This document shows, in pieces, positions 1 to 64,000 of a stretch of DNA of 64,000 bases. The translations under genes and the position numbers were made by a program. Where the stretch lies: positions 62,001 to 126,000 of the forward strand of contig NZ_JAHNZT010000020.1 in the NCBI RefSeq assembly GCF_019039035.1, read 5' to 3'. Numbering within the stretch: the first letter of the stretch is position 1; every line of letters starts with the position of its first letter. The notes under the pieces were generated by a model. That model ran no database searches. It was not told the DNA's origin and saw nothing but the letters and a program-made list of their open reading frames with translations. This DNA is from Citreicoccus inhibens. Its GTDB lineage: Bacteria > Myxococcota > Myxococcia > Myxococcales > Myxococcaceae.

Positions 1-758
1 GCGGAGACGCCGTCTGGCCCGAGTGCCTGCCTCGCCCGCTGAATTGCGTCGAGTGTGCGTCGATGGCTGTCCCCTCCTCGGACAGGACGCTGGGCATTGT
101 GGAGATCCTCGGGCCCGTCCAGAGAGGTCGAGAGCAGCACTCCGTGAACTCGACAGAAGTCCAGCACCTCGTCCGTGAGTCGGGAGAGGTTGCTCGCAAT
201 CACGAACTGGAGAGCCCGGCCATGCACGGCGTTCATGGCCTTGGCCCGCTCGATGATGTACCGGATGCGTTCGAAGTGGAGCAGCGGCTCCCCACCCTGG
301 AACTCGATCTTGAGGGCGGGAGATGGACTGCGGAACATGAAGTCGAGCGCCCGGTCGGCATGTTCCTGCGACATGTCGAACTCGAGGCGGCCTTCCGCCT
401 GCCGGGACACCTGGCAGTAGGCGCACGAGTGGTCGCAGCGCAGGGTGACCACGAAGATGTGCAGCCCGGTGAAGTTCGCCAACTGCTCCGCGCGGGTCCG
501 ATACTTCAGGGCAAGCAGTTCGAGCGCCACGCGTGAGTGTGCGTCGAACAGGAAGTGGCGCGACTTGAGTGCTTGATATGTCGGACGGTCCGGTGGCAGC
601 GAATGGCCAATGAAGTCGACCAACTCCTGCCGGGAGAGCACGACGTATTCGCCGGCGTCGTTCGTGACGACATACCGGGCGGCGTCCAGTCGGCTGAAGC
701 GAACGGGCGCGAGCTGATAGCCCTGCGTGGATTGATACCGGGCGCGGTCATGGAACAT
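1..758 (-). CDS. hxsB: Radical SAM maturase HxsB, C-terminus cut off by window edge
   Basis: Radical SAM enzyme, one of the two that modify the His-Xaa-Ser protein HxsA in the four-gene Hxs cassette. I translated the minus strand from the ATG at 756-758; the frame stays open to base 1. An N-terminal region of about 120 residues precedes a CX3CX2C [4Fe-4S] cluster motif (residues CDHSCAYC). It is followed by the SAM-binding motif EFQGGEP and the strand/turn segments STSLDGP and NAQRP, all typical of peptide-modifying radical SAM proteins. The C-terminal part lies beyond the left edge, as presumably does the partner enzyme HxsC. The start lies 14 bases after the hxsD stop codon, so it is the last visible gene of the operon starting at 10,254. 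Radical SAM identity is certain from the motifs. The HxsB label rests on the adjacent HxsD and HxsA. Confidence 0.85.
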   Translation of the reverse strand, partial: MFHDRARYQSTQGYQLAPVRFSRLDAARYVVTNDAGEYVVLSRQELVDFIGHSLPPDRPTYQALKSRHFLFDAHSRVALELLALKYRTRAEQLANFTGLHIFVVTLRCDHSCAYCQVSRQAEGRLEFDMSQEHADRALDFMFRSPSPALKIEFQGGEPLLHFERIRYIIERAKAMNAVHGRALQFVIASNLSRLTDEVLDFCRVHGVLLSTSLDGPEDLHNAQRPVRGGDSHRRTLDAIQRARQALGPDGVS

Positions 759-772
759 GGCGTGCGTCGAAT

Positions 773-1141
773 TCAGTCCTGGCGAATCAGGTCCGTACGC
801 GAGAAGGCCTGGGCGACAATCAGGGCACGCAGGGCTCGCGTCTCGTCGCCTACCTGTTCCCGGAGCTCCTGGTCCAGCAGCTCCTGGAAGAACAGCCGCA
901 GGGTCTCCAGCGCGTCTTGCTCAGTGACGGTGGGGGCGAAGATGCAGCGAATGGGGAGGCGCTCCTCCTTGGGTGAGTCGAACACCGCAGTGAATTGCTC
1001 CGCGAAGCGGTAGGCGGACTTCTGAATCGCCGCGAGTCGATAGACGCGCAGATCGAGGAGGGTTTGAATCACCCCGTCTCGGAAGATGAAGGGGGATTGT
1101 GTCTCGGTGTCCGTCTTCGTCACCTGATCGCTCCTCACCAT
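773..1141 (-). CDS. hxsD: His-Xaa-Ser system protein HxsD
   Basis: Small soluble protein of 122 residues, with no signal peptide or membrane segment. HxsD is an obligate member of the HxsABCD cassette; its biochemical role is unknown to me, and a helper or recognition role beside the radical SAM enzymes is inference. What marks it is a hydrophobic first strand, then VYRLAAIQKSAYRF, the tyrosine/alanine-rich helix I associate with this family, and a Glu/Arg-rich C-terminal helical region. Its ATG overlaps the end of hxsA by seven bases (1135-1141), which suggests translational coupling, and hxsB starts 14 bases after its stop. A GTG one codon downstream is an alternative start. Confidence 0.78.
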   Translation of the reverse strand: MVRSDQVTKTDTETQSPFIFRDGVIQTLLDLRVYRLAAIQKSAYRFAEQFTAVFDSPKEERLPIRCIFAPTVTEQDALETLRLFFQELLDQELREQVGDETRALRALIVAQAFSRTDLIRQD

Positions 1142-1734
1142 TCAATCGAGACCTGGCCCGTTTGCCCCGCGACGAGCTCCACCTCGACCGTGGTGGAGCC
1201 CAGGAATGGATTCTCGACACGGACCCTGTGCTTGCCCGCAGACAGCCGCATGACTCCCGTCACGTCCACGCCCGCCGGCTTCTCATCGACGAAGATTCGG
1301 CCTCCGGGGTACGCGATGAAGGACACCGACGCCGCCTTGGGCGGAGGGGCGGGATGTGTCCTCGGCTCGGACGCGGGATGCACCTTCGGCTCGGATGAGG
1401 GATACGTGGTGGGTTCGGGCGGTGGTGGGGCCTTCGGTGCAACTGGGGCAACATAGTCGTCACCGCTGTAGCTTCGACTCCTGCTGCCGCTCCCAGAGTA
1501 GTGGCTGCGATGAGAAGAATGGGAGCGATGACCCGCCAGCAGGATCTGGCCCTGCGTGGGAGGCACGACGAGGAGCAGCTCACCCCGCGAGTCCTCTTCA
1601 TCGCGACGCCTCCAGGTGGGCTGGGCGACCTGGAGCGTGATGCCGGGGACGAGTAGCCCCGAGGGCGCCGCGCCACCCAGCAGGCCCATGAGCGCCGCGC
1701 TGACGGAGAGCAGACGGGGAGGTTTCGAGTTCAT
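1135..1734 (-). CDS. hxsA: His-Xaa-Ser repeat protein HxsA with C-terminal PEGA-like domain
   Basis: Probable substrate of the Hxs radical SAM enzymes, 199 residues. An N-terminal hydrophobic stretch (about residues 8-32) could be a signal or membrane anchor. At residues 69-80 there are four contiguous His-Xaa-Ser triplets, HRS HSS HRS HYS, followed by a Ser/Gly/Arg segment; this is the defining motif of HxsA. A proline-rich spacer (about 97-133) leads to a beta-rich C-terminus (about 135-199) with the PEGA-like pattern GGRIFVDEKPAG and a basic hydrophobic strand HRVRVENP. The HxsA proteins I recall do not carry such a domain. The chosen ATG (1732-1734) overlaps the stop of the upstream gene as ATGA, and the 3' end overlaps hxsD. 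A longer open frame continues upstream, but only inside the neighbouring gene. Confidence 0.85.
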   Translation of the reverse strand: MNSKPPRLLSVSAALMGLLGGAAPSGLLVPGITLQVAQPTWRRRDEEDSRGELLLVVPPTQGQILLAGHRSHSSHRSHYSGSGSRSRSYSGDDYVAPVAPKAPPPPEPTTYPSSEPKVHPASEPRTHPAPPPKAASVSFIAYPGGRIFVDEKPAGVDVTGVMRLSAGKHRVRVENPFLGSTTVEVELVAGQTGQVSIEW

Positions 1735-3965
1735 GGCGACACGTCTCCAATCCGCAGCTCCATCAGGGATGTTCCACTCCATCTCGCCACGAGAGGCACC
1801 GCGCCATCCCTCCAGGAGGACTGTGTGGGAGCCTTGCCGGAGAGTGCCTTCGGAGGTGAGGGCAGTTCGACCGAGTGTCCCAGGACACGCGCGAGGAGTG
1901 CCTTCGTGGTTTCGGAACCGCTGCCATTGAGGGCTCGCGAGCCCTTGTTCGCGCCCACCAGATATGCGCCCACGCAGCGCCCGTTCTTGAGTGCGCAGAA
2001 GAGCGTAACTTCTGAGGTGGTCTTCGTCAGGATGTTGGGCGTGCTCCCCGCCGTCAGGTCCATCAGCGCGATGGCCATGGCTCCGTCGGCGCCGATGAGC
2101 GCGATCCGCGCTCGCTCCTCTCGAGCCCACACCGAGGCTTGGTGCGCAAGCTCTCCCAGCTTCGCATCGGATGGGTTTTCCCCCAGCTCGGTGCTGAGCG
2201 CGCTTGTCTTGTCGAGGCGCACGACCCACTCCAGGGTGGCGACCTTGGGGCGAGGCGCAGGGGTCAATTGCTCCACGAGTGCCGTGCGTACCTGTCCGAG
2301 TTGCTGCTCGCGGCTCGGTGTGGGCTCGGCGCGAAGCGCGGCGGACAGGGCCTTCCATCGGCAGAGATCCGTCCCGCATCCTGCGTACTCCGTGTCGTGG
2401 AGACGCGCCGTCAGCTCACCAAAGTCCTTCGCGAATCCTTGCTCGAGCACGGGGCGGGCTGAGGCGAGCACTTCCGATGCGACGTTCACATCCTTGCGCT
2501 CGAGCGCTGCGAGAACCTGCTTCCGCGCGAGGGTCTGGAGATGCTGTTCGACCTTCGACCGCTCCGATGAGCCGGGCTTCAGCAGGAGTGCATCCTTGGC
2601 GACCGCGTCCACATGAAATTCCTGGAGCGCATGGGCGAGATGGAGCGCTGTCCAGGCCGGTTGGAGCCCAGGCTCCTCAGGGCCGCCCAGTGCGATCAGC
2701 TCCAGGTTGGCGTCGTCGAGGCGGCCCTCGGAGATGTGTCGTTGGGCCTCGTCGAGCCTGGGTTCCGATGCCACCGCGAGGACGCCGACCAGGAGCGCGG
2801 AGACCGCTGCGCCGATTCCCCATCGTCGCGCCCGTTCCTTCCGTCCCAGGGTCGAGTGCTGGACGAAGCGCTCGGCCAGAATCGCGGATGCACCGAGGAC
2901 GGTGCTGAGCGCCAACAACAGGCCGTTCCAGAAGTAGACGCCACGCAGGGTGTAGAGCAGTGGCACCCCGATGGCCACCGCGACGAGGGCGGCTCGCGCC
3001 GCGAAGACCTTCCGGGCTCGTGCGGCGAACTGCCGGTCTGCGGCGACGGGGGGCGGGAGCATCCGCTGGCCCTCGAACCCAATCGCTGTCGGGGGCGCGT
3101 CCGTGATGGCGTATGAGACGCGCGCGGTGGGGACGTCGAAGACCTGGAAGCTCTGGCGAGTGATGCGCTCTCGCGACTTGAGTCCGACCTGGGTCTTTCC
3201 CCAATGCGCCTGGAGCCAATCGGCGGAAAAATGGGGTGCGACCTTCTCCCGGGTCAGTACGCCGTTCGCGGTGATCTGGCCCACGAGCTTCGCGTCCTTC
3301 TCCATGTCTCCAGTCGTCCACTCCAGTCGGCGCAGTTCCTCGTCTTCCGTCATCACCAGGAAGTCGAAGCGGACTGCCTCGACGAACTCGAGCCAGCGCT
3401 GTTCCCGGCCGGACCCGCTGCACGTCGAGCAAGACAGCCGGCCTCCAAAACAGCGACGACAAGGCACCATCCCTGTCGCACCGCACGCCTTGCAGTTCAT
3501 GAGCCGGCGGGAGCCGTTCGAGGCCCGGCCATAGGCCTTCCGGGAGCCTCCGCAGTGGGAACAACGAAGCTCTGCTCTGCCTCCGCAATCGGCGCAGGCG
3601 ACATCGCCTCGTCCATCGCACGGAGTGCACGCGAGGACGGAGAGGCTGCTCTCGCGGAGGCTCGCTTGTGTCTCCTCCCAAGGGTCCACGCTGTCCGCGC
3701 TTCGCCTCACGCCCGTGACACGCGGCGAGCCCTGGGCCGTGCTTTCCTTCCACACCACTTGCCGCTCGGTGATGATGGAGTAGAGGCGACAGGCCCTGCG
3801 CACCTGCGGCTCCACCGTGCGGATGAAGTCGGTCGGATTCGCCGGGGGGACGGGCAATCGGCGCGTCCAGTTCGAGAAGGCCTGGACGGCGGCGTGCTGG
3901 ATGGCCTCCTCGCCCTCGAGAGGCATCGGGTCGACTGCCTGGGATTCGTGAGATGGATGGCTCAT
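1731..3965 (-). CDS. Membrane protein with DnaJ-type zinc finger, in Shango/Hxs operon
   Basis: A 744-residue protein of unknown function. An N-terminal soluble region carries a Cys-rich block at about residues 115-190 with repeated CXXCXG motifs (CTPCDGRG, CADCGG, CSHCGG, CKACGATG, CRRCFGG, CSTCSGSG), as in the zinc-binding cluster of DnaJ. There is no J domain. Around residues 315-400 come hydrophobic segments (about three transmembrane helices), followed by a C-terminal region of about 330 residues without a domain I recognise. The ATG at 3965 is preferred because it lies 28 bases after the sngC stop, whereas longer starts would run inside sngC. Its stop overlaps the hxsA start by four bases. 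It therefore links the Shango-like genes to the Hxs genes, and may be a membrane receptor or chaperone-like partner for HxsA (inference). Confidence 0.8.
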   Translation of the reverse strand: MSHPSHESQAVDPMPLEGEEAIQHAAVQAFSNWTRRLPVPPANPTDFIRTVEPQVRRACRLYSIITERQVVWKESTAQGSPRVTGVRRSADSVDPWEETQASLRESSLSVLACTPCDGRGDVACADCGGRAELRCSHCGGSRKAYGRASNGSRRLMNCKACGATGMVPCRRCFGGRLSCSTCSGSGREQRWLEFVEAVRFDFLVMTEDEELRRLEWTTGDMEKDAKLVGQITANGVLTREKVAPHFSADWLQAHWGKTQVGLKSRERITRQSFQVFDVPTARVSYAITDAPPTAIGFEGQRMLPPPVAADRQFAARARKVFAARAALVAVAIGVPLLYTLRGVYFWNGLLLALSTVLGASAILAERFVQHSTLGRKERARRWGIGAAVSALLVGVLAVASEPRLDEAQRHISEGRLDDANLELIALGGPEEPGLQPAWTALHLAHALQEFHVDAVAKDALLLKPGSSERSKVEQHLQTLARKQVLAALERKDVNVASEVLASARPVLEQGFAKDFGELTARLHDTEYAGCGTDLCRWKALSAALRAEPTPSREQQLGQVRTALVEQLTPAPRPKVATLEWVVRLDKTSALSTELGENPSDAKLGELAHQASVWAREERARIALIGADGAMAIALMDLTAGSTPNILTKTTSEVTLFCALKNGRCVGAYLVGANKGSRALNGSGSETTKALLARVLGHSVELPSPPKALSGKAPTQSSWRDGAVPLVARWSGTSLMELRIGDVSP

Positions 3966-3993
3966 GGGAGACAGGGCCTCATCAGGGGAATCG

Positions 3994-6255
3994 TCACTGC
4001 AACACCTGCTGGGCAGCCCGCAGCGCTCCCTGGACATCCAGGTACCGCGCGGCATAGTCGCGAGCGAGCAGCTCCTCCGGCACGAAGCCGTCGTGCTTCT
4101 CGAGGGCCATGTTGGCCACGTAGCGGGTGAGGGACTCAGCTCGAGGTTCGCCCGCTGCTACGAGCGCGCGCAGGGCGCTTTCCACGTCGGATTGTTGCCC
4201 TTCCACGCTGAGCACTGGCCCCAAGGTCTCCACCGCCAACCCATGCGCCCGGAGCGCGAGCGCCAGCGTGTGCACCACCGCGTCGCCAGCCCACGGGAAG
4301 ACATGGACCTGCCGACCGGAGGCCACGATGGCTCGCTCGCTGAGCCTCCAGCGCCGGAAGGTCGCGCGAGCTTCCGTCAGCAGCTCCTGTGCGCGCGCAT
4401 CCAGGTAGCGGGGCAGGGTGTCGCTGGCATAGACCGAGCGCATCTGTTCCCGGACCCGGTCATGCACACCGCCCACGCCGGTCGACTCGAACATGGGGAC
4501 TCGCCCCGCGGGCGCGGGCTCCAACTCCACGACCTTCTCGTCTCCCTGCACGGCAAGCACTCGCCACCGCCGTCCGCCGAAGATGAGGTACGTGCCGACG
4601 AAGAGCGGCTGGTCGATGGGCATCGTGCCCAACGTGCGTCCTCCGCTCACCAGCCGGAACTCCTCCACCGAGGCGAAGGCCGCATAGAAGCTGTAGTGGT
4701 TGACGAGCCGCTCACCGACTCGCCCCAACAGCAGGGTCCCATCCGAGGACTGCGAGATCAGCTCCCGTTGTCCCAAACCCCGCAGGAAGCTCGCGAAGTC
4801 ATGGCGCGCCACCCTCGCGAAGGGACCTTGGTGACACAGCGCCAGGAATGCCTCGCCTGCCTTGACGCCGCCATGCTGGGCGATGAGCGAGAGCAGTTGC
4901 TGCACCAGCGTTGAGAAGTGGTAGGCCCCCGACGCGGGGGGCTCGAACCAGTTCGTCAAGAGCAGGTCGAGCATGGCCACGGATTGGACCAGTCGCACGC
5001 GGAGTTGGTCCGGCAGTGGGCTGGTGCTCGTCAGCTCGGCTTCCTGCAGATACATCCGGAGCACGGCGGGTCCGCCCTTCCGGCCACTTCGCCCCAGGCG
5101 CTGACGGAGGCTGGCCACTGAGGGAGGGACTCCCACCTGCGCGATGCTCTGCACCGCGCCCACATCGATGCCCATCTCCAGCGTGGTGGTGCACACGAGG
5201 CTGACGGGGCGCTGCTTGGCCTTGAGCGCGCTCTCCGCTTCTTCGCGCAGCTCCTTGGAGAGGTTGCCGTGGTGCGGGAAGAACTCGTTGGGCAGCCGCG
5301 CCTCTTCACACATGCGGCGCAACAAGTCCGCGTAGAGTTCGACGTTCGCCCTGCTGTTGGCGAACACGAGGTTGTGTGTCCCCCTCAGCGTCTTGAAAAG
5401 GTGGGCCCCCACGTCGTGCTCGTCCTCGGGCCTGCCGTCAGCGGGCTCAGGGCCACCTGGCCCCCTATTCGAATCGTCTTCGCTGGAGGCGAGCTGCCGC
5501 GCATCGGGCGCGCGCCTGCGATAGCCCCTGAGCTGAAGGAGCAGCTCTCCACCGCCCGCGGTGGAGTTGCACAACTGGACCTTCGCGCCACCGCCGGGCC
5601 GGATGAATTCCGCGGCCAGTGACATATCGCCCAGCGTGGCGCTGAGGCCCACTCGCGGCACGGTGCGACGCAGCGTCAGTTCGAGTCGATGCAGGAGCGA
5701 TTGGAGCTGGCAGCCGCGCTCGGTGCCAATGAAGGCATGCAGTTCATCGATGACAATGACCTCCAGTCCCGAGAACAGTCCCACGAGCGAGGAGCCCTGG
5801 CGGATGAAGAGTGCCTCGAGCGACTCCGGCGTGATGAGGAGAATGCCCGCGGGCGACTTGAGCAGCTGCGCCTTGTGTCCCTGGGAGACATCACCGTGCC
5901 AGCGATGCACGGGGATGCCAAGCCCCGTGCAGAGCCCGTCCAGCCGCTCGAACTGGTCATTGATGAGCGCCTTGAGCGGGCCAACGTAGATGGCGCGCAC
6001 GCTCCCGCCGGCCGCATCGGCCAGCCGGCTGCAAATGGGCAGGAAGGCGGCCTCCGTCTTCCCGCTGGCCGTCGATGCCGAGAGGATGACGTCGTGCGTC
6101 CCCTCGAGGATGGGAGCGATGGCTGCCTCTTGAATGCCTCTCAGCTCCTTCCACCCCTGCGTCCATACCCAGCGCTGCACCTGGGCGTGCAAGCGTTGGA
6201 AGGCGCTCGAGGTGGCGCCGCTCGGGTCAGAGCTTGAAGGATGCGAGCTCATCAT
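3994..6255 (-). CDS. sngC: Lhr-type DEAD/DEAH helicase, Shango SngC-like
   Basis: Superfamily 2 helicase of 753 residues. Motif I is ASTASGKTEAA, motif II is the DELH box in VIVIDELHAF, motif III is SATLGD and motif VI is QRLGRSGRKGG, giving two complete RecA-like domains. The C-terminal half has a winged-helix-like region and a segment resembling Lhr/BrxHI helicases. Such helicases act on DNA or RNA using ATP. Next to a TerB-domain protein and a DUF2791 ATPase this is the composition of the three-gene Shango anti-phage system (SngA, SngB, SngC), as I recall it from published screens. Its start lies 29 bases inside the end of sngB, so translation is probably coupled; an internal start is possible. 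No nuclease motif is seen. Confidence 0.8.
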   Translation of the reverse strand: MMSSHPSSSDPSGATSSAFQRLHAQVQRWVWTQGWKELRGIQEAAIAPILEGTHDVILSASTASGKTEAAFLPICSRLADAAGGSVRAIYVGPLKALINDQFERLDGLCTGLGIPVHRWHGDVSQGHKAQLLKSPAGILLITPESLEALFIRQGSSLVGLFSGLEVIVIDELHAFIGTERGCQLQSLLHRLELTLRRTVPRVGLSATLGDMSLAAEFIRPGGGAKVQLCNSTAGGGELLLQLRGYRRRAPDARQLASSEDDSNRGPGGPEPADGRPEDEHDVGAHLFKTLRGTHNLVFANSRANVELYADLLRRMCEEARLPNEFFPHHGNLSKELREEAESALKAKQRPVSLVCTTTLEMGIDVGAVQSIAQVGVPPSVASLRQRLGRSGRKGGPAVLRMYLQEAELTSTSPLPDQLRVRLVQSVAMLDLLLTNWFEPPASGAYHFSTLVQQLLSLIAQHGGVKAGEAFLALCHQGPFARVARHDFASFLRGLGQRELISQSSDGTLLLGRVGERLVNHYSFYAAFASVEEFRLVSGGRTLGTMPIDQPLFVGTYLIFGGRRWRVLAVQGDEKVVELEPAPAGRVPMFESTGVGGVHDRVREQMRSVYASDTLPRYLDARAQELLTEARATFRRWRLSERAIVASGRQVHVFPWAGDAVVHTLALALRAHGLAVETLGPVLSVEGQQSDVESALRALVAAGEPRAESLTRYVANMALEKHDGFVPEELLARDYAARYLDVQGALRAAQQVLQ

Positions 6256-7567
6256 CTGCTCCGGACACAGGGCTCCCCGCCTCGGTCTCGGTCAGGGGCG
6301 CCAGGTCGGGATTGACGTCCGCGGCGAATTCCACGCCGCCGAGCAACTCCTTCCAGTTCGCGCTCGGGTTCTGTTCGAGCACGGCCAGGAGATTGATGAA
6401 GGCGGTGACGGTGCTCCGGGGCGTGCGGAAGTAGGCCTCGCCGATCCGTTCGGAGCAGTGGGTCATGAAGCCCTGGAGTCCCTCGTCGGGCAGGCGCTGT
6501 GCAGACGTGTCTCCGGCGGAGTAGACATGCCTCAGTTTGGTGAGCAGGACGTACAGGTCCTCGGGGGTGAGGTTGGCCAGCCGGAGGACCGGGGAGCTGT
6601 AGTCAACCATGCTGCCCACCGCGAAAGTGTTCTGGGCCAGTCGGGACTGGAGCGCCTCGTAGCTGTAGAGGCCACGGCGTGTGTCCATGAGGAACTCCGG
6701 TGTCCCTCCCAGGATGAAGCCCAGACCTTCGGCGCTCCCCTGGAGACAATCATTGAGGATGCGGAGGATCTGCTCGTAGTTGGATGCGCGTGCTTTGGTA
6801 TTGGCCAGCTTGTAGAGGTTGACCAGCTCATCCAGGCACACCAAGAGCCCGTCATAGCCAGACAGACGGACGAATCGGGCCAGGAGCTTCAGTTGATCGT
6901 AGACATCCGCGTCGTCGATGATGGTGCGGACTCCGAGTGCCTTGCGCGCATCGGTGCGCGTCGAGAACTCGCCGCGCAGCCACTTCACGGCGTCCGCCTT
7001 GAGCACCTCGTTGCCGCTGTCGTGGCCGCGCCAGTAGGCGGCGATGACCTCCGCGAAGTCGTACCCGCCCACCAGTTCTGACAGTGCGGCGAGCTTCTCC
7101 CGGATGACCACCTCGGCATTCTGGTTGCGGCTCTTCGCGTCCGTGAGGGCGCTGGAGACGAAGCGCTCCACGACGCTGGCGAGCGCGCCGCCCTCAGGGC
7201 GGGCTCGGGTGGCCAGATTGCGCATCAGCTCCGCGTAGAGTCCGCGAGCCTTGCCGTCCGTTGCGTGGATGCGCCGGTCGGGATTGAGGTCCGCGTGCAG
7301 GGTGACGAGCCGCTTCTCCAAGGCGATGGAGCGGATGAGATTGAGGAAGAACGTCTTGCCAGAGCCGTACTCGCCGATGACGAAGCGGATGGCACTTCCT
7401 CCCTCGGCGATTCGCTCGACGTCGCGGACCAGGGCCCGGACTTCCTCCACTCGACCGACCTGGATGTGTTGTTGACCCACGCGAGGCACCACACCCGCGC
7501 GCAGCGACTGGACGATGGCGTCCCGATCCTTGGGCCTGATGCGTCCCTGCGGTGTCGCGTCTGTCAT
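6227..7567 (-). CDS. sngB: BrxD/DUF2791-like ATP-binding protein, Shango SngB-like
   Basis: P-loop ATPase of 446 residues. The Walker A motif is GEYGSGKTFF (near residue 66) and the Walker B motif is LLVCLDELVNLY (about residue 240). The segment after it, LRILNDCLQG followed by GFILGGTPEF, matches the sensor-containing core of the BREX ATP-binding family (DUF2791, BrxD). In Shango the ATPase sits between the TerB protein and the helicase, exactly as here. It probably provides ATP-dependent assembly or loading for the helicase, but this is inference. The ATG overlaps the sngA stop by four bases (7564-7567). Confidence 0.82.
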   Translation of the reverse strand: MTDATPQGRIRPKDRDAIVQSLRAGVVPRVGQQHIQVGRVEEVRALVRDVERIAEGGSAIRFVIGEYGSGKTFFLNLIRSIALEKRLVTLHADLNPDRRIHATDGKARGLYAELMRNLATRARPEGGALASVVERFVSSALTDAKSRNQNAEVVIREKLAALSELVGGYDFAEVIAAYWRGHDSGNEVLKADAVKWLRGEFSTRTDARKALGVRTIIDDADVYDQLKLLARFVRLSGYDGLLVCLDELVNLYKLANTKARASNYEQILRILNDCLQGSAEGLGFILGGTPEFLMDTRRGLYSYEALQSRLAQNTFAVGSMVDYSSPVLRLANLTPEDLYVLLTKLRHVYSAGDTSAQRLPDEGLQGFMTHCSERIGEAYFRTPRSTVTAFINLLAVLEQNPSANWKELLGGVEFAADVNPDLAPLTETEAGSPVSGADDELASFKL

Positions 7568-10254
7568 GACATCATCTCCTTGACCGCCAACTCATTGAGC
7601 TGAAGTGTTTCGTCGCCCTCGAGGATGGGCTCGCCGCATACCTCGAACGCCGCATCGTTGATGACGTCCAGCGCGCCGTCGGGAAGCAGGCCGAGTCCGC
7701 TGGCGAGCCTCTCCACCTCCGAGCGCGGCCACTCCGGCTTCGCGACGAGCGCGCGCAGGAGGGAGGTGTGCAGGGCATCCAGACCCGCGACCCCTGACGC
7801 GGTTGCGGATGGGCTCACCGGAGCCTCGTGAGGTGAGGTGTCCTCATCCGCGAAGATGCTGCCCAGGAGACTGGAGACCGCAGCGGTCTCCACCAGCTTG
7901 GCCTGGACACTCCGCATGTCGAGCGCCAGCCGGTCGCTTTTCTCGGGAGGCTGTGCCGGGAGGGTAAAGCCTTGTTCCGGCGTGCCAGCCAGTCGCATGG
8001 AGACGGGCCCGGTCGCCGGCGGGGGACGGGCCGCCGAGGCAGCGTGGATCTTCGAGTAGACGCTGTTCTCGTCCAGTCCCAGCATGGCGTAGAGCTTCGA
8101 CAGGGTCTTGATCTCCTGGGGGGATACGTTGCCGTCCGCCATGGCGACGTCGACCAGGAGGTTTCCGAGTGATGTCCGGGCCTCGGGTGTCAGGGCTTCC
8201 ACGCGCTTCTTGTGGCCTGTGCTGGAGGCAGGCCTCGCGAGCAGCCACGCGATATGGGCCCGGAGCCGGACTGTCTCCGCGGCGAGCAGCCCTGGTGCCA
8301 TGTCCACCCACGCTTCCATGCGCGTGACTTCTTCTGGGGAGACCGTTCCATCGGCGGTCGCCACGGCGCCGGCGAGGTGGAGCATGGCGAGCGTCGACAG
8401 GTAGCTCGGGGAAGGCGCGCTCGGTGAGTCGGGAGGGAGCGCGAAGATGCGGGCGGACTCGTCGGCCGAGAGCACCGCGCCGCCCATGCGAGGGTCAGGC
8501 TCCATGCCGTAGCCCAGCTTCTCGAGCGCCTGCGCGAGGCCCACGGCCTCGGACTTGGAGAGTTTGTTGGCGGTTGCGGTGGGCCAGTGCTTCAGCAACT
8601 CGGAGGCGGCGACTGGCGCTGAGCCGCCGCTTCCCAAGGCTTGTCGTAGGACCGCGCGGAGCGCCTGTACATCCGACCCACCCTCCATGGAGGTCGCCAA
8701 CTCGGGAGGGAGCAGCGCCAGGGCGCTCATGCTGTTGCGCGCGTCGGGGTTCTTCCCCACCCAGCGACTGTAGGACTCAAGCGAATTGCAGCAGTCCTCG
8801 ATGAGTGCGCGGACGGGTTTGAGAGACGTCTCCGAGGCCTCGTTGACGGACGTCGATGCCAGTCGCACGGGGCCTCCGAAAGAGGCGCTCGCGGGGCTGT
8901 AGCGGGCCTCCACCTTCGCCTTCCTGGCTCGCGGGACGGTGCCCGCGCCGAGGTCTCGCTGATAGCGCGCGCGGAAGAGGGCCTGGAACTCCTCGGGGCA
9001 GCGGGTGGCGGGTGTTCGCAGTGGGGTGTCACTGGCCTCCACGGCCCATGCCAGGGCCCAGTCCGCTGGGAGTGCGAGCCCCTGAGTGGCGGCGGCGCCC
9101 ACGGCCATGCGCACATCGAACGAAGCTGCGCCGGCGTGCCTCAGTGTGAACTGGGGGACCTCCTTCAACAGACCGCTCTCGCCGGTGCGACGCACGCGGA
9201 GGACGTCGAGGAGGGCTGAGGCGTAGCTCCGGAACGAGTTGCTCGCCCTGTAGACGTCGAGGAGACCTTGGACCTCGTCTTCGATGAGTCGGGCCTCGGC
9301 GAGGGCGTCGGGGTCCGTGCCGAGGTCGTGAATCACGCGCCGTTCCAGTCCATAGAAGAACAGGAAGACAAAGCCGACATAGGCACCGGGTTGGCGACGT
9401 CCGCCTGCGAGCCATTCGAGGTATCCCGCCCGCGAGGCGGGCGAGACCTCCGAGTACGAGGGCCAGTACCCCATGCCCTCTCCGTCGCGATTCGGTCGCG
9501 AGGCGACCTGAAGTTTGGGCTGGATGAGGGCGGGCTCGGTGCCCGGCGCATTCACGGCGCGCAGCTGTGGTCCCACATAGAGCATTCCGCCTTTGAGCGC
9601 GTACCCGGCAATCTCGATGGACTGTCCTGGCGGAATCCAGCGCGTCGGCTGCGGCGCGGTGGGCGACACCGTGGGCGCAGAGGCGGCTGGCACGGGCGCG
9701 ACGGATTCACTGGGGCGCGCAGGAGCGCTGCTGGACGCGGGCTCCTTGATGGGCGTGGATACGGCGGTTGGGCCTGCGTTGACGCGCTGTACACGCCCGT
9801 CGGTCTTCTGTGGCGGTGCGGACTCCCCTCGCATCTCGATGGGGGCGGACGGCGCTGGGACACTGGCCGCACGCATTGGGCTCGCAGGTCCCTCACGGGG
9901 CGTGGTCGGTGTGGAGGCACTCCCTGTGAAGGCGTGCGTGGCGCGTCTGAACTCCGGTGGGGGATCATCTGGGATGTGGGCCCTGAGGCCCGGGGCGATC
10001 GTCGGTGCGCTTGCCGTCTCGAATCGCAGGGCGATGGGGGAGGAGTCCGGCGCCGAGGACGCGGAGCCGATAAGGCGGGCACCGCCGGCACGGGCCTGCT
10101 GCGCGGCCTTCCATCGGGCATTGAGCTTGTTGAGCCAGACAATGCCTCCCCACGCCCCAAGCCCAACGACGACCAGACAACACAGCGTCCCGCCGACTCC
10201 GTCTGATTGAGCTGCGGCCACCAGGGTCGGCAGCGCCCGTATCCATACCCCCAT
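7564..10254 (-). CDS. sngA: TerB-N/TerB/TerB-C domain protein, Shango SngA-like
   Basis: First gene of the operon, 896 residues. A hydrophobic segment at about residues 20-40 looks like a single N-terminal membrane anchor. Residues about 80-205 are a Pro/Ala/Ser-rich linker. A TerB-N-type domain follows (about 205-420; GYWPSYSEVSPASRAGYLEW and a VFLFFYGLERR helix). A TerB domain lies at about 640-760, with two acidic Asp-Gly loops (ATADGTVSPEE and AMADGNVSPQE) that could bind metal. The last 120 residues resemble TerB-C. This order is usual for the TerB member of Shango. The ATG at 10,254 is the first in frame and keeps the anchor. If the anchor is real, the defence complex would sit at the inner membrane, which would suit the membrane protein encoded further down the operon. 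Confidence 0.8.
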   Translation of the reverse strand: MGVWIRALPTLVAAAQSDGVGGTLCCLVVVGLGAWGGIVWLNKLNARWKAAQQARAGGARLIGSASSAPDSSPIALRFETASAPTIAPGLRAHIPDDPPPEFRRATHAFTGSASTPTTPREGPASPMRAASVPAPSAPIEMRGESAPPQKTDGRVQRVNAGPTAVSTPIKEPASSSAPARPSESVAPVPAASAPTVSPTAPQPTRWIPPGQSIEIAGYALKGGMLYVGPQLRAVNAPGTEPALIQPKLQVASRPNRDGEGMGYWPSYSEVSPASRAGYLEWLAGGRRQPGAYVGFVFLFFYGLERRVIHDLGTDPDALAEARLIEDEVQGLLDVYRASNSFRSYASALLDVLRVRRTGESGLLKEVPQFTLRHAGAASFDVRMAVGAAATQGLALPADWALAWAVEASDTPLRTPATRCPEEFQALFRARYQRDLGAGTVPRARKAKVEARYSPASASFGGPVRLASTSVNEASETSLKPVRALIEDCCNSLESYSRWVGKNPDARNSMSALALLPPELATSMEGGSDVQALRAVLRQALGSGGSAPVAASELLKHWPTATANKLSKSEAVGLAQALEKLGYGMEPDPRMGGAVLSADESARIFALPPDSPSAPSPSYLSTLAMLHLAGAVATADGTVSPEEVTRMEAWVDMAPGLLAAETVRLRAHIAWLLARPASSTGHKKRVEALTPEARTSLGNLLVDVAMADGNVSPQEIKTLSKLYAMLGLDENSVYSKIHAASAARPPPATGPVSMRLAGTPEQGFTLPAQPPEKSDRLALDMRSVQAKLVETAAVSSLLGSIFADEDTSPHEAPVSPSATASGVAGLDALHTSLLRALVAKPEWPRSEVERLASGLGLLPDGALDVINDAAFEVCGEPILEGDETLQLNELAVKEMMS

Positions 10255-10702
10255 TGTGTCGCTCCCCGCCTGGTGCCGAAGGACGGCTACCGCTCATGGC
10301 TGACCCTACCTGCGCGGCGCAGGGTACAGAGATACAGGCAAGGGTGTGAGGGAAAGACATTCGCGGCGCCTCACTCCGGAGTGGTATTCCCATCGGTGTG
10401 GTCATGACCCAGCATGGGTCTGAACGGTCTCGCAGGGAGGCCGTGACACCTGGATGAGGGATACGAGGCCGGCTCGGGTCAATGTTGAGGGCGCGGGGAA
10501 TGCCAATGCAATCGCAGGGGAAGTCTTGCCAGCGGATGGGCAGTCATCGGGGCACTTTGGTTTGCAGGAGTCCTGGCCGAGATGGACTCAGCGCGAGGCT
10601 TCTATGGCGTTTCTTCATGCGATGCCTGTTGTCATGCTGGGGTGATTCCTCCCAGATGTGTCTGAGCGTCTGTCTGGGAGCAGCAGCTGCTGTGCGAACG
10701 CA
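10255..10702. other. Non-coding stretch upstream of the Shango/Hxs operon
   Basis: About 450 bases without a convincing gene. The short open frames here lack ribosome binding sites and have unnatural composition. The 5' region and promoter of the operon starting at 10,254 should lie here. I see a perfect 12-base palindrome (10,372-10,383) and a short inverted repeat GACCC-AGCAT-GGGTC (10,406-10,420), but no confident -35/-10 pair. Confidence 0.6.
10372..10383. promoter_or_regulatory. Palindrome CACTCCGGAGTG, possible operator
   Basis: Perfect 12-base palindrome about 120 bases upstream of the sngA start. Its position would suit a regulator of the operon, but no regulator gene is visible in the window. 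A chance palindrome is possible. Confidence 0.3.
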
Positions 10703-10734
10703 GCGTGGTCCAGGGCTCGAATCCTGGACCACGC
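10703..10734 (-). terminator. 12-bp perfect hairpin after the Cys-rich lipoprotein gene
   Basis: Perfect inverted repeat GCGTGGTCCAGG / CCTGGACCACGC with an 8-base loop, 20 bases past the stop of the lipoprotein gene at 10,755-11,021. It lacks a T tract, so it may end transcription with Rho or only protect the mRNA 3' end. It would also insulate the Shango operon from the upstream gene. Confidence 0.6.
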
Positions 10735-10754
10735 CGGAGGCGCGGTGAGGAGCC

Positions 10755-11021
10755 TCAGTAGCAGTACGTGTTGCAATACGGCTCGCCGGTAGGCTGCGAG
10801 CAGCAGATTTCGCCGTTGCCGCACGTGCCGTTGACGCACGCGGGCCGACAGCGATCCACGGCCCAGGCACACACCGTTGAACCCGGGCAGGCGCCCGACG
10901 GGTATTCACACGCGAGTCCCTGTTCGACACTCCCGAGTGAGTCGCCAGTTTGCAGGGGCTCGGACCCGCAGGCCGTGAGGCCAAGCGTGCACATCGCCAC
11001 GATACAAAGCGTCCGCCACAT
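10755..11021 (-). CDS. Small cysteine-rich lipoprotein
   Basis: An 88-residue exported protein. The N-terminus has a short basic start, a hydrophobic core and the lipobox LTAC, so the mature protein would start at Cys18 with a lipid anchor. The mature part has about ten further cysteines, including CPGSTVCAW, CRPACVNGTCGNGEICC and the end CNTYCY. This suggests a disulfide-rich extracellular mini-domain resembling the small Cys-rich modules common in myxobacterial surface proteins. Function unknown. It has its own promoter (11,057-11,062), a strong ribosome site (AGGAGG seven bases before ATG) and a hairpin after the stop, so it is a single-gene transcription unit. Confidence 0.75.
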   Translation of the reverse strand: MWRTLCIVAMCTLGLTACGSEPLQTGDSLGSVEQGLACEYPSGACPGSTVCAWAVDRCRPACVNGTCGNGEICCSQPTGEPYCNTYCY

Positions 11022-11056
11022 GGTGAACCTCCTGATGATTCGGGGATGAATCCAGG

Positions 11057-11092
11057 ATTATACGGCTGAACACCGTAGGACCGATAATCGGT
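11057..11092 (-). promoter_or_regulatory. Promoter with TATAAT -10 and overlapping palindrome
   Basis: On the minus strand, bases 11,062-11,057 read TATAAT, a consensus -10 box, 36 bases upstream of the lipoprotein ATG. At the 17-base spacing the -35 position (11,080-11,085) is ATCGGT, a poor match. That position coincides with a 13-base palindrome ACCGAT-A-ATCGGT (11,080-11,092). A regulator bound there could activate or repress transcription (inference). Confidence 0.55.
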
Positions 11093-11127
11093 GGTGAGTC
11101 TCGTTTGACCGTCTCTGGGTTCGCGGC

Positions 11128-11550
11128 TCACGCCACGGTGGGGCGTGGCGGATGGGCTGGGGGTCGCGGGGGCTCGCGCGCCGAAACGGCGATGCTCACC
11201 TGGGCCGCCCAATACAACGCCATGAGGCGTGGCGTGCGGCTCACGTGGAGGTATCCCGCGGTGTAGCCCAGATGAGCGAGCAGGAATGCACCCAGCCCTG
11301 GCAGGAAGAACTCGGGCCCCGCCTCCAGCAACAGGTCACCCAGCAGTGCCAGGCTCAGGCCGGCCCCAATCCAACGGGCGTAGCGCGTCCGAGGCGGCCA
11401 AATTCACAGGAGGAGGCAGAGCATCGGCAGTGCCTTGGCCATCATCCGGAGGCCCGGCGGAGGCAGGCCCAGCGGGAGCAGGAACCCCACCACGCCCGTG
11501 AGGCCCACCACCGCGAGGAGCTTCGTCACGCCGCTGGATGCACCGTGCAT
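11128..11550 (-). pseudogene. YhhN-family (lysoplasmalogenase-like) remnant with in-frame stop
   Basis: The frame starting at ATG 11,550 encodes hydrophobic helices typical of the YhhN membrane family, including MMAKALPMLCLLL. It then meets a TGA at 11,404-11,406 and continues in the same frame with SLALLGDLLLEAGPEFFLPG and GAFLLAHLGYTAG, the characteristic YhhN core. The frame ends at 11,128, giving about 139 codons where the family usually has over 200, so the last three or four helices are missing. Premature stop plus truncation point to a decaying gene. YhhN proteins hydrolyse lysoplasmalogen or are of unknown function. The start sits five bases after the stop of the small membrane protein upstream. 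Confidence 0.65.
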
Positions 11551-11555
11551 GGGCC

Positions 11556-11867
11556 TCAGAGTTTCAGGAAGAGCAGCGCGAACGACGTGAGGCCCGACAC
11601 CTGATAGGCGATGGGCAGGATCCTGTCCACCCACGACTCCGCGACCGACCTGTGTCTCCACAGGAGGACGGCGCGATGGGCCAGATGGAGAACGGCCGAC
11701 AGCGCGAACGCCGGCCACGCGTACCAGAAGAGCACCACCCCGCGGAATGCGTCGCCGCATGCGACGACCGCGAACACCGCCACGATCGCGAGCATGGACA
11801 GCACCAGCAGCCCCCACTCCTTCCAGGTGGAGGGGAACATCGAGATGGAGACGCGCGTCGATTTCAT
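11556..11867 (-). CDS. Small membrane protein downstream of RHS gene
   Basis: A 103-residue protein with about three predicted membrane helices: GLLVLSMLAIVAVFAVVA, a second rich in Trp/Ala/Phe (LFWYAWPAFALSAVLHLA), and a C-terminal one ending FALLFLKL. No domain recognised. The ATG at 11,867 is chosen over the upstream in-frame starts because those would include hairpin DNA and basic junk sequence. It lies about 120 bases after the stop of the RHS gene on the same strand, separated by hairpins. An immunity protein for the RHS C-terminal tip is possible by position only; an unrelated membrane protein is equally possible. Confidence 0.55.
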   Translation of the reverse strand: MKSTRVSISMFPSTWKEWGLLVLSMLAIVAVFAVVACGDAFRGVVLFWYAWPAFALSAVLHLAHRAVLLWRHRSVAESWVDRILPIAYQVSGLTSFALLFLKL

Positions 11868-11913
11868 GGCGACAACCCGTTGACTCCGTGGCCCATGCTC
11901 ATGGAAACACAGC

Positions 11914-11950
11914 ACCCCGGGGCGGCGAATCCATTTCGCCACCCCGGGGT
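11914..11950. terminator. Long hairpin after the RHS gene
   Basis: Arms ACCCCGGGG-c-GGCGAA and TTCGCC-a-CCCCGGGGT pair over 16 bases with one mismatch and a 5-base loop, about 38 bases past the RHS stop. A second small hairpin CGACAC-GCG-GTGTCG lies at 11,958-11,972. Together they probably end the peroxidase-TIG-RHS transcript. Confidence 0.6.
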
Positions 11951-11987
11951 TGAGGCCCGACACGCGGTGTCGAGCCGGAGTGATTCG

Positions 11988-14900
11988 TTACAACTCCCAC
12001 GCCCACGTCTTGCAACCGAGCGGCCCCATGCTGAAGCCCGCCCCGGGGCCAATCACGGCGCCGTACGTATCAGGGTGCAGAATGTCGTGTCCCTCGACGA
12101 ACCCCGTGACGCCCACGCCTGCTCCCGCGGAGATGAAGCCGCCCGCACTCCAGCCTTCGAAGTCGGCCAGGGTATGGGTATCCGTGACCCATCCGAAACC
12201 CACGCCGCATCCCAGGTGAGGCTTCTTCCAGTCTCCCGGCGGAACGGCGGCGAATCCACAGACACTCGTGACCGCGACGGTGAAGGGCGCGGACGTGCAG
12301 TTGTAGATGCCTCCGAATCCGAGCCCGCCGAATCCGCCGATGGTCACCTCGCCCAGGGCGATGGGCGCCCCTATCCAGAATCCGCCCGGGCAGCGCGAGG
12401 CCAGACCATCGGGATCCACGAACCCCAGGGGGTTGTTCTGGGCATAGCCATACGCGGGGACCGCTCGTCCCTGTAGTGCCATCTGGGCCACGTACGTGGG
12501 GGAGCGCAGGAGCGGCTCGGGCTGCAGGAACCGGCCCGTCTCCGCGTCGTAGTAGCGGTTCCGGAAGTAGTGGAGGCCGGTGCCGTCCTCCTCGCGTCCC
12601 GTGAACGTGCGCGTGTTGCCAGCGGCGCTCCCCGTGTGCGTGGACGCACCGTAGGGCTCGTAGCTGTACTCGGCGCTCAGCGCCCCTGCGTCGTCGGACA
12701 GGGCCACCGTCGAGCCGAGCACGTCAGTGAGGAAGTCATGCGTGCCCGAGGGGCTCTGCCGGCTGTACGCCTCGTCCATGCCGAGCCCGGTGAGCAACTG
12801 GGTGGAGACACCGTTGCTCCGCTCCTCGATGGTGTTGGCGCCGCTGTAGAGGTAGTCCGTGGAGACGCCCGCCACCGTCTTGCGCGAGCGCCGGCCCATG
12901 GGCTCGTAGGCGAACTCCGCGAGCGTGGCCAGACTGTCGCTGACCCGCTCGAGGTGGCCGCGCACGTCCCAGGTGTAGTTCTTGAGTCCATCGGAGACGA
13001 GGTTGCCATTGGCATCGTAGGTGAGCGTGCGGCCCTTCCAGGTCGTCAACTGGCTCGCCGCGTCGTACACCGCTCCGGCGACCGATTGGGGCAGGCCGGT
13101 TCGCGCGAAGGTCCCTCCAGTCGAGACGCGGTCACCGTTCGCGTCGAAGCCGTAGGACAGGTCGCCCAGGACCGTGGTGCCCCGGCTGTACTCGATGCGC
13201 GTGAGCGTGCCGCTGGCGTCGTAGGTGTAGCGTTGGGTCACGCCGCCCGGCAGGGTGGTGGAGGCGCGGCGGCCAGAGGCGTCATATGTGAAGGCGACCG
13301 TGCGGCTTCCCTGCGTGATGGTGGTCAACCGGCCCGCGTCGTCATAGGCATAGACCCCCAGGGCTTGCCCCGGCGCCGACACCCCCGTCAACCGGTTGGC
13401 GGCGTCGTAGGTGTAGCCCACCGCTCCGTTGGGCGTCACGTTCTCCACGAGCCGGTCGAGAGGATCGTAGGTGAAGGTGACGACCGGCCCCAGGCTGTCC
13501 TCGACGCGGTTGAGGCGCTGAACGCTGTCGTACGCGTAGCTGAGCGAGTTGGTGAACGCCTGGGGGCTGGTGGCCGTGGCACCGAACCCGCGTGACGTCA
13601 GCCGGCCCGCGGCGTTGTAGTTCCAGCCGCTCACTTGCCCCTTCCGGTCTCGGAAGGACGTCAGGCGGCCCGCCAGGTCATAGCCGAACGCCTCCGTGCG
13701 CCCGAGCGGATCCATCCGCTCCGTCAACTGGCCCAGCGCGTTGTAGCTGTAGAGCGTCTCCTTGCCCCGCGGGTCCTTCACCCGCGTGAACTTGCCAGTC
13801 TTGTCATAGGTAAAGGCTGTGGCGTGGCCGAGCGGGTTGGTGTGCCGGGTGAGCCGGTCCCGGGCATCGTACTGGTATCGGTCCACCTGTCCGCCGGGGC
13901 TGCGGCGGGCCACCATGCGCCCGAGCGCGTCACGGATGAACTCCGTCGTCCGCCCTCCTGCGTCTGTCAGCGCGACGAGGTCCGCCCCTTCATAGCCATA
14001 GGTGATGGCCCCGTCCGTGCCGATCCTCACGGAAGTCAAACGCCCCTGAGAGTCGTGCGTGTACTCCGAGACGCGCCCCGTTGGGTCCTCGACCCGCGCG
14101 AGGTTGCCCGCCTCGTCATACCGATACACTGTCAGGTGGCCGAGCTCGTCCCGGACGCTCGTGAGCTTGTTGTCCGCCGTATAGGTGTACTGCATCGTGA
14201 CCGCGTTGGGCGTGCCTGCCAGATGCGTCGCCTGGGTCACGTTGCCCCGCGCGTCATGCACATACTCGGTCCGGCGCCCCGCGAAGTCGGTCGTGGCCAC
14301 GCGCCGCCCATTGGTGGGCGCGACATCGAACGTCGTCACCCGCTCCTCGGGCCTGCCGGCAGGGTACGCATCCCGGACGATGTAGCCCGAGTTGAAGTCC
14401 ACGCGCCGCACGAGGCCCGCGCGGTCCTTCACTTCCGTGCGGATCACCTGCTCACCGTCGCGGACATCGCAGGGGCCGTTGGGGTAGCACTGCACGACGA
14501 GGTTCGGCGTGTAGGTGAACTCGAACGTGCTGCCATCCACGAGCGTCTGCTTCGAAACGCGTCCCCGGCTCCCGTACTCGTTCTGGATGACGAGCCGGTT
14601 CTCCTCGTCGACGACGGTCGCCATGAAGTTGGACGCGTTGTAGGTGTACTTCCGCGTGCCGCCCGCGGCGTCCGTTACCTGCAGCAGGCGCCCCTGGGTG
14701 TCGTAGGCATAGGCCACGACACGGCCGCCGCTGTCCTTCGCCTGGGTGGTCAGCGAGTTGGTGTCGATGGTGAACTCCACCCAGCGACCGGACGGCCCGT
14801 CGATGCGGGTGATGGGGCCCGAGGTGCCATTCTGGCGTGTGATGAGCACCACGTTGCCATGGGGATCCGCCACCTCAGCCAGGCGATGTGCGTGGTTGAA

Positions 14901-17420
14901 GCTCAAGCGCTGGCCATTGCGGAAGGTCAGGTCCCAACCCATCAGTCGCGAGTTGTAGGTGATGCGCGAGCCAGACCAGGGGCCCGGGTACGTCGTCTCG
15001 AACACCGCGTCCGGGTAGTTCGTGCCGGGCGAGATGCGCTCATAGCGAATGCGCGTGCCGTCGGGATTGACCAGTTCGTACTGCGTGAAGTCGCTCGTGG
15101 GCCTCCAGAGGAACACCTCGTAGTTGGACGTCATGCCGACGCCAAACTGCCGCCGCGTGAGGTCCAGGGAGCGATAGGTGCGCTCCATCCGGATGGGGAC
15201 GATGTCCTGAACGACCAAGTCTACGTCCGTAGTGAGGAATTGGCCGGAGGAAAGCATGACAGGGTCTCCGCCCGTCAGACTTCCCGGGGCCCCCGCGGAT
15301 CCGCCGTTGCACCCGCCGCCACCACCACCTCCTCCTCCGCCGCCACCGCCACAGCATTCCGTGTTGCAGCCGCCGCCCACGGGGGGAGGCGGCGCGTCAG
15401 GGTTGCTGAAGCCGGCGCCGACGAAGCCATACAGGGCCACGCCGTCATCGGGAATGACCTGGCGGGCATCGGCGCTGATGCTGCCCAGTCCATACGCAAT
15501 CCATCCGCTGCCGTTGGCGTCGTAGTTCCAGAAGTTGGCCTTCGCTCCGGGCAACTCGCCGCGATAGTTGGCGTAGTACAATCTGGCGCCGCTGAAGCCC
15601 GGCGTCAGGCCTTCGAAGCGCGCGTCTCCTGGCTGGAGTGTGAAGTACAGCGGCATCTCCAGGTTTGGCAGCGGGAAGGGCGCCTGGTTGATGGGGATGG
15701 GGGTGATGTTGATCTCCGTCAGGATGTTGCCGGCCCGGTCACGCACCACCGTGCCCGGCGGCAGTCGCAGCTCCAGGCCGGGGATGGCCGGAGTGGTCAA
15801 CGCCACCTCCTCGGTGGTGGGGCTGGGCATTGACACGGTGCCCTGAGGATCCAATCGGGGCATCCACACCGTGTGGCCCAGCGGGTTGGTGTGTCCCTCC
15901 TCCACGTCTACATGCATGAAGAAGAGGCCGTAGCGGACGTTGCCGTGGTTGGCGGTCTGGCCATTGACCTCCAGCGTCTGACTGCCGGGCTTGAGGCCCG
16001 CCACGAGGAATCGGCCCTCGGAGTCCGTCTCGGTGGCCACGCCTCGCACCACCACGCGCACGCCCGCCAGCGGCTTGCCGTTGAGGCGCAGCACGCGGCC
16101 GGAGAGCGCGGTGACTCCCGCCGGCGCCTGCAGCGGTTCGACCGGCGTCACCTTCGGCTCGTGCGAGCGCCAGCTGCCAGTGAAGTTCTCCGGGCCCGGC
16201 AGCCACGTCTCCCCATCGTCGAAGAGCGGCCGCTCCGGTGCGCGCCAGTCGTAGCGACCGTTCGCTCCCTTCTTCTCCGTGGGGCGCAGCGAGGCGACGG
16301 GTTGAGCCTTCGCCGCGGCGCGCCCCATCTCTGGCCTGGGCAGCCGGACATCATGGGCGCCCATCCCAGCGGCCAGCGAGGCCGTGGTGAAGCCCACCGT
16401 GGTGAGCGGCAGCGCCGCGTCGGCTTCATCCTTCAGTCCTTGCACATAGAGGGTGTAGGCCGTGGCCGGCAGCAGCGCCTGCTCGGGGCGGATGAAGATG
16501 AGTCGGCCGCTCTCGGCATAGGTGACGTTCGCCTCCACCGCGCCCAGCGGCCCGGAGAGGATGACCGCCTCCGCGTCCCCCGGTAGCACGGGGTGGCTCA
16601 GTCGCACGCTCAGCAGGCTCTGCACGGGCACCGCGTGGGCGCTGTCGCCCGGGATGGAGCCCGCCACGGTCAGCGCGCGGTCCACTTGCAGCAGACGCTC
16701 GCGCTCGGTGGCATCCAGCCGCACAAAGCGCTGCGTGCTCGGGTCGAACAGCTCCGCGGTGGGGGTCGAGCCCGGCGCGTCTCCGCCTGTCAGCAGGACC
16801 CGCCCATCCGGCAGCAGCACGGCCGAGTGCCCCGCGCGAGCTGTCTGCATGCGGGACGACAGCCGCGTTACTTGCAGCGTGCGGGAGTCGAGGACCTCCG
16901 CCGTGTCGCTGGCGGCGCCCCCGTCGGTCTCTCCGCCCGCGAGCAGCACGCGGCCATCGGTCAGCAGGGTGGCTGTATGTCGAGCGCGAGGCGACAGGTG
17001 CACCTCCATGGCGGTGGTGAAGGCCGGGGCCTCGGGCGCGAACCATTCCGCGTTCGTGACGAGTCGTCCGTCCGCGCCACGGCCGCCCGCTACCAGGACG
17101 CGGCCTCCCGGCATCACCGTCGCCGTCTGGCCGAAGCGCGCACGCGCAAGGCCTTGCACGAGCGGTTCGGATGCGGCGCCATCCCGCTGGAGCGCCGCCC
17201 AGGTCGAGGCCTTCTTCGCGTCGCCCCCACCGAGCAGCAGCCACCGACCGTCGGACAGTCGCGTCGCGCTTTGCCCACCGAGGGTTGCGGGTGTGCCCGC
17301 GATGAGCGCCTGGACCGCGTCGCTGGGGACTTCTGCGAAGGGCACCTCGTCCGCGCAGCCCACCATGGCCGCCAGGACCAGGCTGCATGTTGTGATTGAG
17401 AAACGTTTCACTCGAGACAT
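11988..17420 (-). CDS. Kelch/RHS-repeat surface lipoprotein with variable C-terminal tip
   Basis: A protein of 1,810 residues. The ATG at 17,418-17,420 follows a GGGGAG site and gives a lipoprotein signal ending AAMVGC. Residues about 50-235 hold four Kelch-like motifs (DGRWLLLGGG, GGRVLVAGG, DGRVLLAGG, DGRVLLTGG). Next come an Ig-like domain, a carboxypeptidase-regulatory-like domain (LNGKPLAGVRVVVRG), a poly-Gly/Cys linker, and the RHS entry segment (SSGQFLTTDVDLVVQDIVPI). About 20 YD/RHS repeats follow. The RHS core ends with ETGRFLQPEP and NNPLGFVDPDG. After it is a Gly-rich tip of about 125 residues with several Cys, unlike any toxin I know. RHS shells typically enclose and deliver their tip, so a toxin or adhesin tip is possible. 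It starts 35 bases after the TIG/PPC gene. Confidence 0.85.
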   Translation of the reverse strand: MSRVKRFSITTCSLVLAAMVGCADEVPFAEVPSDAVQALIAGTPATLGGQSATRLSDGRWLLLGGGDAKKASTWAALQRDGAASEPLVQGLARARFGQTATVMPGGRVLVAGGRGADGRLVTNAEWFAPEAPAFTTAMEVHLSPRARHTATLLTDGRVLLAGGETDGGAASDTAEVLDSRTLQVTRLSSRMQTARAGHSAVLLPDGRVLLTGGDAPGSTPTAELFDPSTQRFVRLDATERERLLQVDRALTVAGSIPGDSAHAVPVQSLLSVRLSHPVLPGDAEAVILSGPLGAVEANVTYAESGRLIFIRPEQALLPATAYTLYVQGLKDEADAALPLTTVGFTTASLAAGMGAHDVRLPRPEMGRAAAKAQPVASLRPTEKKGANGRYDWRAPERPLFDDGETWLPGPENFTGSWRSHEPKVTPVEPLQAPAGVTALSGRVLRLNGKPLAGVRVVVRGVATETDSEGRFLVAGLKPGSQTLEVNGQTANHGNVRYGLFFMHVDVEEGHTNPLGHTVWMPRLDPQGTVSMPSPTTEEVALTTPAIPGLELRLPPGTVVRDRAGNILTEINITPIPINQAPFPLPNLEMPLYFTLQPGDARFEGLTPGFSGARLYYANYRGELPGAKANFWNYDANGSGWIAYGLGSISADARQVIPDDGVALYGFVGAGFSNPDAPPPPVGGGCNTECCGGGGGGGGGGGGGCNGGSAGAPGSLTGGDPVMLSSGQFLTTDVDLVVQDIVPIRMERTYRSLDLTRRQFGVGMTSNYEVFLWRPTSDFTQYELVNPDGTRIRYERISPGTNYPDAVFETTYPGPWSGSRITYNSRLMGWDLTFRNGQRLSFNHAHRLAEVADPHGNVVLITRQNGTSGPITRIDGPSGRWVEFTIDTNSLTTQAKDSGGRVVAYAYDTQGRLLQVTDAAGGTRKYTYNASNFMATVVDEENRLVIQNEYGSRGRVSKQTLVDGSTFEFTYTPNLVVQCYPNGPCDVRDGEQVIRTEVKDRAGLVRRVDFNSGYIVRDAYPAGRPEERVTTFDVAPTNGRRVATTDFAGRRTEYVHDARGNVTQATHLAGTPNAVTMQYTYTADNKLTSVRDELGHLTVYRYDEAGNLARVEDPTGRVSEYTHDSQGRLTSVRIGTDGAITYGYEGADLVALTDAGGRTTEFIRDALGRMVARRSPGGQVDRYQYDARDRLTRHTNPLGHATAFTYDKTGKFTRVKDPRGKETLYSYNALGQLTERMDPLGRTEAFGYDLAGRLTSFRDRKGQVSGWNYNAAGRLTSRGFGATATSPQAFTNSLSYAYDSVQRLNRVEDSLGPVVTFTYDPLDRLVENVTPNGAVGYTYDAANRLTGVSAPGQALGVYAYDDAGRLTTITQGSRTVAFTYDASGRRASTTLPGGVTQRYTYDASGTLTRIEYSRGTTVLGDLSYGFDANGDRVSTGGTFARTGLPQSVAGAVYDAASQLTTWKGRTLTYDANGNLVSDGLKNYTWDVRGHLERVSDSLATLAEFAYEPMGRRSRKTVAGVSTDYLYSGANTIEERSNGVSTQLLTGLGMDEAYSRQSPSGTHDFLTDVLGSTVALSDDAGALSAEYSYEPYGASTHTGSAAGNTRTFTGREEDGTGLHYFRNRYYDAETGRFLQPEPLLRSPTYVAQMALQGRAVPAYGYAQNNPLGFVDPDGLASRCPGGFWIGAPIALGEVTIGGFGGLGFGGIYNCTSAPFTVAVTSVCGFAAVPPGDWKKPHLGCGVGFGWVTDTHTLADFEGWSAGGFISAGAGVGVTGFVEGHDILHPDTYGAVIGPGAGFSMGPLGCKTWAWEL

Positions 17421-17455
17421 GACTCTCCCCATGGGGAATTTGGAAGAAACCGGGC

Positions 17456-20400
17456 TCACCGCTTCACCTCCGCTCGAGCCGGCGCGAGTGCCGTGGTCCG
17501 GGTATTCACCCGCATCGAGAATTGACCAGTGTTGGTTCCGTACGGGTCGACGGTGAGGACGTAGCTGCCCGCCGTGGTCGTGGTGAAATTCACCGTGGAC
17601 GTCTGGTTGGGATAGGCGGTGGCGCTCGTCAGTTGGGTGCCATCCGGCTTGAGGACGCGGACGCTGGCGTAGTTGGCGAAAGTTCCGCCCGACACCACCA
17701 GCGATAGGTTGGCATTCGCTCCCGCTGTGAAGCTGTAGCGGCCGTCCTGGCCAATGCGCGAGGTGTTGAAGGTGACGGCGGCTCCGTCCACCAACACCGT
17801 GTCCTCCAGCGTGCGAGACAGCAACAGCCCCACTGACGCAGTGGCCGTTCCGGGCGGGTCCATGGTGATGGAGTACGTGCCCGTCACGGGCAGCACCGGA
17901 AGGTTGCAGTTGCCCGGCGCGTTGTAGCCCCCGCAGCCCACGAGCGAGCTGCCGTCCGGCTTCAGGACGCTGATGGAGATGTACTGGCTGGCGGGTACCG
18001 TGTTGAGGCTCGACACGCCGAGGCCCAGCCGATCTCCCGCGGTACCCGTGAAGGTGTAGCGCCCGTTCTGTCCCGCCCCGAGGCTCACCGTCGTGACGTC
18101 AGCGTCAATCGTGCCCGCGCTGCCGCTGGCCTCTTGAACCAACCGGAGGCTGAGTTGGCCAATGTTGGCGGCATTCGGGTCAACGGTGATGGTGTACGTG
18201 CCCGCGGTGGCGGCGGTGAAGTCCAGCGTGTAGCCCTGGTTGGGATAGACGCTGGTGTTCGTCAGCAGGTTGCCATCTGGCTTGAGGACGCGGACGCTGG
18301 CGTAGTTGGCGAACGTGCTGCTCGACACCACCAGCGTCAGGTTGGCGCCGACCGCCGCCGTGAAGCTGTAGCGGCCGTCCTGGCCAATGCGTGAGGTGTT
18401 GAAGGTGACGGCGGCTCCATCCACCAACACCGTGTCCTCCAGCGTGCGAGACAGCAACAGCCCCACTGACGCAGTGGCCGTTCCGGGCGGGTCCATGGTG
18501 ATGGCATACGTGCCTGTCACCGGGAGCACCGGAAGGTTGCAGTTGCCCGGCGCGTTGTAGCCTCCGCAGCTCATCAGCGAGCTGCCGTCCGGCTTCAGGA
18601 CGTTGATGGAGACGTACTGGCTGGCGGGCACCGTGGTGACGCTCGACACGCCCAGGCCCAGCCGATCTCCGGCGGTGCCCGTGAAGGTGTAGCGCCCGTT
18701 CTGTCCCGCCCCGAGGCTCACCGTCGTGACGTCAGCGTCAATCGTGCCCGCGCTGCCGCTGGCCTCCTGAACCAATCGGAGGCTGAGTTGGCCAATGTTG
18801 GCGGCATTCGGGTCAACGGTGATGGTGTACGTGCCCGCGGTGGCGGTGGTGAAGTCCAGCGTGTAGCCCTGGTTGGGATAGACGCTGGTGTTCGTCAGTT
18901 GGGTGCCATCCGGCTTGAGGACGCGGACGCTGGCGTAGTTGGCGAACGTGCTGCTCGACACCACCAGCGTCAGATTGGCGCCGACCGCCGCCGTGAAGCT
19001 GTAGCGGCCGTCCTGGCCAATGCGCGAGGTGTTGAAGGTGACGGCGGCTCCATCCACCAACACCGTGTCCTCCAGCGTGCGAGACAGCAACAGCCCCACT
19101 GAAGCAGTGGCCGTTCCGGGCGGGTCCATGGTGATGGAGTACGTGCCCGTCACGGGCAGCACCGGAAGGTTGCAGTTGCCCGGCGCGTTGTAGCCTCCGC
19201 AGCTCATCAGCGAGCTGCCGTCCGGCTTCAGGACGTTGATGGAGACGTACTGGCTGGCGGGCACCGTGGTGACGCTCGACACGCCGAGGCCCAGCCGATC
19301 TCCCGCGGTGCCCGTGAAGGTGTAGCGCCCGTTCTGTCCCGCCCCGAGGCTCACCGTCGTGACGTCAGCGTCAATCGTGCCCGCGCTGCCGCTGGCCTCC
19401 TGAACCAACCGGAGGCTGAGTTGGCCAATGTTGGCGGCATTCGGGTCAACGGTGATGGTGTACGTGCCCGCGGTGGCGGCGGTGAAGTCCAGCGTGTAGC
19501 TCTGGTTGGGATAGACGCTGGTGTTCGTCAGCAGGTTGCCATCTGGCTTGAGGACGCGGACGCTGGCGTAGTTGGCGAACGTGCTGCTCGACACCACCAG
19601 CGTCAGATTGGCGCCGACCGCCGCCGTGAAGCTGTAGCGGCCGTCCTGGCCAATGCGTGAGGTGTTGAAGGTGACGGCGGCTCCGTCCACCAACACCGTG
19701 TCCTCCAGCGTGCGAGACAGCAGCAGCCCCACTGAAGCAGTGGCCGTTCCGGACGGGTCCACCGTGATGGAGTACGTGCCCGTCACGGGCAATACCGGCA
19801 GGTTGCAGTTGCCGGGTGCGTTGAAGCTCCCGCAGCTCACGAGCGAGCTGCCATCGGGCCTCAGGACGCTGATGGAGATGTACTGGCTGGCGGGCACCGT
19901 GCTGAGGCTCGACATGCCCAGGCCCAGCCGATCTCCGGCGGTGCCCGTGAAGGTGTAGCGCCCGTTCTGCCCCGCTCCGAGGCTCACGGTCGTGGCGTCA
20001 CCGTCAATCGTGCCCGCGCTGCCGCTGGCCTCCTGAACCAAGCGGAGGCTGAGTTGACCCGTGTTGGCGCTATACGGGTCAATGGTGATGGCGTAGGTGC
20101 CCGCGGTGGCAGCGGTGAAGTCCAGCGTGTAGCTCTGATTGGGATAGGCGGTTGTGTTCGTCAGTTGGTTGCCATCCGGTTTGAAGACGCGCACGGTGGC
20201 GTTATTGGCGAACGTGCCGCCTGACAGCACGAGCGTCAGGTTGGCACCGGCCCCCGCCGTGAAGCTGTAGTTGCCGTCCTGTCCAATTCGCGTGGTGGTG
20301 AAGGTGACGGCGTCCCCGTCTACCTGCACGGTGTCTTCCAGCGTGTGAGACAGCAGCAAGCCCGCAGAAGCCGTGGCCGTCCCCGGTGGATCAATCACGA

Positions 20401-21790
20401 CGATGTACGTGCCCGTCACCGGCAGCACCGGCAGGTTGCAGTTGCCCGGCGCGTTGTAGCTTCCGCAGTTCACGAGCGTGCTGCCGTCTGGCTTCAGGAC
20501 GGTGGCGGCGACGTACTGACTGGCGGGTACCGTGCTGACGCTCGAGACGCCCAGTCCCAGCCGCTCTCCCGCGATCCCGGAGAAGGTGTAGCGCGCGTTC
20601 TGTCCCGCCCGTCCCGAAAAGCTCGTGGGGGCGCCGTCCTTCTCCATCGTGCCCGTCGCGGCGCGAACCAGCGAGAGCGACGCGCTGAAGCCCGTCGTCG
20701 GGTTTCCAGGTCGCAACACGGCGGTCCAGACACCATCCTGGAGCGCCGCCGGGAGATCGAAGACCCCGCCCGCGGCGGCAACGCTGAAATTGGTGACGAG
20801 TGCGCCGGTGGAGTCATAGATGCGCAGGCTCCCGGAGGCCGTGCCTCCAAGGGTCACCGCGGTCACCACGAGGCTCACCTGTTCCCCACGCGCCACCGGG
20901 AAGGTCAGCAGCGCTTTGCGTGTCGCATCCGCCAGCGTGATGTCCACCGGAGCCCCATCCACCGCCGGCTGCATCCGCGTATCCGAGCCGCTCGGCAGCT
21001 CAGTCGTCGGAAGCACCATGAAGTCCTCCGTGCTGGTCGCGCTGCCGTAGGGGGTCGAGACTCGCACTCGCCCTGTCGCTCCCAGCCTCGACACCGTCGC
21101 CTCCAACTGCGTGGAGGTGGCGGACACGACGTACGCTTGCACGTTGCCGATGAAGACCCGGTTGTTGATGAGGTCAGGATTGAAGTCCGTCCCTGCGATC
21201 GTGACCTTGGTTCCCGTCGCTCCGCCCACGGGGGTGAAGCCTGTGATGACAGGGGCCGGGGCGGGGGCCATCACCACGAAGTCGCTGTCGCTGGTGGCCG
21301 TCTTTCCATGGGCCTCCACGCTCAGCTTGCCAGTCGTGGCTCCCGTGGGCACCGTGACCACGAGCTTCTGTGCGCTCGCCGCGTTGACCGTCGCATTCAC
21401 GCCGTTGAGGCGCACCGTGTTGTTGGCGGGAGTGGGGTCGAAGCCCGTTCCAGTCATGGTCACCACGGAGCCCGGCGGGCCCACGTTGGGCGTGAACTCG
21501 AAGATGCCCAGGTCGGTGGCTGCAAGGCGTTTGATCTCGAGGATGTTGCCGCCCTCGTCATAGACATACTGGGCGCTGGCTCCCTGGCTGTCATAGACAG
21601 CCACCAGTCGCCGGGCCTCGTCATAGGCATACTGAATGGGAGGCCCCGCGTCCGTGGAGCCGAGGGATTGCGCCACCCGATCGGGTTGAGGTGAGGGGGG
21701 AGAGAGATTCTCGCCGCCGCATGCGGCGAGCAGGAGGGCACACCAGAGCACACGAATGCCCAGGCGGCGCTCCATGGTGGAACGCTTCAC
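17456..21790 (-). CDS. TIG and PPC-like tandem-repeat lipoprotein
   Basis: A 1,444-residue surface lipoprotein. It starts with GTG at 21,788-21,790, seven bases after an AAGGAG site. The signal ends LLLAACGG (lipobox LAAC). Residues about 50-90 contain two YD-type motifs (YAYDEARRLVAVYDSQG, YVYDEGGNILEIKR) related to RHS repeats. Two IPT/TIG Ig-like domains follow (about 97-175 and 185-262; GPPGSVVTMTGTGF, GGATGTKVTIAGTDF). The rest is about ten beta-sandwich modules resembling bacterial pre-peptidase C-terminal (PPC) domains, arranged in pairs that repeat every 211 residues. These are binding or adhesion modules by family; no catalytic site is seen. It sits between the peroxidase (27 bases upstream) and the RHS gene (35 bases downstream). 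Confidence 0.82.
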   Translation of the reverse strand: MKRSTMERRLGIRVLWCALLLAACGGENLSPPSPQPDRVAQSLGSTDAGPPIQYAYDEARRLVAVYDSQGASAQYVYDEGGNILEIKRLAATDLGIFEFTPNVGPPGSVVTMTGTGFDPTPANNTVRLNGVNATVNAASAQKLVVTVPTGATTGKLSVEAHGKTATSDSDFVVMAPAPAPVITGFTPVGGATGTKVTIAGTDFNPDLINNRVFIGNVQAYVVSATSTQLEATVSRLGATGRVRVSTPYGSATSTEDFMVLPTTELPSGSDTRMQPAVDGAPVDITLADATRKALLTFPVARGEQVSLVVTAVTLGGTASGSLRIYDSTGALVTNFSVAAAGGVFDLPAALQDGVWTAVLRPGNPTTGFSASLSLVRAATGTMEKDGAPTSFSGRAGQNARYTFSGIAGERLGLGVSSVSTVPASQYVAATVLKPDGSTLVNCGSYNAPGNCNLPVLPVTGTYIVVIDPPGTATASAGLLLSHTLEDTVQVDGDAVTFTTTRIGQDGNYSFTAGAGANLTLVLSGGTFANNATVRVFKPDGNQLTNTTAYPNQSYTLDFTAATAGTYAITIDPYSANTGQLSLRLVQEASGSAGTIDGDATTVSLGAGQNGRYTFTGTAGDRLGLGMSSLSTVPASQYISISVLRPDGSSLVSCGSFNAPGNCNLPVLPVTGTYSITVDPSGTATASVGLLLSRTLEDTVLVDGAAVTFNTSRIGQDGRYSFTAAVGANLTLVVSSSTFANYASVRVLKPDGNLLTNTSVYPNQSYTLDFTAATAGTYTITVDPNAANIGQLSLRLVQEASGSAGTIDADVTTVSLGAGQNGRYTFTGTAGDRLGLGVSSVTTVPASQYVSINVLKPDGSSLMSCGGYNAPGNCNLPVLPVTGTYSITMDPPGTATASVGLLLSRTLEDTVLVDGAAVTFNTSRIGQDGRYSFTAAVGANLTLVVSSSTFANYASVRVLKPDGTQLTNTSVYPNQGYTLDFTTATAGTYTITVDPNAANIGQLSLRLVQEASGSAGTIDADVTTVSLGAGQNGRYTFTGTAGDRLGLGVSSVTTVPASQYVSINVLKPDGSSLMSCGGYNAPGNCNLPVLPVTGTYAITMDPPGTATASVGLLLSRTLEDTVLVDGAAVTFNTSRIGQDGRYSFTAAVGANLTLVVSSSTFANYASVRVLKPDGNLLTNTSVYPNQGYTLDFTAATAGTYTITVDPNAANIGQLSLRLVQEASGSAGTIDADVTTVSLGAGQNGRYTFTGTAGDRLGLGVSSLNTVPASQYISISVLKPDGSSLVGCGGYNAPGNCNLPVLPVTGTYSITMDPPGTATASVGLLLSRTLEDTVLVDGAAVTFNTSRIGQDGRYSFTAGANANLSLVVSGGTFANYASVRVLKPDGTQLTSATAYPNQTSTVNFTTTTAGSYVLTVDPYGTNTGQFSMRVNTRTTALAPARAEVKR
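17500..20640 (-). repeat. About five tandem 633-bp coding repeats
   Basis: The landmark GGCCTCYTGA recurs at 18,128, 18,761, 19,394 and 20,027, exactly 633 bases apart, so each unit encodes 211 residues (two PPC-like modules) in frame. Adjacent central units are nearly identical over long stretches. The outer units are more diverged. This points to recent duplication or gene conversion, and to variable copy number by recombination. Confidence 0.9.
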
Positions 21791-21817
21791 GGGAAACTCC
21801 TTTTCTGTCTACGCGGG

Positions 21818-22867
21818 TTAACGAACGGTAGGCGCCGCGGCCGTTCTGCCCGGAGGCGTTCCGGGACTCGTCAGCGCCTGAAGGAACTCGACGAGGTCCA
21901 TACGCTCGGCAGGGGTCAGGTCCCCCACCCGCAGGCCCTCGTTGACGCGGTAGTACAGCTCTCGCTCGACTGCCTGGGCCAGCGTGGGGACGCTGCCGTC
22001 GTGCATGTAGGGGGCCGTCACGGCGACGTTGCGCAGAGAGGGCGTGCGGAATCGGCCAATGTCCGCCGTCCGCAGGGTGGCCACGTAGCGCCCCAGTGCC
22101 GCGACCTCCACGCGCGCTGGCACCGCGGCACGTCGAGCCTCGGAGGGCATGCGCGCGGCGTCTCGCGCGGCAGCCGCCAGCCGAGGCACGAGCGCGGGGA
22201 GCACCTCGCCGGCATGGTATGCGCCGTCCGTCAGGGCACCTTCTTCCAATCGGTGGCAGCGAGCACAGCCGGCACGTCCGGAGAACAGGGCCAGTCCGCG
22301 GCGTTGAGCGGGACGGAGGGCCTCGATGTCACCTGCCAGGTAACGGTCGAAGGCGGAGGGCGCAGGGACCAGCCCGCGGACATAGCTTGCAAGCGCTTGA
22401 GCCACCCGCTCCGGCGTCACTTCTCCGCCGGGAAAGACACGCGCAAAGCCGGCCGCATGACGTGCACGCACTATCGCGACAGCGGCGTTCATGTCTGCGA
22501 AGCCATGTTCCTCGGGCGTGGTGAGCGGGTCGATGACCAGTTCTTCCAGCGATGCGCGGCGCCCATCCCAGAACAGCTCGCGAAGCCGCCCCGCGCCCAT
22601 CAACCCCGGAGCGTTGCGAGTCCCCCGACGACCAAGCACGCCAGCCGTCACGGATTGACTGTCGGCGAACGCGGCATCAGGCCGATGACAGGTCGCGCAA
22701 GCCACCGTGCCATCGGCGCTCAAGGCGGTGTCGAAGAAGAGGGCCTCGCCCAGCGCCGCGGCGGCTCGGGAGCTGGTGGGGGCCGGCTGCCCCTCGGCGA
22801 AAGCCAAGACGGGTGTGACGAGGAGGATTCCCGCCCAGATGGCGCTCCCGCACAGCGCTCGGATCAT
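21818..22867 (-). CDS. Di-haem cytochrome c peroxidase family protein
   Basis: Exported protein of 349 residues in the cytochrome c peroxidase/MauG family. The ATG at 22,867 gives a signal peptide (WAGILLVTPVLAFA); the much longer open frame upstream has no support. Two c-type haem sites are present, CATCH at about residue 57 and CARCH at about residue 200. They are flanked by family motifs: GEALFFDTALS, GRRGTRNAPGL, LFWDGRRASLEELVIDPL and, near the end, FRTPSLRNVAVTAPYMHDG. It could reduce peroxide or oxidise a partner in the periplasm. It is the first gene of a run with the TIG/PPC and RHS lipoproteins. A role in modifying those surface proteins is a speculation from position. Confidence 0.88.
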   Translation of the reverse strand: MIRALCGSAIWAGILLVTPVLAFAEGQPAPTSSRAAAALGEALFFDTALSADGTVACATCHRPDAAFADSQSVTAGVLGRRGTRNAPGLMGAGRLRELFWDGRRASLEELVIDPLTTPEEHGFADMNAAVAIVRARHAAGFARVFPGGEVTPERVAQALASYVRGLVPAPSAFDRYLAGDIEALRPAQRRGLALFSGRAGCARCHRLEEGALTDGAYHAGEVLPALVPRLAAAARDAARMPSEARRAAVPARVEVAALGRYVATLRTADIGRFRTPSLRNVAVTAPYMHDGSVPTLAQAVERELYYRVNEGLRVGDLTPAERMDLVEFLQALTSPGTPPGRTAAAPTVR

Positions 22868-24079
22868 GGGCAATACCCGCCCAAGACACTGGGGCGCCTG
22901 CGGCCCGCTGCTCCCAGGCGCTGCGCCTATCTGTCGCTCGACGTGCAGTGGATGAGGAATGAACAAGGCTGTGGCCCAGGGCAACCCAGGAGGCGAGGGG
23001 GATACTCCAGACAGACGCCGAGGCGGAGCAAGCGAGGGCGAGAACCGTGCATATGTCCTGCGGAGGAGCGCGGACGACGATGTTCGACTTCGACGTGTTC
23101 GCATGAGTGTGTGTAGAGACAGACGGTGGGGCTGGCTCACGGATACGATGCGAGGAGTCCCTCCAGGCTGCGAGGTGTGGAGATTCAGGTCGCCCGGGAG
23201 AATTGAGCCAGGTTTCTACTGAGAGTCGCTTGGGCGGAGCCCCGCGCGTGCTGCGTCGGCACAGGCCGAGCGCACTGTTTGGGTTGCCCCGTCCGCGCCC
23301 CTTGTCGATTCCTTCGCTCCAGTTCTCCCCCCCCGCGACATGACTGCTTCCCGCCTATACGCCGCCAGTGGGGAAGTCTGGCTATTTCTACCAGTCAGGA
23401 GATTGTCCTTGACCCGATGCGCGCTTTTGCCGAATGGCCGGAGCTTGAGAGGTTCCAGTTGAGCGGGACAGGCACACCGATGCCGCGGTGGAATCTGCTG
23501 CGTGAGGAGTGGGGGCGGGGATGTTGGAGGTGCCCCCGTCAACTCGGACAGGTCGGGCTGCTCACTCGCGGCGAGGGATGCATGACCTGGGCGCTGTCAT
23601 TGGGACAGGTCCCGGGTCGCGCCCTGGCAGGGGACAGCGTCTCCGATGTGAACGGGTCGCGGGTCGTCTTCGCCGGAGGACGACTGTGTACAGGGTTGAG
23701 GCGCACCTGGCTTGCGGGCAGTCACTTGCTCGCGTCGCGCGAGGATCGACGGGAGTCGATGACGCACTCGGTGCGTGACGCGAAGTGACGTTCAAGCGCC
23801 GTGGGGCAACAAGAGCGCGATCCCTTGTTGCGCTTCATCTCCAACGAGACGGTGACCGGCGGCTTCGAGACACGGCTCATCCACTCTGGAGGAAAGCCCG
23901 CAGGTGCCGCGCACACGGCCGCGCCAGCGCGTAGCGAATCGCCGCCGGCGCTTGCTGTTCGTGGCCTTGGGCATCCTTCGGTGTCTCGAGGGTATTCGTC
24001 GCGCCGGCCCATGTCGCGCCGGAGACGCCCACGCAGAACGGCGCCGATGCTGCTTGCTGTTGCCTGGACTGCACGTGTG
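22868..24079. other. Gene-poor stretch between peroxidase and dehalogenase genes
   Basis: About 1.2 kb in which I see no gene I can support. Open frames here (for example 23,279-23,788 plus and 23,792-24,100 minus) have unnatural composition, no ribosome site and no recognisable domain. The right part presumably carries nothing but 3' flanking DNA of the dehalogenase gene; the left part holds the promoter of the peroxidase operon. It is somewhat less GC-biased than its neighbours and may be the remains of deleted genes. Confidence 0.5.
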
Positions 24080-24111
24080 CATGCCCGCCCGTGATGGCAC
24101 GGGCGGGCATG
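24080..24111 (-). terminator. 14-bp perfect hairpin after the dehalogenase gene
   Basis: CATGCCCGCCCGTG and CACGGGCGGGCATG pair perfectly around an ATGG loop, 22 bases past the stop of the dehalogenase gene. No T tract follows. It is a strong candidate terminator or 3' stabiliser. Confidence 0.65.
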
Positions 24112-24133
24112 ATGGATTCAGCGTGTGCTGTAC

Positions 24134-25078
24134 TCACCAACCGTGGCGGTCGAGCCAGCTTCGGAGGGTGCGGGCGATGTCGTCGGGCACGTCCTCTGGG
24201 GCGTGGTGTCCCGCCGGGCTGAGCGGGACGATTTCGAGGCCTGGCAGGGTGGTGCGCACCCACTCGATGATGCCCGGTGCGCTGAGGCCGGTATTGCCGA
24301 ACGTCAGGAAGAGGGCCGGCTTGGGGGAGGGTTGGGCAAGCCATGCGGCGTTGTGTTCGACGACGGCGACCACGTCCGCGGGCTCGCCGTCGATGGGAAT
24401 CTCACGCGGCCACTGGAGCATGGGGCGGCGTGACTCGGGAGTCGGGAAGGGGGCGGAGTAGGCCTCGCGGGCGCTCTCGGTGAGGCCCGTCTTGACGCCA
24501 TTGCCGAGGGAGCGAGGGAGAAACTCGTTCTGCTCGAGGACCATTTTCTCGCCGACGCCGGGCGTGCGCAGCGCGCGGAACATCTGCTCGCCCTGGGCAG
24601 GCCAGTCGCTCCAGTGCATCGGGCGGAGGAACGTCTCGAAGACCACGACGCCGCGCACGCGGTCCGGGTGGCGCGCGGCCCAGTCCAAGGCGAGCACGCC
24701 GCCCCAGTCATAGCCGACGAGCACGACGTCGTTGAGCTTGAGCGCATCGAACCAGGCGTCGAGGTAGCGCGCATGGTCTGCGAAGCGATAGGCGATGTCG
24801 GGCTTGCCGGAGCTGCCCATCCCGATGAGGTCGGGCGCGAGGATGCGGCCCCGGTCGGCGAGCTGGGGCGTCACGTTGCGCCACACGTACGAGGACGTGG
24901 GGTTGCCGTGGAGGAACACGATGGGCGAGCCGGTGCCTTCCTCGCGATAGGAGATGAAGGAGTCGAGGACAGGAATCTGGCGGAGAGTGGACATGGGCGT
25001 GTGTTGGGGGAGGACGGTGGGAGCGGAGTGGCACGCGATGAGCGCGCCGATGACGAGACAGCCAAGCAGTCTGTTCAT
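24134..25078 (-). CDS. Secreted lipoprotein haloalkane dehalogenase
   Basis: Alpha/beta-hydrolase of 314 residues, closest in motifs to subfamily II haloalkane dehalogenases, which replace a halogen on an alkane with water. Visible are the oxyanion/halide segment HGNPTSSYVWRN (Asn59), the nucleophile Asp124 in GYDWGG followed by the halide-binding Trp125, the acid Glu148 in VVFETFLRP, and the catalytic His291 in AGHHAPED. The start at 25,078 gives a lipoprotein signal (LLGCLVIGALIAC), so the enzyme would be exported and lipid-anchored; most known family members are cytoplasmic. The gene is divergent from a LysR regulator 67 bases away, which probably controls it. Substrate unknown. Confidence 0.85.
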   Translation of the reverse strand: MNRLLGCLVIGALIACHSAPTVLPQHTPMSTLRQIPVLDSFISYREEGTGSPIVFLHGNPTSSYVWRNVTPQLADRGRILAPDLIGMGSSGKPDIAYRFADHARYLDAWFDALKLNDVVLVGYDWGGVLALDWAARHPDRVRGVVVFETFLRPMHWSDWPAQGEQMFRALRTPGVGEKMVLEQNEFLPRSLGNGVKTGLTESAREAYSAPFPTPESRRPMLQWPREIPIDGEPADVVAVVEHNAAWLAQPSPKPALFLTFGNTGLSAPGIIEWVRTTLPGLEIVPLSPAGHHAPEDVPDDIARTLRSWLDRHGW

Positions 25079-25113
25079 GGACGCAATATGCGGCCGACGA
25101 GACATTCCTGGCA

Positions 25114-25140
25114 GTGATGATTCGTGACGAGTAACATCAC
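25114..25140. promoter_or_regulatory. Candidate LysR operator between dehalogenase and regulator genes
   Basis: In the 67-base divergent gap, GTGAT and ATCAC arms (25,114-25,118 and 25,136-25,140) form an interrupted palindrome of 27 bases. Divergent LysR regulators commonly bind such sites and control both genes. Confidence 0.4.
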
Positions 25141-25145
25141 GGTTC

Positions 25146-26054
25146 ATGAGCATTCAGATCGGGGCCATCGACCTCAATCTCCTCCTGGTCCTCCACACCG
25201 TGCTGGCCGAGCGCAGCGTGGTCCGTGCGTCCGAGCGGCTCCACGTCACGCCCTCGGCCATCAGCAACAGCCTGGCGCGACTCCGAGCCCTGCTCGGGGA
25301 CCCGCTCGTGACGCGCAAGGGGCGAGGCATCGTCCCCACGCCGAGGGCGCTCGCGCTGGCGCCTGCGATCGGACGAGGTCTGCGTGAGATGGAGCTCGCG
25401 CTGCACGAGGTCCCATTCGAGCCGCTCCGGTGCAAGCAGACCTTCACCTTGGCCGTCTCGGATGCGGGGCAGCTCACGTGGGTGCCACGCATCGCGGCGC
25501 GGATGCGAGAGGAACTGCCGGACGCGCGGCTGAAGGTGGTAGGGATTGATTCACTCGTCTCGTTGGGGGACTTGGGGGCGGGACAGGTGGACTTGCATCT
25601 GGGGCTGGCGGGGCAGGGGGCGGGGCTGCACTTCGAGCCGTTGCTGACGGAGCGCACGGTGCTTGTGGCGGGCCGAGGGCATTCGACATCGGGCAAGCGG
25701 CTGACGGCGCGGGCGTTGGGTGAGCTCCACCATGTCCACGTGGACATGGTTCCAGGGAAGAACTTCGGTGACGCGGTGGGGGCCGCCTATGCGCGGGCAG
25801 GTATTCCACGTGCGGTCGTCATGACGGTGCCCACGTTCACCGCGGCGGCGGCGGTCGTCGCGGCGACGGAGTTGGTCGCGACGTTTCCGGAGTCACTCGT
25901 GCGGGAGCAGGGGGCACGTCTCGCAGTGCATCCGGTCGACGCGCCTTATCCCGCGCGCTCCGTCAAGATTTCGATGTGCTGGCACGAGCGAACCCACGTG
26001 GACCCAGCGGCGCGCTACTTTCGCGAACTCGTGAGGCGAGGCGTCCTGCCGTGA
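25146..26054 (+). CDS. LysR family transcriptional regulator
   Basis: A 302-residue regulator. The N-terminal winged helix (about residues 8-67) has the family pattern DLNLLLVLHTVLAERSVVRA and the recognition helix VTPSAISNSLARLRALLGDP. The rest is the two-lobe periplasmic-binding-protein-like effector domain (about 95-302; FTLAVSDAGQLTWVPRIAARM). It is transcribed away from the dehalogenase gene across a 67-base gap, so it most likely controls that gene in response to a small molecule, possibly a dehalogenase substrate or product (inference). Confidence 0.9.
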   Translation: MSIQIGAIDLNLLLVLHTVLAERSVVRASERLHVTPSAISNSLARLRALLGDPLVTRKGRGIVPTPRALALAPAIGRGLREMELALHEVPFEPLRCKQTFTLAVSDAGQLTWVPRIAARMREELPDARLKVVGIDSLVSLGDLGAGQVDLHLGLAGQGAGLHFEPLLTERTVLVAGRGHSTSGKRLTARALGELHHVHVDMVPGKNFGDAVGAAYARAGIPRAVVMTVPTFTAAAAVVAATELVATFPESLVREQGARLAVHPVDAPYPARSVKISMCWHERTHVDPAARYFRELVRRGVLP

Positions 26055-26260
26055 CGATGGCGGGCATGACACCGAGTGGCTCGTCGCGATGCGCAGCGCC
26101 ACCATCCGGCGATGAGGAGGCGCGGGTGGCACCCCAGGCTGGGGCCAGGCAGGAGCTGTGGACTGGGCAGCGCTGCCGAGGAGGCCGCGTGACGCTGCAA
26201 AGGAGAGAAGCAGACGCCGCTGTCTGGCTTCACCTTTCAGGACATGCTCAAACGCAACAC

Positions 26261-26764
26261 GTGCTCACTCGCCTTGCTGTCATCCCCGCCGTCGCGATGT
26301 TGATGACTGCCTGTGTTCGCGACGCAACTCCCCGCTGGAGCCCACCGCCCATGGCCCCCCAACACCCCCGTGAGTCAGAGGATGTCCGTGCCCTCCTCGC
26401 CCTCGAGGCGTCCATCGTCCGCGCCATCCAGGCCCGCGACACCCAGGCCCTCCAGGAATTGATGGCCCAGGACTTCGTCTTTCGCGGCGCGGGCGACGTG
26501 GAGACGGACCTGACGGCCTTCCTCGCCAACATCGCCGCCATCCCCGGCACCATCGTCTCCGTCGAAGCAGACACGGTGCGCGCCCATGTCTTCGGCGACA
26601 CCGGCGTGCTCACCGGCACCCAGCGGGCCCGCGTGCGTCTCCCCGATGGCACCGAAGTCACCGACGTGGGGCATTTCACCGACGTGTGCCAGCGTCGCGA
26701 CGGTCACTGGCGGGTCGTCCTCGCGCACAGCCTTCCCGCACCCCCTCCTTCGAACCCCGATTGA
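26261..26764 (+). CDS. NTF2/SnoaL-like lipoprotein (DUF4440-type)
   Basis: The GTG at 26,261 gives a 167-residue protein with a lipoprotein signal ending VAMLMTAC. The mature part (about 45-160) has an NTF2-like fold pattern: helix LEASIVRAIQARDTQALQELM, then DFVFRGAGDVETDL, and strands ending GHFTDVCQRRDGHWRVVLAHS. Such domains are small-molecule pockets or enzymes and cannot be assigned further. A much longer frame upstream, overlapping the LysR gene, has random composition and is not used. The ribosome site before GTG is weak, so the start is uncertain by a few codons. Confidence 0.65.
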   Translation: MLTRLAVIPAVAMLMTACVRDATPRWSPPPMAPQHPRESEDVRALLALEASIVRAIQARDTQALQELMAQDFVFRGAGDVETDLTAFLANIAAIPGTIVSVEADTVRAHVFGDTGVLTGTQRARVRLPDGTEVTDVGHFTDVCQRRDGHWRVVLAHSLPAPPPSNPD

Positions 26765-26897
26765 CGCAGGGGTAGCACTTCCTTCCCCACCGCCCTGACG
26801 ATCCGGCCCAGGGCCCTCCCAGCCTCCTCAACGGGGACCTCCCATCGTATACCGTGTGACGGGATGACCCGCAGCGTTCCCCCCGCGAGATTGAACC

Positions 26898-28763
26898 ATG
26901 CCAGTCCTCAAGTGTGTCCAGTGCCAGGCCGTCACGGTGTGGAAGCAGCCCCGCTTGGCCTGCGACAAGTGCAAGCAGTGGATGGCACCGCAGGGGAGGA
27001 TCATCGCCCAGAACTCCCACCAGTCGGGAGACACGTATGGCGTGGGCATGGCGCTGCTCGTCGAATCCACCAGCGAACTGCTGTTCCTCACCTCGCCCGA
27101 GGACAAGGGCTGCATGGAGAAGCTGGCCTATTACTCGGGGCTCGGTATCGAGAAGGAGCGCCTCGGGGTGCTCGTGCTGTGCACGGAGAACCTCGATAAC
27201 GACATGGATCCGCAGGCACTCGCCGCGCTCCAGCGGATCGCCACCGTCTACGGCTGCGCGGTAGGTACCAAGCTCGTGGATGGCCAGCTCGTCCGCGCCT
27301 GCGAGCCGAATCAGCTCTATCAGATGATGGTCAACCCAGGCCTCTTCGATCGGGACAAGAACCGCAGCCGCAGGACGGACCAGAGCCTCCTTCAGCACAG
27401 CCACCGCGCGGCGCACCTGCCCTACCTCGACCCCAAGAATCGAGCCCACGTCGCCGAGGTGGGCGCTAGCACGCGACTCGCCGCCGAGCACATCCGTGCC
27501 GACCTCAAGAAGGTCTTCAAGAAGGTCTGGCTGTCGGTGGCCGCGAGCGCGGATCGGATCGACACGAACAACCTCGCGCAGAATGTCGCCACCCAGATGG
27601 TGGACGGACTCGTCAAACAGCGGCCAGCGGGCGTGATGCTGCTCTGGGTCCGCAGCCTGAGCGCGGCCGAGCGCAACGAGCTCAAGGAGGGCCTGGGCAA
27701 GGGCGATCGCATGTTGCTCAAGACGCGCCGCGAGGCGGGGCTGCCGATCGACGCTCTCTTCTGGACCCTGTCGAAGAAGCGCAACCCGCAGCACCTGATG
27801 ACCCCGCAGCTCTTCGAGACGCTCCGCTACCTGGCGGAGATGATGAACTACGCGGTCGTGCCCATCGGGGACGAGGTGCTCTTCGACGAGTACCTGGCCG
27901 CCAGCGATGAAGCCAAGGGCCAGGTCTTCATTGGCACCACCGAGCACAACCTGATCAACTTCTGGGACCGGGAGGGGCTTCAGTGGTTCAAGGGCCCCGA
28001 GCGGCGCATCCGGCAGCTCTTCCTGCTCTGGCACCTGTTCCGGCTGCTCGCACGGCGGGGCATCCCGCTCGTGCAGGTCGGCCTCCGCTCGGGCGAGATG
28101 GAGAAGGCGGCCTACCTCGGCGTCCCCACCATCTACCTCGAGGAGGCGGTATCGGAGACGGGCGCGCGCATGCTGCCCGTCACCGTCGGCGGTGCATACG
28201 CGAAGGACGCGGAGCCCTCGGCCCACGCCAAGACGTGGTGGCAGGACGCCAACAAGCTGGACAAGCTCGTCTCCGGAAAGCTGCGCGAGGACCTCGAGAG
28301 CGCCAAGGCGAAGCTGCTGGCGGGAGACGGGAAGGCGTTCTGGGAGCAGCGGGTCCGCCAGCTCCGCACGTCCATCAAGGACGGCAACAAGGACCTCCAG
28401 CAACTGCGCACTGACCGTGGGGCGCACACGGCCACCCAGCTCAACACCTTCCTGCACGCCGTGACGGACCACTCCCCGATGACGAAGGACTCCAAGGGAG
28501 GCCTGCCGTTCTTCTTCCGGCTGACCACGAAGAACGTGGTGGGACTCTACGGCGCGCCCTCGCGCGGGGACGTGTTCAAGGTGCGGACGTGGTTGCGCGG
28601 GAAGTTCGAGGAGGATCAGCCCGCGAGCGACTGCCCGGACGCCCTGCTCCGGGGAACGCTCACCGAGTCGGAGATCGACCTCGCCTACAACACGCTGCTC
28701 AACATCCAGAGCGGCTTCGGCGACTACCTCAAGAGGTTCTTCCCGAGGGCCTTCCTGGCCTGA
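26898..28763 (+). CDS. Protein of unknown function with N-terminal zinc ribbon
   Basis: A 621-residue soluble protein that I do not recognise. Residues 6-25 form a CXXC...CXXC zinc ribbon (C6, C9, C22, C25). The middle holds a Lys/Arg-rich segment (about 185-215), a Trp/Leu-rich helix (RRIRQLFLLWHLFRLLARRG, near 360), then VGLRSGEMEKAAYLGVPTIYLEE. That last segment resembles the nucleotide-sugar end of some glycosyltransferase folds, but this is weak. The C-terminus is helical and charged. Signal peptide and membrane segments are absent. It has its own upstream gap of 133 bases and is followed by a short hairpin, so it is probably transcribed alone. Confidence 0.75.
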   Translation: MPVLKCVQCQAVTVWKQPRLACDKCKQWMAPQGRIIAQNSHQSGDTYGVGMALLVESTSELLFLTSPEDKGCMEKLAYYSGLGIEKERLGVLVLCTENLDNDMDPQALAALQRIATVYGCAVGTKLVDGQLVRACEPNQLYQMMVNPGLFDRDKNRSRRTDQSLLQHSHRAAHLPYLDPKNRAHVAEVGASTRLAAEHIRADLKKVFKKVWLSVAASADRIDTNNLAQNVATQMVDGLVKQRPAGVMLLWVRSLSAAERNELKEGLGKGDRMLLKTRREAGLPIDALFWTLSKKRNPQHLMTPQLFETLRYLAEMMNYAVVPIGDEVLFDEYLAASDEAKGQVFIGTTEHNLINFWDREGLQWFKGPERRIRQLFLLWHLFRLLARRGIPLVQVGLRSGEMEKAAYLGVPTIYLEEAVSETGARMLPVTVGGAYAKDAEPSAHAKTWWQDANKLDKLVSGKLREDLESAKAKLLAGDGKAFWEQRVRQLRTSIKDGNKDLQQLRTDRGAHTATQLNTFLHAVTDHSPMTKDSKGGLPFFFRLTTKNVVGLYGAPSRGDVFKVRTWLRGKFEEDQPASDCPDALLRGTLTESEIDLAYNTLLNIQSGFGDYLKRFFPRAFLA

Positions 28764-28803
28764 GCGCCGCGAGTCAGCGCCGCGAGCCTCGGCGCAACGC
28801 GGG

Positions 28804-28818
28804 GGGCTCAGAGAGCCC
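28804..28818. terminator. Weak hairpin after the zinc-ribbon gene
   Basis: GGGCTC-AGA-GAGCCC, a 6-base stem with a 3-base loop, about 40 bases after the stop codon and before the tRNA gene. No T tract. Confidence 0.3.
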
Positions 28819-28868
28819 ATGGACACGCCCACCACCACCGGCCGAAGCGCTGCGAGGCTTTGAGGGAA

Positions 28869-28941
28869 TGGGCCCTCCTGGATTCGAACCAGGGACCAAT
28901 CGGTTATGAGCCGACAGCTCTAACCGCTGAGCTAAGGGCCC
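28869..28941 (-). tRNA. tRNA-Ile (CAU, lysidine type)
   Basis: Minus-strand cloverleaf of 73 bases. Acceptor arms GGGCCCT/AGGGCCC pair, the D arm is TTAGCTCAGCGGTTAGAGC, the anticodon arm is CGGCTCATAACCG and the T arm carries GGTTCGAATCC. The anticodon is CAU. The GGGCCC acceptor stem and the overall sequence match bacterial tRNA-Ile2, whose C34 is converted to lysidine by TilS, and not an initiator or elongator Met tRNA. The 3' CCA is not encoded. Confidence 0.9.
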
Positions 28942-28996
28942 TCATCACGCGCGAGGCTGAGTATCGCTCCGCGCGCGGGGCTGGCAAGAGGGCCCT

Positions 28997-29353
28997 TCAG
29001 TCCAAGGCCTGCGGCGGCACCTTCACGCGATAGCCACCGTCGCGCGCGTCCACCTGGAGCCCCTCGGCGCGCAGCAGGCTCGCCTGCCGGTCTCCCACGG
29101 GCGACGCGAGCGTCCCGTCCGCGCGGACCACCCGCCACCAGGGCACGTCCTTCTTCGCGAGCTCCGGGGGCAGCATGCGCATCTCCCTCCCCACCGCCCT
29201 CGCCGCGCCGGGCTTGCCCGAGTACAGCGCCACCTGTGCGTATGTCCGCACCTGTCCACGCGGAATCGCGCGCACCGCGCGCCTCACGGCCTCGGAGAAG
29301 GGCAGGGGAGGGGACGCGGGAGCCTTGGCTGACTTCGTCTTCTTCTGGGCCAC
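28997..29353 (-). CDS. Alkyltransferase-like protein (ATL, MGMT family without Cys)
   Basis: A 118-residue protein matching the DNA-binding domain of O6-methylguanine methyltransferases (AIPRGQVRTYAQVA, ARAVGREMRMLP). In true enzymes the active-site motif is PCHRV; here the position reads VPWWRVVR, with Trp in place of the reactive Cys. This is the hallmark of ATL proteins, which bind O6-alkylguanine without repairing it and hand the lesion to nucleotide excision repair. The start at 29,353 adds a short Lys/Ala/Pro tail. It lies just upstream of the tRNA gene on the same strand. Confidence 0.85.
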   Translation of the reverse strand: MAQKKTKSAKAPASPPLPFSEAVRRAVRAIPRGQVRTYAQVALYSGKPGAARAVGREMRMLPPELAKKDVPWWRVVRADGTLASPVGDRQASLLRAEGLQVDARDGGYRVKVPPQALD

Positions 29354-29374
29354 GCGCGGACTCTAGAAACACGA

Positions 29375-29408
29375 AGGCCCCCGGTCCACGACTTGGGAAC
29401 GGGGGCCT
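29375..29408 (-). terminator. Hairpin after rpoD
   Basis: AGGCCCCCG and CGGGGGCCT pair perfectly around a 16-base loop, 26 bases past the rpoD stop. On the minus strand a T-rich run (TTCGTGTTTC) follows. Confidence 0.65.
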
Positions 29409-29434
29409 GGTGCTTTCACGCGGGGAGGCGCGCG

Positions 29435-31573
<2,139 letters not shown>

Positions 31574-31666
31574 TCGGGTACTTCTCCTTGAGGAAAATCA
31601 GATGCTTGAGGCCTGGGGCGAGCCGGCCGATCTACCGCAAAGTCGAGGTTTCTTACAAACGCGAAC

Positions 31667-33484
31667 TCAAACCGGTTGCATTGGGGCCTTTGTTCCCGCT
31701 CCGGATGGGCGCAACTCGTCCTCGATGCGCTTCTTGAGAGCCAGCAGCTCGATGCGCTCGGCCAGGAGCTGGCGAGTCTCCTCCGTCAAATCAAACGCCC
31801 CCGGCGTCTGCTCTGTCGCACGCTTTATATAAACGAGCCGCTCGGCGATCCGCCGCAGCATGATGTCTCGGCAGACAAGGATGAACTCGCTCTCCAGGGC
31901 GAGTCCTCCCTCGGAGAGCCGCCGCCATGCCGCGTCGATGGCCTTCTTCACCAGCTCACTGGTCTCGAACAACGCGTCGCTCGTCCCGCGTCCCGAGGTG
32001 GCGTGAGCCAGCACCACGCGCAGCCCCATGTGGGAAAGTTCGTCACACACGCGGAACGTGTCGCGGGCGAGCAGGCGAGGCTCGCGCAGGATGGCGGCCA
32101 CGTAGAGCGCTTCGCTCTCGGGAGGAGGGCGCTCGGCGACCGGGCGGGGCGCGGGGCGGGCCGTGGCCTCGTGGGCGGGTGGGGCCGGGGGCGCGGGCGG
32201 AGGTGTCTTGGCGCGCAACGACGTTTCAATCTGGGCCGGCTGCCAGCCGAAGTGGTCCGCCAGCGAGCCAAACAGCGCGGAGCGCACCAGCCCCGGGGGA
32301 ACCTGGACGGCCACGGGCTTGAGCCGCTCCAGCGCGGCCATCTTCTCCTCGAAGGTGGCCGCGCGGCCTTGCGGCAGCAGGGTGGCGAAGAGGTAGGTGG
32401 TGAGGGGCTGGGCGGCCTCCAGGAGGCGCTCCACGCCCTCGGCGCCCTCCCGGCGGGCGAAGGTGTCCGGGTCGTCTCCCTGGGGCAGCAAGGCGACGCG
32501 GGTGGGCGCGCCGGCGGCGAGCAGCGGGCCGGCCAGCCGCTCGACGGCCGCGAGCCCCGCCGCGTCTCCGTCCAGGAGCAGCACGAGGTCGCGTGCCTCG
32601 GCGCGGCGCAGCACCTGGAGGTGGCCCGCGGTCAGGTTGGTGGAGCACAGGGCCAGCGCGTGCTTCACGCCCACCTGGTGCAGCCCGATGCAGTCGAAGT
32701 AGCCCTCGACGAGCACCGCGGCCTTGCGCTTGCGCAGCTCGTCACGCGCCTGGTCCATCCCGAAGAGCGTCTCGCTCTTGTTGTACAGCCGGGACTCGCG
32801 CGAGTTGAGGTACTTGGGCCCGCCGTCCTCCACGCCCACCACGCGGCCACCAAAGGCGATGGGGCGGCCCTCTGGCGCGCGGATGGGCACCATGAGGCGG
32901 CTGCGGAAGAAGTCGAAGCAGCCGTCGCCGGAGTTGCGCTTGAGGACGAGGCCCGCCTTCATGCCCCACTCGAGCATGCCGTGCTTCTGGAAGCGGTCCG
33001 CCAGAAGACTCCAGGCGTGGGGCGCCCAGCCGAGACCAAACGCGTGGGCCACCTCGTCGGAGACGCCGCGGCTGTGCAGGTAGGCGCGGGCGGCGCGGCC
33101 CTCGTCCTCCTGCCAGAGCAGCGCGCGGAAGTGCTCGGCGGCCATGTCCGTGGCGGACTTGAGCTCCTGGCGCTCGCGCATCCCGGGGTCCTGCGCCGCC
33201 TCGAGGTCAATGCCTACCTCGCGGGCCAGGTCGCGCACCGCGTCCAGGAACGTCTTGCCCAGGTAGCGCTGGACGAAGGAGACCGCGTCGCCGCTCGCCC
33301 GGCAGCCGTGGCAGAAATAGAACCGCTTCTCCGGCACCACGTAGAAGGACGGCGTCTTCTCCTGGTGGAAGGGGCAGCGGCCCTTGAACTCGCGGCCGGC
33401 CTTCTTCAGCTCCACGTGCCGGGAGATGAGCGTGACGATGTCGACGCGCTCGAGGACTTCTTGAATCTTGTGTTCGGGAATCAC
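31667..33484 (-). CDS. dnaG: DNA primase
   Basis: Primase of 605 residues that makes RNA primers for replication. The N-terminal zinc-binding domain has CPFHQEK and FYFCHGC (residues about 37-62). The TOPRIM catalytic core follows with VEGYFDCIGLHQVG and LLLDGDAAGLAAVERL (Glu and the DGD acidic pair). The C-terminal helicase-binding domain is Pro/Ala-linked (about 430-600). The start is GTG at 33,482-33,484 after a GGGGGGAAGG site. It sits between yqeY and rpoD, as in the macromolecular synthesis operon of many bacteria. A terminator at 33,736 suggests that dnaG also has its own promoter in the preceding 250 bases. Confidence 0.96.
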   Translation of the reverse strand: MIPEHKIQEVLERVDIVTLISRHVELKKAGREFKGRCPFHQEKTPSFYVVPEKRFYFCHGCRASGDAVSFVQRYLGKTFLDAVRDLAREVGIDLEAAQDPGMRERQELKSATDMAAEHFRALLWQEDEGRAARAYLHSRGVSDEVAHAFGLGWAPHAWSLLADRFQKHGMLEWGMKAGLVLKRNSGDGCFDFFRSRLMVPIRAPEGRPIAFGGRVVGVEDGGPKYLNSRESRLYNKSETLFGMDQARDELRKRKAAVLVEGYFDCIGLHQVGVKHALALCSTNLTAGHLQVLRRAEARDLVLLLDGDAAGLAAVERLAGPLLAAGAPTRVALLPQGDDPDTFARREGAEGVERLLEAAQPLTTYLFATLLPQGRAATFEEKMAALERLKPVAVQVPPGLVRSALFGSLADHFGWQPAQIETSLRAKTPPPAPPAPPAHEATARPAPRPVAERPPPESEALYVAAILREPRLLARDTFRVCDELSHMGLRVVLAHATSGRGTSDALFETSELVKKAIDAAWRRLSEGGLALESEFILVCRDIMLRRIAERLVYIKRATEQTPGAFDLTEETRQLLAERIELLALKKRIEDELRPSGAGTKAPMQPV

Positions 33485-33735
33485 GCCTTCCCCCCCGCGG
33501 CTCGCGCTGGCCAGGGCGCCTGGGAGGCATCCTTCCAGCCCGGCCTGACGTCCCCCGGAGAGCCTCCACCCGCACAGGCGCTCCCCGCTCGGGCGGTGGG
33601 CGGCCCGTGGTGGGCGGACGCGGAGGAGGGGATGGGCACGTTCACGGACTCCTGCGGAGCCGCCACGCCGGCCCCTGGGTGGGCGGCGGACGATGCTCCC
33701 GCGGGTAGCCCTTAATGGGGCACGGGCGGCGGATC
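33485..33735. other. Leader/promoter region of dnaG
   Basis: About 250 bases between the yqeY terminator and the dnaG start, without a gene. It should hold a dnaG-rpoD promoter, but I see no strong -10/-35 match. Confidence 0.5.
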
Positions 33736-33773
33736 AAAAAAACCGCTCGGCGCTCCCCACCGGGTGGGAGGGC
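33736..33773 (-). terminator. Rho-independent terminator after yqeY
   Basis: On the minus strand a G/C-rich stem-loop (CTCCCACC / GGTGGGGAG with one bulge, then CCG-AG-CGG) is followed immediately by seven T (33,742-33,736). It lies 41 bases past the yqeY stop. This is the only clear stem-plus-T-tract terminator I saw in the window. Confidence 0.7.
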
Positions 33774-33814
33774 ACCGTGAGTTTCCGCACAGTGCCCGGG
33801 ACAGAAGCGTCCGC

Positions 33815-34273
33815 TCAGGACAGCTTCGCGAGCTGCGCCTTGACGGCCTCGGAGATGGCCCGGCCCTCGGCGCGACCCTGGACCTTGGGGTTCACGTTCT
33901 TCATGACGGCGCCCATGTCCTTGGGGCCCTTCGCACCCACCTCAGCGATGGCGGCCTGGATGGCGGCGATCAGCTCGTCGGGGGAGAGCTGCTGGGGCAG
34001 GTAGCCCTGGAGAACGGAAATCTCCGCCTCTTCCTTGTCAGCCAACTCGGGGCGGCCACCGGCGCGGAACTGCTCGACGGAGTCCCGGCGCTGCTTGATG
34101 AGGCCCGCGATGACCTGGAGCACGCCCGCGTCGTCGAGCGCCGAGGCACCCGGCTCCACTTCCTTGTACTTCACGGAGCTCTTCAGCATCCGCAGGACGC
34201 TGGTGGTCAGTTCGTTCTTGGACCGCATCGCGTCCTTCAGGTCCGCGTCGATGCGCTCTTTCAGGGTGGCCAT
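33815..34273 (-). CDS. yqeY: GatB/YqeY domain protein
   Basis: A 152-residue YqeY family protein, related to the tRNA-binding tail of the GatB subunit of amidotransferase. Visible are the N-terminal helix LKERIDADLKDAMRSKNELTTSVLRMLKSS and the C-terminal PKDMGAVMKNVNPKV plus AEGRAISEAVKAQL segments. It is often located beside rpsU and dnaG in bacteria; its function is uncertain, possibly linked to tRNA charging or translation. It lies 105 bases after rpsU and is closed by a Rho-independent hairpin. Confidence 0.92.
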   Translation of the reverse strand: MATLKERIDADLKDAMRSKNELTTSVLRMLKSSVKYKEVEPGASALDDAGVLQVIAGLIKQRRDSVEQFRAGGRPELADKEEAEISVLQGYLPQQLSPDELIAAIQAAIAEVGAKGPKDMGAVMKNVNPKVQGRAEGRAISEAVKAQLAKLS

Positions 34274-34378
34274 GTTCGGGACTCCCGGAGGTGGCGGGAA
34301 AGGGTACGGCGGGAACTGCGAGCGACGGGAGCCAGGGTTCCGACTGACGAAACCCCGGCTCCTCGGCGCGAGGCGCGC

Positions 34379-34573
34379 TTAGTACGACTTGCGGGCCTTC
34401 TTGACGGCGCGCTTCTTGGCGGCGAGCGCCTTCTTCTTGCGCTTCACGGAAGGCTTCTCGTAGTGCTCGCGCTTGCGGATCTCGGAGAGGATTCCGGCCT
34501 TCTCGGTGGCCTTCTTGAAGCGCTTCAGGGCGCTCTCGATGGACTCACCTTCCTTGACTCGAATACCGGGCAT
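34379..34573 (-). CDS. rpsU: 30S ribosomal protein S21
   Basis: A 64-residue basic protein. The ATG at 34,573 has a perfect GGAGGTGA site seven bases upstream; the longer frame from 34,657 has none. The family pattern [20 protein letters not shown] and a Lys/Arg-rich tail ([21 protein letters not shown]) identify bS21, which binds near the 3' end of 16S rRNA and helps initiation. It is the first gene of the macromolecular synthesis block, with its promoter at 34,630-34,657. Confidence 0.97.
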
Positions 34574-34629
34574 ACTGTCACCTCCTTCCGCCGATGCTGG
34601 AATGTAGGACTTCCTGAAAAGGGCAGGGG

Positions 34630-34657
34630 GTATTACCCAGCGGCCCGCAAAACGCAA
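34630..34657 (-). promoter_or_regulatory. Sigma-70 promoter of rpsU
   Basis: On the minus strand, TTGCGT (34,657-34,652), a 16-base spacer and TAATAC (34,635-34,630) form a good housekeeping promoter. The -10 box is about 57 bases before the rpsU start. Confidence 0.7.
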
Positions 34658-34705
34658 GGACGCACGACCAAAACCCTGCGTTCACTGGGCTACACTGTCC
34701 ACTTC

Positions 34706-36286
34706 GTGAGTCCCGCCCTCCTCCTGATGGTGCTGCTGGCGGCCGGCCAGCAGCGTGGCAGCACGGGTGCCGCGGCCTGCTGGGTGTCCTGTCAGCGACA
34801 CGTGACAGACCGCGCGCTGCGGGCGCAGGCGTATGCGCGCTGCATGACGGGCGGGCGCGTGGACTCGTGGCTGTCCGTCATCGGTTCACAGGGCGAGGAC
34901 CGCCGGGTGCTGGCGTCGGCGCGCACGGATCCGGACTGGCGCGTGCGCTGGGGCGCGGTGAAGGCGGAGGCGCGCAGCCGAGGCGTCACCGAGCGCCGCG
35001 TGTTGGCGGACTGGGTGGTGGACACCTCTCCGGGAGCGGATCTCGACGCGTGCCTCACCGCCGCGCGCGCCGCGGCCGAGCAGGGACAGTCCACCGCGGA
35101 CTTCCTCAAAGAGGCGGGCTCGCGAGGGCCGGCCGCCGCCGCGCGGGTGTGGGCGCGCCGCGACGCCATCCGCGAGGCGCTGGAGCTGGAGTTGTACGCC
35201 ACGGACGAGTCCGTGCGCCCGGCCGCGCTCGCGCACCTGGGGGTCTTCTTGAGTCGCTCGCCCGCGCGAGTGGTGCTGGAGGCGATGGCGGGGCGGCCCG
35301 CGGCGGGGGATGCCACCGTGGCCGCGTCCCTCAAGGCCGTGGCCACCCGGCGACAGACCTCCGTGGGGCAGTTGCTCTTGAGCGAGGCGCGGCCCGCGGA
35401 CGAGGCCCGCGTCAATCGCCTGTTCGCGGTGTACTCGCAGGAACTGGATGCGCTCCGGCCGCAGCTCACCTCGGCGGACGCGAGCGTGCGGCGTGGGGCG
35501 CTCGCCTCGCTGCGAATCTATGGGCCGCTGGCGCGCAAGGAACTCGAGGCCGCGCTGGGGGATGACGACCGCCGCGCGCGTGAGCTGGCGGCGCGCGCGC
35601 TGTCTGATGGGAGTGGGGGACGGGTCTACCTGGCCAGGCAGCTCCAGGGCGCGACGACCGGAGAGAGCGCGCGCCCGTGGTTGGAGGTCCTGGCGCGGGA
35701 CAAGGGCTGCGCGGCGTTGCTGCACGGGGTGGCCTCGGACAAGGCCCGGCCGCCGGCGGTGCGCGGCGAGGCCGTGGCCCTGCTGGGCGATTGTCCCGAG
35801 AGCGCGCGCGACAGCCGCAAGCTGGGGAGCTACCTGTCGGATCCCTCCTCCGAGGTTCGGGCGGGGGCCGTGCGCGCGCTGGCGTCCATGCCGCGCAGTG
35901 CCGAGGGGGCGCAGGCCGCGACGCACGCGCTGGAGGACCCCGCGCCTGAAGTGGTGGCGGCGGCGCTGGACGCGGTGGCGGATCCTCGTCAGTCAACGCA
36001 CGGGGATGATGCCGCGGAGTTGCTGGGCTCGGAGCATCCGGTGGTTCGCGCCGCCGCCGCCCGGGCGCTGGAGCGCATTGGCCGCCCTCCTCACGTGAAG
36101 GCGCTGGCGGAGTGCCTGCGCGAGGACCCCGTGGTGGCAGTGCGCGTGGCCGCGGCGCAGGCGCTGGCCAACATCGGGGGGCCGCTCGCGGTCGCCGCGC
36201 TGTCCGCGGCGGTCAGCCACGACGCGGACACTCACGTCCAGCACGTCTCTCGCGAAGGGCTGCGCCGGTTGGGGTTCACGCGGTAG
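34706..36286 (+). CDS. Exported HEAT-repeat protein
   Basis: A 526-residue protein. The GTG at 34,706 gives a short signal peptide (SPALLLMVLLAAGQQ). After a Cys-containing N-terminal region, most of the sequence is made of about ten HEAT/PBS-lyase-type helical repeats (RRGALASLRIYGP, VRAGAVRALASMP, VVRAAAARALERIG, VAVRVAAAQALANIGG, HVQHVSREGLRRLG). Such repeats form protein-binding solenoids; no enzyme site is present. It is divergent from rpsU and convergent with the diguanylate cyclase gene, whose stop lies only 12 bases away. Confidence 0.8.
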   Translation: MSPALLLMVLLAAGQQRGSTGAAACWVSCQRHVTDRALRAQAYARCMTGGRVDSWLSVIGSQGEDRRVLASARTDPDWRVRWGAVKAEARSRGVTERRVLADWVVDTSPGADLDACLTAARAAAEQGQSTADFLKEAGSRGPAAAARVWARRDAIREALELELYATDESVRPAALAHLGVFLSRSPARVVLEAMAGRPAAGDATVAASLKAVATRRQTSVGQLLLSEARPADEARVNRLFAVYSQELDALRPQLTSADASVRRGALASLRIYGPLARKELEAALGDDDRRARELAARALSDGSGGRVYLARQLQGATTGESARPWLEVLARDKGCAALLHGVASDKARPPAVRGEAVALLGDCPESARDSRKLGSYLSDPSSEVRAGAVRALASMPRSAEGAQAATHALEDPAPEVVAAALDAVADPRQSTHGDDAAELLGSEHPVVRAAAARALERIGRPPHVKALAECLREDPVVAVRVAAAQALANIGGPLAVAALSAAVSHDADTHVQHVSREGLRRLGFTR

Positions 36287-36298
36287 CGCGTGGAGGCT

Positions 36299-37210
36299 TC
36301 AGGGGCCGCTGATGCTGCGGCCGTCCACGCGGTTACGGCCCGCGTGCTTGGCCCGGTACAGGTACTTGTCCGCGGCGCCGATGATGTCCTCCGGCTGGGA
36401 GAAGTCCGAGTCGAGCAGCGTGGCCACGCCCAGGCTGATGGACACCTTGATGGGCGTGCCGCTGAACATGAAGTCGCTGCGGTCCACCGCCACGCGGCAG
36501 CGCTCGGCGCACGCGAGCGCGGCGTCCTCGGCGGACTCGCGCAGCATGAGGGCGAACTCCTCGCCGCCGTAGCGGGCCAGGAGGTCCTCGGTGCGCACCG
36601 TGTCGCTGACCCGCTGCGCGATGCGCGTCAGCACGAAGTCGCCGGCGGGGTGGCCGTAGACGTCGTTGATGCGCTTGAAGTGGTCCACGTCGAAGAGCAC
36701 CAGCGACAGCGGCACCTGGTGGCGCAGGCAGTACGCGAACTCCTTGCGCAGCGTCTCCATGAAGTACTTCTTGTTGTAGAGGCGGGTGAGGCCGTCGCGG
36801 GTGGCGGACTCGTAGATGCTGCGCTGGTACTGCTCCTCCAGCGCGTCCTGGATGGAGAACTTCAGGACGGTGTTCGAGCCGATCTGGATCTTGTCCCCGT
36901 CATAGAGCGGCGCCGCGCTGACCTTCAGCCCGTTGAGATAGGTGCCGTTGGTGCTGCCCAGGTCCACCAACTGGAAGCGGCCATCCCCGATGGCCACCAC
37001 CTTGGCGTGCTTGCGCGAGATTCCGTCGTCTTCGACCTGGAACTGGGCCTCGGCCGAGCGGCCAAGCACCACTTCCGAGCGATCCAGCTTGAACATCCGT
37101 CCAATGCCCGCCGCGGACTTGGCGCTGATGACGATCAGATACGCGCTCTGCTGCTGGGCGCTGCCCAGCAGGTCCGAAATGGAATGGACGGAAGTTTTCT
37201 CCTCGGACAT
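36299..37210 (-). CDS. FHA-GGDEF diguanylate cyclase
   Basis: A 303-residue protein. An FHA domain (about residues 35-115) has the phosphothreonine-binding signature GRSAEAQF, SRKHAKV and LGSTNGTYLNG. A GGDEF domain (about 140-300) follows, with the intact motif YGGEEFAL, and an RXXD inhibitory site (RTED) five residues before it. It should make cyclic di-GMP from GTP, with product inhibition, and be switched by a phosphorylated partner bound to the FHA domain. The ATG at 37,210 follows GGGAG. Upstream in-frame starts lack a site. Confidence 0.9.
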   Translation of the reverse strand: MSEEKTSVHSISDLLGSAQQQSAYLIVISAKSAAGIGRMFKLDRSEVVLGRSAEAQFQVEDDGISRKHAKVVAIGDGRFQLVDLGSTNGTYLNGLKVSAAPLYDGDKIQIGSNTVLKFSIQDALEEQYQRSIYESATRDGLTRLYNKKYFMETLRKEFAYCLRHQVPLSLVLFDVDHFKRINDVYGHPAGDFVLTRIAQRVSDTVRTEDLLARYGGEEFALMLRESAEDAALACAERCRVAVDRSDFMFSGTPIKVSISLGVATLLDSDFSQPEDIIGAADKYLYRAKHAGRNRVDGRSISGP

Positions 37211-37229
37211 CGCGTCTCCCATCTTAGGG

Positions 37230-37260
37230 GCCGCCATTTCGCGGCGGCAAGCTCGCCGCC
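37230..37260. terminator. Overlapping hairpins between asparaginase and cyclase genes
   Basis: GCCGCC (37,230-37,235) can pair with GGCGGC (37,243-37,248), or the latter with GCCGCC (37,255-37,260). The two pairings exclude each other. They lie 23 bases past the asparaginase stop and just before the cyclase ribosome site. They may be a terminator or an attenuator. Confidence 0.35.
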
Positions 37261-37282
37261 TCATGGATCGCCACCCGGCGTG

Positions 37283-38344
37283 TCACTTCGCTCGCGCGGA
37301 CCGCGCGTTCCGGCGCCGCGCCGGGGAGGGTGGGGGAACTGTCAGGCGCCCGACGGTCAGTTCGCCCGCCACCGGCGTCTGGAGGAAGCGGGTGAGGGCC
37401 TCGGGCGAGTTCGGGTGGTAGGCCAGCCCCTGCATCAGCTTCACCAGGGCCGCCGAGGGGGTCATGTCCGCGGCCCCCACCGCGCCCTCGGCCAGCGCCG
37501 CCGCGCCGGACTCGTAGAGCGACAGGTCCACCCCGTTGCGGTGCGCCTGACTCACCACCAGCACCGGCACCCCGCGCTCCCGGGCCTGGGTGAACAGCGG
37601 GCGCAGCGAACGGCCGAGCTCCGGATCGATGGGGAAGTTCCCCGCCCCATACGCCTCCACCACGAACCCCTTCACGTGCGGCAGGAGCTGCAGCGGCAGC
37701 GCCGGATCCAGCCCCGGGTACACCTTGAGGAGGAAGACGCGCGAGTCGAGCCGCTCGAAGAGGCGGAAGGGGCCTCGGGCCTTGAGCCCCGGTTCGAAGG
37801 TGGCGTCCACGCCCAGCGTGCCCAGCACCGGGAAGTTGGGGCTCTCGAAGGCGTCGTACTCGGCCACCTTCACCTTGCGCGTGCGGTTGCCCCGGTAGAG
37901 GTGCGAGTCGAAGCAGATGGTCACCTCGCGCGGACCCTGGAGCGCGGAGAGGACCGCGTCGATGAGGTTGAGCCGCGCGTCCGAGCGGATCTCCCCCAGC
38001 GGTCGCTGCGAGCCCGTCAGCACCACGGGGCAGGGCGGGTTGCGCAGCATGAACGACAGCGCGCTGGCCGTGTGCGCGAGCGTGTCCGTGCCATGGGTCA
38101 CCACCGCCCCGTCGAAGTGGGACAGGCGCTGGTGGAGGTGCGCGGCCATGCGGCTCCACAGCTCGGGCTGCATCTCCGAGCTGTCGACGTTGCAGAACAG
38201 CTCCAGCTCGATGTCGGCGAGCTGGAACAGCTCTGGGGCGCGCTTGCGGAGCGTCTTGAAGAAGGCCGCGGGACGCAGGGCAGACGGGCGTCCTCCGGCC
38301 ATCCCCAAGGTTCCACCGGTGTGAAGGAGCAGGACTCTGGGCAT
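37283..38344 (-). CDS. Type I L-asparaginase
   Basis: A 353-residue asparaginase/glutaminase family enzyme hydrolysing Asn to Asp and ammonia. Both active-site threonine motifs are present: HTGGTLGM near the N-terminus and VVTHGTDTLAHTA at about residue 92. LTGSQRPLGEIRSDARLN and VKGFVVEAYGAGNFP, typical of the cytoplasmic (type I) family, follow. The start is the ATG at 38,344. A longer frame extends another 387 codons upstream, but only antisense to the DsbA gene. No signal peptide, so cytoplasmic. The gene is divergent from the DsbA-like gene 54 bases away. Confidence 0.92.
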   Translation of the reverse strand: MPRVLLLHTGGTLGMAGGRPSALRPAAFFKTLRKRAPELFQLADIELELFCNVDSSEMQPELWSRMAAHLHQRLSHFDGAVVTHGTDTLAHTASALSFMLRNPPCPVVLTGSQRPLGEIRSDARLNLIDAVLSALQGPREVTICFDSHLYRGNRTRKVKVAEYDAFESPNFPVLGTLGVDATFEPGLKARGPFRLFERLDSRVFLLKVYPGLDPALPLQLLPHVKGFVVEAYGAGNFPIDPELGRSLRPLFTQARERGVPVLVVSQAHRNGVDLSLYESGAAALAEGAVGAADMTPSAALVKLMQGLAYHPNSPEALTRFLQTPVAGELTVGRLTVPPPSPARRRNARSARAK

Positions 38345-38398
38345 GGGCAAGGGACCCTCCCCTGCCAAAGCCTGCCTTCCTTTACAAGCTTTGCGCGC

Positions 38399-39442
38399 AT
38401 GGCTAAGACCCGCGGCGTGCTCCTCCCCTGCTGGAAGCGTGTCATTCCTCTGCTGGCCGCCATGGTCCTGACGGGCCCCGCCTGCACCCAGAACCCCCCG
38501 TCCGCCGCCGCGCCGCCGCCCGCTCCCGCCCCGAGCGAGTCCCTGGCCACCTCGGTGCCGCTGCCGACGTCTCCGACCGGCACCGCCACGCCCACTTCGG
38601 GCACGCCCGCCGCGGCCACTCCGTCGTCGGATCCCGCTGCGGTGCTCACCGGCATCCCGGGGATGGACTTCTCGGCGCTGTCGCCGGCCGCCAGGCGCGA
38701 GCTGGCCACGGTGATGAGCGACGAGTTCTGCTACTGCGGCTGCCCCCACACCCTGGGCGCCTGCCTCAAGGGCCACACGAACTGCAAGCACGCCAAGCGC
38801 ATGGCCCGGCTGGCCGCGCGCATGGTGGCGGATGGCGGTCCGGCCACCGAGGTCATCGTCACGTTGTCCAAGTACTACGCCTCGTTCCGCGAGCCGCGCG
38901 CCCAGCTGAAGGTGGATCCGCGCATGTGCCAGGGCGACCCCAAGGCCCCGGTGACGGTGGCCGAGTTCTCCGACTTCGAGTGCCCGTTCTGCGGCAAGGC
39001 CCGGCCCATTCTGGAGGGCTTCGCGAAGAAGAACGCGGGGCAGGTGCGCTTCTGCTACCTGCCGTTCCCCTTGTCCATGCACGCCAACGCCATCCCCGCG
39101 GGGCAGGCGGCGCTGTGGGCGCGCGACCAGGGCAAGTTCTGGGAGATGCACGACGCCCTCTTCGAGCACCAGGAGAACCTCAAGCCCGAGTCGCTCCCCG
39201 CGCTGGCCAAGTCGCTGGGCCTGGATGGCGCCAAGCTGGCCGCGGTGCTGAAGACGGACCAGTACAAGCAGGAGCTGGAGGGGTTCCGCGCCCAGGGGCG
39301 CTCGGCCGCGATCACGGGCACGCCGTCCGTGTTCTTCAACGGGCGCTTCTATGACCTGGGCTACGAGGCGGAGATGCTCGCCCACAGCCTGGAGGACGAG
39401 CTGGAGTGGCGCACCAACAACAACGCCTGGTCCGCTGACTGA
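38399..39442 (+). CDS. DsbA-family thioredoxin-fold lipoprotein with CYCGC domain
   Basis: A 347-residue protein. An N-terminal signal ends LTGPAC (lipobox), followed by a Pro/Ala/Thr-rich linker (about 35-85). Residues about 100-150 contain EFCYCGCPHTLGACLKG and CKHAKRM, a small Cys-rich module like those in cytochrome c biogenesis-associated proteins. The C-terminal DsbA-like thioredoxin fold (about 175-340) has the active-site CPFC (in SDFECPFCGKA) and the cis-Pro segment ITGTPSVFFNG. It probably catalyses thiol oxidation or reduction in the periplasm. Eight bases separate it from the DUF4388 gene. Confidence 0.88.
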   Translation: MAKTRGVLLPCWKRVIPLLAAMVLTGPACTQNPPSAAAPPPAPAPSESLATSVPLPTSPTGTATPTSGTPAAATPSSDPAAVLTGIPGMDFSALSPAARRELATVMSDEFCYCGCPHTLGACLKGHTNCKHAKRMARLAARMVADGGPATEVIVTLSKYYASFREPRAQLKVDPRMCQGDPKAPVTVAEFSDFECPFCGKARPILEGFAKKNAGQVRFCYLPFPLSMHANAIPAGQAALWARDQGKFWEMHDALFEHQENLKPESLPALAKSLGLDGAKLAAVLKTDQYKQELEGFRAQGRSAAITGTPSVFFNGRFYDLGYEAEMLAHSLEDELEWRTNNNAWSAD

Positions 39443-39449
39443 CGCGGGG

Positions 39450-40781
39450 ATGACGCAACGCTTCCGCATCGAAGGGGCCTCGCAGCTGGTTCCCGAGGAC
39501 CGCATGGGGCCGGCGCCGTTGTCGGGGCGCTCGGGGGCCTATGCGCTGTTGCCCACCACGCCGGACCTGCTCGTCTTCTCCCGGACGCCGCCGCAGGGGG
39601 GCTCCATCCCCACGCCGCGCGTGGTGCTGGCGGGGGACGCGGGGGGCTTCCCGCTGTCGGACCTCATCGCGTTCCTGAGCCAGTCGCGCTGGAGCGGCGT
39701 CATCCGGGTGCATACGCCGGGTGGCGAGCGAACGGTCCTGTTTCGCGAGGGCGAGGTTCGCGGCGCCAGCTCGGATGATCCGGCGGACCGGCTGGGCGAG
39801 GTGCTCGTGCGCCTGGGCTACGTGGAGCGGGCCGTCGTCGAGCAGGTGCTGCGCGAGCAGCCACCCTCGAAGGTGGGGCGCGCGCTGGTGGAGCGGGGCG
39901 TGCTGCAGGCGCATGACCTGTTCAAGTGCGTCACGCATCAGGTCAGCGAGATCTTCCACGCCATCGTGCTGTGCCGCGAGGGCGCCTTCTTCCTCATCGA
40001 TCAGCCGATGGACGAGAAGACAGGGCACACCATCCAGCTCTCCACGCAGAGCCTGCTGATGGACAGCATCCGGAAGATTGACGAGATGGCGCACTTCCGG
40101 AAGCGCATCCCCCACGGGCGCCTGTACGTCACGCGCAAGCGCCCCTCGGACGGCAAGCTGGAGGAGGACGAGGACCGGGTGCTGGCCCTGCTGGACGGGC
40201 GGCGCACCATCCTGGAGCTGGGCCACGCCGCGAAGCTGTCCGAGTTCGACGCGACCAAGGTCGTCTTCCGTCTGTTGGAAGGTGGCTTCGCGGCGCTGTC
40301 GGACAAGCCTACGGGGGCGCCACCCACGGCCGCGCCCGTGGAGAAGCGCCCCGTTGCGCCCGTGCCGGCGGCGCGGCCGGTGCCCACGCCTCGGCCCGCT
40401 CCGGTGGATGCGCGCCCCGTGGCGCGGGTCTTCAACTTCATCTTCCGCGAGATTCGCGACGAGGTGTCGCGGCAGGGCATGGACCGCGAGTTCATCGCCG
40501 CGGCCAACGCGGCGCTCTCGGGCCAGGCGCTGTCGTCCTCGCCCGTGTTGCAAGGCCTGGCCTTCGCCGCGGACGGCAGCCTGCCCGAGGCCCAGCTCCT
40601 GGAGGCGTTTGAGCGCCACCGCGCGGCGCTTGGCAGTGAGCCGCTGGCGTCCTTCAAGCAGGCCCTCAGTGACGTGATGTTCTTCCTCCTCTTCCAAGCC
40701 GGCGAGCTGTTGGAGTCCCGCGCGGATGAGGATCTCGCCCGGCGCGTGAAAGAGCTTCTCGCGACCCTTGAGGCATCGTGA
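39450..40781 (+). CDS. DUF4388 domain protein
   Basis: A 443-residue cytoplasmic protein. The DUF4388 (PATAN) domain (about residues 55-240) has LSDLIAFLSQSRWSGVIRVHTPGGERTVLFREGEVRGASS, then LGEVLVRLGYVERAVVEQVL, common in deltaproteobacterial signalling proteins. A winged-helix-like region (LALLDGRRTILELGHAA), a Pro-rich linker, and a helical tail ending LKELLATLEAS-like sequence follow. Its precise role is unknown; related proteins feed into gliding or phosphotransfer systems. The chosen ATG is at 39,450, eight bases after the DsbA stop; the gene overlaps truD by four bases. Confidence 0.82.
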   Translation: MTQRFRIEGASQLVPEDRMGPAPLSGRSGAYALLPTTPDLLVFSRTPPQGGSIPTPRVVLAGDAGGFPLSDLIAFLSQSRWSGVIRVHTPGGERTVLFREGEVRGASSDDPADRLGEVLVRLGYVERAVVEQVLREQPPSKVGRALVERGVLQAHDLFKCVTHQVSEIFHAIVLCREGAFFLIDQPMDEKTGHTIQLSTQSLLMDSIRKIDEMAHFRKRIPHGRLYVTRKRPSDGKLEEDEDRVLALLDGRRTILELGHAAKLSEFDATKVVFRLLEGGFAALSDKPTGAPPTAAPVEKRPVAPVPAARPVPTPRPAPVDARPVARVFNFIFREIRDEVSRQGMDREFIAAANAALSGQALSSSPVLQGLAFAADGSLPEAQLLEAFERHRAALGSEPLASFKQALSDVMFFLLFQAGELLESRADEDLARRVKELLATLEAS

Positions 40782-41800
40782 CGGACAGCAGTCTTCCGCG
40801 GTTGACCGCGGACGTTCCCGGTTGTGGTGGTGGTTTCAAACTGGCGCCTGAGGACTTCGAGGTGGAGGAGCTTCCCGCCTACCTCCCCTCCGGAGAGGGC
40901 ACGCACCTGTACCTCTGGGTGGAGAAGCGCGGGCGCGACACGCGCGAGGTGGTGCGCGGGTTGTCCCAGGCGCTCGGCGTTCGCGAGGACGACGTGGGCG
41001 TGGCGGGAATGAAGGACCGCCAGGCCGTCACGCGCCAGTGGCTGTCCGTGCCCGCCATCGCCGAGCCACGGCTGGGCGAGTTCTCGCTGGAGGGCGTGCG
41101 CGTGTTGGAGGCGCGGCGGCACGGCAACAAGCTCAGGACGGGGCACCTGCGTGGCAACCGCTTCCGCCTGCGCGTGCGTGACGTGAAGGACCTGGACGCG
41201 GCGCGCGAGACGTTCGCGCGGCTGTCCTCGCAGGGCGTGCCCAACTACTTCGGGGAGCAGCGCTTCGGCCGGGCTGGCGACAACGCGGACCAGGGCAAGC
41301 TGCTCATCCTGGGACAGCGTCTGCCCAAGCGGCCGGACCGTTTCCAGCGCAAGCTCTTCCTGTCCGCCTTCCAGTCTCGCCTCTTCAACCGCGCGCTGGT
41401 GTTGCGCCTGCTGGCTGGGACGTTCGCCACCGCCCTGCGCGGAGACGTGCTGCGCAAGGAGGAGACGGGCGGTCTGTTTGTCTGCGAGGCCCCGGAGGTG
41501 GATGGCCCTCGCGTGGCCTCGTTCGAGGTGAGCCCCGCCGGCCCGCTGTTCGGTCCGAAGATGACGGCCGCGCAGGGCGAGGTCGCCGAATGGGAGGCGC
41601 GCCTGCTCGCGGAGGAGGGCGTCACCGCGAGCGACTTCCAGCGTGGCGGTGGTGAGACGGAGGGCAGCCGGCGGCCCTACCGCGTGCGCCTGGGCTCGCC
41701 CGTGCTCACGCCCGAGGGCGCAGACATGTGGCTGACGTTCGAGCTGCCCCGCGGCTCCTACGCCACCGAGGTCCTTCACGAGTTGCTGAAGGACGGCTGA
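40778..41800 (+). CDS. truD: tRNA pseudouridine(13) synthase TruD
   Basis: A 340-residue enzyme that converts U13 of certain tRNAs to pseudouridine. Key motifs are FKLAPEDFEVEELP, GVAGMKDRQAVTRQW (with the catalytic Asp in GMKDR), LRGNRFRLRVRDV, and VPNYFGEQRFGR, matching the family core. The GTG start overlaps the upstream stop (GTGA). Slightly shorter than E. coli TruD but complete. Followed by hairpins at 41,812 and 41,888. Confidence 0.95.
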   Translation: MTDSSLPRLTADVPGCGGGFKLAPEDFEVEELPAYLPSGEGTHLYLWVEKRGRDTREVVRGLSQALGVREDDVGVAGMKDRQAVTRQWLSVPAIAEPRLGEFSLEGVRVLEARRHGNKLRTGHLRGNRFRLRVRDVKDLDAARETFARLSSQGVPNYFGEQRFGRAGDNADQGKLLILGQRLPKRPDRFQRKLFLSAFQSRLFNRALVLRLLAGTFATALRGDVLRKEETGGLFVCEAPEVDGPRVASFEVSPAGPLFGPKMTAAQGEVAEWEARLLAEEGVTASDFQRGGGETEGSRRPYRVRLGSPVLTPEGADMWLTFELPRGSYATEVLHELLKDG

Positions 41801-41811
41801 AGGCCGACGCT

Positions 41812-41830
41812 CGAGCCGCCCCGCGGCTCG
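41812..41830 (+). terminator. Hairpin after truD
   Basis: CGAGCCGC-CCC-GCGGCTCG, an 8-base perfect stem starting 12 bases after the truD stop. Confidence 0.55.
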
Positions 41831-41887
41831 TGCGCCCTCGAGAACCCTCTTCAGCCTGCGAAGGCCAGCTGACCTGTCGATGTGACA

Positions 41888-41920
41888 GCGCCTCCGCGAG
41901 AGAGGGCTCTCGGGAGGCGC
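41888..41920. terminator. Hairpin between convergent truD and OmpA genes
   Basis: GCGCCTCC-g-CGAGAG / CTCTCGGGAGGCGC with an AGGG loop gives a 14-bp stem with one bulged base. It can act on both strands between two convergent genes. Confidence 0.6.
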
Positions 41921-41930
41921 GGGTGAGACG

Positions 41931-41948
41931 GTCCGCCGTGGGGCGGAC
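41931..41948 (-). terminator. Hairpin right after the OmpA/TSP3 gene
   Basis: GTCCGCC-GTGG-GGCGGAC, a perfect 7-base stem that begins five bases after the stop codon of the OmpA gene. Confidence 0.55.
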
Positions 41949-41953
41949 TCTGG

Positions 41954-43387
<1,434 letters not shown>

Positions 43388-43404
43388 CGGGGGGCGCTCG
43401 GGCG

Positions 43405-43719
43405 TCACGGGTTCTGGGGACGGGCGGGTGCGTCGGTGCCGGCCGCGGCCATGGACTTTTCGCGCGCCTCGTTGGCGAAGCGGGCGGCCTTCACCGCGAA
43501 GTCCACGCCGGCCTGGTAGTCCGAGTAGCCCACCTCTTCGCGCGCCTTCTGCAGGTAGAGATTGGCGGCGGTCCACTCGTAGGGCGCCTCCTTCTCCGCG
43601 CCGGCCGTGCGCGCGGCTTGAATCTGCACCTCGGCGTCGAGGAGGTTCGCGGTGGTCTTCACCGGGCCGCATGCGGCCAGCGCACCCGCTACCGTCAACA
43701 GGACCGACAGCCTCTTCAT
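43405..43719 (-). CDS. DUF4398-type small lipoprotein
   Basis: A 104-residue lipoprotein (lipobox GALAAC). The mature part is a helical hairpin, EVQIQAARTAGAEKEAPYEW, then NLYLQKAREEVGYSDYQAG and AVKAARFANEAREKS. This is the DUF4398 pattern seen beside OmpA-like lipoproteins. The same fold begins the downstream OmpA protein, 17 bases away, so the two probably work together at the outer membrane. Function unknown. Confidence 0.82.
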   Translation of the reverse strand: MKRLSVLLTVAGALAACGPVKTTANLLDAEVQIQAARTAGAEKEAPYEWTAANLYLQKAREEVGYSDYQAGVDFAVKAARFANEAREKSMAAAGTDAPARPQNP

Positions 43720-43867
43720 AGGGTGGGGCCTCGCAGAAGGAGTCAGGGTCGGTCGTATCAATCGCCCCCCGGGGGGTCAAGAATCGGGCAGACCCGAGCA
43801 GGCGGGAAGGCTCGGCGGAGTCCGACTCTTTGACGGATGCCCCCATGCTTGCCATCGTCCCCGTCCC

Positions 43868-44854
43868 GTGCGCCCCTCCGCCCGTTCCATCCTCGTCCTG
43901 CTCGCGCTGCTGGGGGCCTCTCCCACCTTGGGCGCCACGTCCACCGCGGTGAAGAAGGCCGAGCACCGCATGGAGGCCGACGAGGTGGTGGCCCAGGTCA
44001 TCCGAGGTGGGACGGTGGCCGCGGCGCTGTCCCGGCTCCACTACCTGCGCGAGGAGGACTACGCGGCCGCGGAGATCTCCGAGCAGATGCGCCGGGTGGT
44101 CGACGAGCGCGCGCGCCGGAACCTCGCGGCCCTGCTCTCGGGCCTGGGGTCTCGGGTGGGAGAGCGGGCGCTCGTGCAGCTCCTGGCGGACGCGGATGGC
44201 TCGGTGCGGATGTCCGCGGCGCAGGGCCTGGCGCGGGTGCGCAGCCGGGTGGTGGAGCCGGTGCTGCCGCTGCTGCAGGACAAGAGCAGCGGCGTGCGCC
44301 GCGAGGCGGCCCGGGCGCTCGGCGCGTCCGGCAACGTGAAGATGGGGCGGGTGCTGGTGGCCGCGGCGAAGGACGAGACGGACCTGGAGGTCCGCGCCGC
44401 CATGCTGGCCTCCGTGGGTGAGACGGGCGACAAGAAGCAGATCCCCGCGCTGAAGGCGTACCTGGACAGCGGCTCGGAGGGCACGCGCTTCGCGGCGGCT
44501 CGGGGCCTGTGCCGGCTGGATGCGCCCGAGGGCGTGGCCTTCGCGGGCAGGCTGCTCGCCTCGAGTGACAAGTTCGTGCGGCGCCAGGGCCTGGAGCTCT
44601 ACGAGGGCGTGTCCGCGAAGAAGTCCGCGCGCGCGTTGCAGCCACTGCTGGAGGACAAGGAGCGCACGCTGGCCGCGGCCGCCGCGCGCATCCTGTACCA
44701 GGGTGGGGATGCCTCCATGCTCGAGTGGTTGGTGCTGGCCTCGTGGAACGCGAAGGGGACGGACAAGCTCGACTACGAGAAGGAACTGGAGACGCTCCAA
44801 CTCGCGGACGACCAGCGCAAGGCCATCCTGCGCAAGGCGGGTGTGGCGAAATGA
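43868..44854 (+). CDS. Exported HEAT-repeat protein
   Basis: A 328-residue protein. The GTG at 43,868 starts a signal peptide (SILVLLALLGASPTLGA). After about 75 residues comes a chain of about seven HEAT repeats (LVQLLADADGSVRMSAAQGLARV, VLPLLQDKSSGVRREAARALGAS, VRAAMLASVGETGDKKQIP). These form a protein-binding solenoid. The stop overlaps the next gene's ATG as ATGA, so the two are coupled. The longer frame from 43,652 lacks support and overlaps the neighbouring lipoprotein promoter. Confidence 0.8.
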   Translation: MRPSARSILVLLALLGASPTLGATSTAVKKAEHRMEADEVVAQVIRGGTVAAALSRLHYLREEDYAAAEISEQMRRVVDERARRNLAALLSGLGSRVGERALVQLLADADGSVRMSAAQGLARVRSRVVEPVLPLLQDKSSGVRREAARALGASGNVKMGRVLVAAAKDETDLEVRAAMLASVGETGDKKQIPALKAYLDSGSEGTRFAAARGLCRLDAPEGVAFAGRLLASSDKFVRRQGLELYEGVSAKKSARALQPLLEDKERTLAAAAARILYQGGDASMLEWLVLASWNAKGTDKLDYEKELETLQLADDQRKAILRKAGVAK

Positions 44855-45714
44855 TGTCGGCGGTCGTGGTGGTCGCGGCGCTGTTGTCCCAGGCGCCCGC
44901 CCGGCAGAACGGTTGGGAGGGGCTTACCCTCGCGCAGCGCGCCGCGCTCATCGCCGCGCGCGCCGATGCGCCGCTGTCCGAGCGCCTGTTGTCCATGAGT
45001 GAGCGCTTCCTCGACACGCCCTACGTCCACTCGCCGCTGGGCGAGGGGCAGGGCGTGGATCCCGACCCGATGTTCCGGCTGGACGCGGTGGATTGCCTCA
45101 CCTTCGTCGAGGAGACGCTGGCGATGAGCCTGGCGCGCGACGACGCCCAGGTGGCGTCGCTGCTCGAGCGGATCCGCTACGCGTCCGTGCCGACCTACGA
45201 GGACCGCAATCACCTCATGGAGGCGCAGTGGCTGCCCAACAACGTCCACAAAGGCTTCCTGACGGACGTGACGCGGCGCTACGGCGGCTCGGATGTGGTG
45301 TCCGTCGCCAAGACGCTCACGAAGCAGACGTGGCAGTCGAAGTCGTCGCGTGAGCTGCTGCTGCCCCGAGAGCGCCAGCCGGTGGGCACGTTCGCGCTCG
45401 ACATGCTGCCGCTTACGCGGGTGCTGGCGCATGCGCGGGATGTGCCCTCGGGCACGTTGCTCGTGGTGCTGCGCGAGGACCTGCCGTTCAAGGCCACGCG
45501 CATCTCCCACCTGGGCTTCGTGGTGCAGAAGCGGCACCGCACGTACCTGCGCCACGCCTCGCGCGGGGGCTACAACCGCGTGGTGGATGAGGACCTGGAG
45601 ACGTTCCTCGCGCGCAACGCCCGGTACGACAAGTGGAAGGTGACGGGCGTCAGCTTCTACGAGCCGCGCCGCCCGCCCTCGGACGCCGCGGGCGTGGGGA
45701 TGGGCGCCCGCTGA
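44851..45714 (+). CDS. DUF1460 domain exported protein, amidase-like
   Basis: A 287-residue protein with an N-terminal hydrophobic signal (SAVVVVAALLSQAPA). The DUF1460 domain (about residues 45-265) has the NlpC/P60-like nucleophile segment DAVDCLTFVEETLAMSLA (Cys about 77), and ISHLGFVVQKRHRTYLRHAS carrying the conserved His. Proteins of this type are putative N-acetylmuramoyl-L-alanine amidases or endopeptidases acting on peptidoglycan. It overlaps the upstream HEAT gene by four bases. Confidence 0.85.
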   Translation: MMSAVVVVAALLSQAPARQNGWEGLTLAQRAALIAARADAPLSERLLSMSERFLDTPYVHSPLGEGQGVDPDPMFRLDAVDCLTFVEETLAMSLARDDAQVASLLERIRYASVPTYEDRNHLMEAQWLPNNVHKGFLTDVTRRYGGSDVVSVAKTLTKQTWQSKSSRELLLPRERQPVGTFALDMLPLTRVLAHARDVPSGTLLVVLREDLPFKATRISHLGFVVQKRHRTYLRHASRGGYNRVVDEDLETFLARNARYDKWKVTGVSFYEPRRPPSDAAGVGMGAR

Positions 45715-45715
45715 G

Positions 45716-46171
45716 TCAGTGCGCGGGCAGGGCCGGCGGTGGGGGAGGCGGCTCTTCGCTCTCGCGCTCCTCGGCCTCCGCCGCGGCCGCGGCTTCGTCC
45801 TGGCTGTCGACCTCCAGCCGGCGCTCCTGTTCCATCAGCGTCGCGGCGCGCGCCTGCTCCTCGGCGGGCACGCGAATCTCCCACCAGGGCAGCAGCGCGC
45901 CGGTGGTCAGCTCGTCCACCACGCCCGAGCGTCCCGGGCGCACGAGCACGGGGATGTTGCGCTCGTGCATCATCTCCACGAAGGACTCGGCGGTAAGCGG
46001 GTTCTCCGCGATGGCCGCGCGCACGAAGCGGCGTTGATCCAAGTCATGGGGCAGGGGCAGGCCGCGCCGCTCCATCTCCTCGGCCGAGACGAGGGCGGGG
46101 TGGTTGGGGCAGTCCGTGCAGTGGCTGACACTGTCCTCGTACTCCGAGCCGCACCTGGCGCAGTACTTCAT
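45716..46171 (-). CDS. Zinc-ribbon protein, DUF2007-like
   Basis: A 151-residue protein. The ATG at 46,171 follows a GGAGGGCAC site. The N-terminal zinc ribbon has YCARCGSEYEDSVSHCTDCP (CXXC...CXXC, residues 3-21). A middle domain (about 50-115) of about 65 residues has the DUF2007 pattern (FVEMMHERNIPVLVRPGRSG and WEIRVPAEEQARAATLM). The C-terminus is Glu/Ala/Pro-rich and low in complexity. Probably a small regulator or adaptor; function unknown. It converges with the DUF1460 gene, with a single base between the stops. Confidence 0.75.
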   Translation of the reverse strand: MKYCARCGSEYEDSVSHCTDCPNHPALVSAEEMERRGLPLPHDLDQRRFVRAAIAENPLTAESFVEMMHERNIPVLVRPGRSGVVDELTTGALLPWWEIRVPAEEQARAATLMEQERRLEVDSQDEAAAAAEAEERESEEPPPPPPALPAH

Positions 46172-46242
46172 GTGCCCTCCTGGCCGATGGATGCCTGGAA
46201 TGTGGGGCCGCGCGCCGCCAGAAGGGAGATGGGGCGGCGTGC

Positions 46243-46605
46243 TCACTGCCGAGCCGCGTCTCCCAGGCTGCCCACCTCGGCGCTCAGGCGCTCCACGTCG
46301 ATGGGCTTGCGCAGCACCACGTCACAGAACTCGGCGCCATTCACCTCGGCGTAGCCCGACACGAGGATGACGCGGGCGCGCGGCGCGTGCGCCTTCACCT
46401 TCTGCGCCAGCTCGGTGCCGCACATGCCCGGCAAGGACTCGTCGGTCACCACCACGTCGGCGGGCTCGGCCTCGAAGACGCGCAGGCCCTCCAGTCCGTC
46501 GCCCGCGGTGCGGACCTCGAAGTCGGTCTCCAGCAACTCCGCGAGCAGTTCGCGGCTGTCGCCGTCGTCCTCCACCACCAGCACCTTGATTCGCTCGGAG
46601 CCCAT
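46243..46605 (-). CDS. Single-domain response regulator
   Basis: A 120-residue receiver-only protein of a two-component system. The acidic pocket is E12-D13-D14, the phosphorylation site D55 is in VVVTDESLPGM, S83 follows LVSGYAE, and the conserved Lys100 is in RKPIDV. No output domain, so it acts by binding partners or as a phosphate relay. The nearest kinase on the map is the NtrY-like gene at 49,358-51,010, but no direct link is visible. Confidence 0.9.
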   Translation of the reverse strand: MGSERIKVLVVEDDGDSRELLAELLETDFEVRTAGDGLEGLRVFEAEPADVVVTDESLPGMCGTELAQKVKAHAPRARVILVSGYAEVNGAEFCDVVLRKPIDVERLSAEVGSLGDAARQ

Positions 46606-46764
46606 GCGCTCTGAAAACCCACGGCGTCGCGGGGAAACGTCCGGCGCCGCGGGGCCAACACGCCAAGGGCCTTGTTGTTCCCTCGCCCCGCGAGCACGGG
46701 AGCGCGGGCGACTCCCTCACCGACGCCGGGGGCGCTGTCCATGTTTGCCCCCGGAGGTGACGCC

Positions 46765-47124
46765 ATGAAGGTGTTGCTGCGAGGAGTGCACCTGAAGCTG
46801 ACCGATTCGATTCGCGCCTATGTCGACGAGCATCTGGTGAGCCATCTCGAGCGGTTCGCGGAGGACGAGGCGGCGGAGATCGACATCTCGCTGGTGGACG
46901 TCAATGGGCCCAAGGGTGGCGTGGACAAAGAGTGCCGGGCGACGGTGAGCCTGCCCAACCTCCCCATCGTGCACGTCACGGAGGCGGGTGAGACGCTGTT
47001 CCAGGCCATCGACGCGACGCGTGACCGGTTGGAGCGAGCGCTCCAGCGCACGGTGGACCGGCGCCGCGACACGCCGTCCGAGGGGCTGCCCCAGGACCTG
47101 GCGGCGAACGTCCCCACGTACTGA
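46765..47124 (+). CDS. hpf: Ribosome hibernation promoting factor (HPF/RaiA family)
   Basis: A 119-residue short-form HPF. The ATG at 46,765 follows a GGAGGTGA site. Visible are the beta-alpha core LLRGVHLKLTDSIRAYVDEHL and DISLVDVNGPKGGVDKECRAT, then VTEAGETLFQAIDATRDRLERALQ, the family signature. It binds the decoding centre of idle ribosomes. It is followed by an elaborate hairpin at 47,135-47,179. Confidence 0.92.
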   Translation: MKVLLRGVHLKLTDSIRAYVDEHLVSHLERFAEDEAAEIDISLVDVNGPKGGVDKECRATVSLPNLPIVHVTEAGETLFQAIDATRDRLERALQRTVDRRRDTPSEGLPQDLAANVPTY

Positions 47125-47134
47125 TGGGGGATTA

Positions 47135-47179
47135 GGCCGTGAAATCCCGGACGCCTCCCGGGCGTCCGGCCTCACGGCC
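47135..47179. terminator. Two-tier hairpin after hpf
   Basis: Inner stem CCGGACGCC-TCCCG-GGCGTCCGG (47,147-47,169) is enclosed by an outer stem GGCCGTGA (47,135-47,142) / TCACGGCC (47,172-47,179). Unusually long for a plain terminator. It lies 10 bases after the hpf stop. Confidence 0.6.
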
Positions 47180-47257
47180 CGAGTGGCCGGAACCTTGCTG
47201 GGGCGGAACGGTGGACGCTATAAGCGGAACCCTTCAACCCCGGGCTAAAGGACGGCG

Positions 47258-49309
47258 ATGGTCCGCCTCAAGTTCCTCGTCTTCGCGCTCCTGGTCCTCG
47301 GACTGGGACTGGCACATCTTCCGCTCTTGTCGGAGCCACTGCGCGCACGTGCGGTCGAGGGCGCCGCGGCTCAGGCCGCCTCGGGCGCCGCGGAGGTGTC
47401 CCGCCGAGTGGAGGCACGCCGCGCGGAGGTGCAGTCCCTGGCGCTGAAGCTGGCCGCGAGCCCCGACGTCGCCGCCGCGGTGCAGGCGCTGACGCCCGCG
47501 CCGGTGGTCCACAATCCCCGCGACCGCAACAAGACCCAGGACGCCGAGCCCGCGCTGCTGCCGCTGACGGCCGAGCGCTTCGCGGCGGTGCGCACCGCCG
47601 CCGAGGCCGCGGTCCCCAAGGAGCTCTCGGGCGTGGTCATCGCGCTGGTGGCCGGTGACGCGCGCTTCCACGCGCGCGCCGGTGGCGAGGCCTCCACGGA
47701 TGCCGCGGCGCTGGACGTGGCCGCGCTCGCCAAGGCGGGCACGACGGTGGTGGACGCCTTCGGTGCCGCGCATGCCTTCGCCTCGGTGCCGCTGCGGTGG
47801 GGCGGTGAGTCGGGCAATGCTCCGGCCGTGACGCTCGTGGTCGGGGCGCCGCTGGTGGCGGACACCCTGCTGCAGGGCGCGGCGGATGTGACGGGCGTCG
47901 CTGCGCTGGCGCTCGTGCAGGGCGACAAGGTCCTGGGCGGCGTGGGCAAGGAGAAGGCCTCGGCGGAGGGTTCGCTCGCGAAGCTGCCGGTGGGCTCGCG
48001 GGATGTCGTGCTGAGCACGGGGCACCTCCAGGCGTTGGGCCCGGTGATGCTGCCCGCGTTCACCAGCGGCGACGCGATGGGCGGCAAGGCGCCGCTGCTC
48101 GTGGGGGCCCGGCGTGCGCTGGAGGGGACGACCCTGGAGGTCGTCGCCGTGGCCAGCACGCAGACCATCCTGGGCGCGCTGGCGTCGTATCAGCAGAGCG
48201 CGGTGACGGGCCTCGCCGGCCTCCTGGGCCTGGCTCTCGTGTGGACCTTGCTGATGGGGAGCGCTCGCGCGGCGCAGCAGGATGATGCGCAGGGCTCGGG
48301 GGACACGCTGGGCTTGTCCGCCGCGATGGCCGCACAGCCCATGGCCGCGTCCGCGCCTCCGATGGAGCCGGCTCCGGTGGCCGCGCCGCCGAGCGCGTTC
48401 GCGCCGCCCGCGCATGACCCGTTCTCGGCTCCGCCGCCTGCCCATGCGCCGCAGCCGTTCGCCGCGGCCGAGCCGTTCCCGTTCCCGGCGCCTCCGCCCG
48501 TGGCGGATCCGTTCGCGGCCATGCCCCCGGCGCCGAGCGCGTTCGCGCCGCCCGCGCATGATCCATTCTCGGCGCCTCCGCCCGTGGCGGATCCGTTCTC
48601 GCCGCCCCCGGCGATGGATCCGTTCTCGGCGCCTCCTCCTGGGAGGGATCCGTTCTCGGCGCCTCCGCCCGTGGCGGATCCGTTCGCGGGCGCGGATGCG
48701 TTCCCGTTCCCCGCGCCTCCGTCGCCGGCCTACGCGCAGCCGCAGCATGCGCAGCCCGCGATGCCCTTCGAGCCGGACCCCATGGCGCTGCCGCCTGCCG
48801 AGGCGATTGCCACGGCCGCTCCGCGTCGGGGCGCGTTCGCCTTCGAGGACCAGCCCACCGCGGCGTACTCCCTCCAGCAGGCGGCGGATCCGTTCGCCCT
48901 GGCCGCGGCGCAGTCGGCCGAGCCCCTGGGCAACGCCGAGACGACTCGCGTCGCCGCGATTCCGCGCGAGCTGCTCCAGGCGAGCGTCCGGCCGCAGACG
49001 TCCGAGGCCATTCCGATGCCTCCGCCGCGCGGCGCCGCCATCCCGCTGCCGGGCATGTCGCCTTCGGGCAGCGCGGCCGCGGTCGCGCTCTCCGAGGAGC
49101 AGCACTTCCAGGAAGTGTTCCGCGAGTTCGTCACCACGCGCGAGCGCTGCGGTGAGCCGGCGGACGGTCTGACCTACGACAAGTTCCAGCAGAAGCTTCG
49201 CAAGAACAAGGAACAGCTCGTCCAGAAGTACGCGTGCAAGACGGTGCGGTTCCAGGTCTACGTGAAGGAAGGCAAGGCGGCGCTCAAGGCGACGCCCGTC
49301 AAGGACTGA
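47258..49309 (+). CDS. Two-TM sensor-like protein with DPFSAPPP repeats
   Basis: A 683-residue protein. TM helix 1 (about residues 5-26) and TM helix 2 (about 314-333) flank a periplasmic domain of about 285 residues that resembles a Cache-like sensor. The cytoplasmic part is a low-complexity linker (about 345-510) with about ten repeats built on DPFSAPPP/PPVADPF. It then ends in a conserved C-terminal domain of about 70 residues (about 612-683; EQHFQEVFREFVTTRERCGEP, FQQKLRKNKEQLVQKY). I recall this domain as the myxobacterial MXAN_5187-type family. Function unknown; no kinase or HAMP domain is present. It probably passes a signal through the C-terminal domain (inference). Confidence 0.75.
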   Translation: MVRLKFLVFALLVLGLGLAHLPLLSEPLRARAVEGAAAQAASGAAEVSRRVEARRAEVQSLALKLAASPDVAAAVQALTPAPVVHNPRDRNKTQDAEPALLPLTAERFAAVRTAAEAAVPKELSGVVIALVAGDARFHARAGGEASTDAAALDVAALAKAGTTVVDAFGAAHAFASVPLRWGGESGNAPAVTLVVGAPLVADTLLQGAADVTGVAALALVQGDKVLGGVGKEKASAEGSLAKLPVGSRDVVLSTGHLQALGPVMLPAFTSGDAMGGKAPLLVGARRALEGTTLEVVAVASTQTILGALASYQQSAVTGLAGLLGLALVWTLLMGSARAAQQDDAQGSGDTLGLSAAMAAQPMAASAPPMEPAPVAAPPSAFAPPAHDPFSAPPPAHAPQPFAAAEPFPFPAPPPVADPFAAMPPAPSAFAPPAHDPFSAPPPVADPFSPPPAMDPFSAPPPGRDPFSAPPPVADPFAGADAFPFPAPPSPAYAQPQHAQPAMPFEPDPMALPPAEAIATAAPRRGAFAFEDQPTAAYSLQQAADPFALAAAQSAEPLGNAETTRVAAIPRELLQASVRPQTSEAIPMPPPRGAAIPLPGMSPSGSAAAVALSEEQHFQEVFREFVTTRERCGEPADGLTYDKFQQKLRKNKEQLVQKYACKTVRFQVYVKEGKAALKATPVKD

Positions 49310-49318
49310 CGCGAAGCG

Positions 49319-49349
49319 GAGGCTCGCGCCGACTGCGTGCGCGAGCCTC
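49319..49349. terminator. Hairpin between convergent genes
   Basis: GAGGCTCGCGC and GCGCGAGCCTC pair perfectly over 11 bases around a 9-base loop, between the stop of the DPFSAPPP protein and the stop of the kinase gene. Confidence 0.65.
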
Positions 49350-49357
49350 GCTGTGTG

Positions 49358-51010
49358 TCAGCTGTTCGCGCGGGGCAGCACCACGGTGAAGCGTGCGCCC
49401 TGGCCGGGCTCTCCGCTGACCTCCAGCTTCCCGCCGTGCTCCTGGAGGATTCGCGCTGCGATGGCGAGCCCCAGGCCGGTGCCGCCATCCTTGGTGGTGA
49501 AGTACGGCTCGAAGATGCGCGCGCGGTGTTCGGGTGGGATTCCTGGGCCGCTGTCTTCCACCTCGATGACCGCGTCCGAGTCCGTGCCCTTCACTCGCAC
49601 GCGCAGGGCGCCGCCTTTGTGCGCCATGGCCTCCTCGGCGTTCTTCACCAGGTTCACCAGCACCTGGGTGAGTTGATCGCGGTCGGCTCTCGCCACCACG
49701 CCCTCCTGCACCGTGGGCAGCAACTGAATGCCCTCGGGCGGCGAGGCGTACAGCGCCAGCACGCTTTGGGTCAGTTCTCCCAGGTCCACTCGCGTGAGCT
49801 GCGGCTTGGGCAGCCGCGCGAAGTGGCTGAACTCATCCACGATGCGGCGCAGGCGATCCACCTCTTCCAGCACCACGCCGGCGCTCTCCTTGAAGAGCGT
49901 GGGGAAGCTGGGGTGCGCCGAGGCCTGGGCGGCCAACAGCGTCTCCAGCGACATGCGGATGGGCGTGAGCGGGTTCTTGATTTCATGCGCCAGCCGCCTC
50001 GCCACCTCCTGCCATGCGGCGATGCGTTCGCTCGCCATCAGTCGCTCGGTGGTGGCCTGGAGTTCGGAGGTCATGTGATTGAACGCGCGGACCAGCTCTC
50101 CCAACTCGCCCGTGGCCTCTGTCGTCACCTGCACGTCCAGCGCGCCCTCCGCGACCCGGCGCGCTCCCGACGTGAGCGCCTCCACGGGGCGAGTCATCCA
50201 CCGCGATACGAGCAGACCCAGCAGCGCGGCGAAGGCCATGCCCAGCGCCGCGAGGAGGAGGAATGCTCGCATGACGCCTTGTACGGCCTCGCGCGCCGCC
50301 GCCCGGCTGAAGGTGAGGCGCACCGAGGCCGCGTCGCCCAGCGGCAGCACGCGCTCCAGCGTGGGGGCCTCGGCGCTGCCTGCGTGGGCCAGCGCGGTGT
50401 CCCCCGCGAGCAGCGTCACTTCCGCCTGCGTGAGGCGCGACAGGTGCTGTGCGAGCCCGTCATCCAACAGCACTCCACCCACGGCCCACAGGCGCGCATC
50501 GCCGTAGTCCACCGGCCTCGCCGAGACGAGTGCCAGGGCCTGCCGCAGTCCCGCCGTGGTGCGCACCTCCACGCGCACTGGAACAGGCCGCTCCGGTGCG
50601 GCGCGCGTCACGGTGAAGAGCGCGGGGTCCGGGTCTCCGCGCCGAGCGGGGAGGTGTCCCGAGGAGAGCACCGTGCCGCTCCGGTCGAAGAGCGTGAGCA
50701 CCGTGAGGCCTCGGCTCTTCATCAGGGCCTCGGCGGTACCGGCCTGGATGGCGAGCATGGGGTGCTCGCGGGCCTCGCGGGCCAGGTCCTCCATGGCCGG
50801 GCTCTCCACCAGCTCCTCGACCGCGCGACGCACGGTGGTGGCCGAGCGCTCCAGGGACTCCTGCGCGGACGTCGTGGCCGCGCCCATGCGCGCCGTCTGC
50901 TCGCGCGACAGCGTGTCCCGCAGGCGCGACACCGTGAGCGGCACCACCACGGCGAGCGGCACCAGGGCGAGCAGCGCGAAGGCCAACGCCAGACGGGTCC
51001 TCAGCCGCAT
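49358..51010 (-). CDS. NtrY-like sensor histidine kinase
   Basis: A 550-residue membrane histidine kinase. TM1 (about 8-28) and TM2 (about 265-285) flank a periplasmic sensor region; a HAMP domain (SRWMTRPVEALTSGARRVAEGAL) follows. The dimerisation/phosphorylation box is VARRLAHEIKNPLTPIRMS (His in AHEIKNPL), and the ATPase has N box VNLVKNAEEAM, G1 DSGPGIPPE, and G2 GGTGLGLAIAARI. The architecture matches NtrY-type kinases. The ATG at 51,010 is 10 bases after the solute-binding protein gene stop. No partner response regulator lies adjacent; the receiver-only gene at 46,243 is the nearest. Confidence 0.88.
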   Translation of the reverse strand: MRLRTRLALAFALLALVPLAVVVPLTVSRLRDTLSREQTARMGAATTSAQESLERSATTVRRAVEELVESPAMEDLAREAREHPMLAIQAGTAEALMKSRGLTVLTLFDRSGTVLSSGHLPARRGDPDPALFTVTRAAPERPVPVRVEVRTTAGLRQALALVSARPVDYGDARLWAVGGVLLDDGLAQHLSRLTQAEVTLLAGDTALAHAGSAEAPTLERVLPLGDAASVRLTFSRAAAREAVQGVMRAFLLLAALGMAFAALLGLLVSRWMTRPVEALTSGARRVAEGALDVQVTTEATGELGELVRAFNHMTSELQATTERLMASERIAAWQEVARRLAHEIKNPLTPIRMSLETLLAAQASAHPSFPTLFKESAGVVLEEVDRLRRIVDEFSHFARLPKPQLTRVDLGELTQSVLALYASPPEGIQLLPTVQEGVVARADRDQLTQVLVNLVKNAEEAMAHKGGALRVRVKGTDSDAVIEVEDSGPGIPPEHRARIFEPYFTTKDGGTGLGLAIAARILQEHGGKLEVSGEPGQGARFTVVLPRANS

Positions 51011-51020
51011 GCCGCGCTCC

Positions 51021-52394
51021 TCATGGCCTTCCCGACGCGCCGGTGCCATCGGCGGGCAGGACCCAGGCGCCGTCCAGCGAGGGCAGGCCCTGCGGGTCCA
51101 TCGTGAGGCCCATGACTTCGGGCGCCACGCGCGCCGCGAGCCCTTGCGCGTACAACGGCAACAACGGCACGGAGGATGCCAGCGCCAAGGCTCGCTCTCG
51201 TGCGCGGGCATCGCGCGCACTGGCGTCCGGCAGCGCGCCCAACGCGGGCAACTCCACGCCGAGCAAGTCCTTGCGGCCCGCCGTGTCGAGGACGATCGCG
51301 AGCGCGGGGCCGGGCACCGGTGGCAACAGCACGGCGTGCAGCATCAGCTCGAAGTCACCTCGGGCCCAGCGGGAGCGGAGCGCCGCGCGCGGCTGGGGCT
51401 CCAACGCCACGGTGTAGCCCCGGTCGTGCAGCTTCACTTGGATGCGCTCGGCCACCGCACGTTGGTCCTCCAGCGCGGCGTCATAGACGAGCGTCACCGT
51501 GCGCGCCGCCGTGGGTGCGGGCGCGGTAGGCCGGACCCTCGCGGGCTGGACGAGCAGCGCTGGCGGCAGCAGGTGCGGCATGGGAACGGCGGGGCCCCGC
51601 ACGAACAGGCGCGTCAGGTCGTCACGGTCGATGGCGCTCTCGAACGCCTGGCGGAAGTCCACCGGCAGCTTGCGCGGCGAGAACGCCAGGTACGTGGCGT
51701 ACAGCGCCGGGCCGACCTGGGTGTTGCTCTCGGCGGGCGCGCCCAGCTCCACCTGCACCTGCTTCGCGGTCCACATGCGCGTGAGGCCGCGCTCGTCCGT
51801 GGCGGTGAGCGCCAGCTTGTCCAGGTAGGGCCGTCCCTCGGGCCACGCGAGCTGCGCGGCCAGGGCGCCCTTGCCCGAGGCGGTGAAGGGGCCACTGGCC
51901 GCGGTGCCCAAGAGCGGTGCCAGCGCGGGATGGCACAACGCGCGCTCCAGGTCCGGCCAGGGGAACGCGAGCGCCAGCTCCAGGGTGTGGCCCGACGCGG
52001 TCACCTGCCGGCCCTCGGCTCGCAGGGGATAGAGGAGGGCGCGGTAGGGCGAGGGCGCGTCCGCGCCCGTCAGCCGCGTCCAGGCGCGAGCGAGCGCCGT
52101 GGCGGTGGCGGGCGTCGCCAGCTCCACGCGGACGGCCTGGGGCACGGGCCGAGACAGCGCCCGAGCGAGGGCGGGGCGCGCGTCGCCGTCGGGCGTCACA
52201 TGGCACACCGGCCGGGACAGGAGTCCCAGCAGTGTCGCCTCGATGGGGGTGTCCGCGAGCGCGGGCTCCGCGACCTCGGCTGGGCCCGCGTGGGCCATGC
52301 GCAGCTCGCCGCCATAGCGCGGGCGACTGGCCGCGAGCGACGCGGTCGTGGGGGCGAGGAGGGCAAGGCAGACGAGGGCCGTGCGGGACTTCAT
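51021..52394 (-). CDS. ABC-type solute-binding protein, peptide family
   Basis: A 457-residue exported protein (signal TALVCLALLAPTTASLAA). Its sequence resembles the large peptide/nickel-binding (SBP_bac_5) family: YGGELRMAHAGPAEVAEP at the N-terminus, FRQAFESAIDRDDLTRLFV in the middle, and FELMLHAVLLPPVP near the end. No transporter permease or ATPase gene is adjacent. It may serve as a ligand-binding sensor partner of the kinase that follows (10 bases downstream) and not as a transporter. Its ATG overlaps the stop of the VCBS protein by four bases. Confidence 0.75.
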   Translation of the reverse strand: MKSRTALVCLALLAPTTASLAASRPRYGGELRMAHAGPAEVAEPALADTPIEATLLGLLSRPVCHVTPDGDARPALARALSRPVPQAVRVELATPATATALARAWTRLTGADAPSPYRALLYPLRAEGRQVTASGHTLELALAFPWPDLERALCHPALAPLLGTAASGPFTASGKGALAAQLAWPEGRPYLDKLALTATDERGLTRMWTAKQVQVELGAPAESNTQVGPALYATYLAFSPRKLPVDFRQAFESAIDRDDLTRLFVRGPAVPMPHLLPPALLVQPARVRPTAPAPTAARTVTLVYDAALEDQRAVAERIQVKLHDRGYTVALEPQPRAALRSRWARGDFELMLHAVLLPPVPGPALAIVLDTAGRKDLLGVELPALGALPDASARDARARERALALASSVPLLPLYAQGLAARVAPEVMGLTMDPQGLPSLDGAWVLPADGTGASGRP

Positions 52395-53758
52395 GGCGCC
52401 CCCTGGCGCAGGAGGAACAGGTCGCTGGTGCCGTCGGACTTCCAGAGCCCGACGACGACCGCCCGGCGCTTGTCACCGTCCAGGTCCGCCGTCACCACCT
52501 GAAGCGCGCGCCCGGCGGGCAAGGCCCCCTGCCAGAGCGGCTCATGGCCGAGGGGCGCGTCATGGGCCAGCGACACCACGCGCAGCACATCCGGAGTGGG
52601 TTGGACCAGCGGCGAGGTGGTGATCAGCTCGGGCACGCCATCCCCATCGAGGTCACCGAGCGCGCTCCCCGCGCCCAGCCCGCTCAGCCGTGAGGGCACG
52701 CCGCCCGGACGCGCGTAGAGGGACGCGGTGCCGTCTGGATGGACGAACAGCCGCCAGGGCGGCGCCATGCTCGCGGTGGTGAAGGGCGCGGGGACCGTGA
52801 GTCCATGGCCCTCGGCCAGTTTCACGTCGGGGAGAAACGCGGTCTGCCCCGGCACGGGCGCGCCCCGCTCGCGAGGCCCCAGCGCCACGGCGTCCGTCGT
52901 GCCCAGGCTGTGCAACTCGGCACGGGCGCGGTCGAACGCGAAGAGCGCGCCGCGGGCCTGCTGGCTGCTCCAGACCGCGAGCCGGGGTGGACCTCCGAGC
53001 ACCGCCACCGCGCCGAACGGCTCGCGCGTGGTGGCGGCAGACGGAGCCAGCCCCACCAGCTCCTGCCGCGCGAGGAGCCGCCCATCCGCCGCGTACACGG
53101 ACACCGCGTGCTCGGTGAGGGCGATGACCTCATCCCTGCCATCCCCGTCCAGGTCTCCCGCGCCCAGGGCCGCGAGCGGTGCGTCGAGCCGAGCCATGAC
53201 CGCGCCCATCAACCGCACCCCCCGAGCCGGCGGACTCGTGGGGGGCGGGCTCGGCGCACGCACCGCGGCGAGCGCCAGCACGGTGGGGTCCGCCTCCACG
53301 CCTTCAGACAACGCCGCGGCTGGGCGAGGCGGGCGCGTGGGCGTCCGGCCCGACCAGAAGTTCACCCACGTGCCCAACACGTCGCCTCGCGCGAGCACCT
53401 CGCCGGCGTCCACGTCGAGCGTGAGCCGCACGAGCGAGCGCGCGCCCTGGGCGCGGGCCTCGGCCTCCACCGCATCGGAGGTGGGCGCGGGCAGCACCAC
53501 GGGCGCCAGTCCCGCCGCGGCCAGACGCGAGGCGAGCAGGGTGCCAAAGGCCTGGCGCAGCTCCACCGAGCTTCCGTTGAGCGAGACCGCGATGGGGGCC
53601 TCGGGGTTCGCCGCGCGCACCGCGTCCGCCACGGCCCGCGCCAGTCGGGGCAGGGCGGGCGTGGCCTCGGTGATGGGGGCGGGCTCGGCGGCGGACGCAG
53701 AAGGCTCCGCCAGGGCGAGCGTGAACAGCAGGGACACCGCGAGGGCAGGGGCGCTCAC
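52391..53758 (-). CDS. Exported FG-GAP/VCBS-repeat protein
   Basis: A 455-residue exported protein (signal ALAVSLLFTLALA). It has an N-terminal domain (about 30-140) of FlgO- or CsgG-like type (RLARAVADAVRAANPEAPIAVS), then a beta-propeller with DXDGDXR calcium loops: AGDLDGDGRDEVIALT, LGDLDGDGVPELITTS and TADLDGDKRRAVVVGL. Such propellers are extracellular binding modules. The GTG start overlaps the PBP gene stop by four bases (53,755-53,758), so it is translated with the PBP. Confidence 0.8.
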   Translation of the reverse strand: MSAPALAVSLLFTLALAEPSASAAEPAPITEATPALPRLARAVADAVRAANPEAPIAVSLNGSSVELRQAFGTLLASRLAAAGLAPVVLPAPTSDAVEAEARAQGARSLVRLTLDVDAGEVLARGDVLGTWVNFWSGRTPTRPPRPAAALSEGVEADPTVLALAAVRAPSPPPTSPPARGVRLMGAVMARLDAPLAALGAGDLDGDGRDEVIALTEHAVSVYAADGRLLARQELVGLAPSAATTREPFGAVAVLGGPPRLAVWSSQQARGALFAFDRARAELHSLGTTDAVALGPRERGAPVPGQTAFLPDVKLAEGHGLTVPAPFTTASMAPPWRLFVHPDGTASLYARPGGVPSRLSGLGAGSALGDLDGDGVPELITTSPLVQPTPDVLRVVSLAHDAPLGHEPLWQGALPAGRALQVVTADLDGDKRRAVVVGLWKSDGTSDLFLLRQGAP

Positions 53759-56385
53759 AGTCCCTTCTTCTCCCCGTCCTCCATGAAGAAGTTGTCGGGC
53801 GTCACCTGGCCGGGCGGAGGCGCCTCGGCGGTGGGCTGCGTGCCTTCGAGGAAGGGCTCCAGCCGACCGGGGACGGAGGTGCCCGCGAGCAGGCCCGTGG
53901 CGGGATCGACGCGCACCTGGGTGATGCCGGGTGGAACCTCGAAGTCGTGCACGGGCAGGCCCTCGTGGGCCACGCGCATGAAGCTCAGCCAGATGGGCAG
54001 CGCGGCGCGACCTCCCGTCTCGGTGCTGCCGAGCGGGGTGTTGTCATCGAAGCCCACCCACGCGCTGGCCACCCAGTCCGTGGTGTAGCCGGAGAACCAC
54101 GTGTCCTTGGCGTCGTTGGTGGTGCCCGTCTTGCCCGCGGCGGGACGGTTCAGCTCGCGCACCGCCCTCGCCGAGCCCTCCTCCACCACGCTGCGCATGA
54201 GCGAGGTGGTGAGGTACGCCACCGCCGGCGGCAGCGTCTCCTCGAAGGCGGGCTGGTGCTCCTCCACCACCGTGCCGCGCGCGTCGCGCACGCGCAGCAG
54301 CATGAGCGGCTCGGCATAGCGTCCGTTGGCCTGGAGCGTGGCGTACGCGTTGGCCGCCTCCAGCATCGTCACCTCGCCCGTGCCCAGCGCCAGGGTGAGG
54401 TTCTCCGGCATCGGCGAGTGGATGCCCGCGCGGCGCGCGAAGTCGATGGCGGTCGCCGGGGTGATGGCCTCGATGAGCCGCACCGACACGGAGTTCTTCG
54501 ACTTCGAGAGCGCCGTGCGCAGCGTCATGGGGCCCTCGAACTGGCGATCATAGTTCTGCGGCTTCCACGTCTTGCCCGTGTACGGATCGCGGATGGTCTC
54601 CGGCGCGTCGTTCACCTTGGACAGCGGCGTGTAGCGCCCGCTGCCCATGGCCGCCGCGTAGATGAAGGGCTTGAAGGACGACCCCGGCTGACGCCGAGCC
54701 TGCGTGGCGCGGTTGAAGGCCGAGCGGCGCGCATCGTAGCCACCCACCAGCGCGACCACGTTCCGGTTGACGGGGTTGATGACCACGAGCCCGCCCTGCG
54801 CCACGGGGATTTGATCCAACGCGGCCTCGACGAAGGCCGGCGCCGGCGCCGCCTTGAGCACGCGCACGAAGACGAACTCGCCGGGGGCGAAGACGTCGGT
54901 GATGTCCTTGGGGGCGGGCTTGCCCTTCTGCTTCGCCCACGTGGCGGTGCTGAAGGCGACCTCGGCGGTGCGGCCCACCAGGTCCACGCGCGCCACGTTG
55001 CGTTTGGCGTCCACCTCGGTGACGTAGCCCGTCAGACGCAGGCCCTCCTCCACCGGCTTCAGGCCCACGCGACCCACCAGCTCTCGCTCGGGGCTCTGGG
55101 CCTCCTCCTCCTCGGGCGTCAGCTCCGGGCGCTGCTCCTCGCTGCCCTCATCCTCGACGTCCGAGGCGCGCGCGCCCTTGGTTCCCGAGGCGTCCTTGGG
55201 GGCCGTGGCCGCGTCCGCGGCGAGCGGGGCGAGGTCCGCCACGTAGCCCTGGTCCTTCTGCCGGCGACCGGCTTCGTCGATGCGCTGCGCGATGAGCCCT
55301 CGCAGCCGCTCGAAGCGCGCGGTCTCCATCCGGCCCAAGGCCCCGCGATAGCCCTGGCGTCGATCCAACGCTTCCAGGCCAGCACGCACGGACTGCTCGG
55401 CGGTGTTCTGGAGCTTGGGCAGCATGGCGATGTCCACCCGCAGGCCGCCCTCCATCACCGCCTTCTCGCCGTACCGCTCGATGAGCGCGCGGCGAATCTC
55501 TTCCGCGTAGTACTCGCCGCCCGTCGTCTCCTTGCGCGGCGCCAGCACGATGGGCCTGGCCTTCTCCGCCTCGGTGATGGCGCGGGGCACGAAGCCGTGC
55601 TGCGCCATCTGCTCCAGCACGTAGTGCTGCCGCGAGGTGGCGCGGGTCATGTTGGTCACCGGGTTGATGCGGTGCGGGAGCTGCACCGTTCCGCCGAGCA
55701 CCGCGGCCTCGCCCACCGTGAGGTCCTGCGTGTGCTTGCCGAAGTAGAAGAGCGCCGCCTCCTCGATGCCGTAGCGGCGCTGACCGAAGTACGCCTGGTT
55801 GACGTAGAGGTTGAGGATCTGATCCTTCGTGAGGGCCTCCTCCACGCGCGGCGTGAGGATCCACTCCCGCACCTTGCGCGACAGGCGGCGCTCGGGCGTC
55901 AGGAGCATGTTCTTCACCACCTGTTGGGTGATGGTGGAGGCGCCGGACTTGCGGCTGCCTGGGATGAGGTTCTTCACCGCCGCGCGGGCGATGCCGAAGA
56001 AGTCGAGCCCCTCGTGCTTGTAGAAGTCCGCGTCTTCCGCCGCGAGGAAGGCGTAGCGGACATGCGGCGGCATGTCCTCGATGCGCACGATGGTGCGGCG
56101 CTCGACGGCGTACTCGGCGCACACCGTGCCGTCCCCGCACGTCACCTTGGTGACCTGCGGAAGCTGGTAGGTGCGCAGGGCCTCCACCGAGGGCAGGTCC
56201 CGGCTGAAGTACAGGTAGGTGCCCACGGCGGTGAGCAGCGCGAGGACAAGGCCCACCGCGCCCAGCACGAGCAGGCGCTTCGTCCACCGCCACAGGCGCG
56301 CACCCAGGCCGGGGCGCGCCGGGGGAGGGACGCCCACCGGGGCGGGGGTGGGGGGGGATGTGGGCATCGGTCGGGCCGGAGTCAT
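53755..56385 (-). CDS. Penicillin-binding protein 1A
   Basis: An 876-residue bifunctional peptidoglycan synthase. A cytoplasmic Pro-rich tail and one TM helix (about 35-60; LLVLGAVGLVLALLTAV) precede the glycosyltransferase domain, with LAAEDADFYKHEGLD (catalytic Glu) and GASTITQQVVKNMLL. An insert follows; the transpeptidase has SXXK in QPGSSFKPF, SKNSV and KTG in GKTGTTNDAKD at about residue 752. It polymerises and crosslinks the cell wall. The following three genes overlap in series, so it may be co-expressed with the VCBS protein, the solute-binding protein and the kinase. Confidence 0.94.
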   Translation of the reverse strand: MTPARPMPTSPPTPAPVGVPPPARPGLGARLWRWTKRLLVLGAVGLVLALLTAVGTYLYFSRDLPSVEALRTYQLPQVTKVTCGDGTVCAEYAVERRTIVRIEDMPPHVRYAFLAAEDADFYKHEGLDFFGIARAAVKNLIPGSRKSGASTITQQVVKNMLLTPERRLSRKVREWILTPRVEEALTKDQILNLYVNQAYFGQRRYGIEEAALFYFGKHTQDLTVGEAAVLGGTVQLPHRINPVTNMTRATSRQHYVLEQMAQHGFVPRAITEAEKARPIVLAPRKETTGGEYYAEEIRRALIERYGEKAVMEGGLRVDIAMLPKLQNTAEQSVRAGLEALDRRQGYRGALGRMETARFERLRGLIAQRIDEAGRRQKDQGYVADLAPLAADAATAPKDASGTKGARASDVEDEGSEEQRPELTPEEEEAQSPERELVGRVGLKPVEEGLRLTGYVTEVDAKRNVARVDLVGRTAEVAFSTATWAKQKGKPAPKDITDVFAPGEFVFVRVLKAAPAPAFVEAALDQIPVAQGGLVVINPVNRNVVALVGGYDARRSAFNRATQARRQPGSSFKPFIYAAAMGSGRYTPLSKVNDAPETIRDPYTGKTWKPQNYDRQFEGPMTLRTALSKSKNSVSVRLIEAITPATAIDFARRAGIHSPMPENLTLALGTGEVTMLEAANAYATLQANGRYAEPLMLLRVRDARGTVVEEHQPAFEETLPPAVAYLTTSLMRSVVEEGSARAVRELNRPAAGKTGTTNDAKDTWFSGYTTDWVASAWVGFDDNTPLGSTETGGRAALPIWLSFMRVAHEGLPVHDFEVPPGITQVRVDPATGLLAGTSVPGRLEPFLEGTQPTAEAPPPGQVTPDNFFMEDGEKKGL

Positions 56386-56471
56386 GGCGCTCGGAAAGAA
56401 AGGGGCTGCACGTTAAACCGAGGGGCGCGGGACGGGAACCCGCGCCCGAGGAGAGTCTTCCGGTTGCCCGC

Positions 56472-57500
56472 CTACGGTGCGGGAAGCTCGGGTGCCAGGG
56501 CCGGCGGAGGGTCCGCGTGGGCGAGCCGCTTCATGCGGTCGGCGTTGACGCGGGCCTGGACGTAGCGAGGTGACAGGCGCGTGGCCGTGGCGTAGGCGGC
56601 GCGGGCCTCCTCCGTCCGGCCGAGCCGCTCGCACGCGACGCCCAGGTTGTTGTGGACGTAGGCCACGTGGGGCAGCAGCGTGGCGGCCTGGGCGAGCACC
56701 TCCATGGCCTTCTGGTTCTCTCCCGCGCGCAGGTAGGCGAAGCCCAGGTTGTTGAGGGCGTAGCCGTGCTCGGGGTCCAGGTGCACGGCTTGCTGGAAGC
56801 GGAGGATGGCGGGGGCCAGCTCGCCCGTGCTCAGGTGCGCGAGCCCGAGCACCTGATAGACCTGCGGATCCTCCGGATCCCTCAAGAGCGCCTCTTCGCC
56901 CGCGTGCACCGCGTCCGCGGCGCGGCCGAGCGACAGCAGCAAGCGGGCCTGCTGCAGCAGCGGGCCGGTGCTGGAGGCCTCCAGGCGACCGAGCCGCGTG
57001 TAGGCCTGGAGCGCCAGCTCCGTCTGGCCCGCGAGCCGCGCCAGGCGAGCCAGCTCCGCGAGGGCGTCCGAGTCCAGGGGCTCGTCATGGAGGGCACGCC
57101 GGCACTCGGTGAGGGCACCGGACAGGTCTCCCAGCTCGCTCAGCACGCGCGAGCGGCCGAGGTGATCCACCTTCCGGCCGTGGGAGTGCACAAGCCCCAG
57201 GCCATCCGCGTCGGCCACGGGGGCGGGAACGGCGGGCAACCCGGGCGTGGAGGCGAGCGGAGCGGCGGCGAGGTCGCGCGGGGCCTCGGGCGTGGAGAGG
57301 GGCGCGGACATCGCCTCGCTCGGGGCCGTGTGGGGGCGCTGGACGCGCGAGGCGAGGGCGCCCGGGACGTCGCCCCAGGCGGTGATGCCGAGCGCGGCGA
57401 AGCAGGCGGGCAACAGCGCGTTGCGCAGGGCCCGGGTGAGCGAGTCCTCTCGGGACGACGGGGCGCGGCGAGGCGGGGCGGTGCGGCTCCTGGGGCTCAT
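56472..57500 (-). CDS. TPR-repeat protein
   Basis: A 342-residue protein. The ATG at 57,500 gives a basic N-terminus and a short hydrophobic segment (about 25-43; LLPACFAALGITAWG), which may be a membrane anchor, followed by a Pro/Ala linker. From residue about 115 there are about six tetratricopeptide repeats (LSELGDLSGALTECRRALHDEP, AYTRLGRLEASSTGPLLQQARLLL, YALNNLGFAYLRAGENQKAMEV, VHNNLGVACERLGRTEEARAAYATA). These bind proteins. It is divergent from the exonuclease III gene. Confidence 0.82.
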   Translation of the reverse strand: MSPRSRTAPPRRAPSSREDSLTRALRNALLPACFAALGITAWGDVPGALASRVQRPHTAPSEAMSAPLSTPEAPRDLAAAPLASTPGLPAVPAPVADADGLGLVHSHGRKVDHLGRSRVLSELGDLSGALTECRRALHDEPLDSDALAELARLARLAGQTELALQAYTRLGRLEASSTGPLLQQARLLLSLGRAADAVHAGEEALLRDPEDPQVYQVLGLAHLSTGELAPAILRFQQAVHLDPEHGYALNNLGFAYLRAGENQKAMEVLAQAATLLPHVAYVHNNLGVACERLGRTEEARAAYATATRLSPRYVQARVNADRMKRLAHADPPPALAPELPAP

Positions 57501-57691
57501 GGTGCGACCTCGACTTCCTGCTCGGCGTGCCAGGTGAGGCGCGCCGGGGAGCGGCGCAGCTCCCACCCTCGACTACTGCGATGCGCGTGCCAACGAGGTG
57601 CCCCCGGACGTGGACGGAGGGTGTGGCCCGGCAGCCGCAGACGCAGGGAAAAGCGTGGCGACCGCGTGGGTGTCGTGCGACGGTCGCCGCG

Positions 57692-58462
57692 ATGAAGATT
57701 GCGACCTGGAACGTGAACTCGGTGCGGGCTCGGCAGCAGCGCCTGGTGGACTGGCTGAAGAGCGCGCAGCCGGACGTCCTCTGCCTGCAAGAGCTCAAGT
57801 GCGTCGACGCGGACTTCCCCTTCGAGGCGGTGCGCGAGGCGGGCTACTTCGCCGCGGTGCACGGCCAGAAGACCTACAACGGCGTGGCCATCCTCGCGCG
57901 CGAGGAGCCCCAGGACGTGGTGAAGGGGCTGTCGGATGGCGTCGAGGACAGCCACGCGCGCCTCATCGCGGCGACCGTCCGCGGCGTCCGCGTGCTGAGC
58001 GCCTACGTGCCCAATGGGCAGTCGGTGGACTCGGACGCGTACGTGTACAAGCTCGAGTGGTTCCGCCGCCTGCGCCGCTACCTCGACACGCGCCACAAGC
58101 CGGATGAAGCCATGGTGTTGGGCGGCGACTGGAACGTGGCGCCCGAGGCCATCGACGTGCACGACCCGGCGCTGTGGGAAGGCCAGACGCTGTTCACGCG
58201 GCGCGAGCGGGACGCGCTCCAGCAGGTCGGCGCGTTCGGGCTGACGGATGCGTTCCGCAAGCTGCACCCGACCGAGCAGAAGTTCTCGTGGTGGGACTAC
58301 CGGATGCTGGCGTTCCCCAAGAACAAGGGCGTGCGCATCGACCACCTGTTCCTCACCGCGCCGCTGGTGGAACGGCTGACGGCGTGTGACGTGGACCGCG
58401 AGGCGCGCAAGGGCCAGCAGCCCAGCGACCACGCCCCGGTCTGGGCCGACCTGCGCGACTGA
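57692..58462 (+). CDS. xthA: Exodeoxyribonuclease III
   Basis: A 256-residue endonuclease/exonuclease of the AP endonuclease family, acting at abasic sites. Motifs: MKIATWNVNSVRAR, LCLQELKCVD (metal-binding Glu), SAYVPNGQSVDSDAYVYKLEW, GGDWNVAPEAIDVHDP (catalytic Asp-Asn), DAFRKLHPTEQKFSWWDYR, and the C-terminal KGVRIDHLF plus QQPSDHAPVWADL (catalytic Asp-His). The ATG at 57,692 is chosen by the family N-terminus. Confidence 0.95.
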   Translation: MKIATWNVNSVRARQQRLVDWLKSAQPDVLCLQELKCVDADFPFEAVREAGYFAAVHGQKTYNGVAILAREEPQDVVKGLSDGVEDSHARLIAATVRGVRVLSAYVPNGQSVDSDAYVYKLEWFRRLRRYLDTRHKPDEAMVLGGDWNVAPEAIDVHDPALWEGQTLFTRRERDALQQVGAFGLTDAFRKLHPTEQKFSWWDYRMLAFPKNKGVRIDHLFLTAPLVERLTACDVDREARKGQQPSDHAPVWADLRD

Positions 58463-58474
58463 ATCCCCGAGGCG

Positions 58475-58711
58475 CTACGTCCCCAGGAGGGTGATGCGCA
58501 GCGCGATGGCCCCCGCCACCGTGGTGACGCTCGACAGGTGCGCGAGCGCCTCCGCACGCTCCGTGGTCCAGATGCGGCGGCAATCCCCCGTGACGATGGT
58601 GCCATCCCTCCGTCGGTAGCGCCGCACGCGCGCGTCGCCCCGCATGTCCTCCCACTTCATCTGGCAGGGCGTCTGGAGGGTGAGCCGCTCGTCGAGGGAA
58701 CGTGGGGCCAT
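58475..58711 (-). CDS. Small basic protein, unknown
   Basis: A 78-residue open frame. The N-terminal half has a compact pattern CQMKWEDMRGDARVRR that recalls the start of a small myxobacterial zinc-binding family, but the second Cys pair is missing. The C-terminus is hydrophobic (VTTVAGAIALRITLLGT). The stop lies 13 bases after the convergent xthA stop. Could be a degenerate member or a chance frame. Confidence 0.4.
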   Translation of the reverse strand: MAPRSLDERLTLQTPCQMKWEDMRGDARVRRYRRRDGTIVTGDCRRIWTTERAEALAHLSSVTTVAGAIALRITLLGT

Positions 58712-58845
58712 GAGCCCGAAGCCTAGGGGCGGTGGGCCCTGGGGATACGCTCCCCGTCCGTCGGACGAATGACCGAGGGCGCGGGCGCCCCCTGGCGGCG
58801 GGGTGTGCTTGCGGGCTCGGGAGGGCGTGCGATGCTCCCGCGCGC

Positions 58846-59037
58846 ATGTCGACGCCGCCCCCTGAGCCGTTGCCGTTCCCCGAGAGCCTGTGCCATCGCT
58901 GCGCGGCGCCGCCTCGGTACGTCCAGACGCGGACCTCCACGTTCATCATGTGCCCGCTGCTGCCCCAGAAGTACGCGCCCCAGCCCGTCCGGGCCTGCTC
59001 GCTCTTCGTGGCGCGGCCCCCCTCTGCCGAGGAGTAA
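58846..59037 (+). CDS. Small Cys-containing protein, unknown
   Basis: A 63-residue protein from the ATG at 58,846. Two Cys-containing halves, CHRC (residues 16-19) and TSTFIMCPLLPQKY followed by RACSLF, suggest a small zinc-binding fold (CXXC...C...C). The composition matches coding sequence; I believe such short proteins occur in other myxobacteria, though I could not check. Function unknown. Confidence 0.55.
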   Translation: MSTPPPEPLPFPESLCHRCAAPPRYVQTRTSTFIMCPLLPQKYAPQPVRACSLFVARPPSAEE

Positions 59038-59162
59038 CCCGGCTTCGTCGCATCCCAGGCAAGCGTTCACTCCGCGCGCCGTCGCGTGCATCCTCGCGTC
59101 GGGAGTGCCAGTCGTTGTCATAGAGTGCGACCTTCCGGGTTGGCTCGGAGCGGAGGCTCGAC

Positions 59163-60809
59163 ATGGACTGTGACTGGCTCATCATCGGCTCGGGCTTTGG
59201 CGGCAGCGTCAGTGCGCTGCGGCTGACCGAGAAGGGCTACCGGGTGGTGATGCTGGAGAAGGGCCGCCGCCTCCAGGCCCAGGACTTCCCCAAGACGAAC
59301 TGGAACTTGAAGCGCTGGTTGTGGATGCCGCAGCTCGGCTGGCGCGGGCTCTTCAAGATGACGTTCTTCCGCCACGTCACGGTGCTGTCCGGCGTGGGGG
59401 TGGGCGGGGGCTCGCTGGTGTACGCGAACACGCTGCCCATCCCGAAGGACGACTTCTTCGAGGCCCAGTCCTGGGGCCACCTGGCGGACTGGAAGACCGA
59501 GCTGGGGCCGCACTACGTCACCGCGCGCCGGATGCTCGGCGCCACGCCCAACCCGCTGCGCACGTATCCGGATCAGGTGCTCGAATCGGTGGGCCAGGAC
59601 CTCGGCCGCACGGACTTCCAGCCCACCACGGTGGCCGTCTACTTCGGCGAGCCGGGCGTCACCGTGCCGGATCCCTACTTCCAGGGCGAAGGCCCCGAGC
59701 GCACCGGCTGCATCGCGTGCGGCGGCTGCATGCTGGGGTGCCGCCACGGCTCGAAGAACACCCTCGACAAGAACTACCTCTACCTGGCGGAGCGGCGCGG
59801 CCTCACGCTGCACCCGGACACCGAGGCCACCTGGGTGCGACCGCTGCCCGAGGGGGGCTACGAGGTCCAGGCGCTCGAGGGCACGGGCTTCTTCCGCACC
59901 CGGCGCCGCTTCACCGCGCGGCACGTCATCTTCGCGGGGGGCGTGCTCGGGACCATGGATCTGCTCCTCCAGCTCAAGGCGGATCCGGACGGACTGCCGC
60001 GCGTATCGGACCGACTGGGCGATGGCGTGCGCACCAACTCCGAGGCGCTCATCGGCATCGTCAGCGGAGACCCGAAGCGCGACCTGTCCAAGGGCATCGC
60101 CATCGGCTCCATCCTGCACACGGACGCGCACTCGCACCTGGAGCCGGTGCGCTACTCGGATGGCTCGGGCTTCTTCCGCTTGTTGATGGCGCCGCACGTG
60201 GAGGGGCGCACGTTGCTGGCGCGCCTGGGCCGACTGGCCATGCTGTTGGCCCGACACCCGCTGCGTTTCCTCAAGGCGTGGTTCGTCCCCAACTTCGCCC
60301 GGCGCACGATGATCCTGCTCTACATGCGCACCATGGAAGGGCACCTGCGGTTGCGCCGAGGCCGCGGCGTGGCCACCGGGCTTCGCAAGGGGCTCGTCAC
60401 GGGCTTGCAGGAAGGACCCGCGCCCACGGCCAACATGCCGGAGGCGTTCGACCTGGCGCGGCGCGTGTCACAGAAGCTGGATGGCTACGCGATGACGATG
60501 GTCAGCGAGACGGTGCTGGGCAGCCCGACCACCGCGCACATCCTCGGCGGTGCCTGCATGGGGGACTCGGCCGAGACGGGCGTCATCGACCATCGCCACC
60601 GCCTCTTTGGTTACGACGGGCTCTACGTGGTGGATGGCTCGGCCATCTCGGCGAACCCGGGGGTGAATCCCTCGCTCACCATCACCGCGCTCGCCGAGCG
60701 GGCCATGACCTTCATCCCCGCCGCGAAGGAACGCCCGAGGGGCGACACGGAGGCGCGGGTGGAGGCGCCGTCCGCGTCGCGCGCGCCGCACCTCGCGGCG
60801 GGCGGCTGA
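59163..60809 (+). CDS. GMC-family FAD oxidoreductase, cholesterol-oxidase-like
   Basis: A 548-residue flavoprotein. The N-terminal dinucleotide fold is DWLIIGSGFGGSVSALRL and the FAD segment is GVGVGGGSLVYANTLP. The C-terminal GMC signature is TAHILGGACMGDSAETGVID and GLYVVDGSAISANPGVNPSLTITALAERA. A Cys-rich patch CIACGGCMLGCRHG at about residue 185 is unusual and might bind a metal or an iron-sulfur cluster. The family includes cholesterol oxidases and alcohol dehydrogenases; the substrate cannot be read. No signal peptide. A GGAGG site precedes the ATG by six bases. Confidence 0.88.
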   Translation: MDCDWLIIGSGFGGSVSALRLTEKGYRVVMLEKGRRLQAQDFPKTNWNLKRWLWMPQLGWRGLFKMTFFRHVTVLSGVGVGGGSLVYANTLPIPKDDFFEAQSWGHLADWKTELGPHYVTARRMLGATPNPLRTYPDQVLESVGQDLGRTDFQPTTVAVYFGEPGVTVPDPYFQGEGPERTGCIACGGCMLGCRHGSKNTLDKNYLYLAERRGLTLHPDTEATWVRPLPEGGYEVQALEGTGFFRTRRRFTARHVIFAGGVLGTMDLLLQLKADPDGLPRVSDRLGDGVRTNSEALIGIVSGDPKRDLSKGIAIGSILHTDAHSHLEPVRYSDGSGFFRLLMAPHVEGRTLLARLGRLAMLLARHPLRFLKAWFVPNFARRTMILLYMRTMEGHLRLRRGRGVATGLRKGLVTGLQEGPAPTANMPEAFDLARRVSQKLDGYAMTMVSETVLGSPTTAHILGGACMGDSAETGVIDHRHRLFGYDGLYVVDGSAISANPGVNPSLTITALAERAMTFIPAAKERPRGDTEARVEAPSASRAPHLAAGG

Positions 60810-60811
60810 GC

Positions 60812-60839
60812 CGGGAGGAAGGGCACACCCTTCCTCCCG
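60812..60839. terminator. Hairpin between convergent oxidoreductase and OmpA genes
   Basis: CGGGAGGAAGGG and CCCTTCCTCCCG pair perfectly over 12 bases around a CACA loop, two bases after the oxidoreductase stop and nine before the OmpA stop. Bidirectional. Confidence 0.75.
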
Positions 60840-60848
60840 CGCCGAGCA

Positions 60849-61364
60849 CTACAGCCGGACCTGCACTTCGTACCGGCGGTTCTTGGCCTTCTTGGCCTCG
60901 GTGTTGTCCGGCTTCACGAGCAGCTTCTCGGAGCCGTAGCCCACCGCCTTGATTTCGCCGCGGGGGATGCCGCGCGCGACCAGCTCCTTGACGATGGTCT
61001 CGGCGCGGTCCTCGCTGAGCTTCTTGTTCTTCGCGGCGTCGCCGGTGGAGTCGGTGTGGCCCGCGACCTCGAAGGTGTAGCTCTTGGCGCCCGCGCCATC
61101 GAGCTGCTTCTTGGCATCGACCAGCGCGGCGGTGAGCTTCTTCAGGCGGTCGCCACAGCCGGGCGCCAGCTCCGCGGTGCCCGTCTTGAAGCTGCACTGG
61201 TTCTTGCGCGCTTCATCGAGCAGCTTGGTGTTGACGCGCTTCTCCACCGTGGCCTTGCCCGCGTCGCCCGCCGCCTTCTTGAATTGGTCGAGCGCGCCCT
61301 GCGCCCCGGCCACTCCGGGAACGGCCAACAGGGACACGGCGATGCACAGTGCCTTGAGCTTCAT
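60849..61364 (-). CDS. OmpA-family peptidoglycan-binding protein
   Basis: A 171-residue protein with a cleavable signal (CIAVSLLAVPGVAGAQ). The C-terminal OmpA-like domain (about 60-171) has AGHTDSTGDAAKNKKLSEDRAE and KKAKNRRYEVQVRL, which bind diaminopimelate in peptidoglycan. A short Lys-rich helix separates signal and domain. There is no barrel, so it is a periplasmic anchor or partner of one. The ATG at 61,364 follows a GGAGG site by about 10 bases. Confidence 0.9.
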   Translation of the reverse strand: MKLKALCIAVSLLAVPGVAGAQGALDQFKKAAGDAGKATVEKRVNTKLLDEARKNQCSFKTGTAELAPGCGDRLKKLTAALVDAKKQLDGAGAKSYTFEVAGHTDSTGDAAKNKKLSEDRAETIVKELVARGIPRGEIKAVGYGSEKLLVKPDNTEAKKAKNRRYEVQVRL

Positions 61365-61562
61365 GTTCGGATGCCTCCAGGTTCCGGGTTCTGAACGGAA
61401 CGGGGCGCAAGGCTGCCCACGCGGTGGCGTCGCGTCCAGCCCCATCATGCCCGCCCCCTCGCGGGGGAGCCGGCCGAGGCGTGGTGGACGGACCGTGAAA
61501 CTTGCCTCGCCTCGTGGCCAGCGCACGATTCGCTGCTCAGCGCGCAGGGAGGCGAGGCACCC

Positions 61563-63008
61563 ATGAGTGACACCACCCGGACGGACACGTGGCGACGGCT
61601 CCTGTCGGGCCATCGTGTGGGCTCGGAGCCCAGGCCGGAGTCCGCTCCGCCCCAGCCCGTCTCCGCCGAGGAGCGGCTGCTCCCGGACGAGCGCACCGAC
61701 TACGACCGCGACTACGATCGCATCGTCTTCTCCAGCGAGTTCCGCTGCCTGCACGACAAGACGCAGGTGTTCCCCCTGTCGTCGAGCGACTACACGCGCA
61801 CGCGGCTGACCCACAGCATCGAGGCCTCTTGCGTGGGGCGCTCCCTCGGGCAACTCGCGGGGCGTCATCTGCGCGCGAGCGGCGTGGACGTGGAGCCCTC
61901 GCACCTGGGCACCATCGTGGCGGCGGGCTGTCTGGCACATGACATTGGCAACCCGCCCTTCGGCCACTCGGGCGAATCGGCCATCCAGCACTGGGTGGAG
62001 CAGCGCCTGTGCGCCCCGGGCTCGCCGTGGCCCGAGCGCTTCGCGTCCCCCGCGGAGCGCACGGACCTCACGCTCTTCGAGGGCAACGCGCAGGGCTTTC
62101 GCATCCTCACCCGCCTCCAGTCACGCGAGCGCCGCGGCGGGCTGCGCTACACCGCGGCGCTGCTTGGCGCGATGGGCAAGTATCCGCGCCCCTCGGTGCT
62201 GCCGGGCGAGCGGGCGCGCCGCGAAGGCTTCGTGTCCGAGAAGAAGTTCGGTTACTTCCAGGACGACGTCGCGCTGGCGCTGGAGGCGTACCGCGCGGTG
62301 GGCCTGGTGGAGCGCGAGCCGGGCGTCTTCTCGCGGCATCCCCTGGCCTTCCTCGTCGAGGCGGCCGATGACATCTGCTACGCGGTCATCGACCTGGAGG
62401 ACTCCGCGAAGCTGGGGCTGGTCCCGATGCCGCACGCGTGCGAACTCCTGGAGGCGGTGCTGCCTCCGAAGCATGGGAGCCGCACACCGCATTCGCATGG
62501 CGAGACGCGCATGGCCCAGGCGCGGGCGCGCGCCATTGGCCTGCTCATCCCCGCGTGTGTGACGGCATTTCTGGAGCACGTCCGGGAGATGGAGGCAGGG
62601 CGCTTCGAGGCGCCGCTCGTCTCGGTGCTGCCCGAGGTTCGCGAACAGTTGAGGGCCATCAAGGATGTCACGCGCGCGCATGGCTACGAGAGCGAGCGCG
62701 TGCTGCAAATCGAGAGCGCGGGCTTCAAGACGCTGGGGGGCCTGTTGGACATGTTCGCGGGCGCGGTGGTGACGGACGCGCCGAACAAGGAGGAGCGCAA
62801 GCTGCGCCAGCTCCTGCCCGTGGAGTCCTTCCAGCGGCCCGAGCACGCGGACGAGGACCGGCGGAGTCCGCCGGACCGCGACGAGGCCATCCGCCGCCTG
62901 ACGCCGTATCAGCGCTTGCTGTGCGTGACGGATTCCATCTCCGGGATGACGGATGGCTTCGCGGTGGAGCTGTTCCAGCGCTTGTCTGGCATTAAGCTCC
63001 CCACGTAG
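61563..63008 (+). CDS. dgt: Deoxyguanosinetriphosphate triphosphohydrolase
   Basis: A 481-residue HD-domain dNTP hydrolase that cleaves dGTP to deoxyguanosine and triphosphate. Residues about 70-150 carry the family signature: TRLTHSIEASCVGRSLG (His), CLAHDIGNPPFGHSGESAI (His-Asp pair), and later EAADDICYAVIDLEDSAKLGL (Asp). The C-terminal part is helical. The start is the ATG at 61,563 after GGGAGG. It controls the dGTP pool and can also limit phage replication, but this copy sits among core genes. Divergent from the OmpA gene. Confidence 0.93.
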   Translation: MSDTTRTDTWRRLLSGHRVGSEPRPESAPPQPVSAEERLLPDERTDYDRDYDRIVFSSEFRCLHDKTQVFPLSSSDYTRTRLTHSIEASCVGRSLGQLAGRHLRASGVDVEPSHLGTIVAAGCLAHDIGNPPFGHSGESAIQHWVEQRLCAPGSPWPERFASPAERTDLTLFEGNAQGFRILTRLQSRERRGGLRYTAALLGAMGKYPRPSVLPGERARREGFVSEKKFGYFQDDVALALEAYRAVGLVEREPGVFSRHPLAFLVEAADDICYAVIDLEDSAKLGLVPMPHACELLEAVLPPKHGSRTPHSHGETRMAQARARAIGLLIPACVTAFLEHVREMEAGRFEAPLVSVLPEVREQLRAIKDVTRAHGYESERVLQIESAGFKTLGGLLDMFAGAVVTDAPNKEERKLRQLLPVESFQRPEHADEDRRSPPDRDEAIRRLTPYQRLLCVTDSISGMTDGFAVELFQRLSGIKLPT

Positions 63009-63067
63009 CCACGCGGCCGGCACGACTGCTGCGCGGCTTCGTGGGCTCCGGTAGAGTCCGGCGCACC

Positions 63068-64000
63068 GTGTCCTCTTCCGCTGTCGCACCCCAGCGCTCG
63101 TGGCGCCGCTGGGCATGGCTCGTCACCGTGTGGTCGGTGCCGGCGCTGTCGTCCGTGCTGGAGACGTACACCTTTCGTCGCGGCGACTTGTCGCTGTGGC
63201 GCGCCTTCGTCTCTCAGGCTCCGGCCTGGTACGTGTGGGTGCCCGCCACGCCGTGGCTCTTCGCGCTCGCGCGGACCTGGGGACTCAAGCGCCCCGTGCG
63301 TGCGCGGGCCGTGCTCGTCCAGCTCCTGGCGCTCGTCGGAATCAGCGGGGCGTTCGCGCTCGTCTATGCCGCGTGCATGCTCGGGTTCGGGCCCGTTCCG
63401 CCCGGGGTGGTTCCTCCGTTCCCGCCGTTCTTCCTTCGCTCGTGGCTGGGGTGGCTCCCGATGATGGCCATGGCGCAGGCCGCGGTGCTGGCGCTCGCCC
63501 ATGCGCAGAGCGAGTCACAGCGGGCGCGCGCCCAGGAACAGCAGGCGGCGCGACTGGCCGCGCAGCTCTCGGAATCGCGACTCCAGGCGCTCCAGGCGCA
63601 GCTCCATCCGCACTTCCTCTTCAACACGCTCAACGCCATCGTCGTGCTGGTTCGCGAGCGCGAGACGGACACGGCGGCGCGGATGCTCGTCCAATTGAGC
63701 GAGCTGCTTCGGCAGTTCCTCCGTCAAGGCGTGGCGCAGGAGGTCACCCTTCGCGAAGAGGTGGCGGTGCTCGAACGCTACCTGGAGCTTCAGGGGTTGC
63801 GCTTCTCGGACCGGCTGCGCGTGCAGTGGGATGTGGCGCCCGAATTGCTGACGGCGCGAGTCCCATACCTCGTGCTCCAGCCCTTGGTGGAGAACGCCCT
63901 GCGCCATGGCATCTCCGCGCGAACCGCGGCGGGCGCGCTGGCCATCCAGGCGCGGCGCGACGGCGGGCGTTTGGAGTTGGTGGTGCGGGACGATGGGCCG
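63068..64000 (+). CDS. LytS-type sensor histidine kinase, C-terminus cut by window edge
   Basis: Partial protein, 311 codons from GTG at 63,068 and still open at base 64,000. Four hydrophobic segments (about residues 10-30, 50-70, 78-105, 125-150) form the membrane sensor. The cytoplasmic part has the His_kinase signature QLHPHFLFNTLNAIVVLV (catalytic His) followed by ELLRQFLRQ and a segment ending in the ATPase start (LQPLVENALRHG, N box). These match LytS/YehU-type kinases that pair with LytTR regulators. The partner gene would be to the right of the window. Confidence 0.88.
   Translation, partial: MSSSAVAPQRSWRRWAWLVTVWSVPALSSVLETYTFRRGDLSLWRAFVSQAPAWYVWVPATPWLFALARTWGLKRPVRARAVLVQLLALVGISGAFALVYAACMLGFGPVPPGVVPPFPPFFLRSWLGWLPMMAMAQAAVLALAHAQSESQRARAQEQQAARLAAQLSESRLQALQAQLHPHFLFNTLNAIVVLVRERETDTAARMLVQLSELLRQFLRQGVAQEVTLREEVAVLERYLELQGLRFSDRLRVQWDVAPELLTARVPYLVLQPLVENALRHGISARTAAGALAIQARRDGGRLELVVRDDGP

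What the first reader, a model, noticed from the sequence alone, without database searches (positions are those of the whole stretch)
1..10254. Shango-like defence genes fused in one operon with a His-Xaa-Ser peptide maturation cassette
Seen: seven minus-strand genes in order TerB protein, DUF2791 ATPase, Lhr helicase, DnaJ-zinc-finger membrane protein, HxsA, HxsD, HxsB, with four-base to 29-base overlaps or gaps under 30 bases at every junction. Known families: the first three match the Shango anti-phage system; HxsABCD is a radical SAM peptide-modifying cassette of unknown role. Inference: the modified HxsA peptide could be a sensor, effector or signal of the defence module, with the zinc-finger membrane protein as bridge. 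I know of no description of this combination.
Basis: partly seen in the sequence, partly recalled or inferred. Interest (0 to 1): 0.9.

Follow-up and report, generated by a model that had tools for sequence, protein, structure and literature searches.

The report
Phage-defence operon carrying peptide-maturation genes
In several soil-dwelling myxobacteria, a known three-gene phage-defence system is built into one conserved eight-gene unit with enzymes predicted to modify an exported histidine/serine-rich protein of unknown role; whether the two halves work together is a question that simple gene deletions could now answer.

Summary
The window's minus strand carries a complete Shango trio (SngA, SngB, SngC), a zinc-finger/membrane protein (ZnM), HxsA, HxsD and HxsB; HxsC follows just outside the window, so the unit has eight genes. 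The same order, with nearly identical junction spacing, occurs in 8 of 195 Myxococcota genomes; a ninth, Myxococcus dinghuensis, has a decayed remnant. Gene trees fit one joining event in the Myxococcaceae. All eight genes show purifying selection, and the two copies in the window's genus have unrelated flanks in the stretches compared. Both reader-stated refutations fail as far as sequence can test them.

ZnM belongs to the Hxs side: it accompanies Hxs genes without Shango, so it was not made as a bridge. Shango and Hxs are usually separate; outside Myxococcaceae I saw one case of proximity (Peristeroidobacter, divergent, not an operon) and no general association. Predicted topology is suggestive: SngA membrane-anchored, ZnM spanning the membrane, HxsA exported. 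Functional coupling is plausible, not shown. No description of the combination appeared in the paper searches made.

The parts
7564..10254 (-). SngA: N-terminal hydrophobic segment, long Pro/Ala-rich linker, then TerB_N, TerB and TerB_C domains (896 aa)
   Evidence: PADLOC SngA 3.8e-91; Pfam TerB_N 2.6e-50, TerB 5.4e-11, TerB_C 1.6e-22; hydrophobic segment
6227..7567 (-). SngB: BrxC/BrxD-type AAA ATPase, Walker A GEYGSGKT (446 aa)
   Evidence: PADLOC SngB 9.8e-184; Pfam BrxC_BrxD 3.7e-156; motif
3994..6252 (-). SngC: Lhr-like/BrxHI-like DEAD/H helicase, Walker A and DELH intact (752 aa; alternative start at 6255)
   Evidence: PADLOC SngC 7.4e-278; DEAD and Helicase_C; motifs
1731..3965 (-). 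ZnM (name used here): N-terminal domain, DnaJ-like zinc finger with 6 CxxC, hydrophobic segments, TPR-like helices, C-terminal alpha/beta domain (744 aa with the first Met; searches used 743 aa from codon 2)
   Evidence: alignment A2, CxxC count, AlphaFold model mean pLDDT 71.2, C-terminal domain model 88.2; only a sub-cut-off Pfam match (GRXCR1-2_C 0.00027), none in PADLOC
1135..1734 (-). HxsA: signal-like hydrophobic N-terminus (by eye), HxS repeat, Pro-rich linker, PEGA-like C-terminal domain (199 aa)
   Evidence: TIGR03979 33.3 bits, below the 121.65 cut-off; PEGA 0.0089, below cut-off; repeats
773..1123 (-). HxsD (116 aa; alternative starts upstream, up to 1141)
   Evidence: TIGR03976 68.2 bits, cut-off 50
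1..758 (-). HxsB radical SAM maturase, 5' part; the gene continues beyond the window edge (480 aa, L002:11316-12758) and is followed outside the window by HxsC (L002:10150 to about 11325)
   Evidence: TIGR03978 593.3 bits, cut-off 370; HxsC TIGR03977 400.1 bits, cut-off 267.9; CxxxCxxC in both
3966..3993 (-). Gap between the Shango half and the Hxs half: 28 bases from SngC stop to ZnM start, with an SD-like site and no terminator-like site
   Evidence: constant +28 spacing in 8 of 8 operons; scan

Best explanation
Shown or strongly supported: this is a composite operon in which a complete Shango trio is followed, 28 bases downstream, by a five-gene Hxs cassette (ZnM-HxsA-HxsD-HxsB-HxsC). The data fit one joining in the Myxococcaceae, after which the block is kept as a unit. 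Inferred mechanism: HxsB and HxsC, helped by HxsD, modify the His-Xaa-Ser repeat of HxsA in the cytoplasm. HxsA is exported and held in the envelope by its C-terminal domain. ZnM spans the inner membrane, zinc finger inside, C-terminal domain outside. SngA is anchored in the same membrane, and SngB and SngC act on nucleic acid near it. The Hxs module would be an envelope-side accessory that reports phage arrival, or shapes the place of DNA entry, for a Shango core that can already act alone. Component identity, order and common origin are about 0.95 likely; the confidence given is for the coupled-function reading.
For: Eight-gene order in 8 of 195 Myxococcota genomes with near-constant junctions. 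In genera g1 and g19 the genomes with SngA and those with HxsB over cut-off are the same eight. M. dinghuensis has a remnant in which both halves are damaged. HxsB of the eight is one clade (99/99, 100% of 200 bootstrap trees); SngB of the eight plus the remnant groups together (92/95), next to solo Shango of the same family. Median dN/dS 0.09-0.34 over the eight genes. Catalytic motifs intact in 8 of 8. Window and G073, same genus, share no flank genes in the stretches compared. Topology: hydrophobic segment ahead of the TerB domains in 15 of 16 SngA frames, the 16th cut by its contig end; hydrophobic segments in mid-ZnM of L060, L112 and L140; the ZnM C-terminal domain occurs alone behind a signal-like N-terminus, and the two best fold matches of its alpha/beta part are secreted proteins (4ifa Z 7.9, 4h0a Z 7.1); HxsA of Vibrio ruber ends in PG_binding_1 (6.7e-12).
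Against: Shango protects without Hxs (PMC10250203, passages seen). 77 of 80 HxsB loci from the genome collection show no Sng gene in the flank held. ZnM also occurs with Hxs without Shango. No clear enrichment outside Myxococcaceae. The eight genomes represent one event, so the Fisher p of 5.5e-5 is not independent evidence. The label 'combined' is not a clean clade in the SngB tree (2 changes; one clade in 14% of bootstrap trees), because the remnant falls inside. Topology rests on hydrophobicity, reading by eye and fold matches with Z under 8.
Confidence: 0.42

Rival explanations
1. Two independent modules share a promoter and travel together. Shango defends against phages by itself; Hxs does an unrelated envelope job, such as metal binding or a surface structure. 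The joining was kept because co-transfer or shared expression is useful, like a defence island reduced to one operon.
For: Each half is known alone: Shango in four Myxococcota genomes and on plasmids, Hxs on plasmids, in a Leptospira phage record and in many genomes. One joining event is enough. No wider association.
Against: Near-constant spacing and no separation seen in g1 and g19; zinc-finger-bearing ZnM in all eight, while five Hxs loci of g5 and g7 without Shango have only its C-terminal domain. G085 keeps full ZnM without Shango, which weakens that last point.
Confidence: 0.42
2. The modified HxsA is the effector: an exported peptide that harms the infected cell's envelope or competing cells, released or unmasked when Shango senses infection.
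For: Two radical SAM maturases acting on a repeat protein resemble RiPP pathways; HxsA has a signal-like N-terminus (by eye).
Against: HxsA carries folded C-terminal domains (PEGA-like; PG_binding_1 in Vibrio ruber) rather than a leader/core design; none of the eight genes is recognisable as a protease, exporter or immunity protein; Hxs cassettes are widely carried without Shango.
Confidence: 0.07
3. The Hxs half is mobile cargo and Shango protects that cargo from other elements.
For: Hxs occurs on many plasmids (415 records), in 13 IMG/VR loci and in a Leptospira phage record; unrelated flanks in the window's genus; the Peristeroidobacter locus has both near restriction and mobilisation-like genes (by eye).
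Against: No tRNA in L002 and only one in the window, at 28869; no integrase was noticed in the translations beside the block, though no family search was made there; six g19 copies share overlapping flank genes, as expected of descent in place.
Confidence: 0.06

Closest known systems
Shango (SngA-SngB-SngC)
   Same: Same three genes, order and domains; strong PADLOC matches. Protective in P. aeruginosa PAO1 and, as cited there, in E. coli (PMC10250203, passages seen).
   Different: Described there as a three-gene system; here the operon continues into five Hxs-side genes across a constant 28-base gap.
His-Xaa-Ser (Hxs) system: HxsA, HxsB, HxsC, HxsD
   Same: HxsB, HxsC and HxsD over NCBI's curated cut-offs; HxsA with HxS repeat. 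The HxS motif and the HxsB/HxsC pair are attributed to Haft and Basu in PMC9062424 (passages seen).
   Different: Preceded by ZnM and by Shango; HxsA is below its family cut-off and ends in a PEGA-like domain.
BREX accessory ATPase and helicase (BrxD, BrxHI)
   Same: SngB matches BrxD (4.4e-48) and SngC matches BrxHI (5e-124) in PADLOC.
   Different: Both score far better as Shango proteins; none of the seven window proteins was a BREX methylase or phosphatase.
Ter/TerB stress-response clusters with membrane parts
   Same: TerB_N, TerB and TerB_C with ATPase and helicase partners; a proposed membrane link for Ter systems is recalled, not read here.
   Different: None of the eight genes was identified as TerC, TerD or TerZ; membrane parts here are the SngA segment and ZnM.

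Membership tests
Shango | SngA, SngB, SngC adjacent, in that order, same strand | tested here: met
   same in 8 of 8 combined loci
Shango | Domains TerB_N/TerB/TerB_C, BrxC/D-type ATPase, Lhr-like helicase, motifs intact | tested here: met
Shango | Anti-phage activity | not testable with these tools
   needs an infection assay
Hxs system | Two radical SAM maturases HxsB and HxsC | tested here: met
   593.3 bits against 370; 400.1 against 267.9
Hxs system | HxsD next to them | tested here: met
   68.2 bits against 50
Hxs system | HxsA with His-Xaa-Ser repeats in the same cassette | tested here: inconclusive
   4 to 5 HxS units in 8 of 8 but 33.3 bits against a 121.65 cut-off
Hxs system | Chemical modification of HxsA | not testable with these tools
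   needs mass spectrometry
BREX | BREX core genes (methylase, phosphatase, BrxC) in the unit | tested here: not met
   no window protein of the seven scored best as a BREX protein (HxsB as its window part only); HxsC and the flanks were not scanned with PADLOC

The most novel reading that the evidence does not exclude
HxsABCD is an envelope-side sensor or signal module for phage defence: radical-SAM-modified HxsA, displayed in the periplasm, detects phage adsorption or DNA entry and, through the membrane-spanning zinc-finger protein, switches on membrane-anchored Shango. This would give the Hxs family a function and Shango a trigger.
Probability: 0.22. Interest if true: 0.88.

Novelty: new variant of a known kind. 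Interest (0 to 1): 0.6.

Why it matters
Neither a trigger for Shango nor a function for the widespread Hxs cassette was given in the passages I saw. A stable natural joining of the two offers a direct test: remove the Hxs half and measure protection. The predicted membrane segment of SngA, seen in solo Shango as well, is of use in its own right, since it suggests that Shango acts at the membrane.

Tried and rejected
ZnM as a Shango-specific bridge: rejected, because it occurs with Hxs without Shango. General Hxs-Shango co-occurrence: not found outside Myxococcaceae. Of the six SngA hits at 1e-20 in 75 Hxs-bearing genomes, three (G230, G233, G235) cover only the C-terminal half of the profile and I do not count them as full SngA; of the other three, G197 is adjacent (L116), while G213 and G260 have it on another contig. 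Viral contigs: none of 13 Hxs loci shows Sng genes, and SngA was not found in the 10 of those virus records searched whole. Plasmids: 1 of 4 Hxs plasmids checked, a Klebsiella IncF plasmid, carries SngA, about 32 kb from Hxs; the other hundreds of plasmid records were not checked for both.

Defence enrichment around Hxs: I gave the family scan 150 of 354 neighbour proteins from 35 loci; 17 PADLOC models matched at 1e-15 and transposase/integrase models were the most frequent Pfam hits. There was no control set, so I draw no conclusion.

Solved relatives: none by sequence for ZnM, SngB or SngA; SngC matches Lhr-type helicases. Fold search with full ZnM had no match at 1e-3 and mostly TPR-like rows; the C-terminal domain had none at 1e-3 and a best VIA Z of 7.9, which may be only a common arrangement; several other rows there match only its N-terminal helices. 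The promoter scan gave one site in the region, on the plus strand inside SngC, i.e. nothing upstream of SngA; it does not cover myxobacterial promoter types. An early HxsC profile drifted to unrelated proteins; HxsC labels there outside the eight operons were set aside and the profile rebuilt.

Limits: the HxsB genome scan kept the best 80 of 174 relatives, and many flanks are shorter than 10 kb. Membrane segments are from a Kyte-Doolittle window, signal peptides by eye; only 2 of 5 short ZnM pass the threshold, L060 ZnM also shows a fourth weak segment near its C-terminus, and the SngA segment of L107 lies 200 residues into an open frame with an uncertain start. Paper searches were capped listings (20 of 1,399; 3 of 3; 12 of 82; 25 of 186; 12 of 12; 12 of 214); several papers naming Shango (for example PMC10221251, PMC11973324, PMC11680222, PMC10121019) and one with a single hxsD mention (PMC10686908) were seen as listings only.
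Full report
Setting. The window is bases 62001-126000 of contig 36 of a 9.05-Mb genome. Its genus (g1) is not named by the tools.

Observation. On the minus strand of 1-10254 lie SngA, SngB, SngC, ZnM, HxsA, HxsD and HxsB. Reading beyond the edge shows full-length HxsB (480 aa) and HxsC (about 391 aa). Beyond HxsC the next gene on that strand is an alpha/beta-hydrolase-like fragment (my reading of the translation). The unit is therefore SngA-SngB-SngC-ZnM-HxsA-HxsD-HxsB-HxsC. ZnM starts at 3965; searches used the translation from its second codon.

Conservation. In 195 Myxococcota genomes, HxsB-type matches at 1e-60 occur in 41 (31 over the family cut-off), SngA in 12 and SngB in 13. Eight genomes have the identical eight-gene order: G000, G073, G116, G117, G119, G120, G130 and G131. 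Four SngA genomes (G080, G088, G057, G155) have Shango without Hxs genes beside it and no HxsB match at 1e-60. In G113, pieces of SngA, SngB, ZnM, HxsB and HxsC remain, with HxsB interrupted; SngC and HxsA were not detected there. In genera g1 and g19 the genomes with SngA and those with HxsB over cut-off are the same eight; other g19 genomes have only a distant HxsB-like gene below the cut-off. Junction spacing is nearly constant. The SngC/ZnM gap is 28 nt and no terminator-like site falls in it (5 sites in the region, 4.1 expected by chance; three on the minus strand, all inside genes).

Origin and mobility. In the HxsB tree the eight combined copies form one clade (99/99); the remnant (85/65) and then G085, which has no SngA match, branch next to it (the ten together 96/92), and five Hxs copies of g5 and g7 without Shango lie outside. 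In the SngB tree the combined copies plus the remnant group together (92/95), beside the solo Shango of G080 and G088; the remnant falls inside the group there, so 'combined' alone is not a clean clade. One joining of two modules already present in the family explains this. Flank genes of the window copy match no other copy compared, nor do those of G073 from the same genus; each of the six g19 copies shares at least one flank gene with another. All eight genes show purifying selection (median pairwise dN/dS 0.09 for SngB to 0.34 for ZnM, 28 pairs each), and radical SAM, Walker and DExH motifs are intact in 8 of 8.

What ZnM is. ZnM has an N-terminal domain, a six-CxxC zinc finger of DnaJ type (my reading of the spacing), hydrophobic segments in the middle, TPR-like helices and a C-terminal alpha/beta domain. 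It accompanies Hxs without Shango beside it: in full in G085 (ZnM and the start of HxsA on one contig, the rest of the cassette on another; the joining is inferred) and in L112, and without its C-terminal domain in L140, whose genome G213 has Shango on another contig. In five genomes of g5 and g7 only the C-terminal domain is kept, behind a signal-like N-terminus. A second, distant ZnM-like family was found in 12 Myxococcaceae genomes. In L221, L224 and L225 it is followed by a small secreted-looking protein with a YHYH-like motif and a PEGA-like C-terminus (both names are my reading, and Pfam gave no match for the L221 pair). ZnM therefore belongs to the Hxs/PEGA side.

Topology. A hydrophobic segment ahead of the TerB domains is present in 15 of 16 SngA frames examined, from combined, solo, plasmid and other-phylum loci; the sixteenth (L100, a viral contig) is cut by its contig end. 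HxsA proteins show a signal-like start by eye and differ in their C-terminal domains: PEGA-like in Myxococcaceae (below cut-off), PG_binding_1 in Vibrio ruber (6.7e-12), with similar sequences in a few others by eye. The ZnM C-terminal domain weakly resembles domains of secreted proteins (Z 7.9 and 7.1; no Foldseek match at 1e-3). Together these point to a membrane-linked arrangement: SngA anchored, ZnM spanning, HxsA outside. This is inference.

How far the link goes. Of 80 HxsB loci from the genome collection (best of 174), Sng genes lie within the flank held in 3: L108 and L160, which are the Myxococcus cases above, and L116, Peristeroidobacter agariperforans. In L116 the Shango trio is divergent, with an Mrr-type endonuclease gene between (Mrr_cat 3.2e-34), near methylase-like and mobilisation-like genes (my reading); that is co-residence rather than an operon. 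SngA anywhere in the genome was found in 6 of the 75 other Hxs genomes (that count includes L116), over most of the profile in 3. In 369 Gammaproteobacteria, 5 have HxsB and 7 SngA, overlapping only in the centre genome G197, which is L116's. In Myxococcota 8 of 12 SngA genomes have HxsB over cut-off against 23 of 183 others (Fisher p 5.5e-5; 5.3e-4 with all HxsB matches), but this rests on one event.

Literature. Searches for Hxs names gave two papers relevant by their passages, PMC8446631 and PMC9062424; neither passage links Hxs to defence, though the first lists hxs genes among others of P. aeruginosa that include phage, conjugation and CRISPR genes. Shango is described as a three-gene system with modest effect on plates and strong protection in liquid in PMC10250203 (passages); PMC10952713 lists TerB in Shango and Bunzi (passage). 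A search for Shango with Myxococc terms listed no paper on this combination by title (12 of 214 listed). Haft and Basu, Millman et al. and work on Ter systems were not read; they are known here through citations or recall.

Judgement. The anatomy is solid and the combination appears undescribed in what I could search. It is best filed as a new variant: a composite Shango operon with an Hxs envelope module. Coupled function and independent modules are about equally likely on present evidence; the sensor idea is the boldest reading that is not excluded.

Noticed in passing
L221:8275-11039; L224:7027-9770; L225:7249-10061: A second zinc-finger/membrane/TPR family related to ZnM (27-31% identity, 12 Myxococcaceae genomes); in these three loci a small secreted-looking YHYH plus PEGA-like protein follows it (names by eye).
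   Followed up: partly
L079, L095-L099: An HxsB-like clade below the family cut-off (about 309-322 bits) sits beside proteins of about 565 and 473 aa in several Myxococcaceae genomes.
   Followed up: no
L116:2044-12618: Peristeroidobacter agariperforans has divergent Shango and Hxs genes with an Mrr-type endonuclease gene between them, beside methylase-like and mobilisation-like genes.
   Followed up: partly
L101 (Klebsiella plasmid NZ_CP054265.1): One IncF plasmid carries both an Hxs cassette and, about 32 kb away, SngA; both families are frequent on Klebsiella plasmids (318 and 449 records).
   Followed up: partly
L105 (Leptospira phage vB_LnoZ_CZ214-LE1): An hxsA-D-B-C cassette is annotated in a phage record, next to a 'mobilome CxxCx(11)CxxC' protein.
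   Followed up: no
L100: A viral-collection contig encodes SngA (cut), SngB and SngC, i.e. Shango on a putative viral or mobile contig.
   Followed up: no
window 11988-21790: Two neighbouring long genes upstream of the operon on the same strand; their translations show YD-repeat (RHS-like) motifs by eye.
   Followed up: no
L173, L180, L198, L199, L140, L112: HxsA proteins from different phyla swap C-terminal domains (PEGA-like, peptidoglycan-binding-like, lectin-like, mostly by eye) behind a shared HxS repeat.
   Followed up: partly

Follow-up and report, generated by a model that had tools for sequence, protein, structure and literature searches.

A zinc-finger membrane protein encoded between Shango and Hxs genes in Citreicoccus inhibens is probably a partner of the secreted His-Xaa-Ser protein HxsA

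The window analysed here is a stretch of 64,000 nucleotides of Citreicoccus inhibens (contig NZ_JAHNZT010000020.1, positions 62,001 to 126,000), and one strand near its beginning carries the genes of the anti-phage system Shango and of an Hxs radical-SAM system, with a gene for a predicted membrane protein between them. That position raises the question of whether the protein connects the two modules, as an earlier note on this DNA had proposed, or belongs to one of them. Our comparison suggests, with a probability of roughly 0.6, that it sits in the inner membrane as the dedicated partner of HxsA, a secreted protein with His-Xaa-Ser repeats, and that Shango was added later. The genes, in window coordinates, are the following:

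7564..10254 (-): sngA, TerB_N/TerB/TerB_C protein (Pfam); PADLOC SngA, E 3.8e-91
6227..7567 (-): sngB, BrxC/BrxD-like ATPase; PADLOC SngB, 609.5 bits, E 9.8e-184
3994..6255 (-): sngC, DEAD/DEAH helicase; PADLOC SngC, 922 bits, E 7.4e-278
3966..3993 (-): gap between sngC and the partner gene, 28 nt, equal in length in 8 of 8 intact Shango-Hxs loci
1731..3965 (-): partner gene between sngC and hxsA, open reading frame of 744 aa, zinc-finger/membrane/TPR/alpha-beta protein
1731..1734 (-): ATGA stop/start overlap of the partner gene and hxsA, kept in 26 of 26 family loci
1135..1734 (-): hxsA-like gene, with a hydrophobic leader, His-Xaa-Ser repeats (aa 69-79) and a PEGA-like C-terminal domain (aa 134-199)
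773..1141 (-): hxsD, TIGR03976, 68.0 bits, cut-off 50
1..758 (-): hxsB, first 252 or so aa, the rest lying outside the window, to L031:13316; TIGR03978, 593.1 bits, cut-off 370 (whole genome)

The three sng genes lie next to or overlap one another and form a complete Shango system by PADLOC, with the three matches in the order described for SngABC, namely TerB-like protein, ATPase and helicase (PMC10250203). Shango is a complete three-gene system in laboratory tests and protects Pseudomonas aeruginosa against several phages, its anti-phage activity having been demonstrated for Pseudomonas aeruginosa and E. coli only (PMC10250203). The locus differs from known Shango loci in the five-gene Hxs cassette that begins 28 nt after sngC, an adjacency found only in Myxococcaceae among the loci searched. 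Additionally, SngA has a predicted N-terminal membrane helix (aa 23-41, window 10132-10188), and the Shango loci read in Myxococcota have such a helix whether Hxs is there or not.

After the partner gene the order is hxsA-hxsD-hxsB-hxsC, hxsC lying just past the window edge (NCBIfam, 400.2 bits, cut-off 267.9). In common with the Hxs radical-SAM system HxsABCD (NCBIfam TIGR03976-TIGR03979), hxsD, hxsB and hxsC score over the curated cut-offs, and the genes stand in the usual order with the His-Xaa-Ser repeat protein first. HxsA itself differs, because it carries a PEGA-like tail and reaches only 33.3 bits against the TIGR03979 equivalog, below the cut-off of 121.65; the repeats are present and the C-terminus is different. 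The label "HxsA-like" was given on position and repeats. Since HxsA falls under the curated cut-off, the cassette is best named an Hxs variant. The tail scores 16.3 bits against PEGA (PF08308, gathering score 20.8), the YHYH partner described below, whose tail is homologous, scores 24.0, and a structure model of HxsA places a six-strand beta domain at aa 135-198. Hxs genes are mentioned in the open papers that were found, which give no function for them (PMC9062424, PMC8446631). Outside the window, farther downstream, L031 also encodes a 1077-aa protein (2-3232) that may be an OTU-type protease, with an N-terminal block of CxxC pairs and GGGDCMFLALSQLLFG as its C-terminal motif, and an adjoining 321-aa protein (3251-4216), both unrelated to the Shango-Hxs block.

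Compared with Hxs loci elsewhere, the locus has an extra, overlapping gene for a membrane partner ahead of hxsA. No partner gene was present at five plasmid Hxs loci read (four from other phyla or classes) or at the chromosomal Hxs locus of genome G001, and the partner is therefore no general need of Hxs. On two plasmids, from the unrelated bacteria Nostoc and Methylobacter, a thermonuclease-family gene lies close 3' of hxsC (L175, 7985-8521, and L176, 7609-8325), the two being on opposite strands relative to hxsC.

The partner gene is present as only one copy in the C. inhibens genome. The earlier note had placed it exactly, at 1731-3965, with 28 bases to sngC and an ATGA at the start of hxsA; sngC ends at 3994. 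The protein can be divided into these parts:

3420..3629 (-): aa 113-182, the cysteine block with its six CxxC pairs
2766..3008 (-): aa 320-400, three membrane helices predicted from hydropathy
2106..2759 (-): aa 403-620, TPR-like helices predicted to lie outside the cytoplasm, from the structure model and a TPR match of the paralogue profile
1734..2381 (-): C region, aa 529-744, with an alpha/beta domain at about aa 619-744

The CxxC pairs of the cysteine block (C113/116, 124/127, 135/138, 158/161, 169/172 and 179/182) comprise 12 cysteines that are invariant across nine orthologues with 41-89% identity. A zinc-finger block of DnaJ type without a J domain had been proposed for this region; the six pairs agree with it and no J domain was found by Pfam or NCBIfam, but the DnaJ central domain profile PF00684 (gathering score 32.7) was not reached by the partner protein. 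A paralogue scored 14.6 bits, also below that cut-off, weak DnaJ profile matches in paralogues were likewise sub-threshold (E 0.0076-0.041), and Pfam on the cysteine region returned only a sub-threshold match to the GRXCR1/2 C-terminal domain (21.3 bits against 26). The likeness to PF00684 consists in the repeated CxxC pairs, some of them CxxCxGxG, whereas the partner has six pairs instead of four, lacks a J domain, scores below the cut-off and is predicted to be anchored in the membrane. Zinc-finger chaperones free of a J domain occur in plants.

The membrane helices claimed in the earlier note were recovered as three predicted segments (about aa 320-338, 345-363 and 382-400), with basic residues N-terminal of the first and third. 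The topology rests on hydropathy and on the odd helix count; with three helices, the cysteine block and the C region are predicted to lie on opposite sides of the membrane. The orthologue of G026 (L040/L068) has two additional hydrophobic segments ahead of the cysteine block. The C-terminal region, previously taken to be of unknown fold, is now partly accounted for. An AlphaFold2 model built from five sequences was poor over the first 350 residues, with low confidence in the cysteine block, and gave a pLDDT of about 72-93 in nearly every ten-residue block between about aa 401 and 744, where it predicts TPR-like helices up to about residue 620 and then an alpha/beta domain. VIA-align matched aa 403-567 (approximately) of this model to TPR proteins including BamD, and aa 619-744 to the extracellular proteins 4ifa (Z 8.1, 2.9 A, 99 aa), 4h0a (Z 7.5, 3.0 A, 99 aa) and 4ygt (Z 7.0, 4.3 A, 98 aa). 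For the alpha/beta domain these matches may point to a CAP-associated N-terminal / DUF4309-like fold at Z 7.0-8.1, a range in which a common fold arrangement may suffice, and the Z 7-8 matches of the model may reflect just common folds. Foldseek with the full model gave nothing at E <= 0.001, and sequence searches of solved structures with the paralogue profile gave TPR-like matches and one weak DnaJ match only. Furthermore, the C region contains two cysteine pairs, 530/535 and 657/664, and the first pair is jointly absent in one relative, a joint loss that fits the disulphide expected outside the cytoplasm.

The partner gene is under purifying selection (dN/dS 0.18-0.41). Between the partner genes of G057 (L039) and G058 (L037), synonymous divergence is about 0.16 in the C part and about 0.90 in the cysteine block, a contrast that probably results from recombination inside the gene. 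A mobile or phage origin was considered and rejected: there was no plasmid match, viral contigs were without the C domain, and the one phage match was a weak one in the cysteine region (uncultured phage LR756502.1, 387246-387560, against partner aa 99-210, about 112 residues at 27.8% identity, E 6e-7).

To place the gene in its family, 195 Myxococcota genomes were searched for the C region of the partner. It was found in 14 of them, all Myxococcaceae, and adjoins hxsA in all 14, in agreement with the expectation of the earlier note that homologues would always stand beside hxsA; two further weak matches contained stop codons. The full-length partner adjoins hxsA in each of the nine genomes with an intact gene. 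Eight genomes carry the intact series sngA-sngB-sngC-partner-hxsA-hxsD-hxsB-hxsC, with the partner always between sngC and hxsA, and G026 has a full-length partner with Hxs and no SngB match genome-wide, its contig ending inside hxsA and the remainder of hxsA and hxsD-B-C lying on a second contig. Five genomes (G018, G025, G028, G037 and G038) have the C region alone (about 215 residues) before hxsA-D-B-C, without Shango, as a predicted secreted protein of about 280 aa, and four (G021, G029, G152 and G155) have Shango but neither the partner gene nor Hxs next to it. In total, both systems were found in 8 genomes, the Hxs cassette with partner only in 6 and Shango only in 4, a co-occurrence with a Fisher p of 3e-8 over 195 genomes that are not independent of one another. 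The loci are likewise not independent, since the family members are confined to Myxococcaceae, and a pattern-based scan of 84,980 species confirmed no C domain outside this family.

G054 (L046, 3035-8367) carries a ninth block, which is decayed: SngA and SngB are in broken frames and SngC is without a match, the partner is cut to about 141 aa, HxsA and HxsD have no match, HxsB has a frame break and a TAG, and HxsC is matched over its full length. Among Klebsiella plasmids hxsB was matched in many records (322), as was Shango sngB (449); an adjacency of the two on these plasmids was rejected, as tens of kb separate them in the records common to both listings.

A wider family emerged from a blast search, which found N-terminal relatives of about 790-850 aa. 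Twelve of them, one per genome in 12 genomes, are homologous to the partner from end to end (hhalign over 694 columns, probability 99.9, E 1.5e-33), and each overlaps by ATGA with the next gene downstream, for a secreted protein about 125-134 aa long with a YHYH motif and a PEGA domain; profile scores were taken from one of the 12 proteins (NF033223, E 1e-12; PEGA, 24.0 bits, cut-off 20.8). The YHYH protein and HxsA have a common layout of leader, His-rich stretch and PEGA-like tail, and the upstream zinc-finger membrane proteins share full-length homology and the same overlap. The pairs differ in the YHYH motif that stands in place of the His-Xaa-Ser repeats and in having neither hxsDBC nor Shango, no hxs genes being detected near the 12 loci. 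The earlier note had counted homologues without Hxs genes in most genomes as evidence against a linker; the wider family comes close to this, with 12 of 26 loci, all 12 having the secreted YHYH and PEGA protein at the position of hxsA. Literature searches on the YHYH domain and on PEGA in Myxococcus returned no description of the pair.

At 26 of 26 junctions read, in both partner families, the gene overlaps that of a secreted His-rich protein by ATGA. Overlaps of this kind occur at 77 of the 344 stops (22%) in these neighbourhoods, a background that probably includes most or all of the 26 family junctions, and because the 26 loci share descent they represent one arrangement conserved in two groups of paralogues, not 26 independent events. 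We propose a zinc-finger/PEGA-partner family characterized by end-to-end homology and by an ATGA overlap into a secreted His-rich partner, both of which were found in these loci; two loci of distant relatives in genus g6, which have the cysteine block only, had no such secreted partner downstream. On gene order and homology, the comparison shows the partner gene and the gene of the downstream, predicted secreted protein as a two-gene cassette, always joined by ATGA, with relatives that pair alike with a YHYH and PEGA protein. The cassette runs on into hxsD-hxsB-hxsC in 14 genomes, and intact Shango lies directly upstream in 8. Judged by these loci, the constant companion of the partner gene is the predicted secreted partner, and neither Hxs as a system nor Shango.

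How Shango came to this position was addressed with trees. In the HxsB tree one change suffices for the Shango-linked group, and in the SngB tree the Hxs-less G021 and G029 (Myxococcaceae) are on a branch of their own, internal resolution being weak in both. The trees are compatible with Shango having joined later, upstream of the partner-Hxs cassette, and probably once. Flanking genes are common only within subgroups of the eight block genomes, and this difference between subgroups indicates that the block was held together through changes of setting. We propose that the eight-gene block, intact in at least eight species, may since have behaved as one unit in inheritance, movement and loss. 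Promoter and terminator scans were no richer than shuffles.

Several other readings of the locus have to be weighed. The first is that Shango was inserted upstream of the Hxs cassette and shares with it just a promoter or mobility, the partner having an Hxs-related role only. We would put its chances a little short of even, and it is compatible with the HxsA-partner explanation, the two parting only on the step that relates Shango to the envelope. That each half is found alone, that the trees are compatible with one joining and that Shango was complete as a three-gene system in the laboratory tests of others (PMC10250203) all agree with it, but at least eight species have kept the block whole and in frame despite altered flanks, and the decayed G054 copy lost pieces of both halves.

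Rather unlikely, in our judgement, is a partner that physically couples Shango to Hxs, the eight genes being one anti-phage machine with modified HxsA as its sensor or effector at the envelope. The position between sngC and hxsA, from which the earlier note had derived its linker, does hold in 8 of 8 intact blocks, with identical order, the identical 28-nt gap, more than one chromosomal setting and purifying selection, and Shango and Hxs adjoin in 8 of 8 intact genomes that contain the two, the G054 copy having decayed in both halves. The linker does not hold more generally, as six genomes combine Hxs with the partner gene or with its C domain but lack Shango, and four Shango loci are without the partner, and the association may be a single event inherited by relatives. 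The membrane helix of SngA would suit such coupling but also occurs in Hxs-less Shango loci, and on plasmids that bear Shango as well as hxsB the two are separated by tens of kb in the records compared. A function as linker and nothing else was rejected, because the Shango and Hxs modules each occur without the other. Lastly, an ordinary DnaJ-type co-chaperone encoded here by chance is very improbable. The CxxC spacing recalls the DnaJ central domain and paralogues have weak DnaJ matches, but a plain DnaJ protein was rejected on the absent J domain and on scores below the curated cut-offs, and the tie to one secreted partner is constant.

If the partner is indeed dedicated to HxsA, the following course of events can be proposed. 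HxsA would be made straight after, and next to, its membrane partner, and its His-rich core would be modified in the cytoplasm by the radical-SAM proteins HxsB and HxsC, with HxsD, before export. Once exported, HxsA could be held at its PEGA-like tail by the extracytoplasmic TPR and alpha/beta region of the partner, and the cytoplasmic cysteine block, with its DnaJ-like spacing and putatively bound zinc, could act as a holding or sensing domain across the membrane from the C region. The envelope complex might then serve alongside, or report to, the membrane-anchored Shango proteins, a last step that would simply fit the rest. A broader version, in which Shango in Myxococcaceae has grown into a defence system of eight genes with one arm at the envelope, the radical-SAM-modified and exported HxsA being shown by the zinc-finger/TPR protein and signalling to, or being acted on by, membrane-anchored Shango, appears to us distinctly unlikely.

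With the partner assigned to HxsA, the myxobacterial branch of Hxs would gain an additional constant component. The YHYH pairs would serve as a control family, having the membrane partner without the maturation genes, and so let the role of the His-Xaa-Ser repeats and of their modification be tested. In addition, the fusion with Shango would offer natural strain pairs in which each half alone can be compared with both joined.
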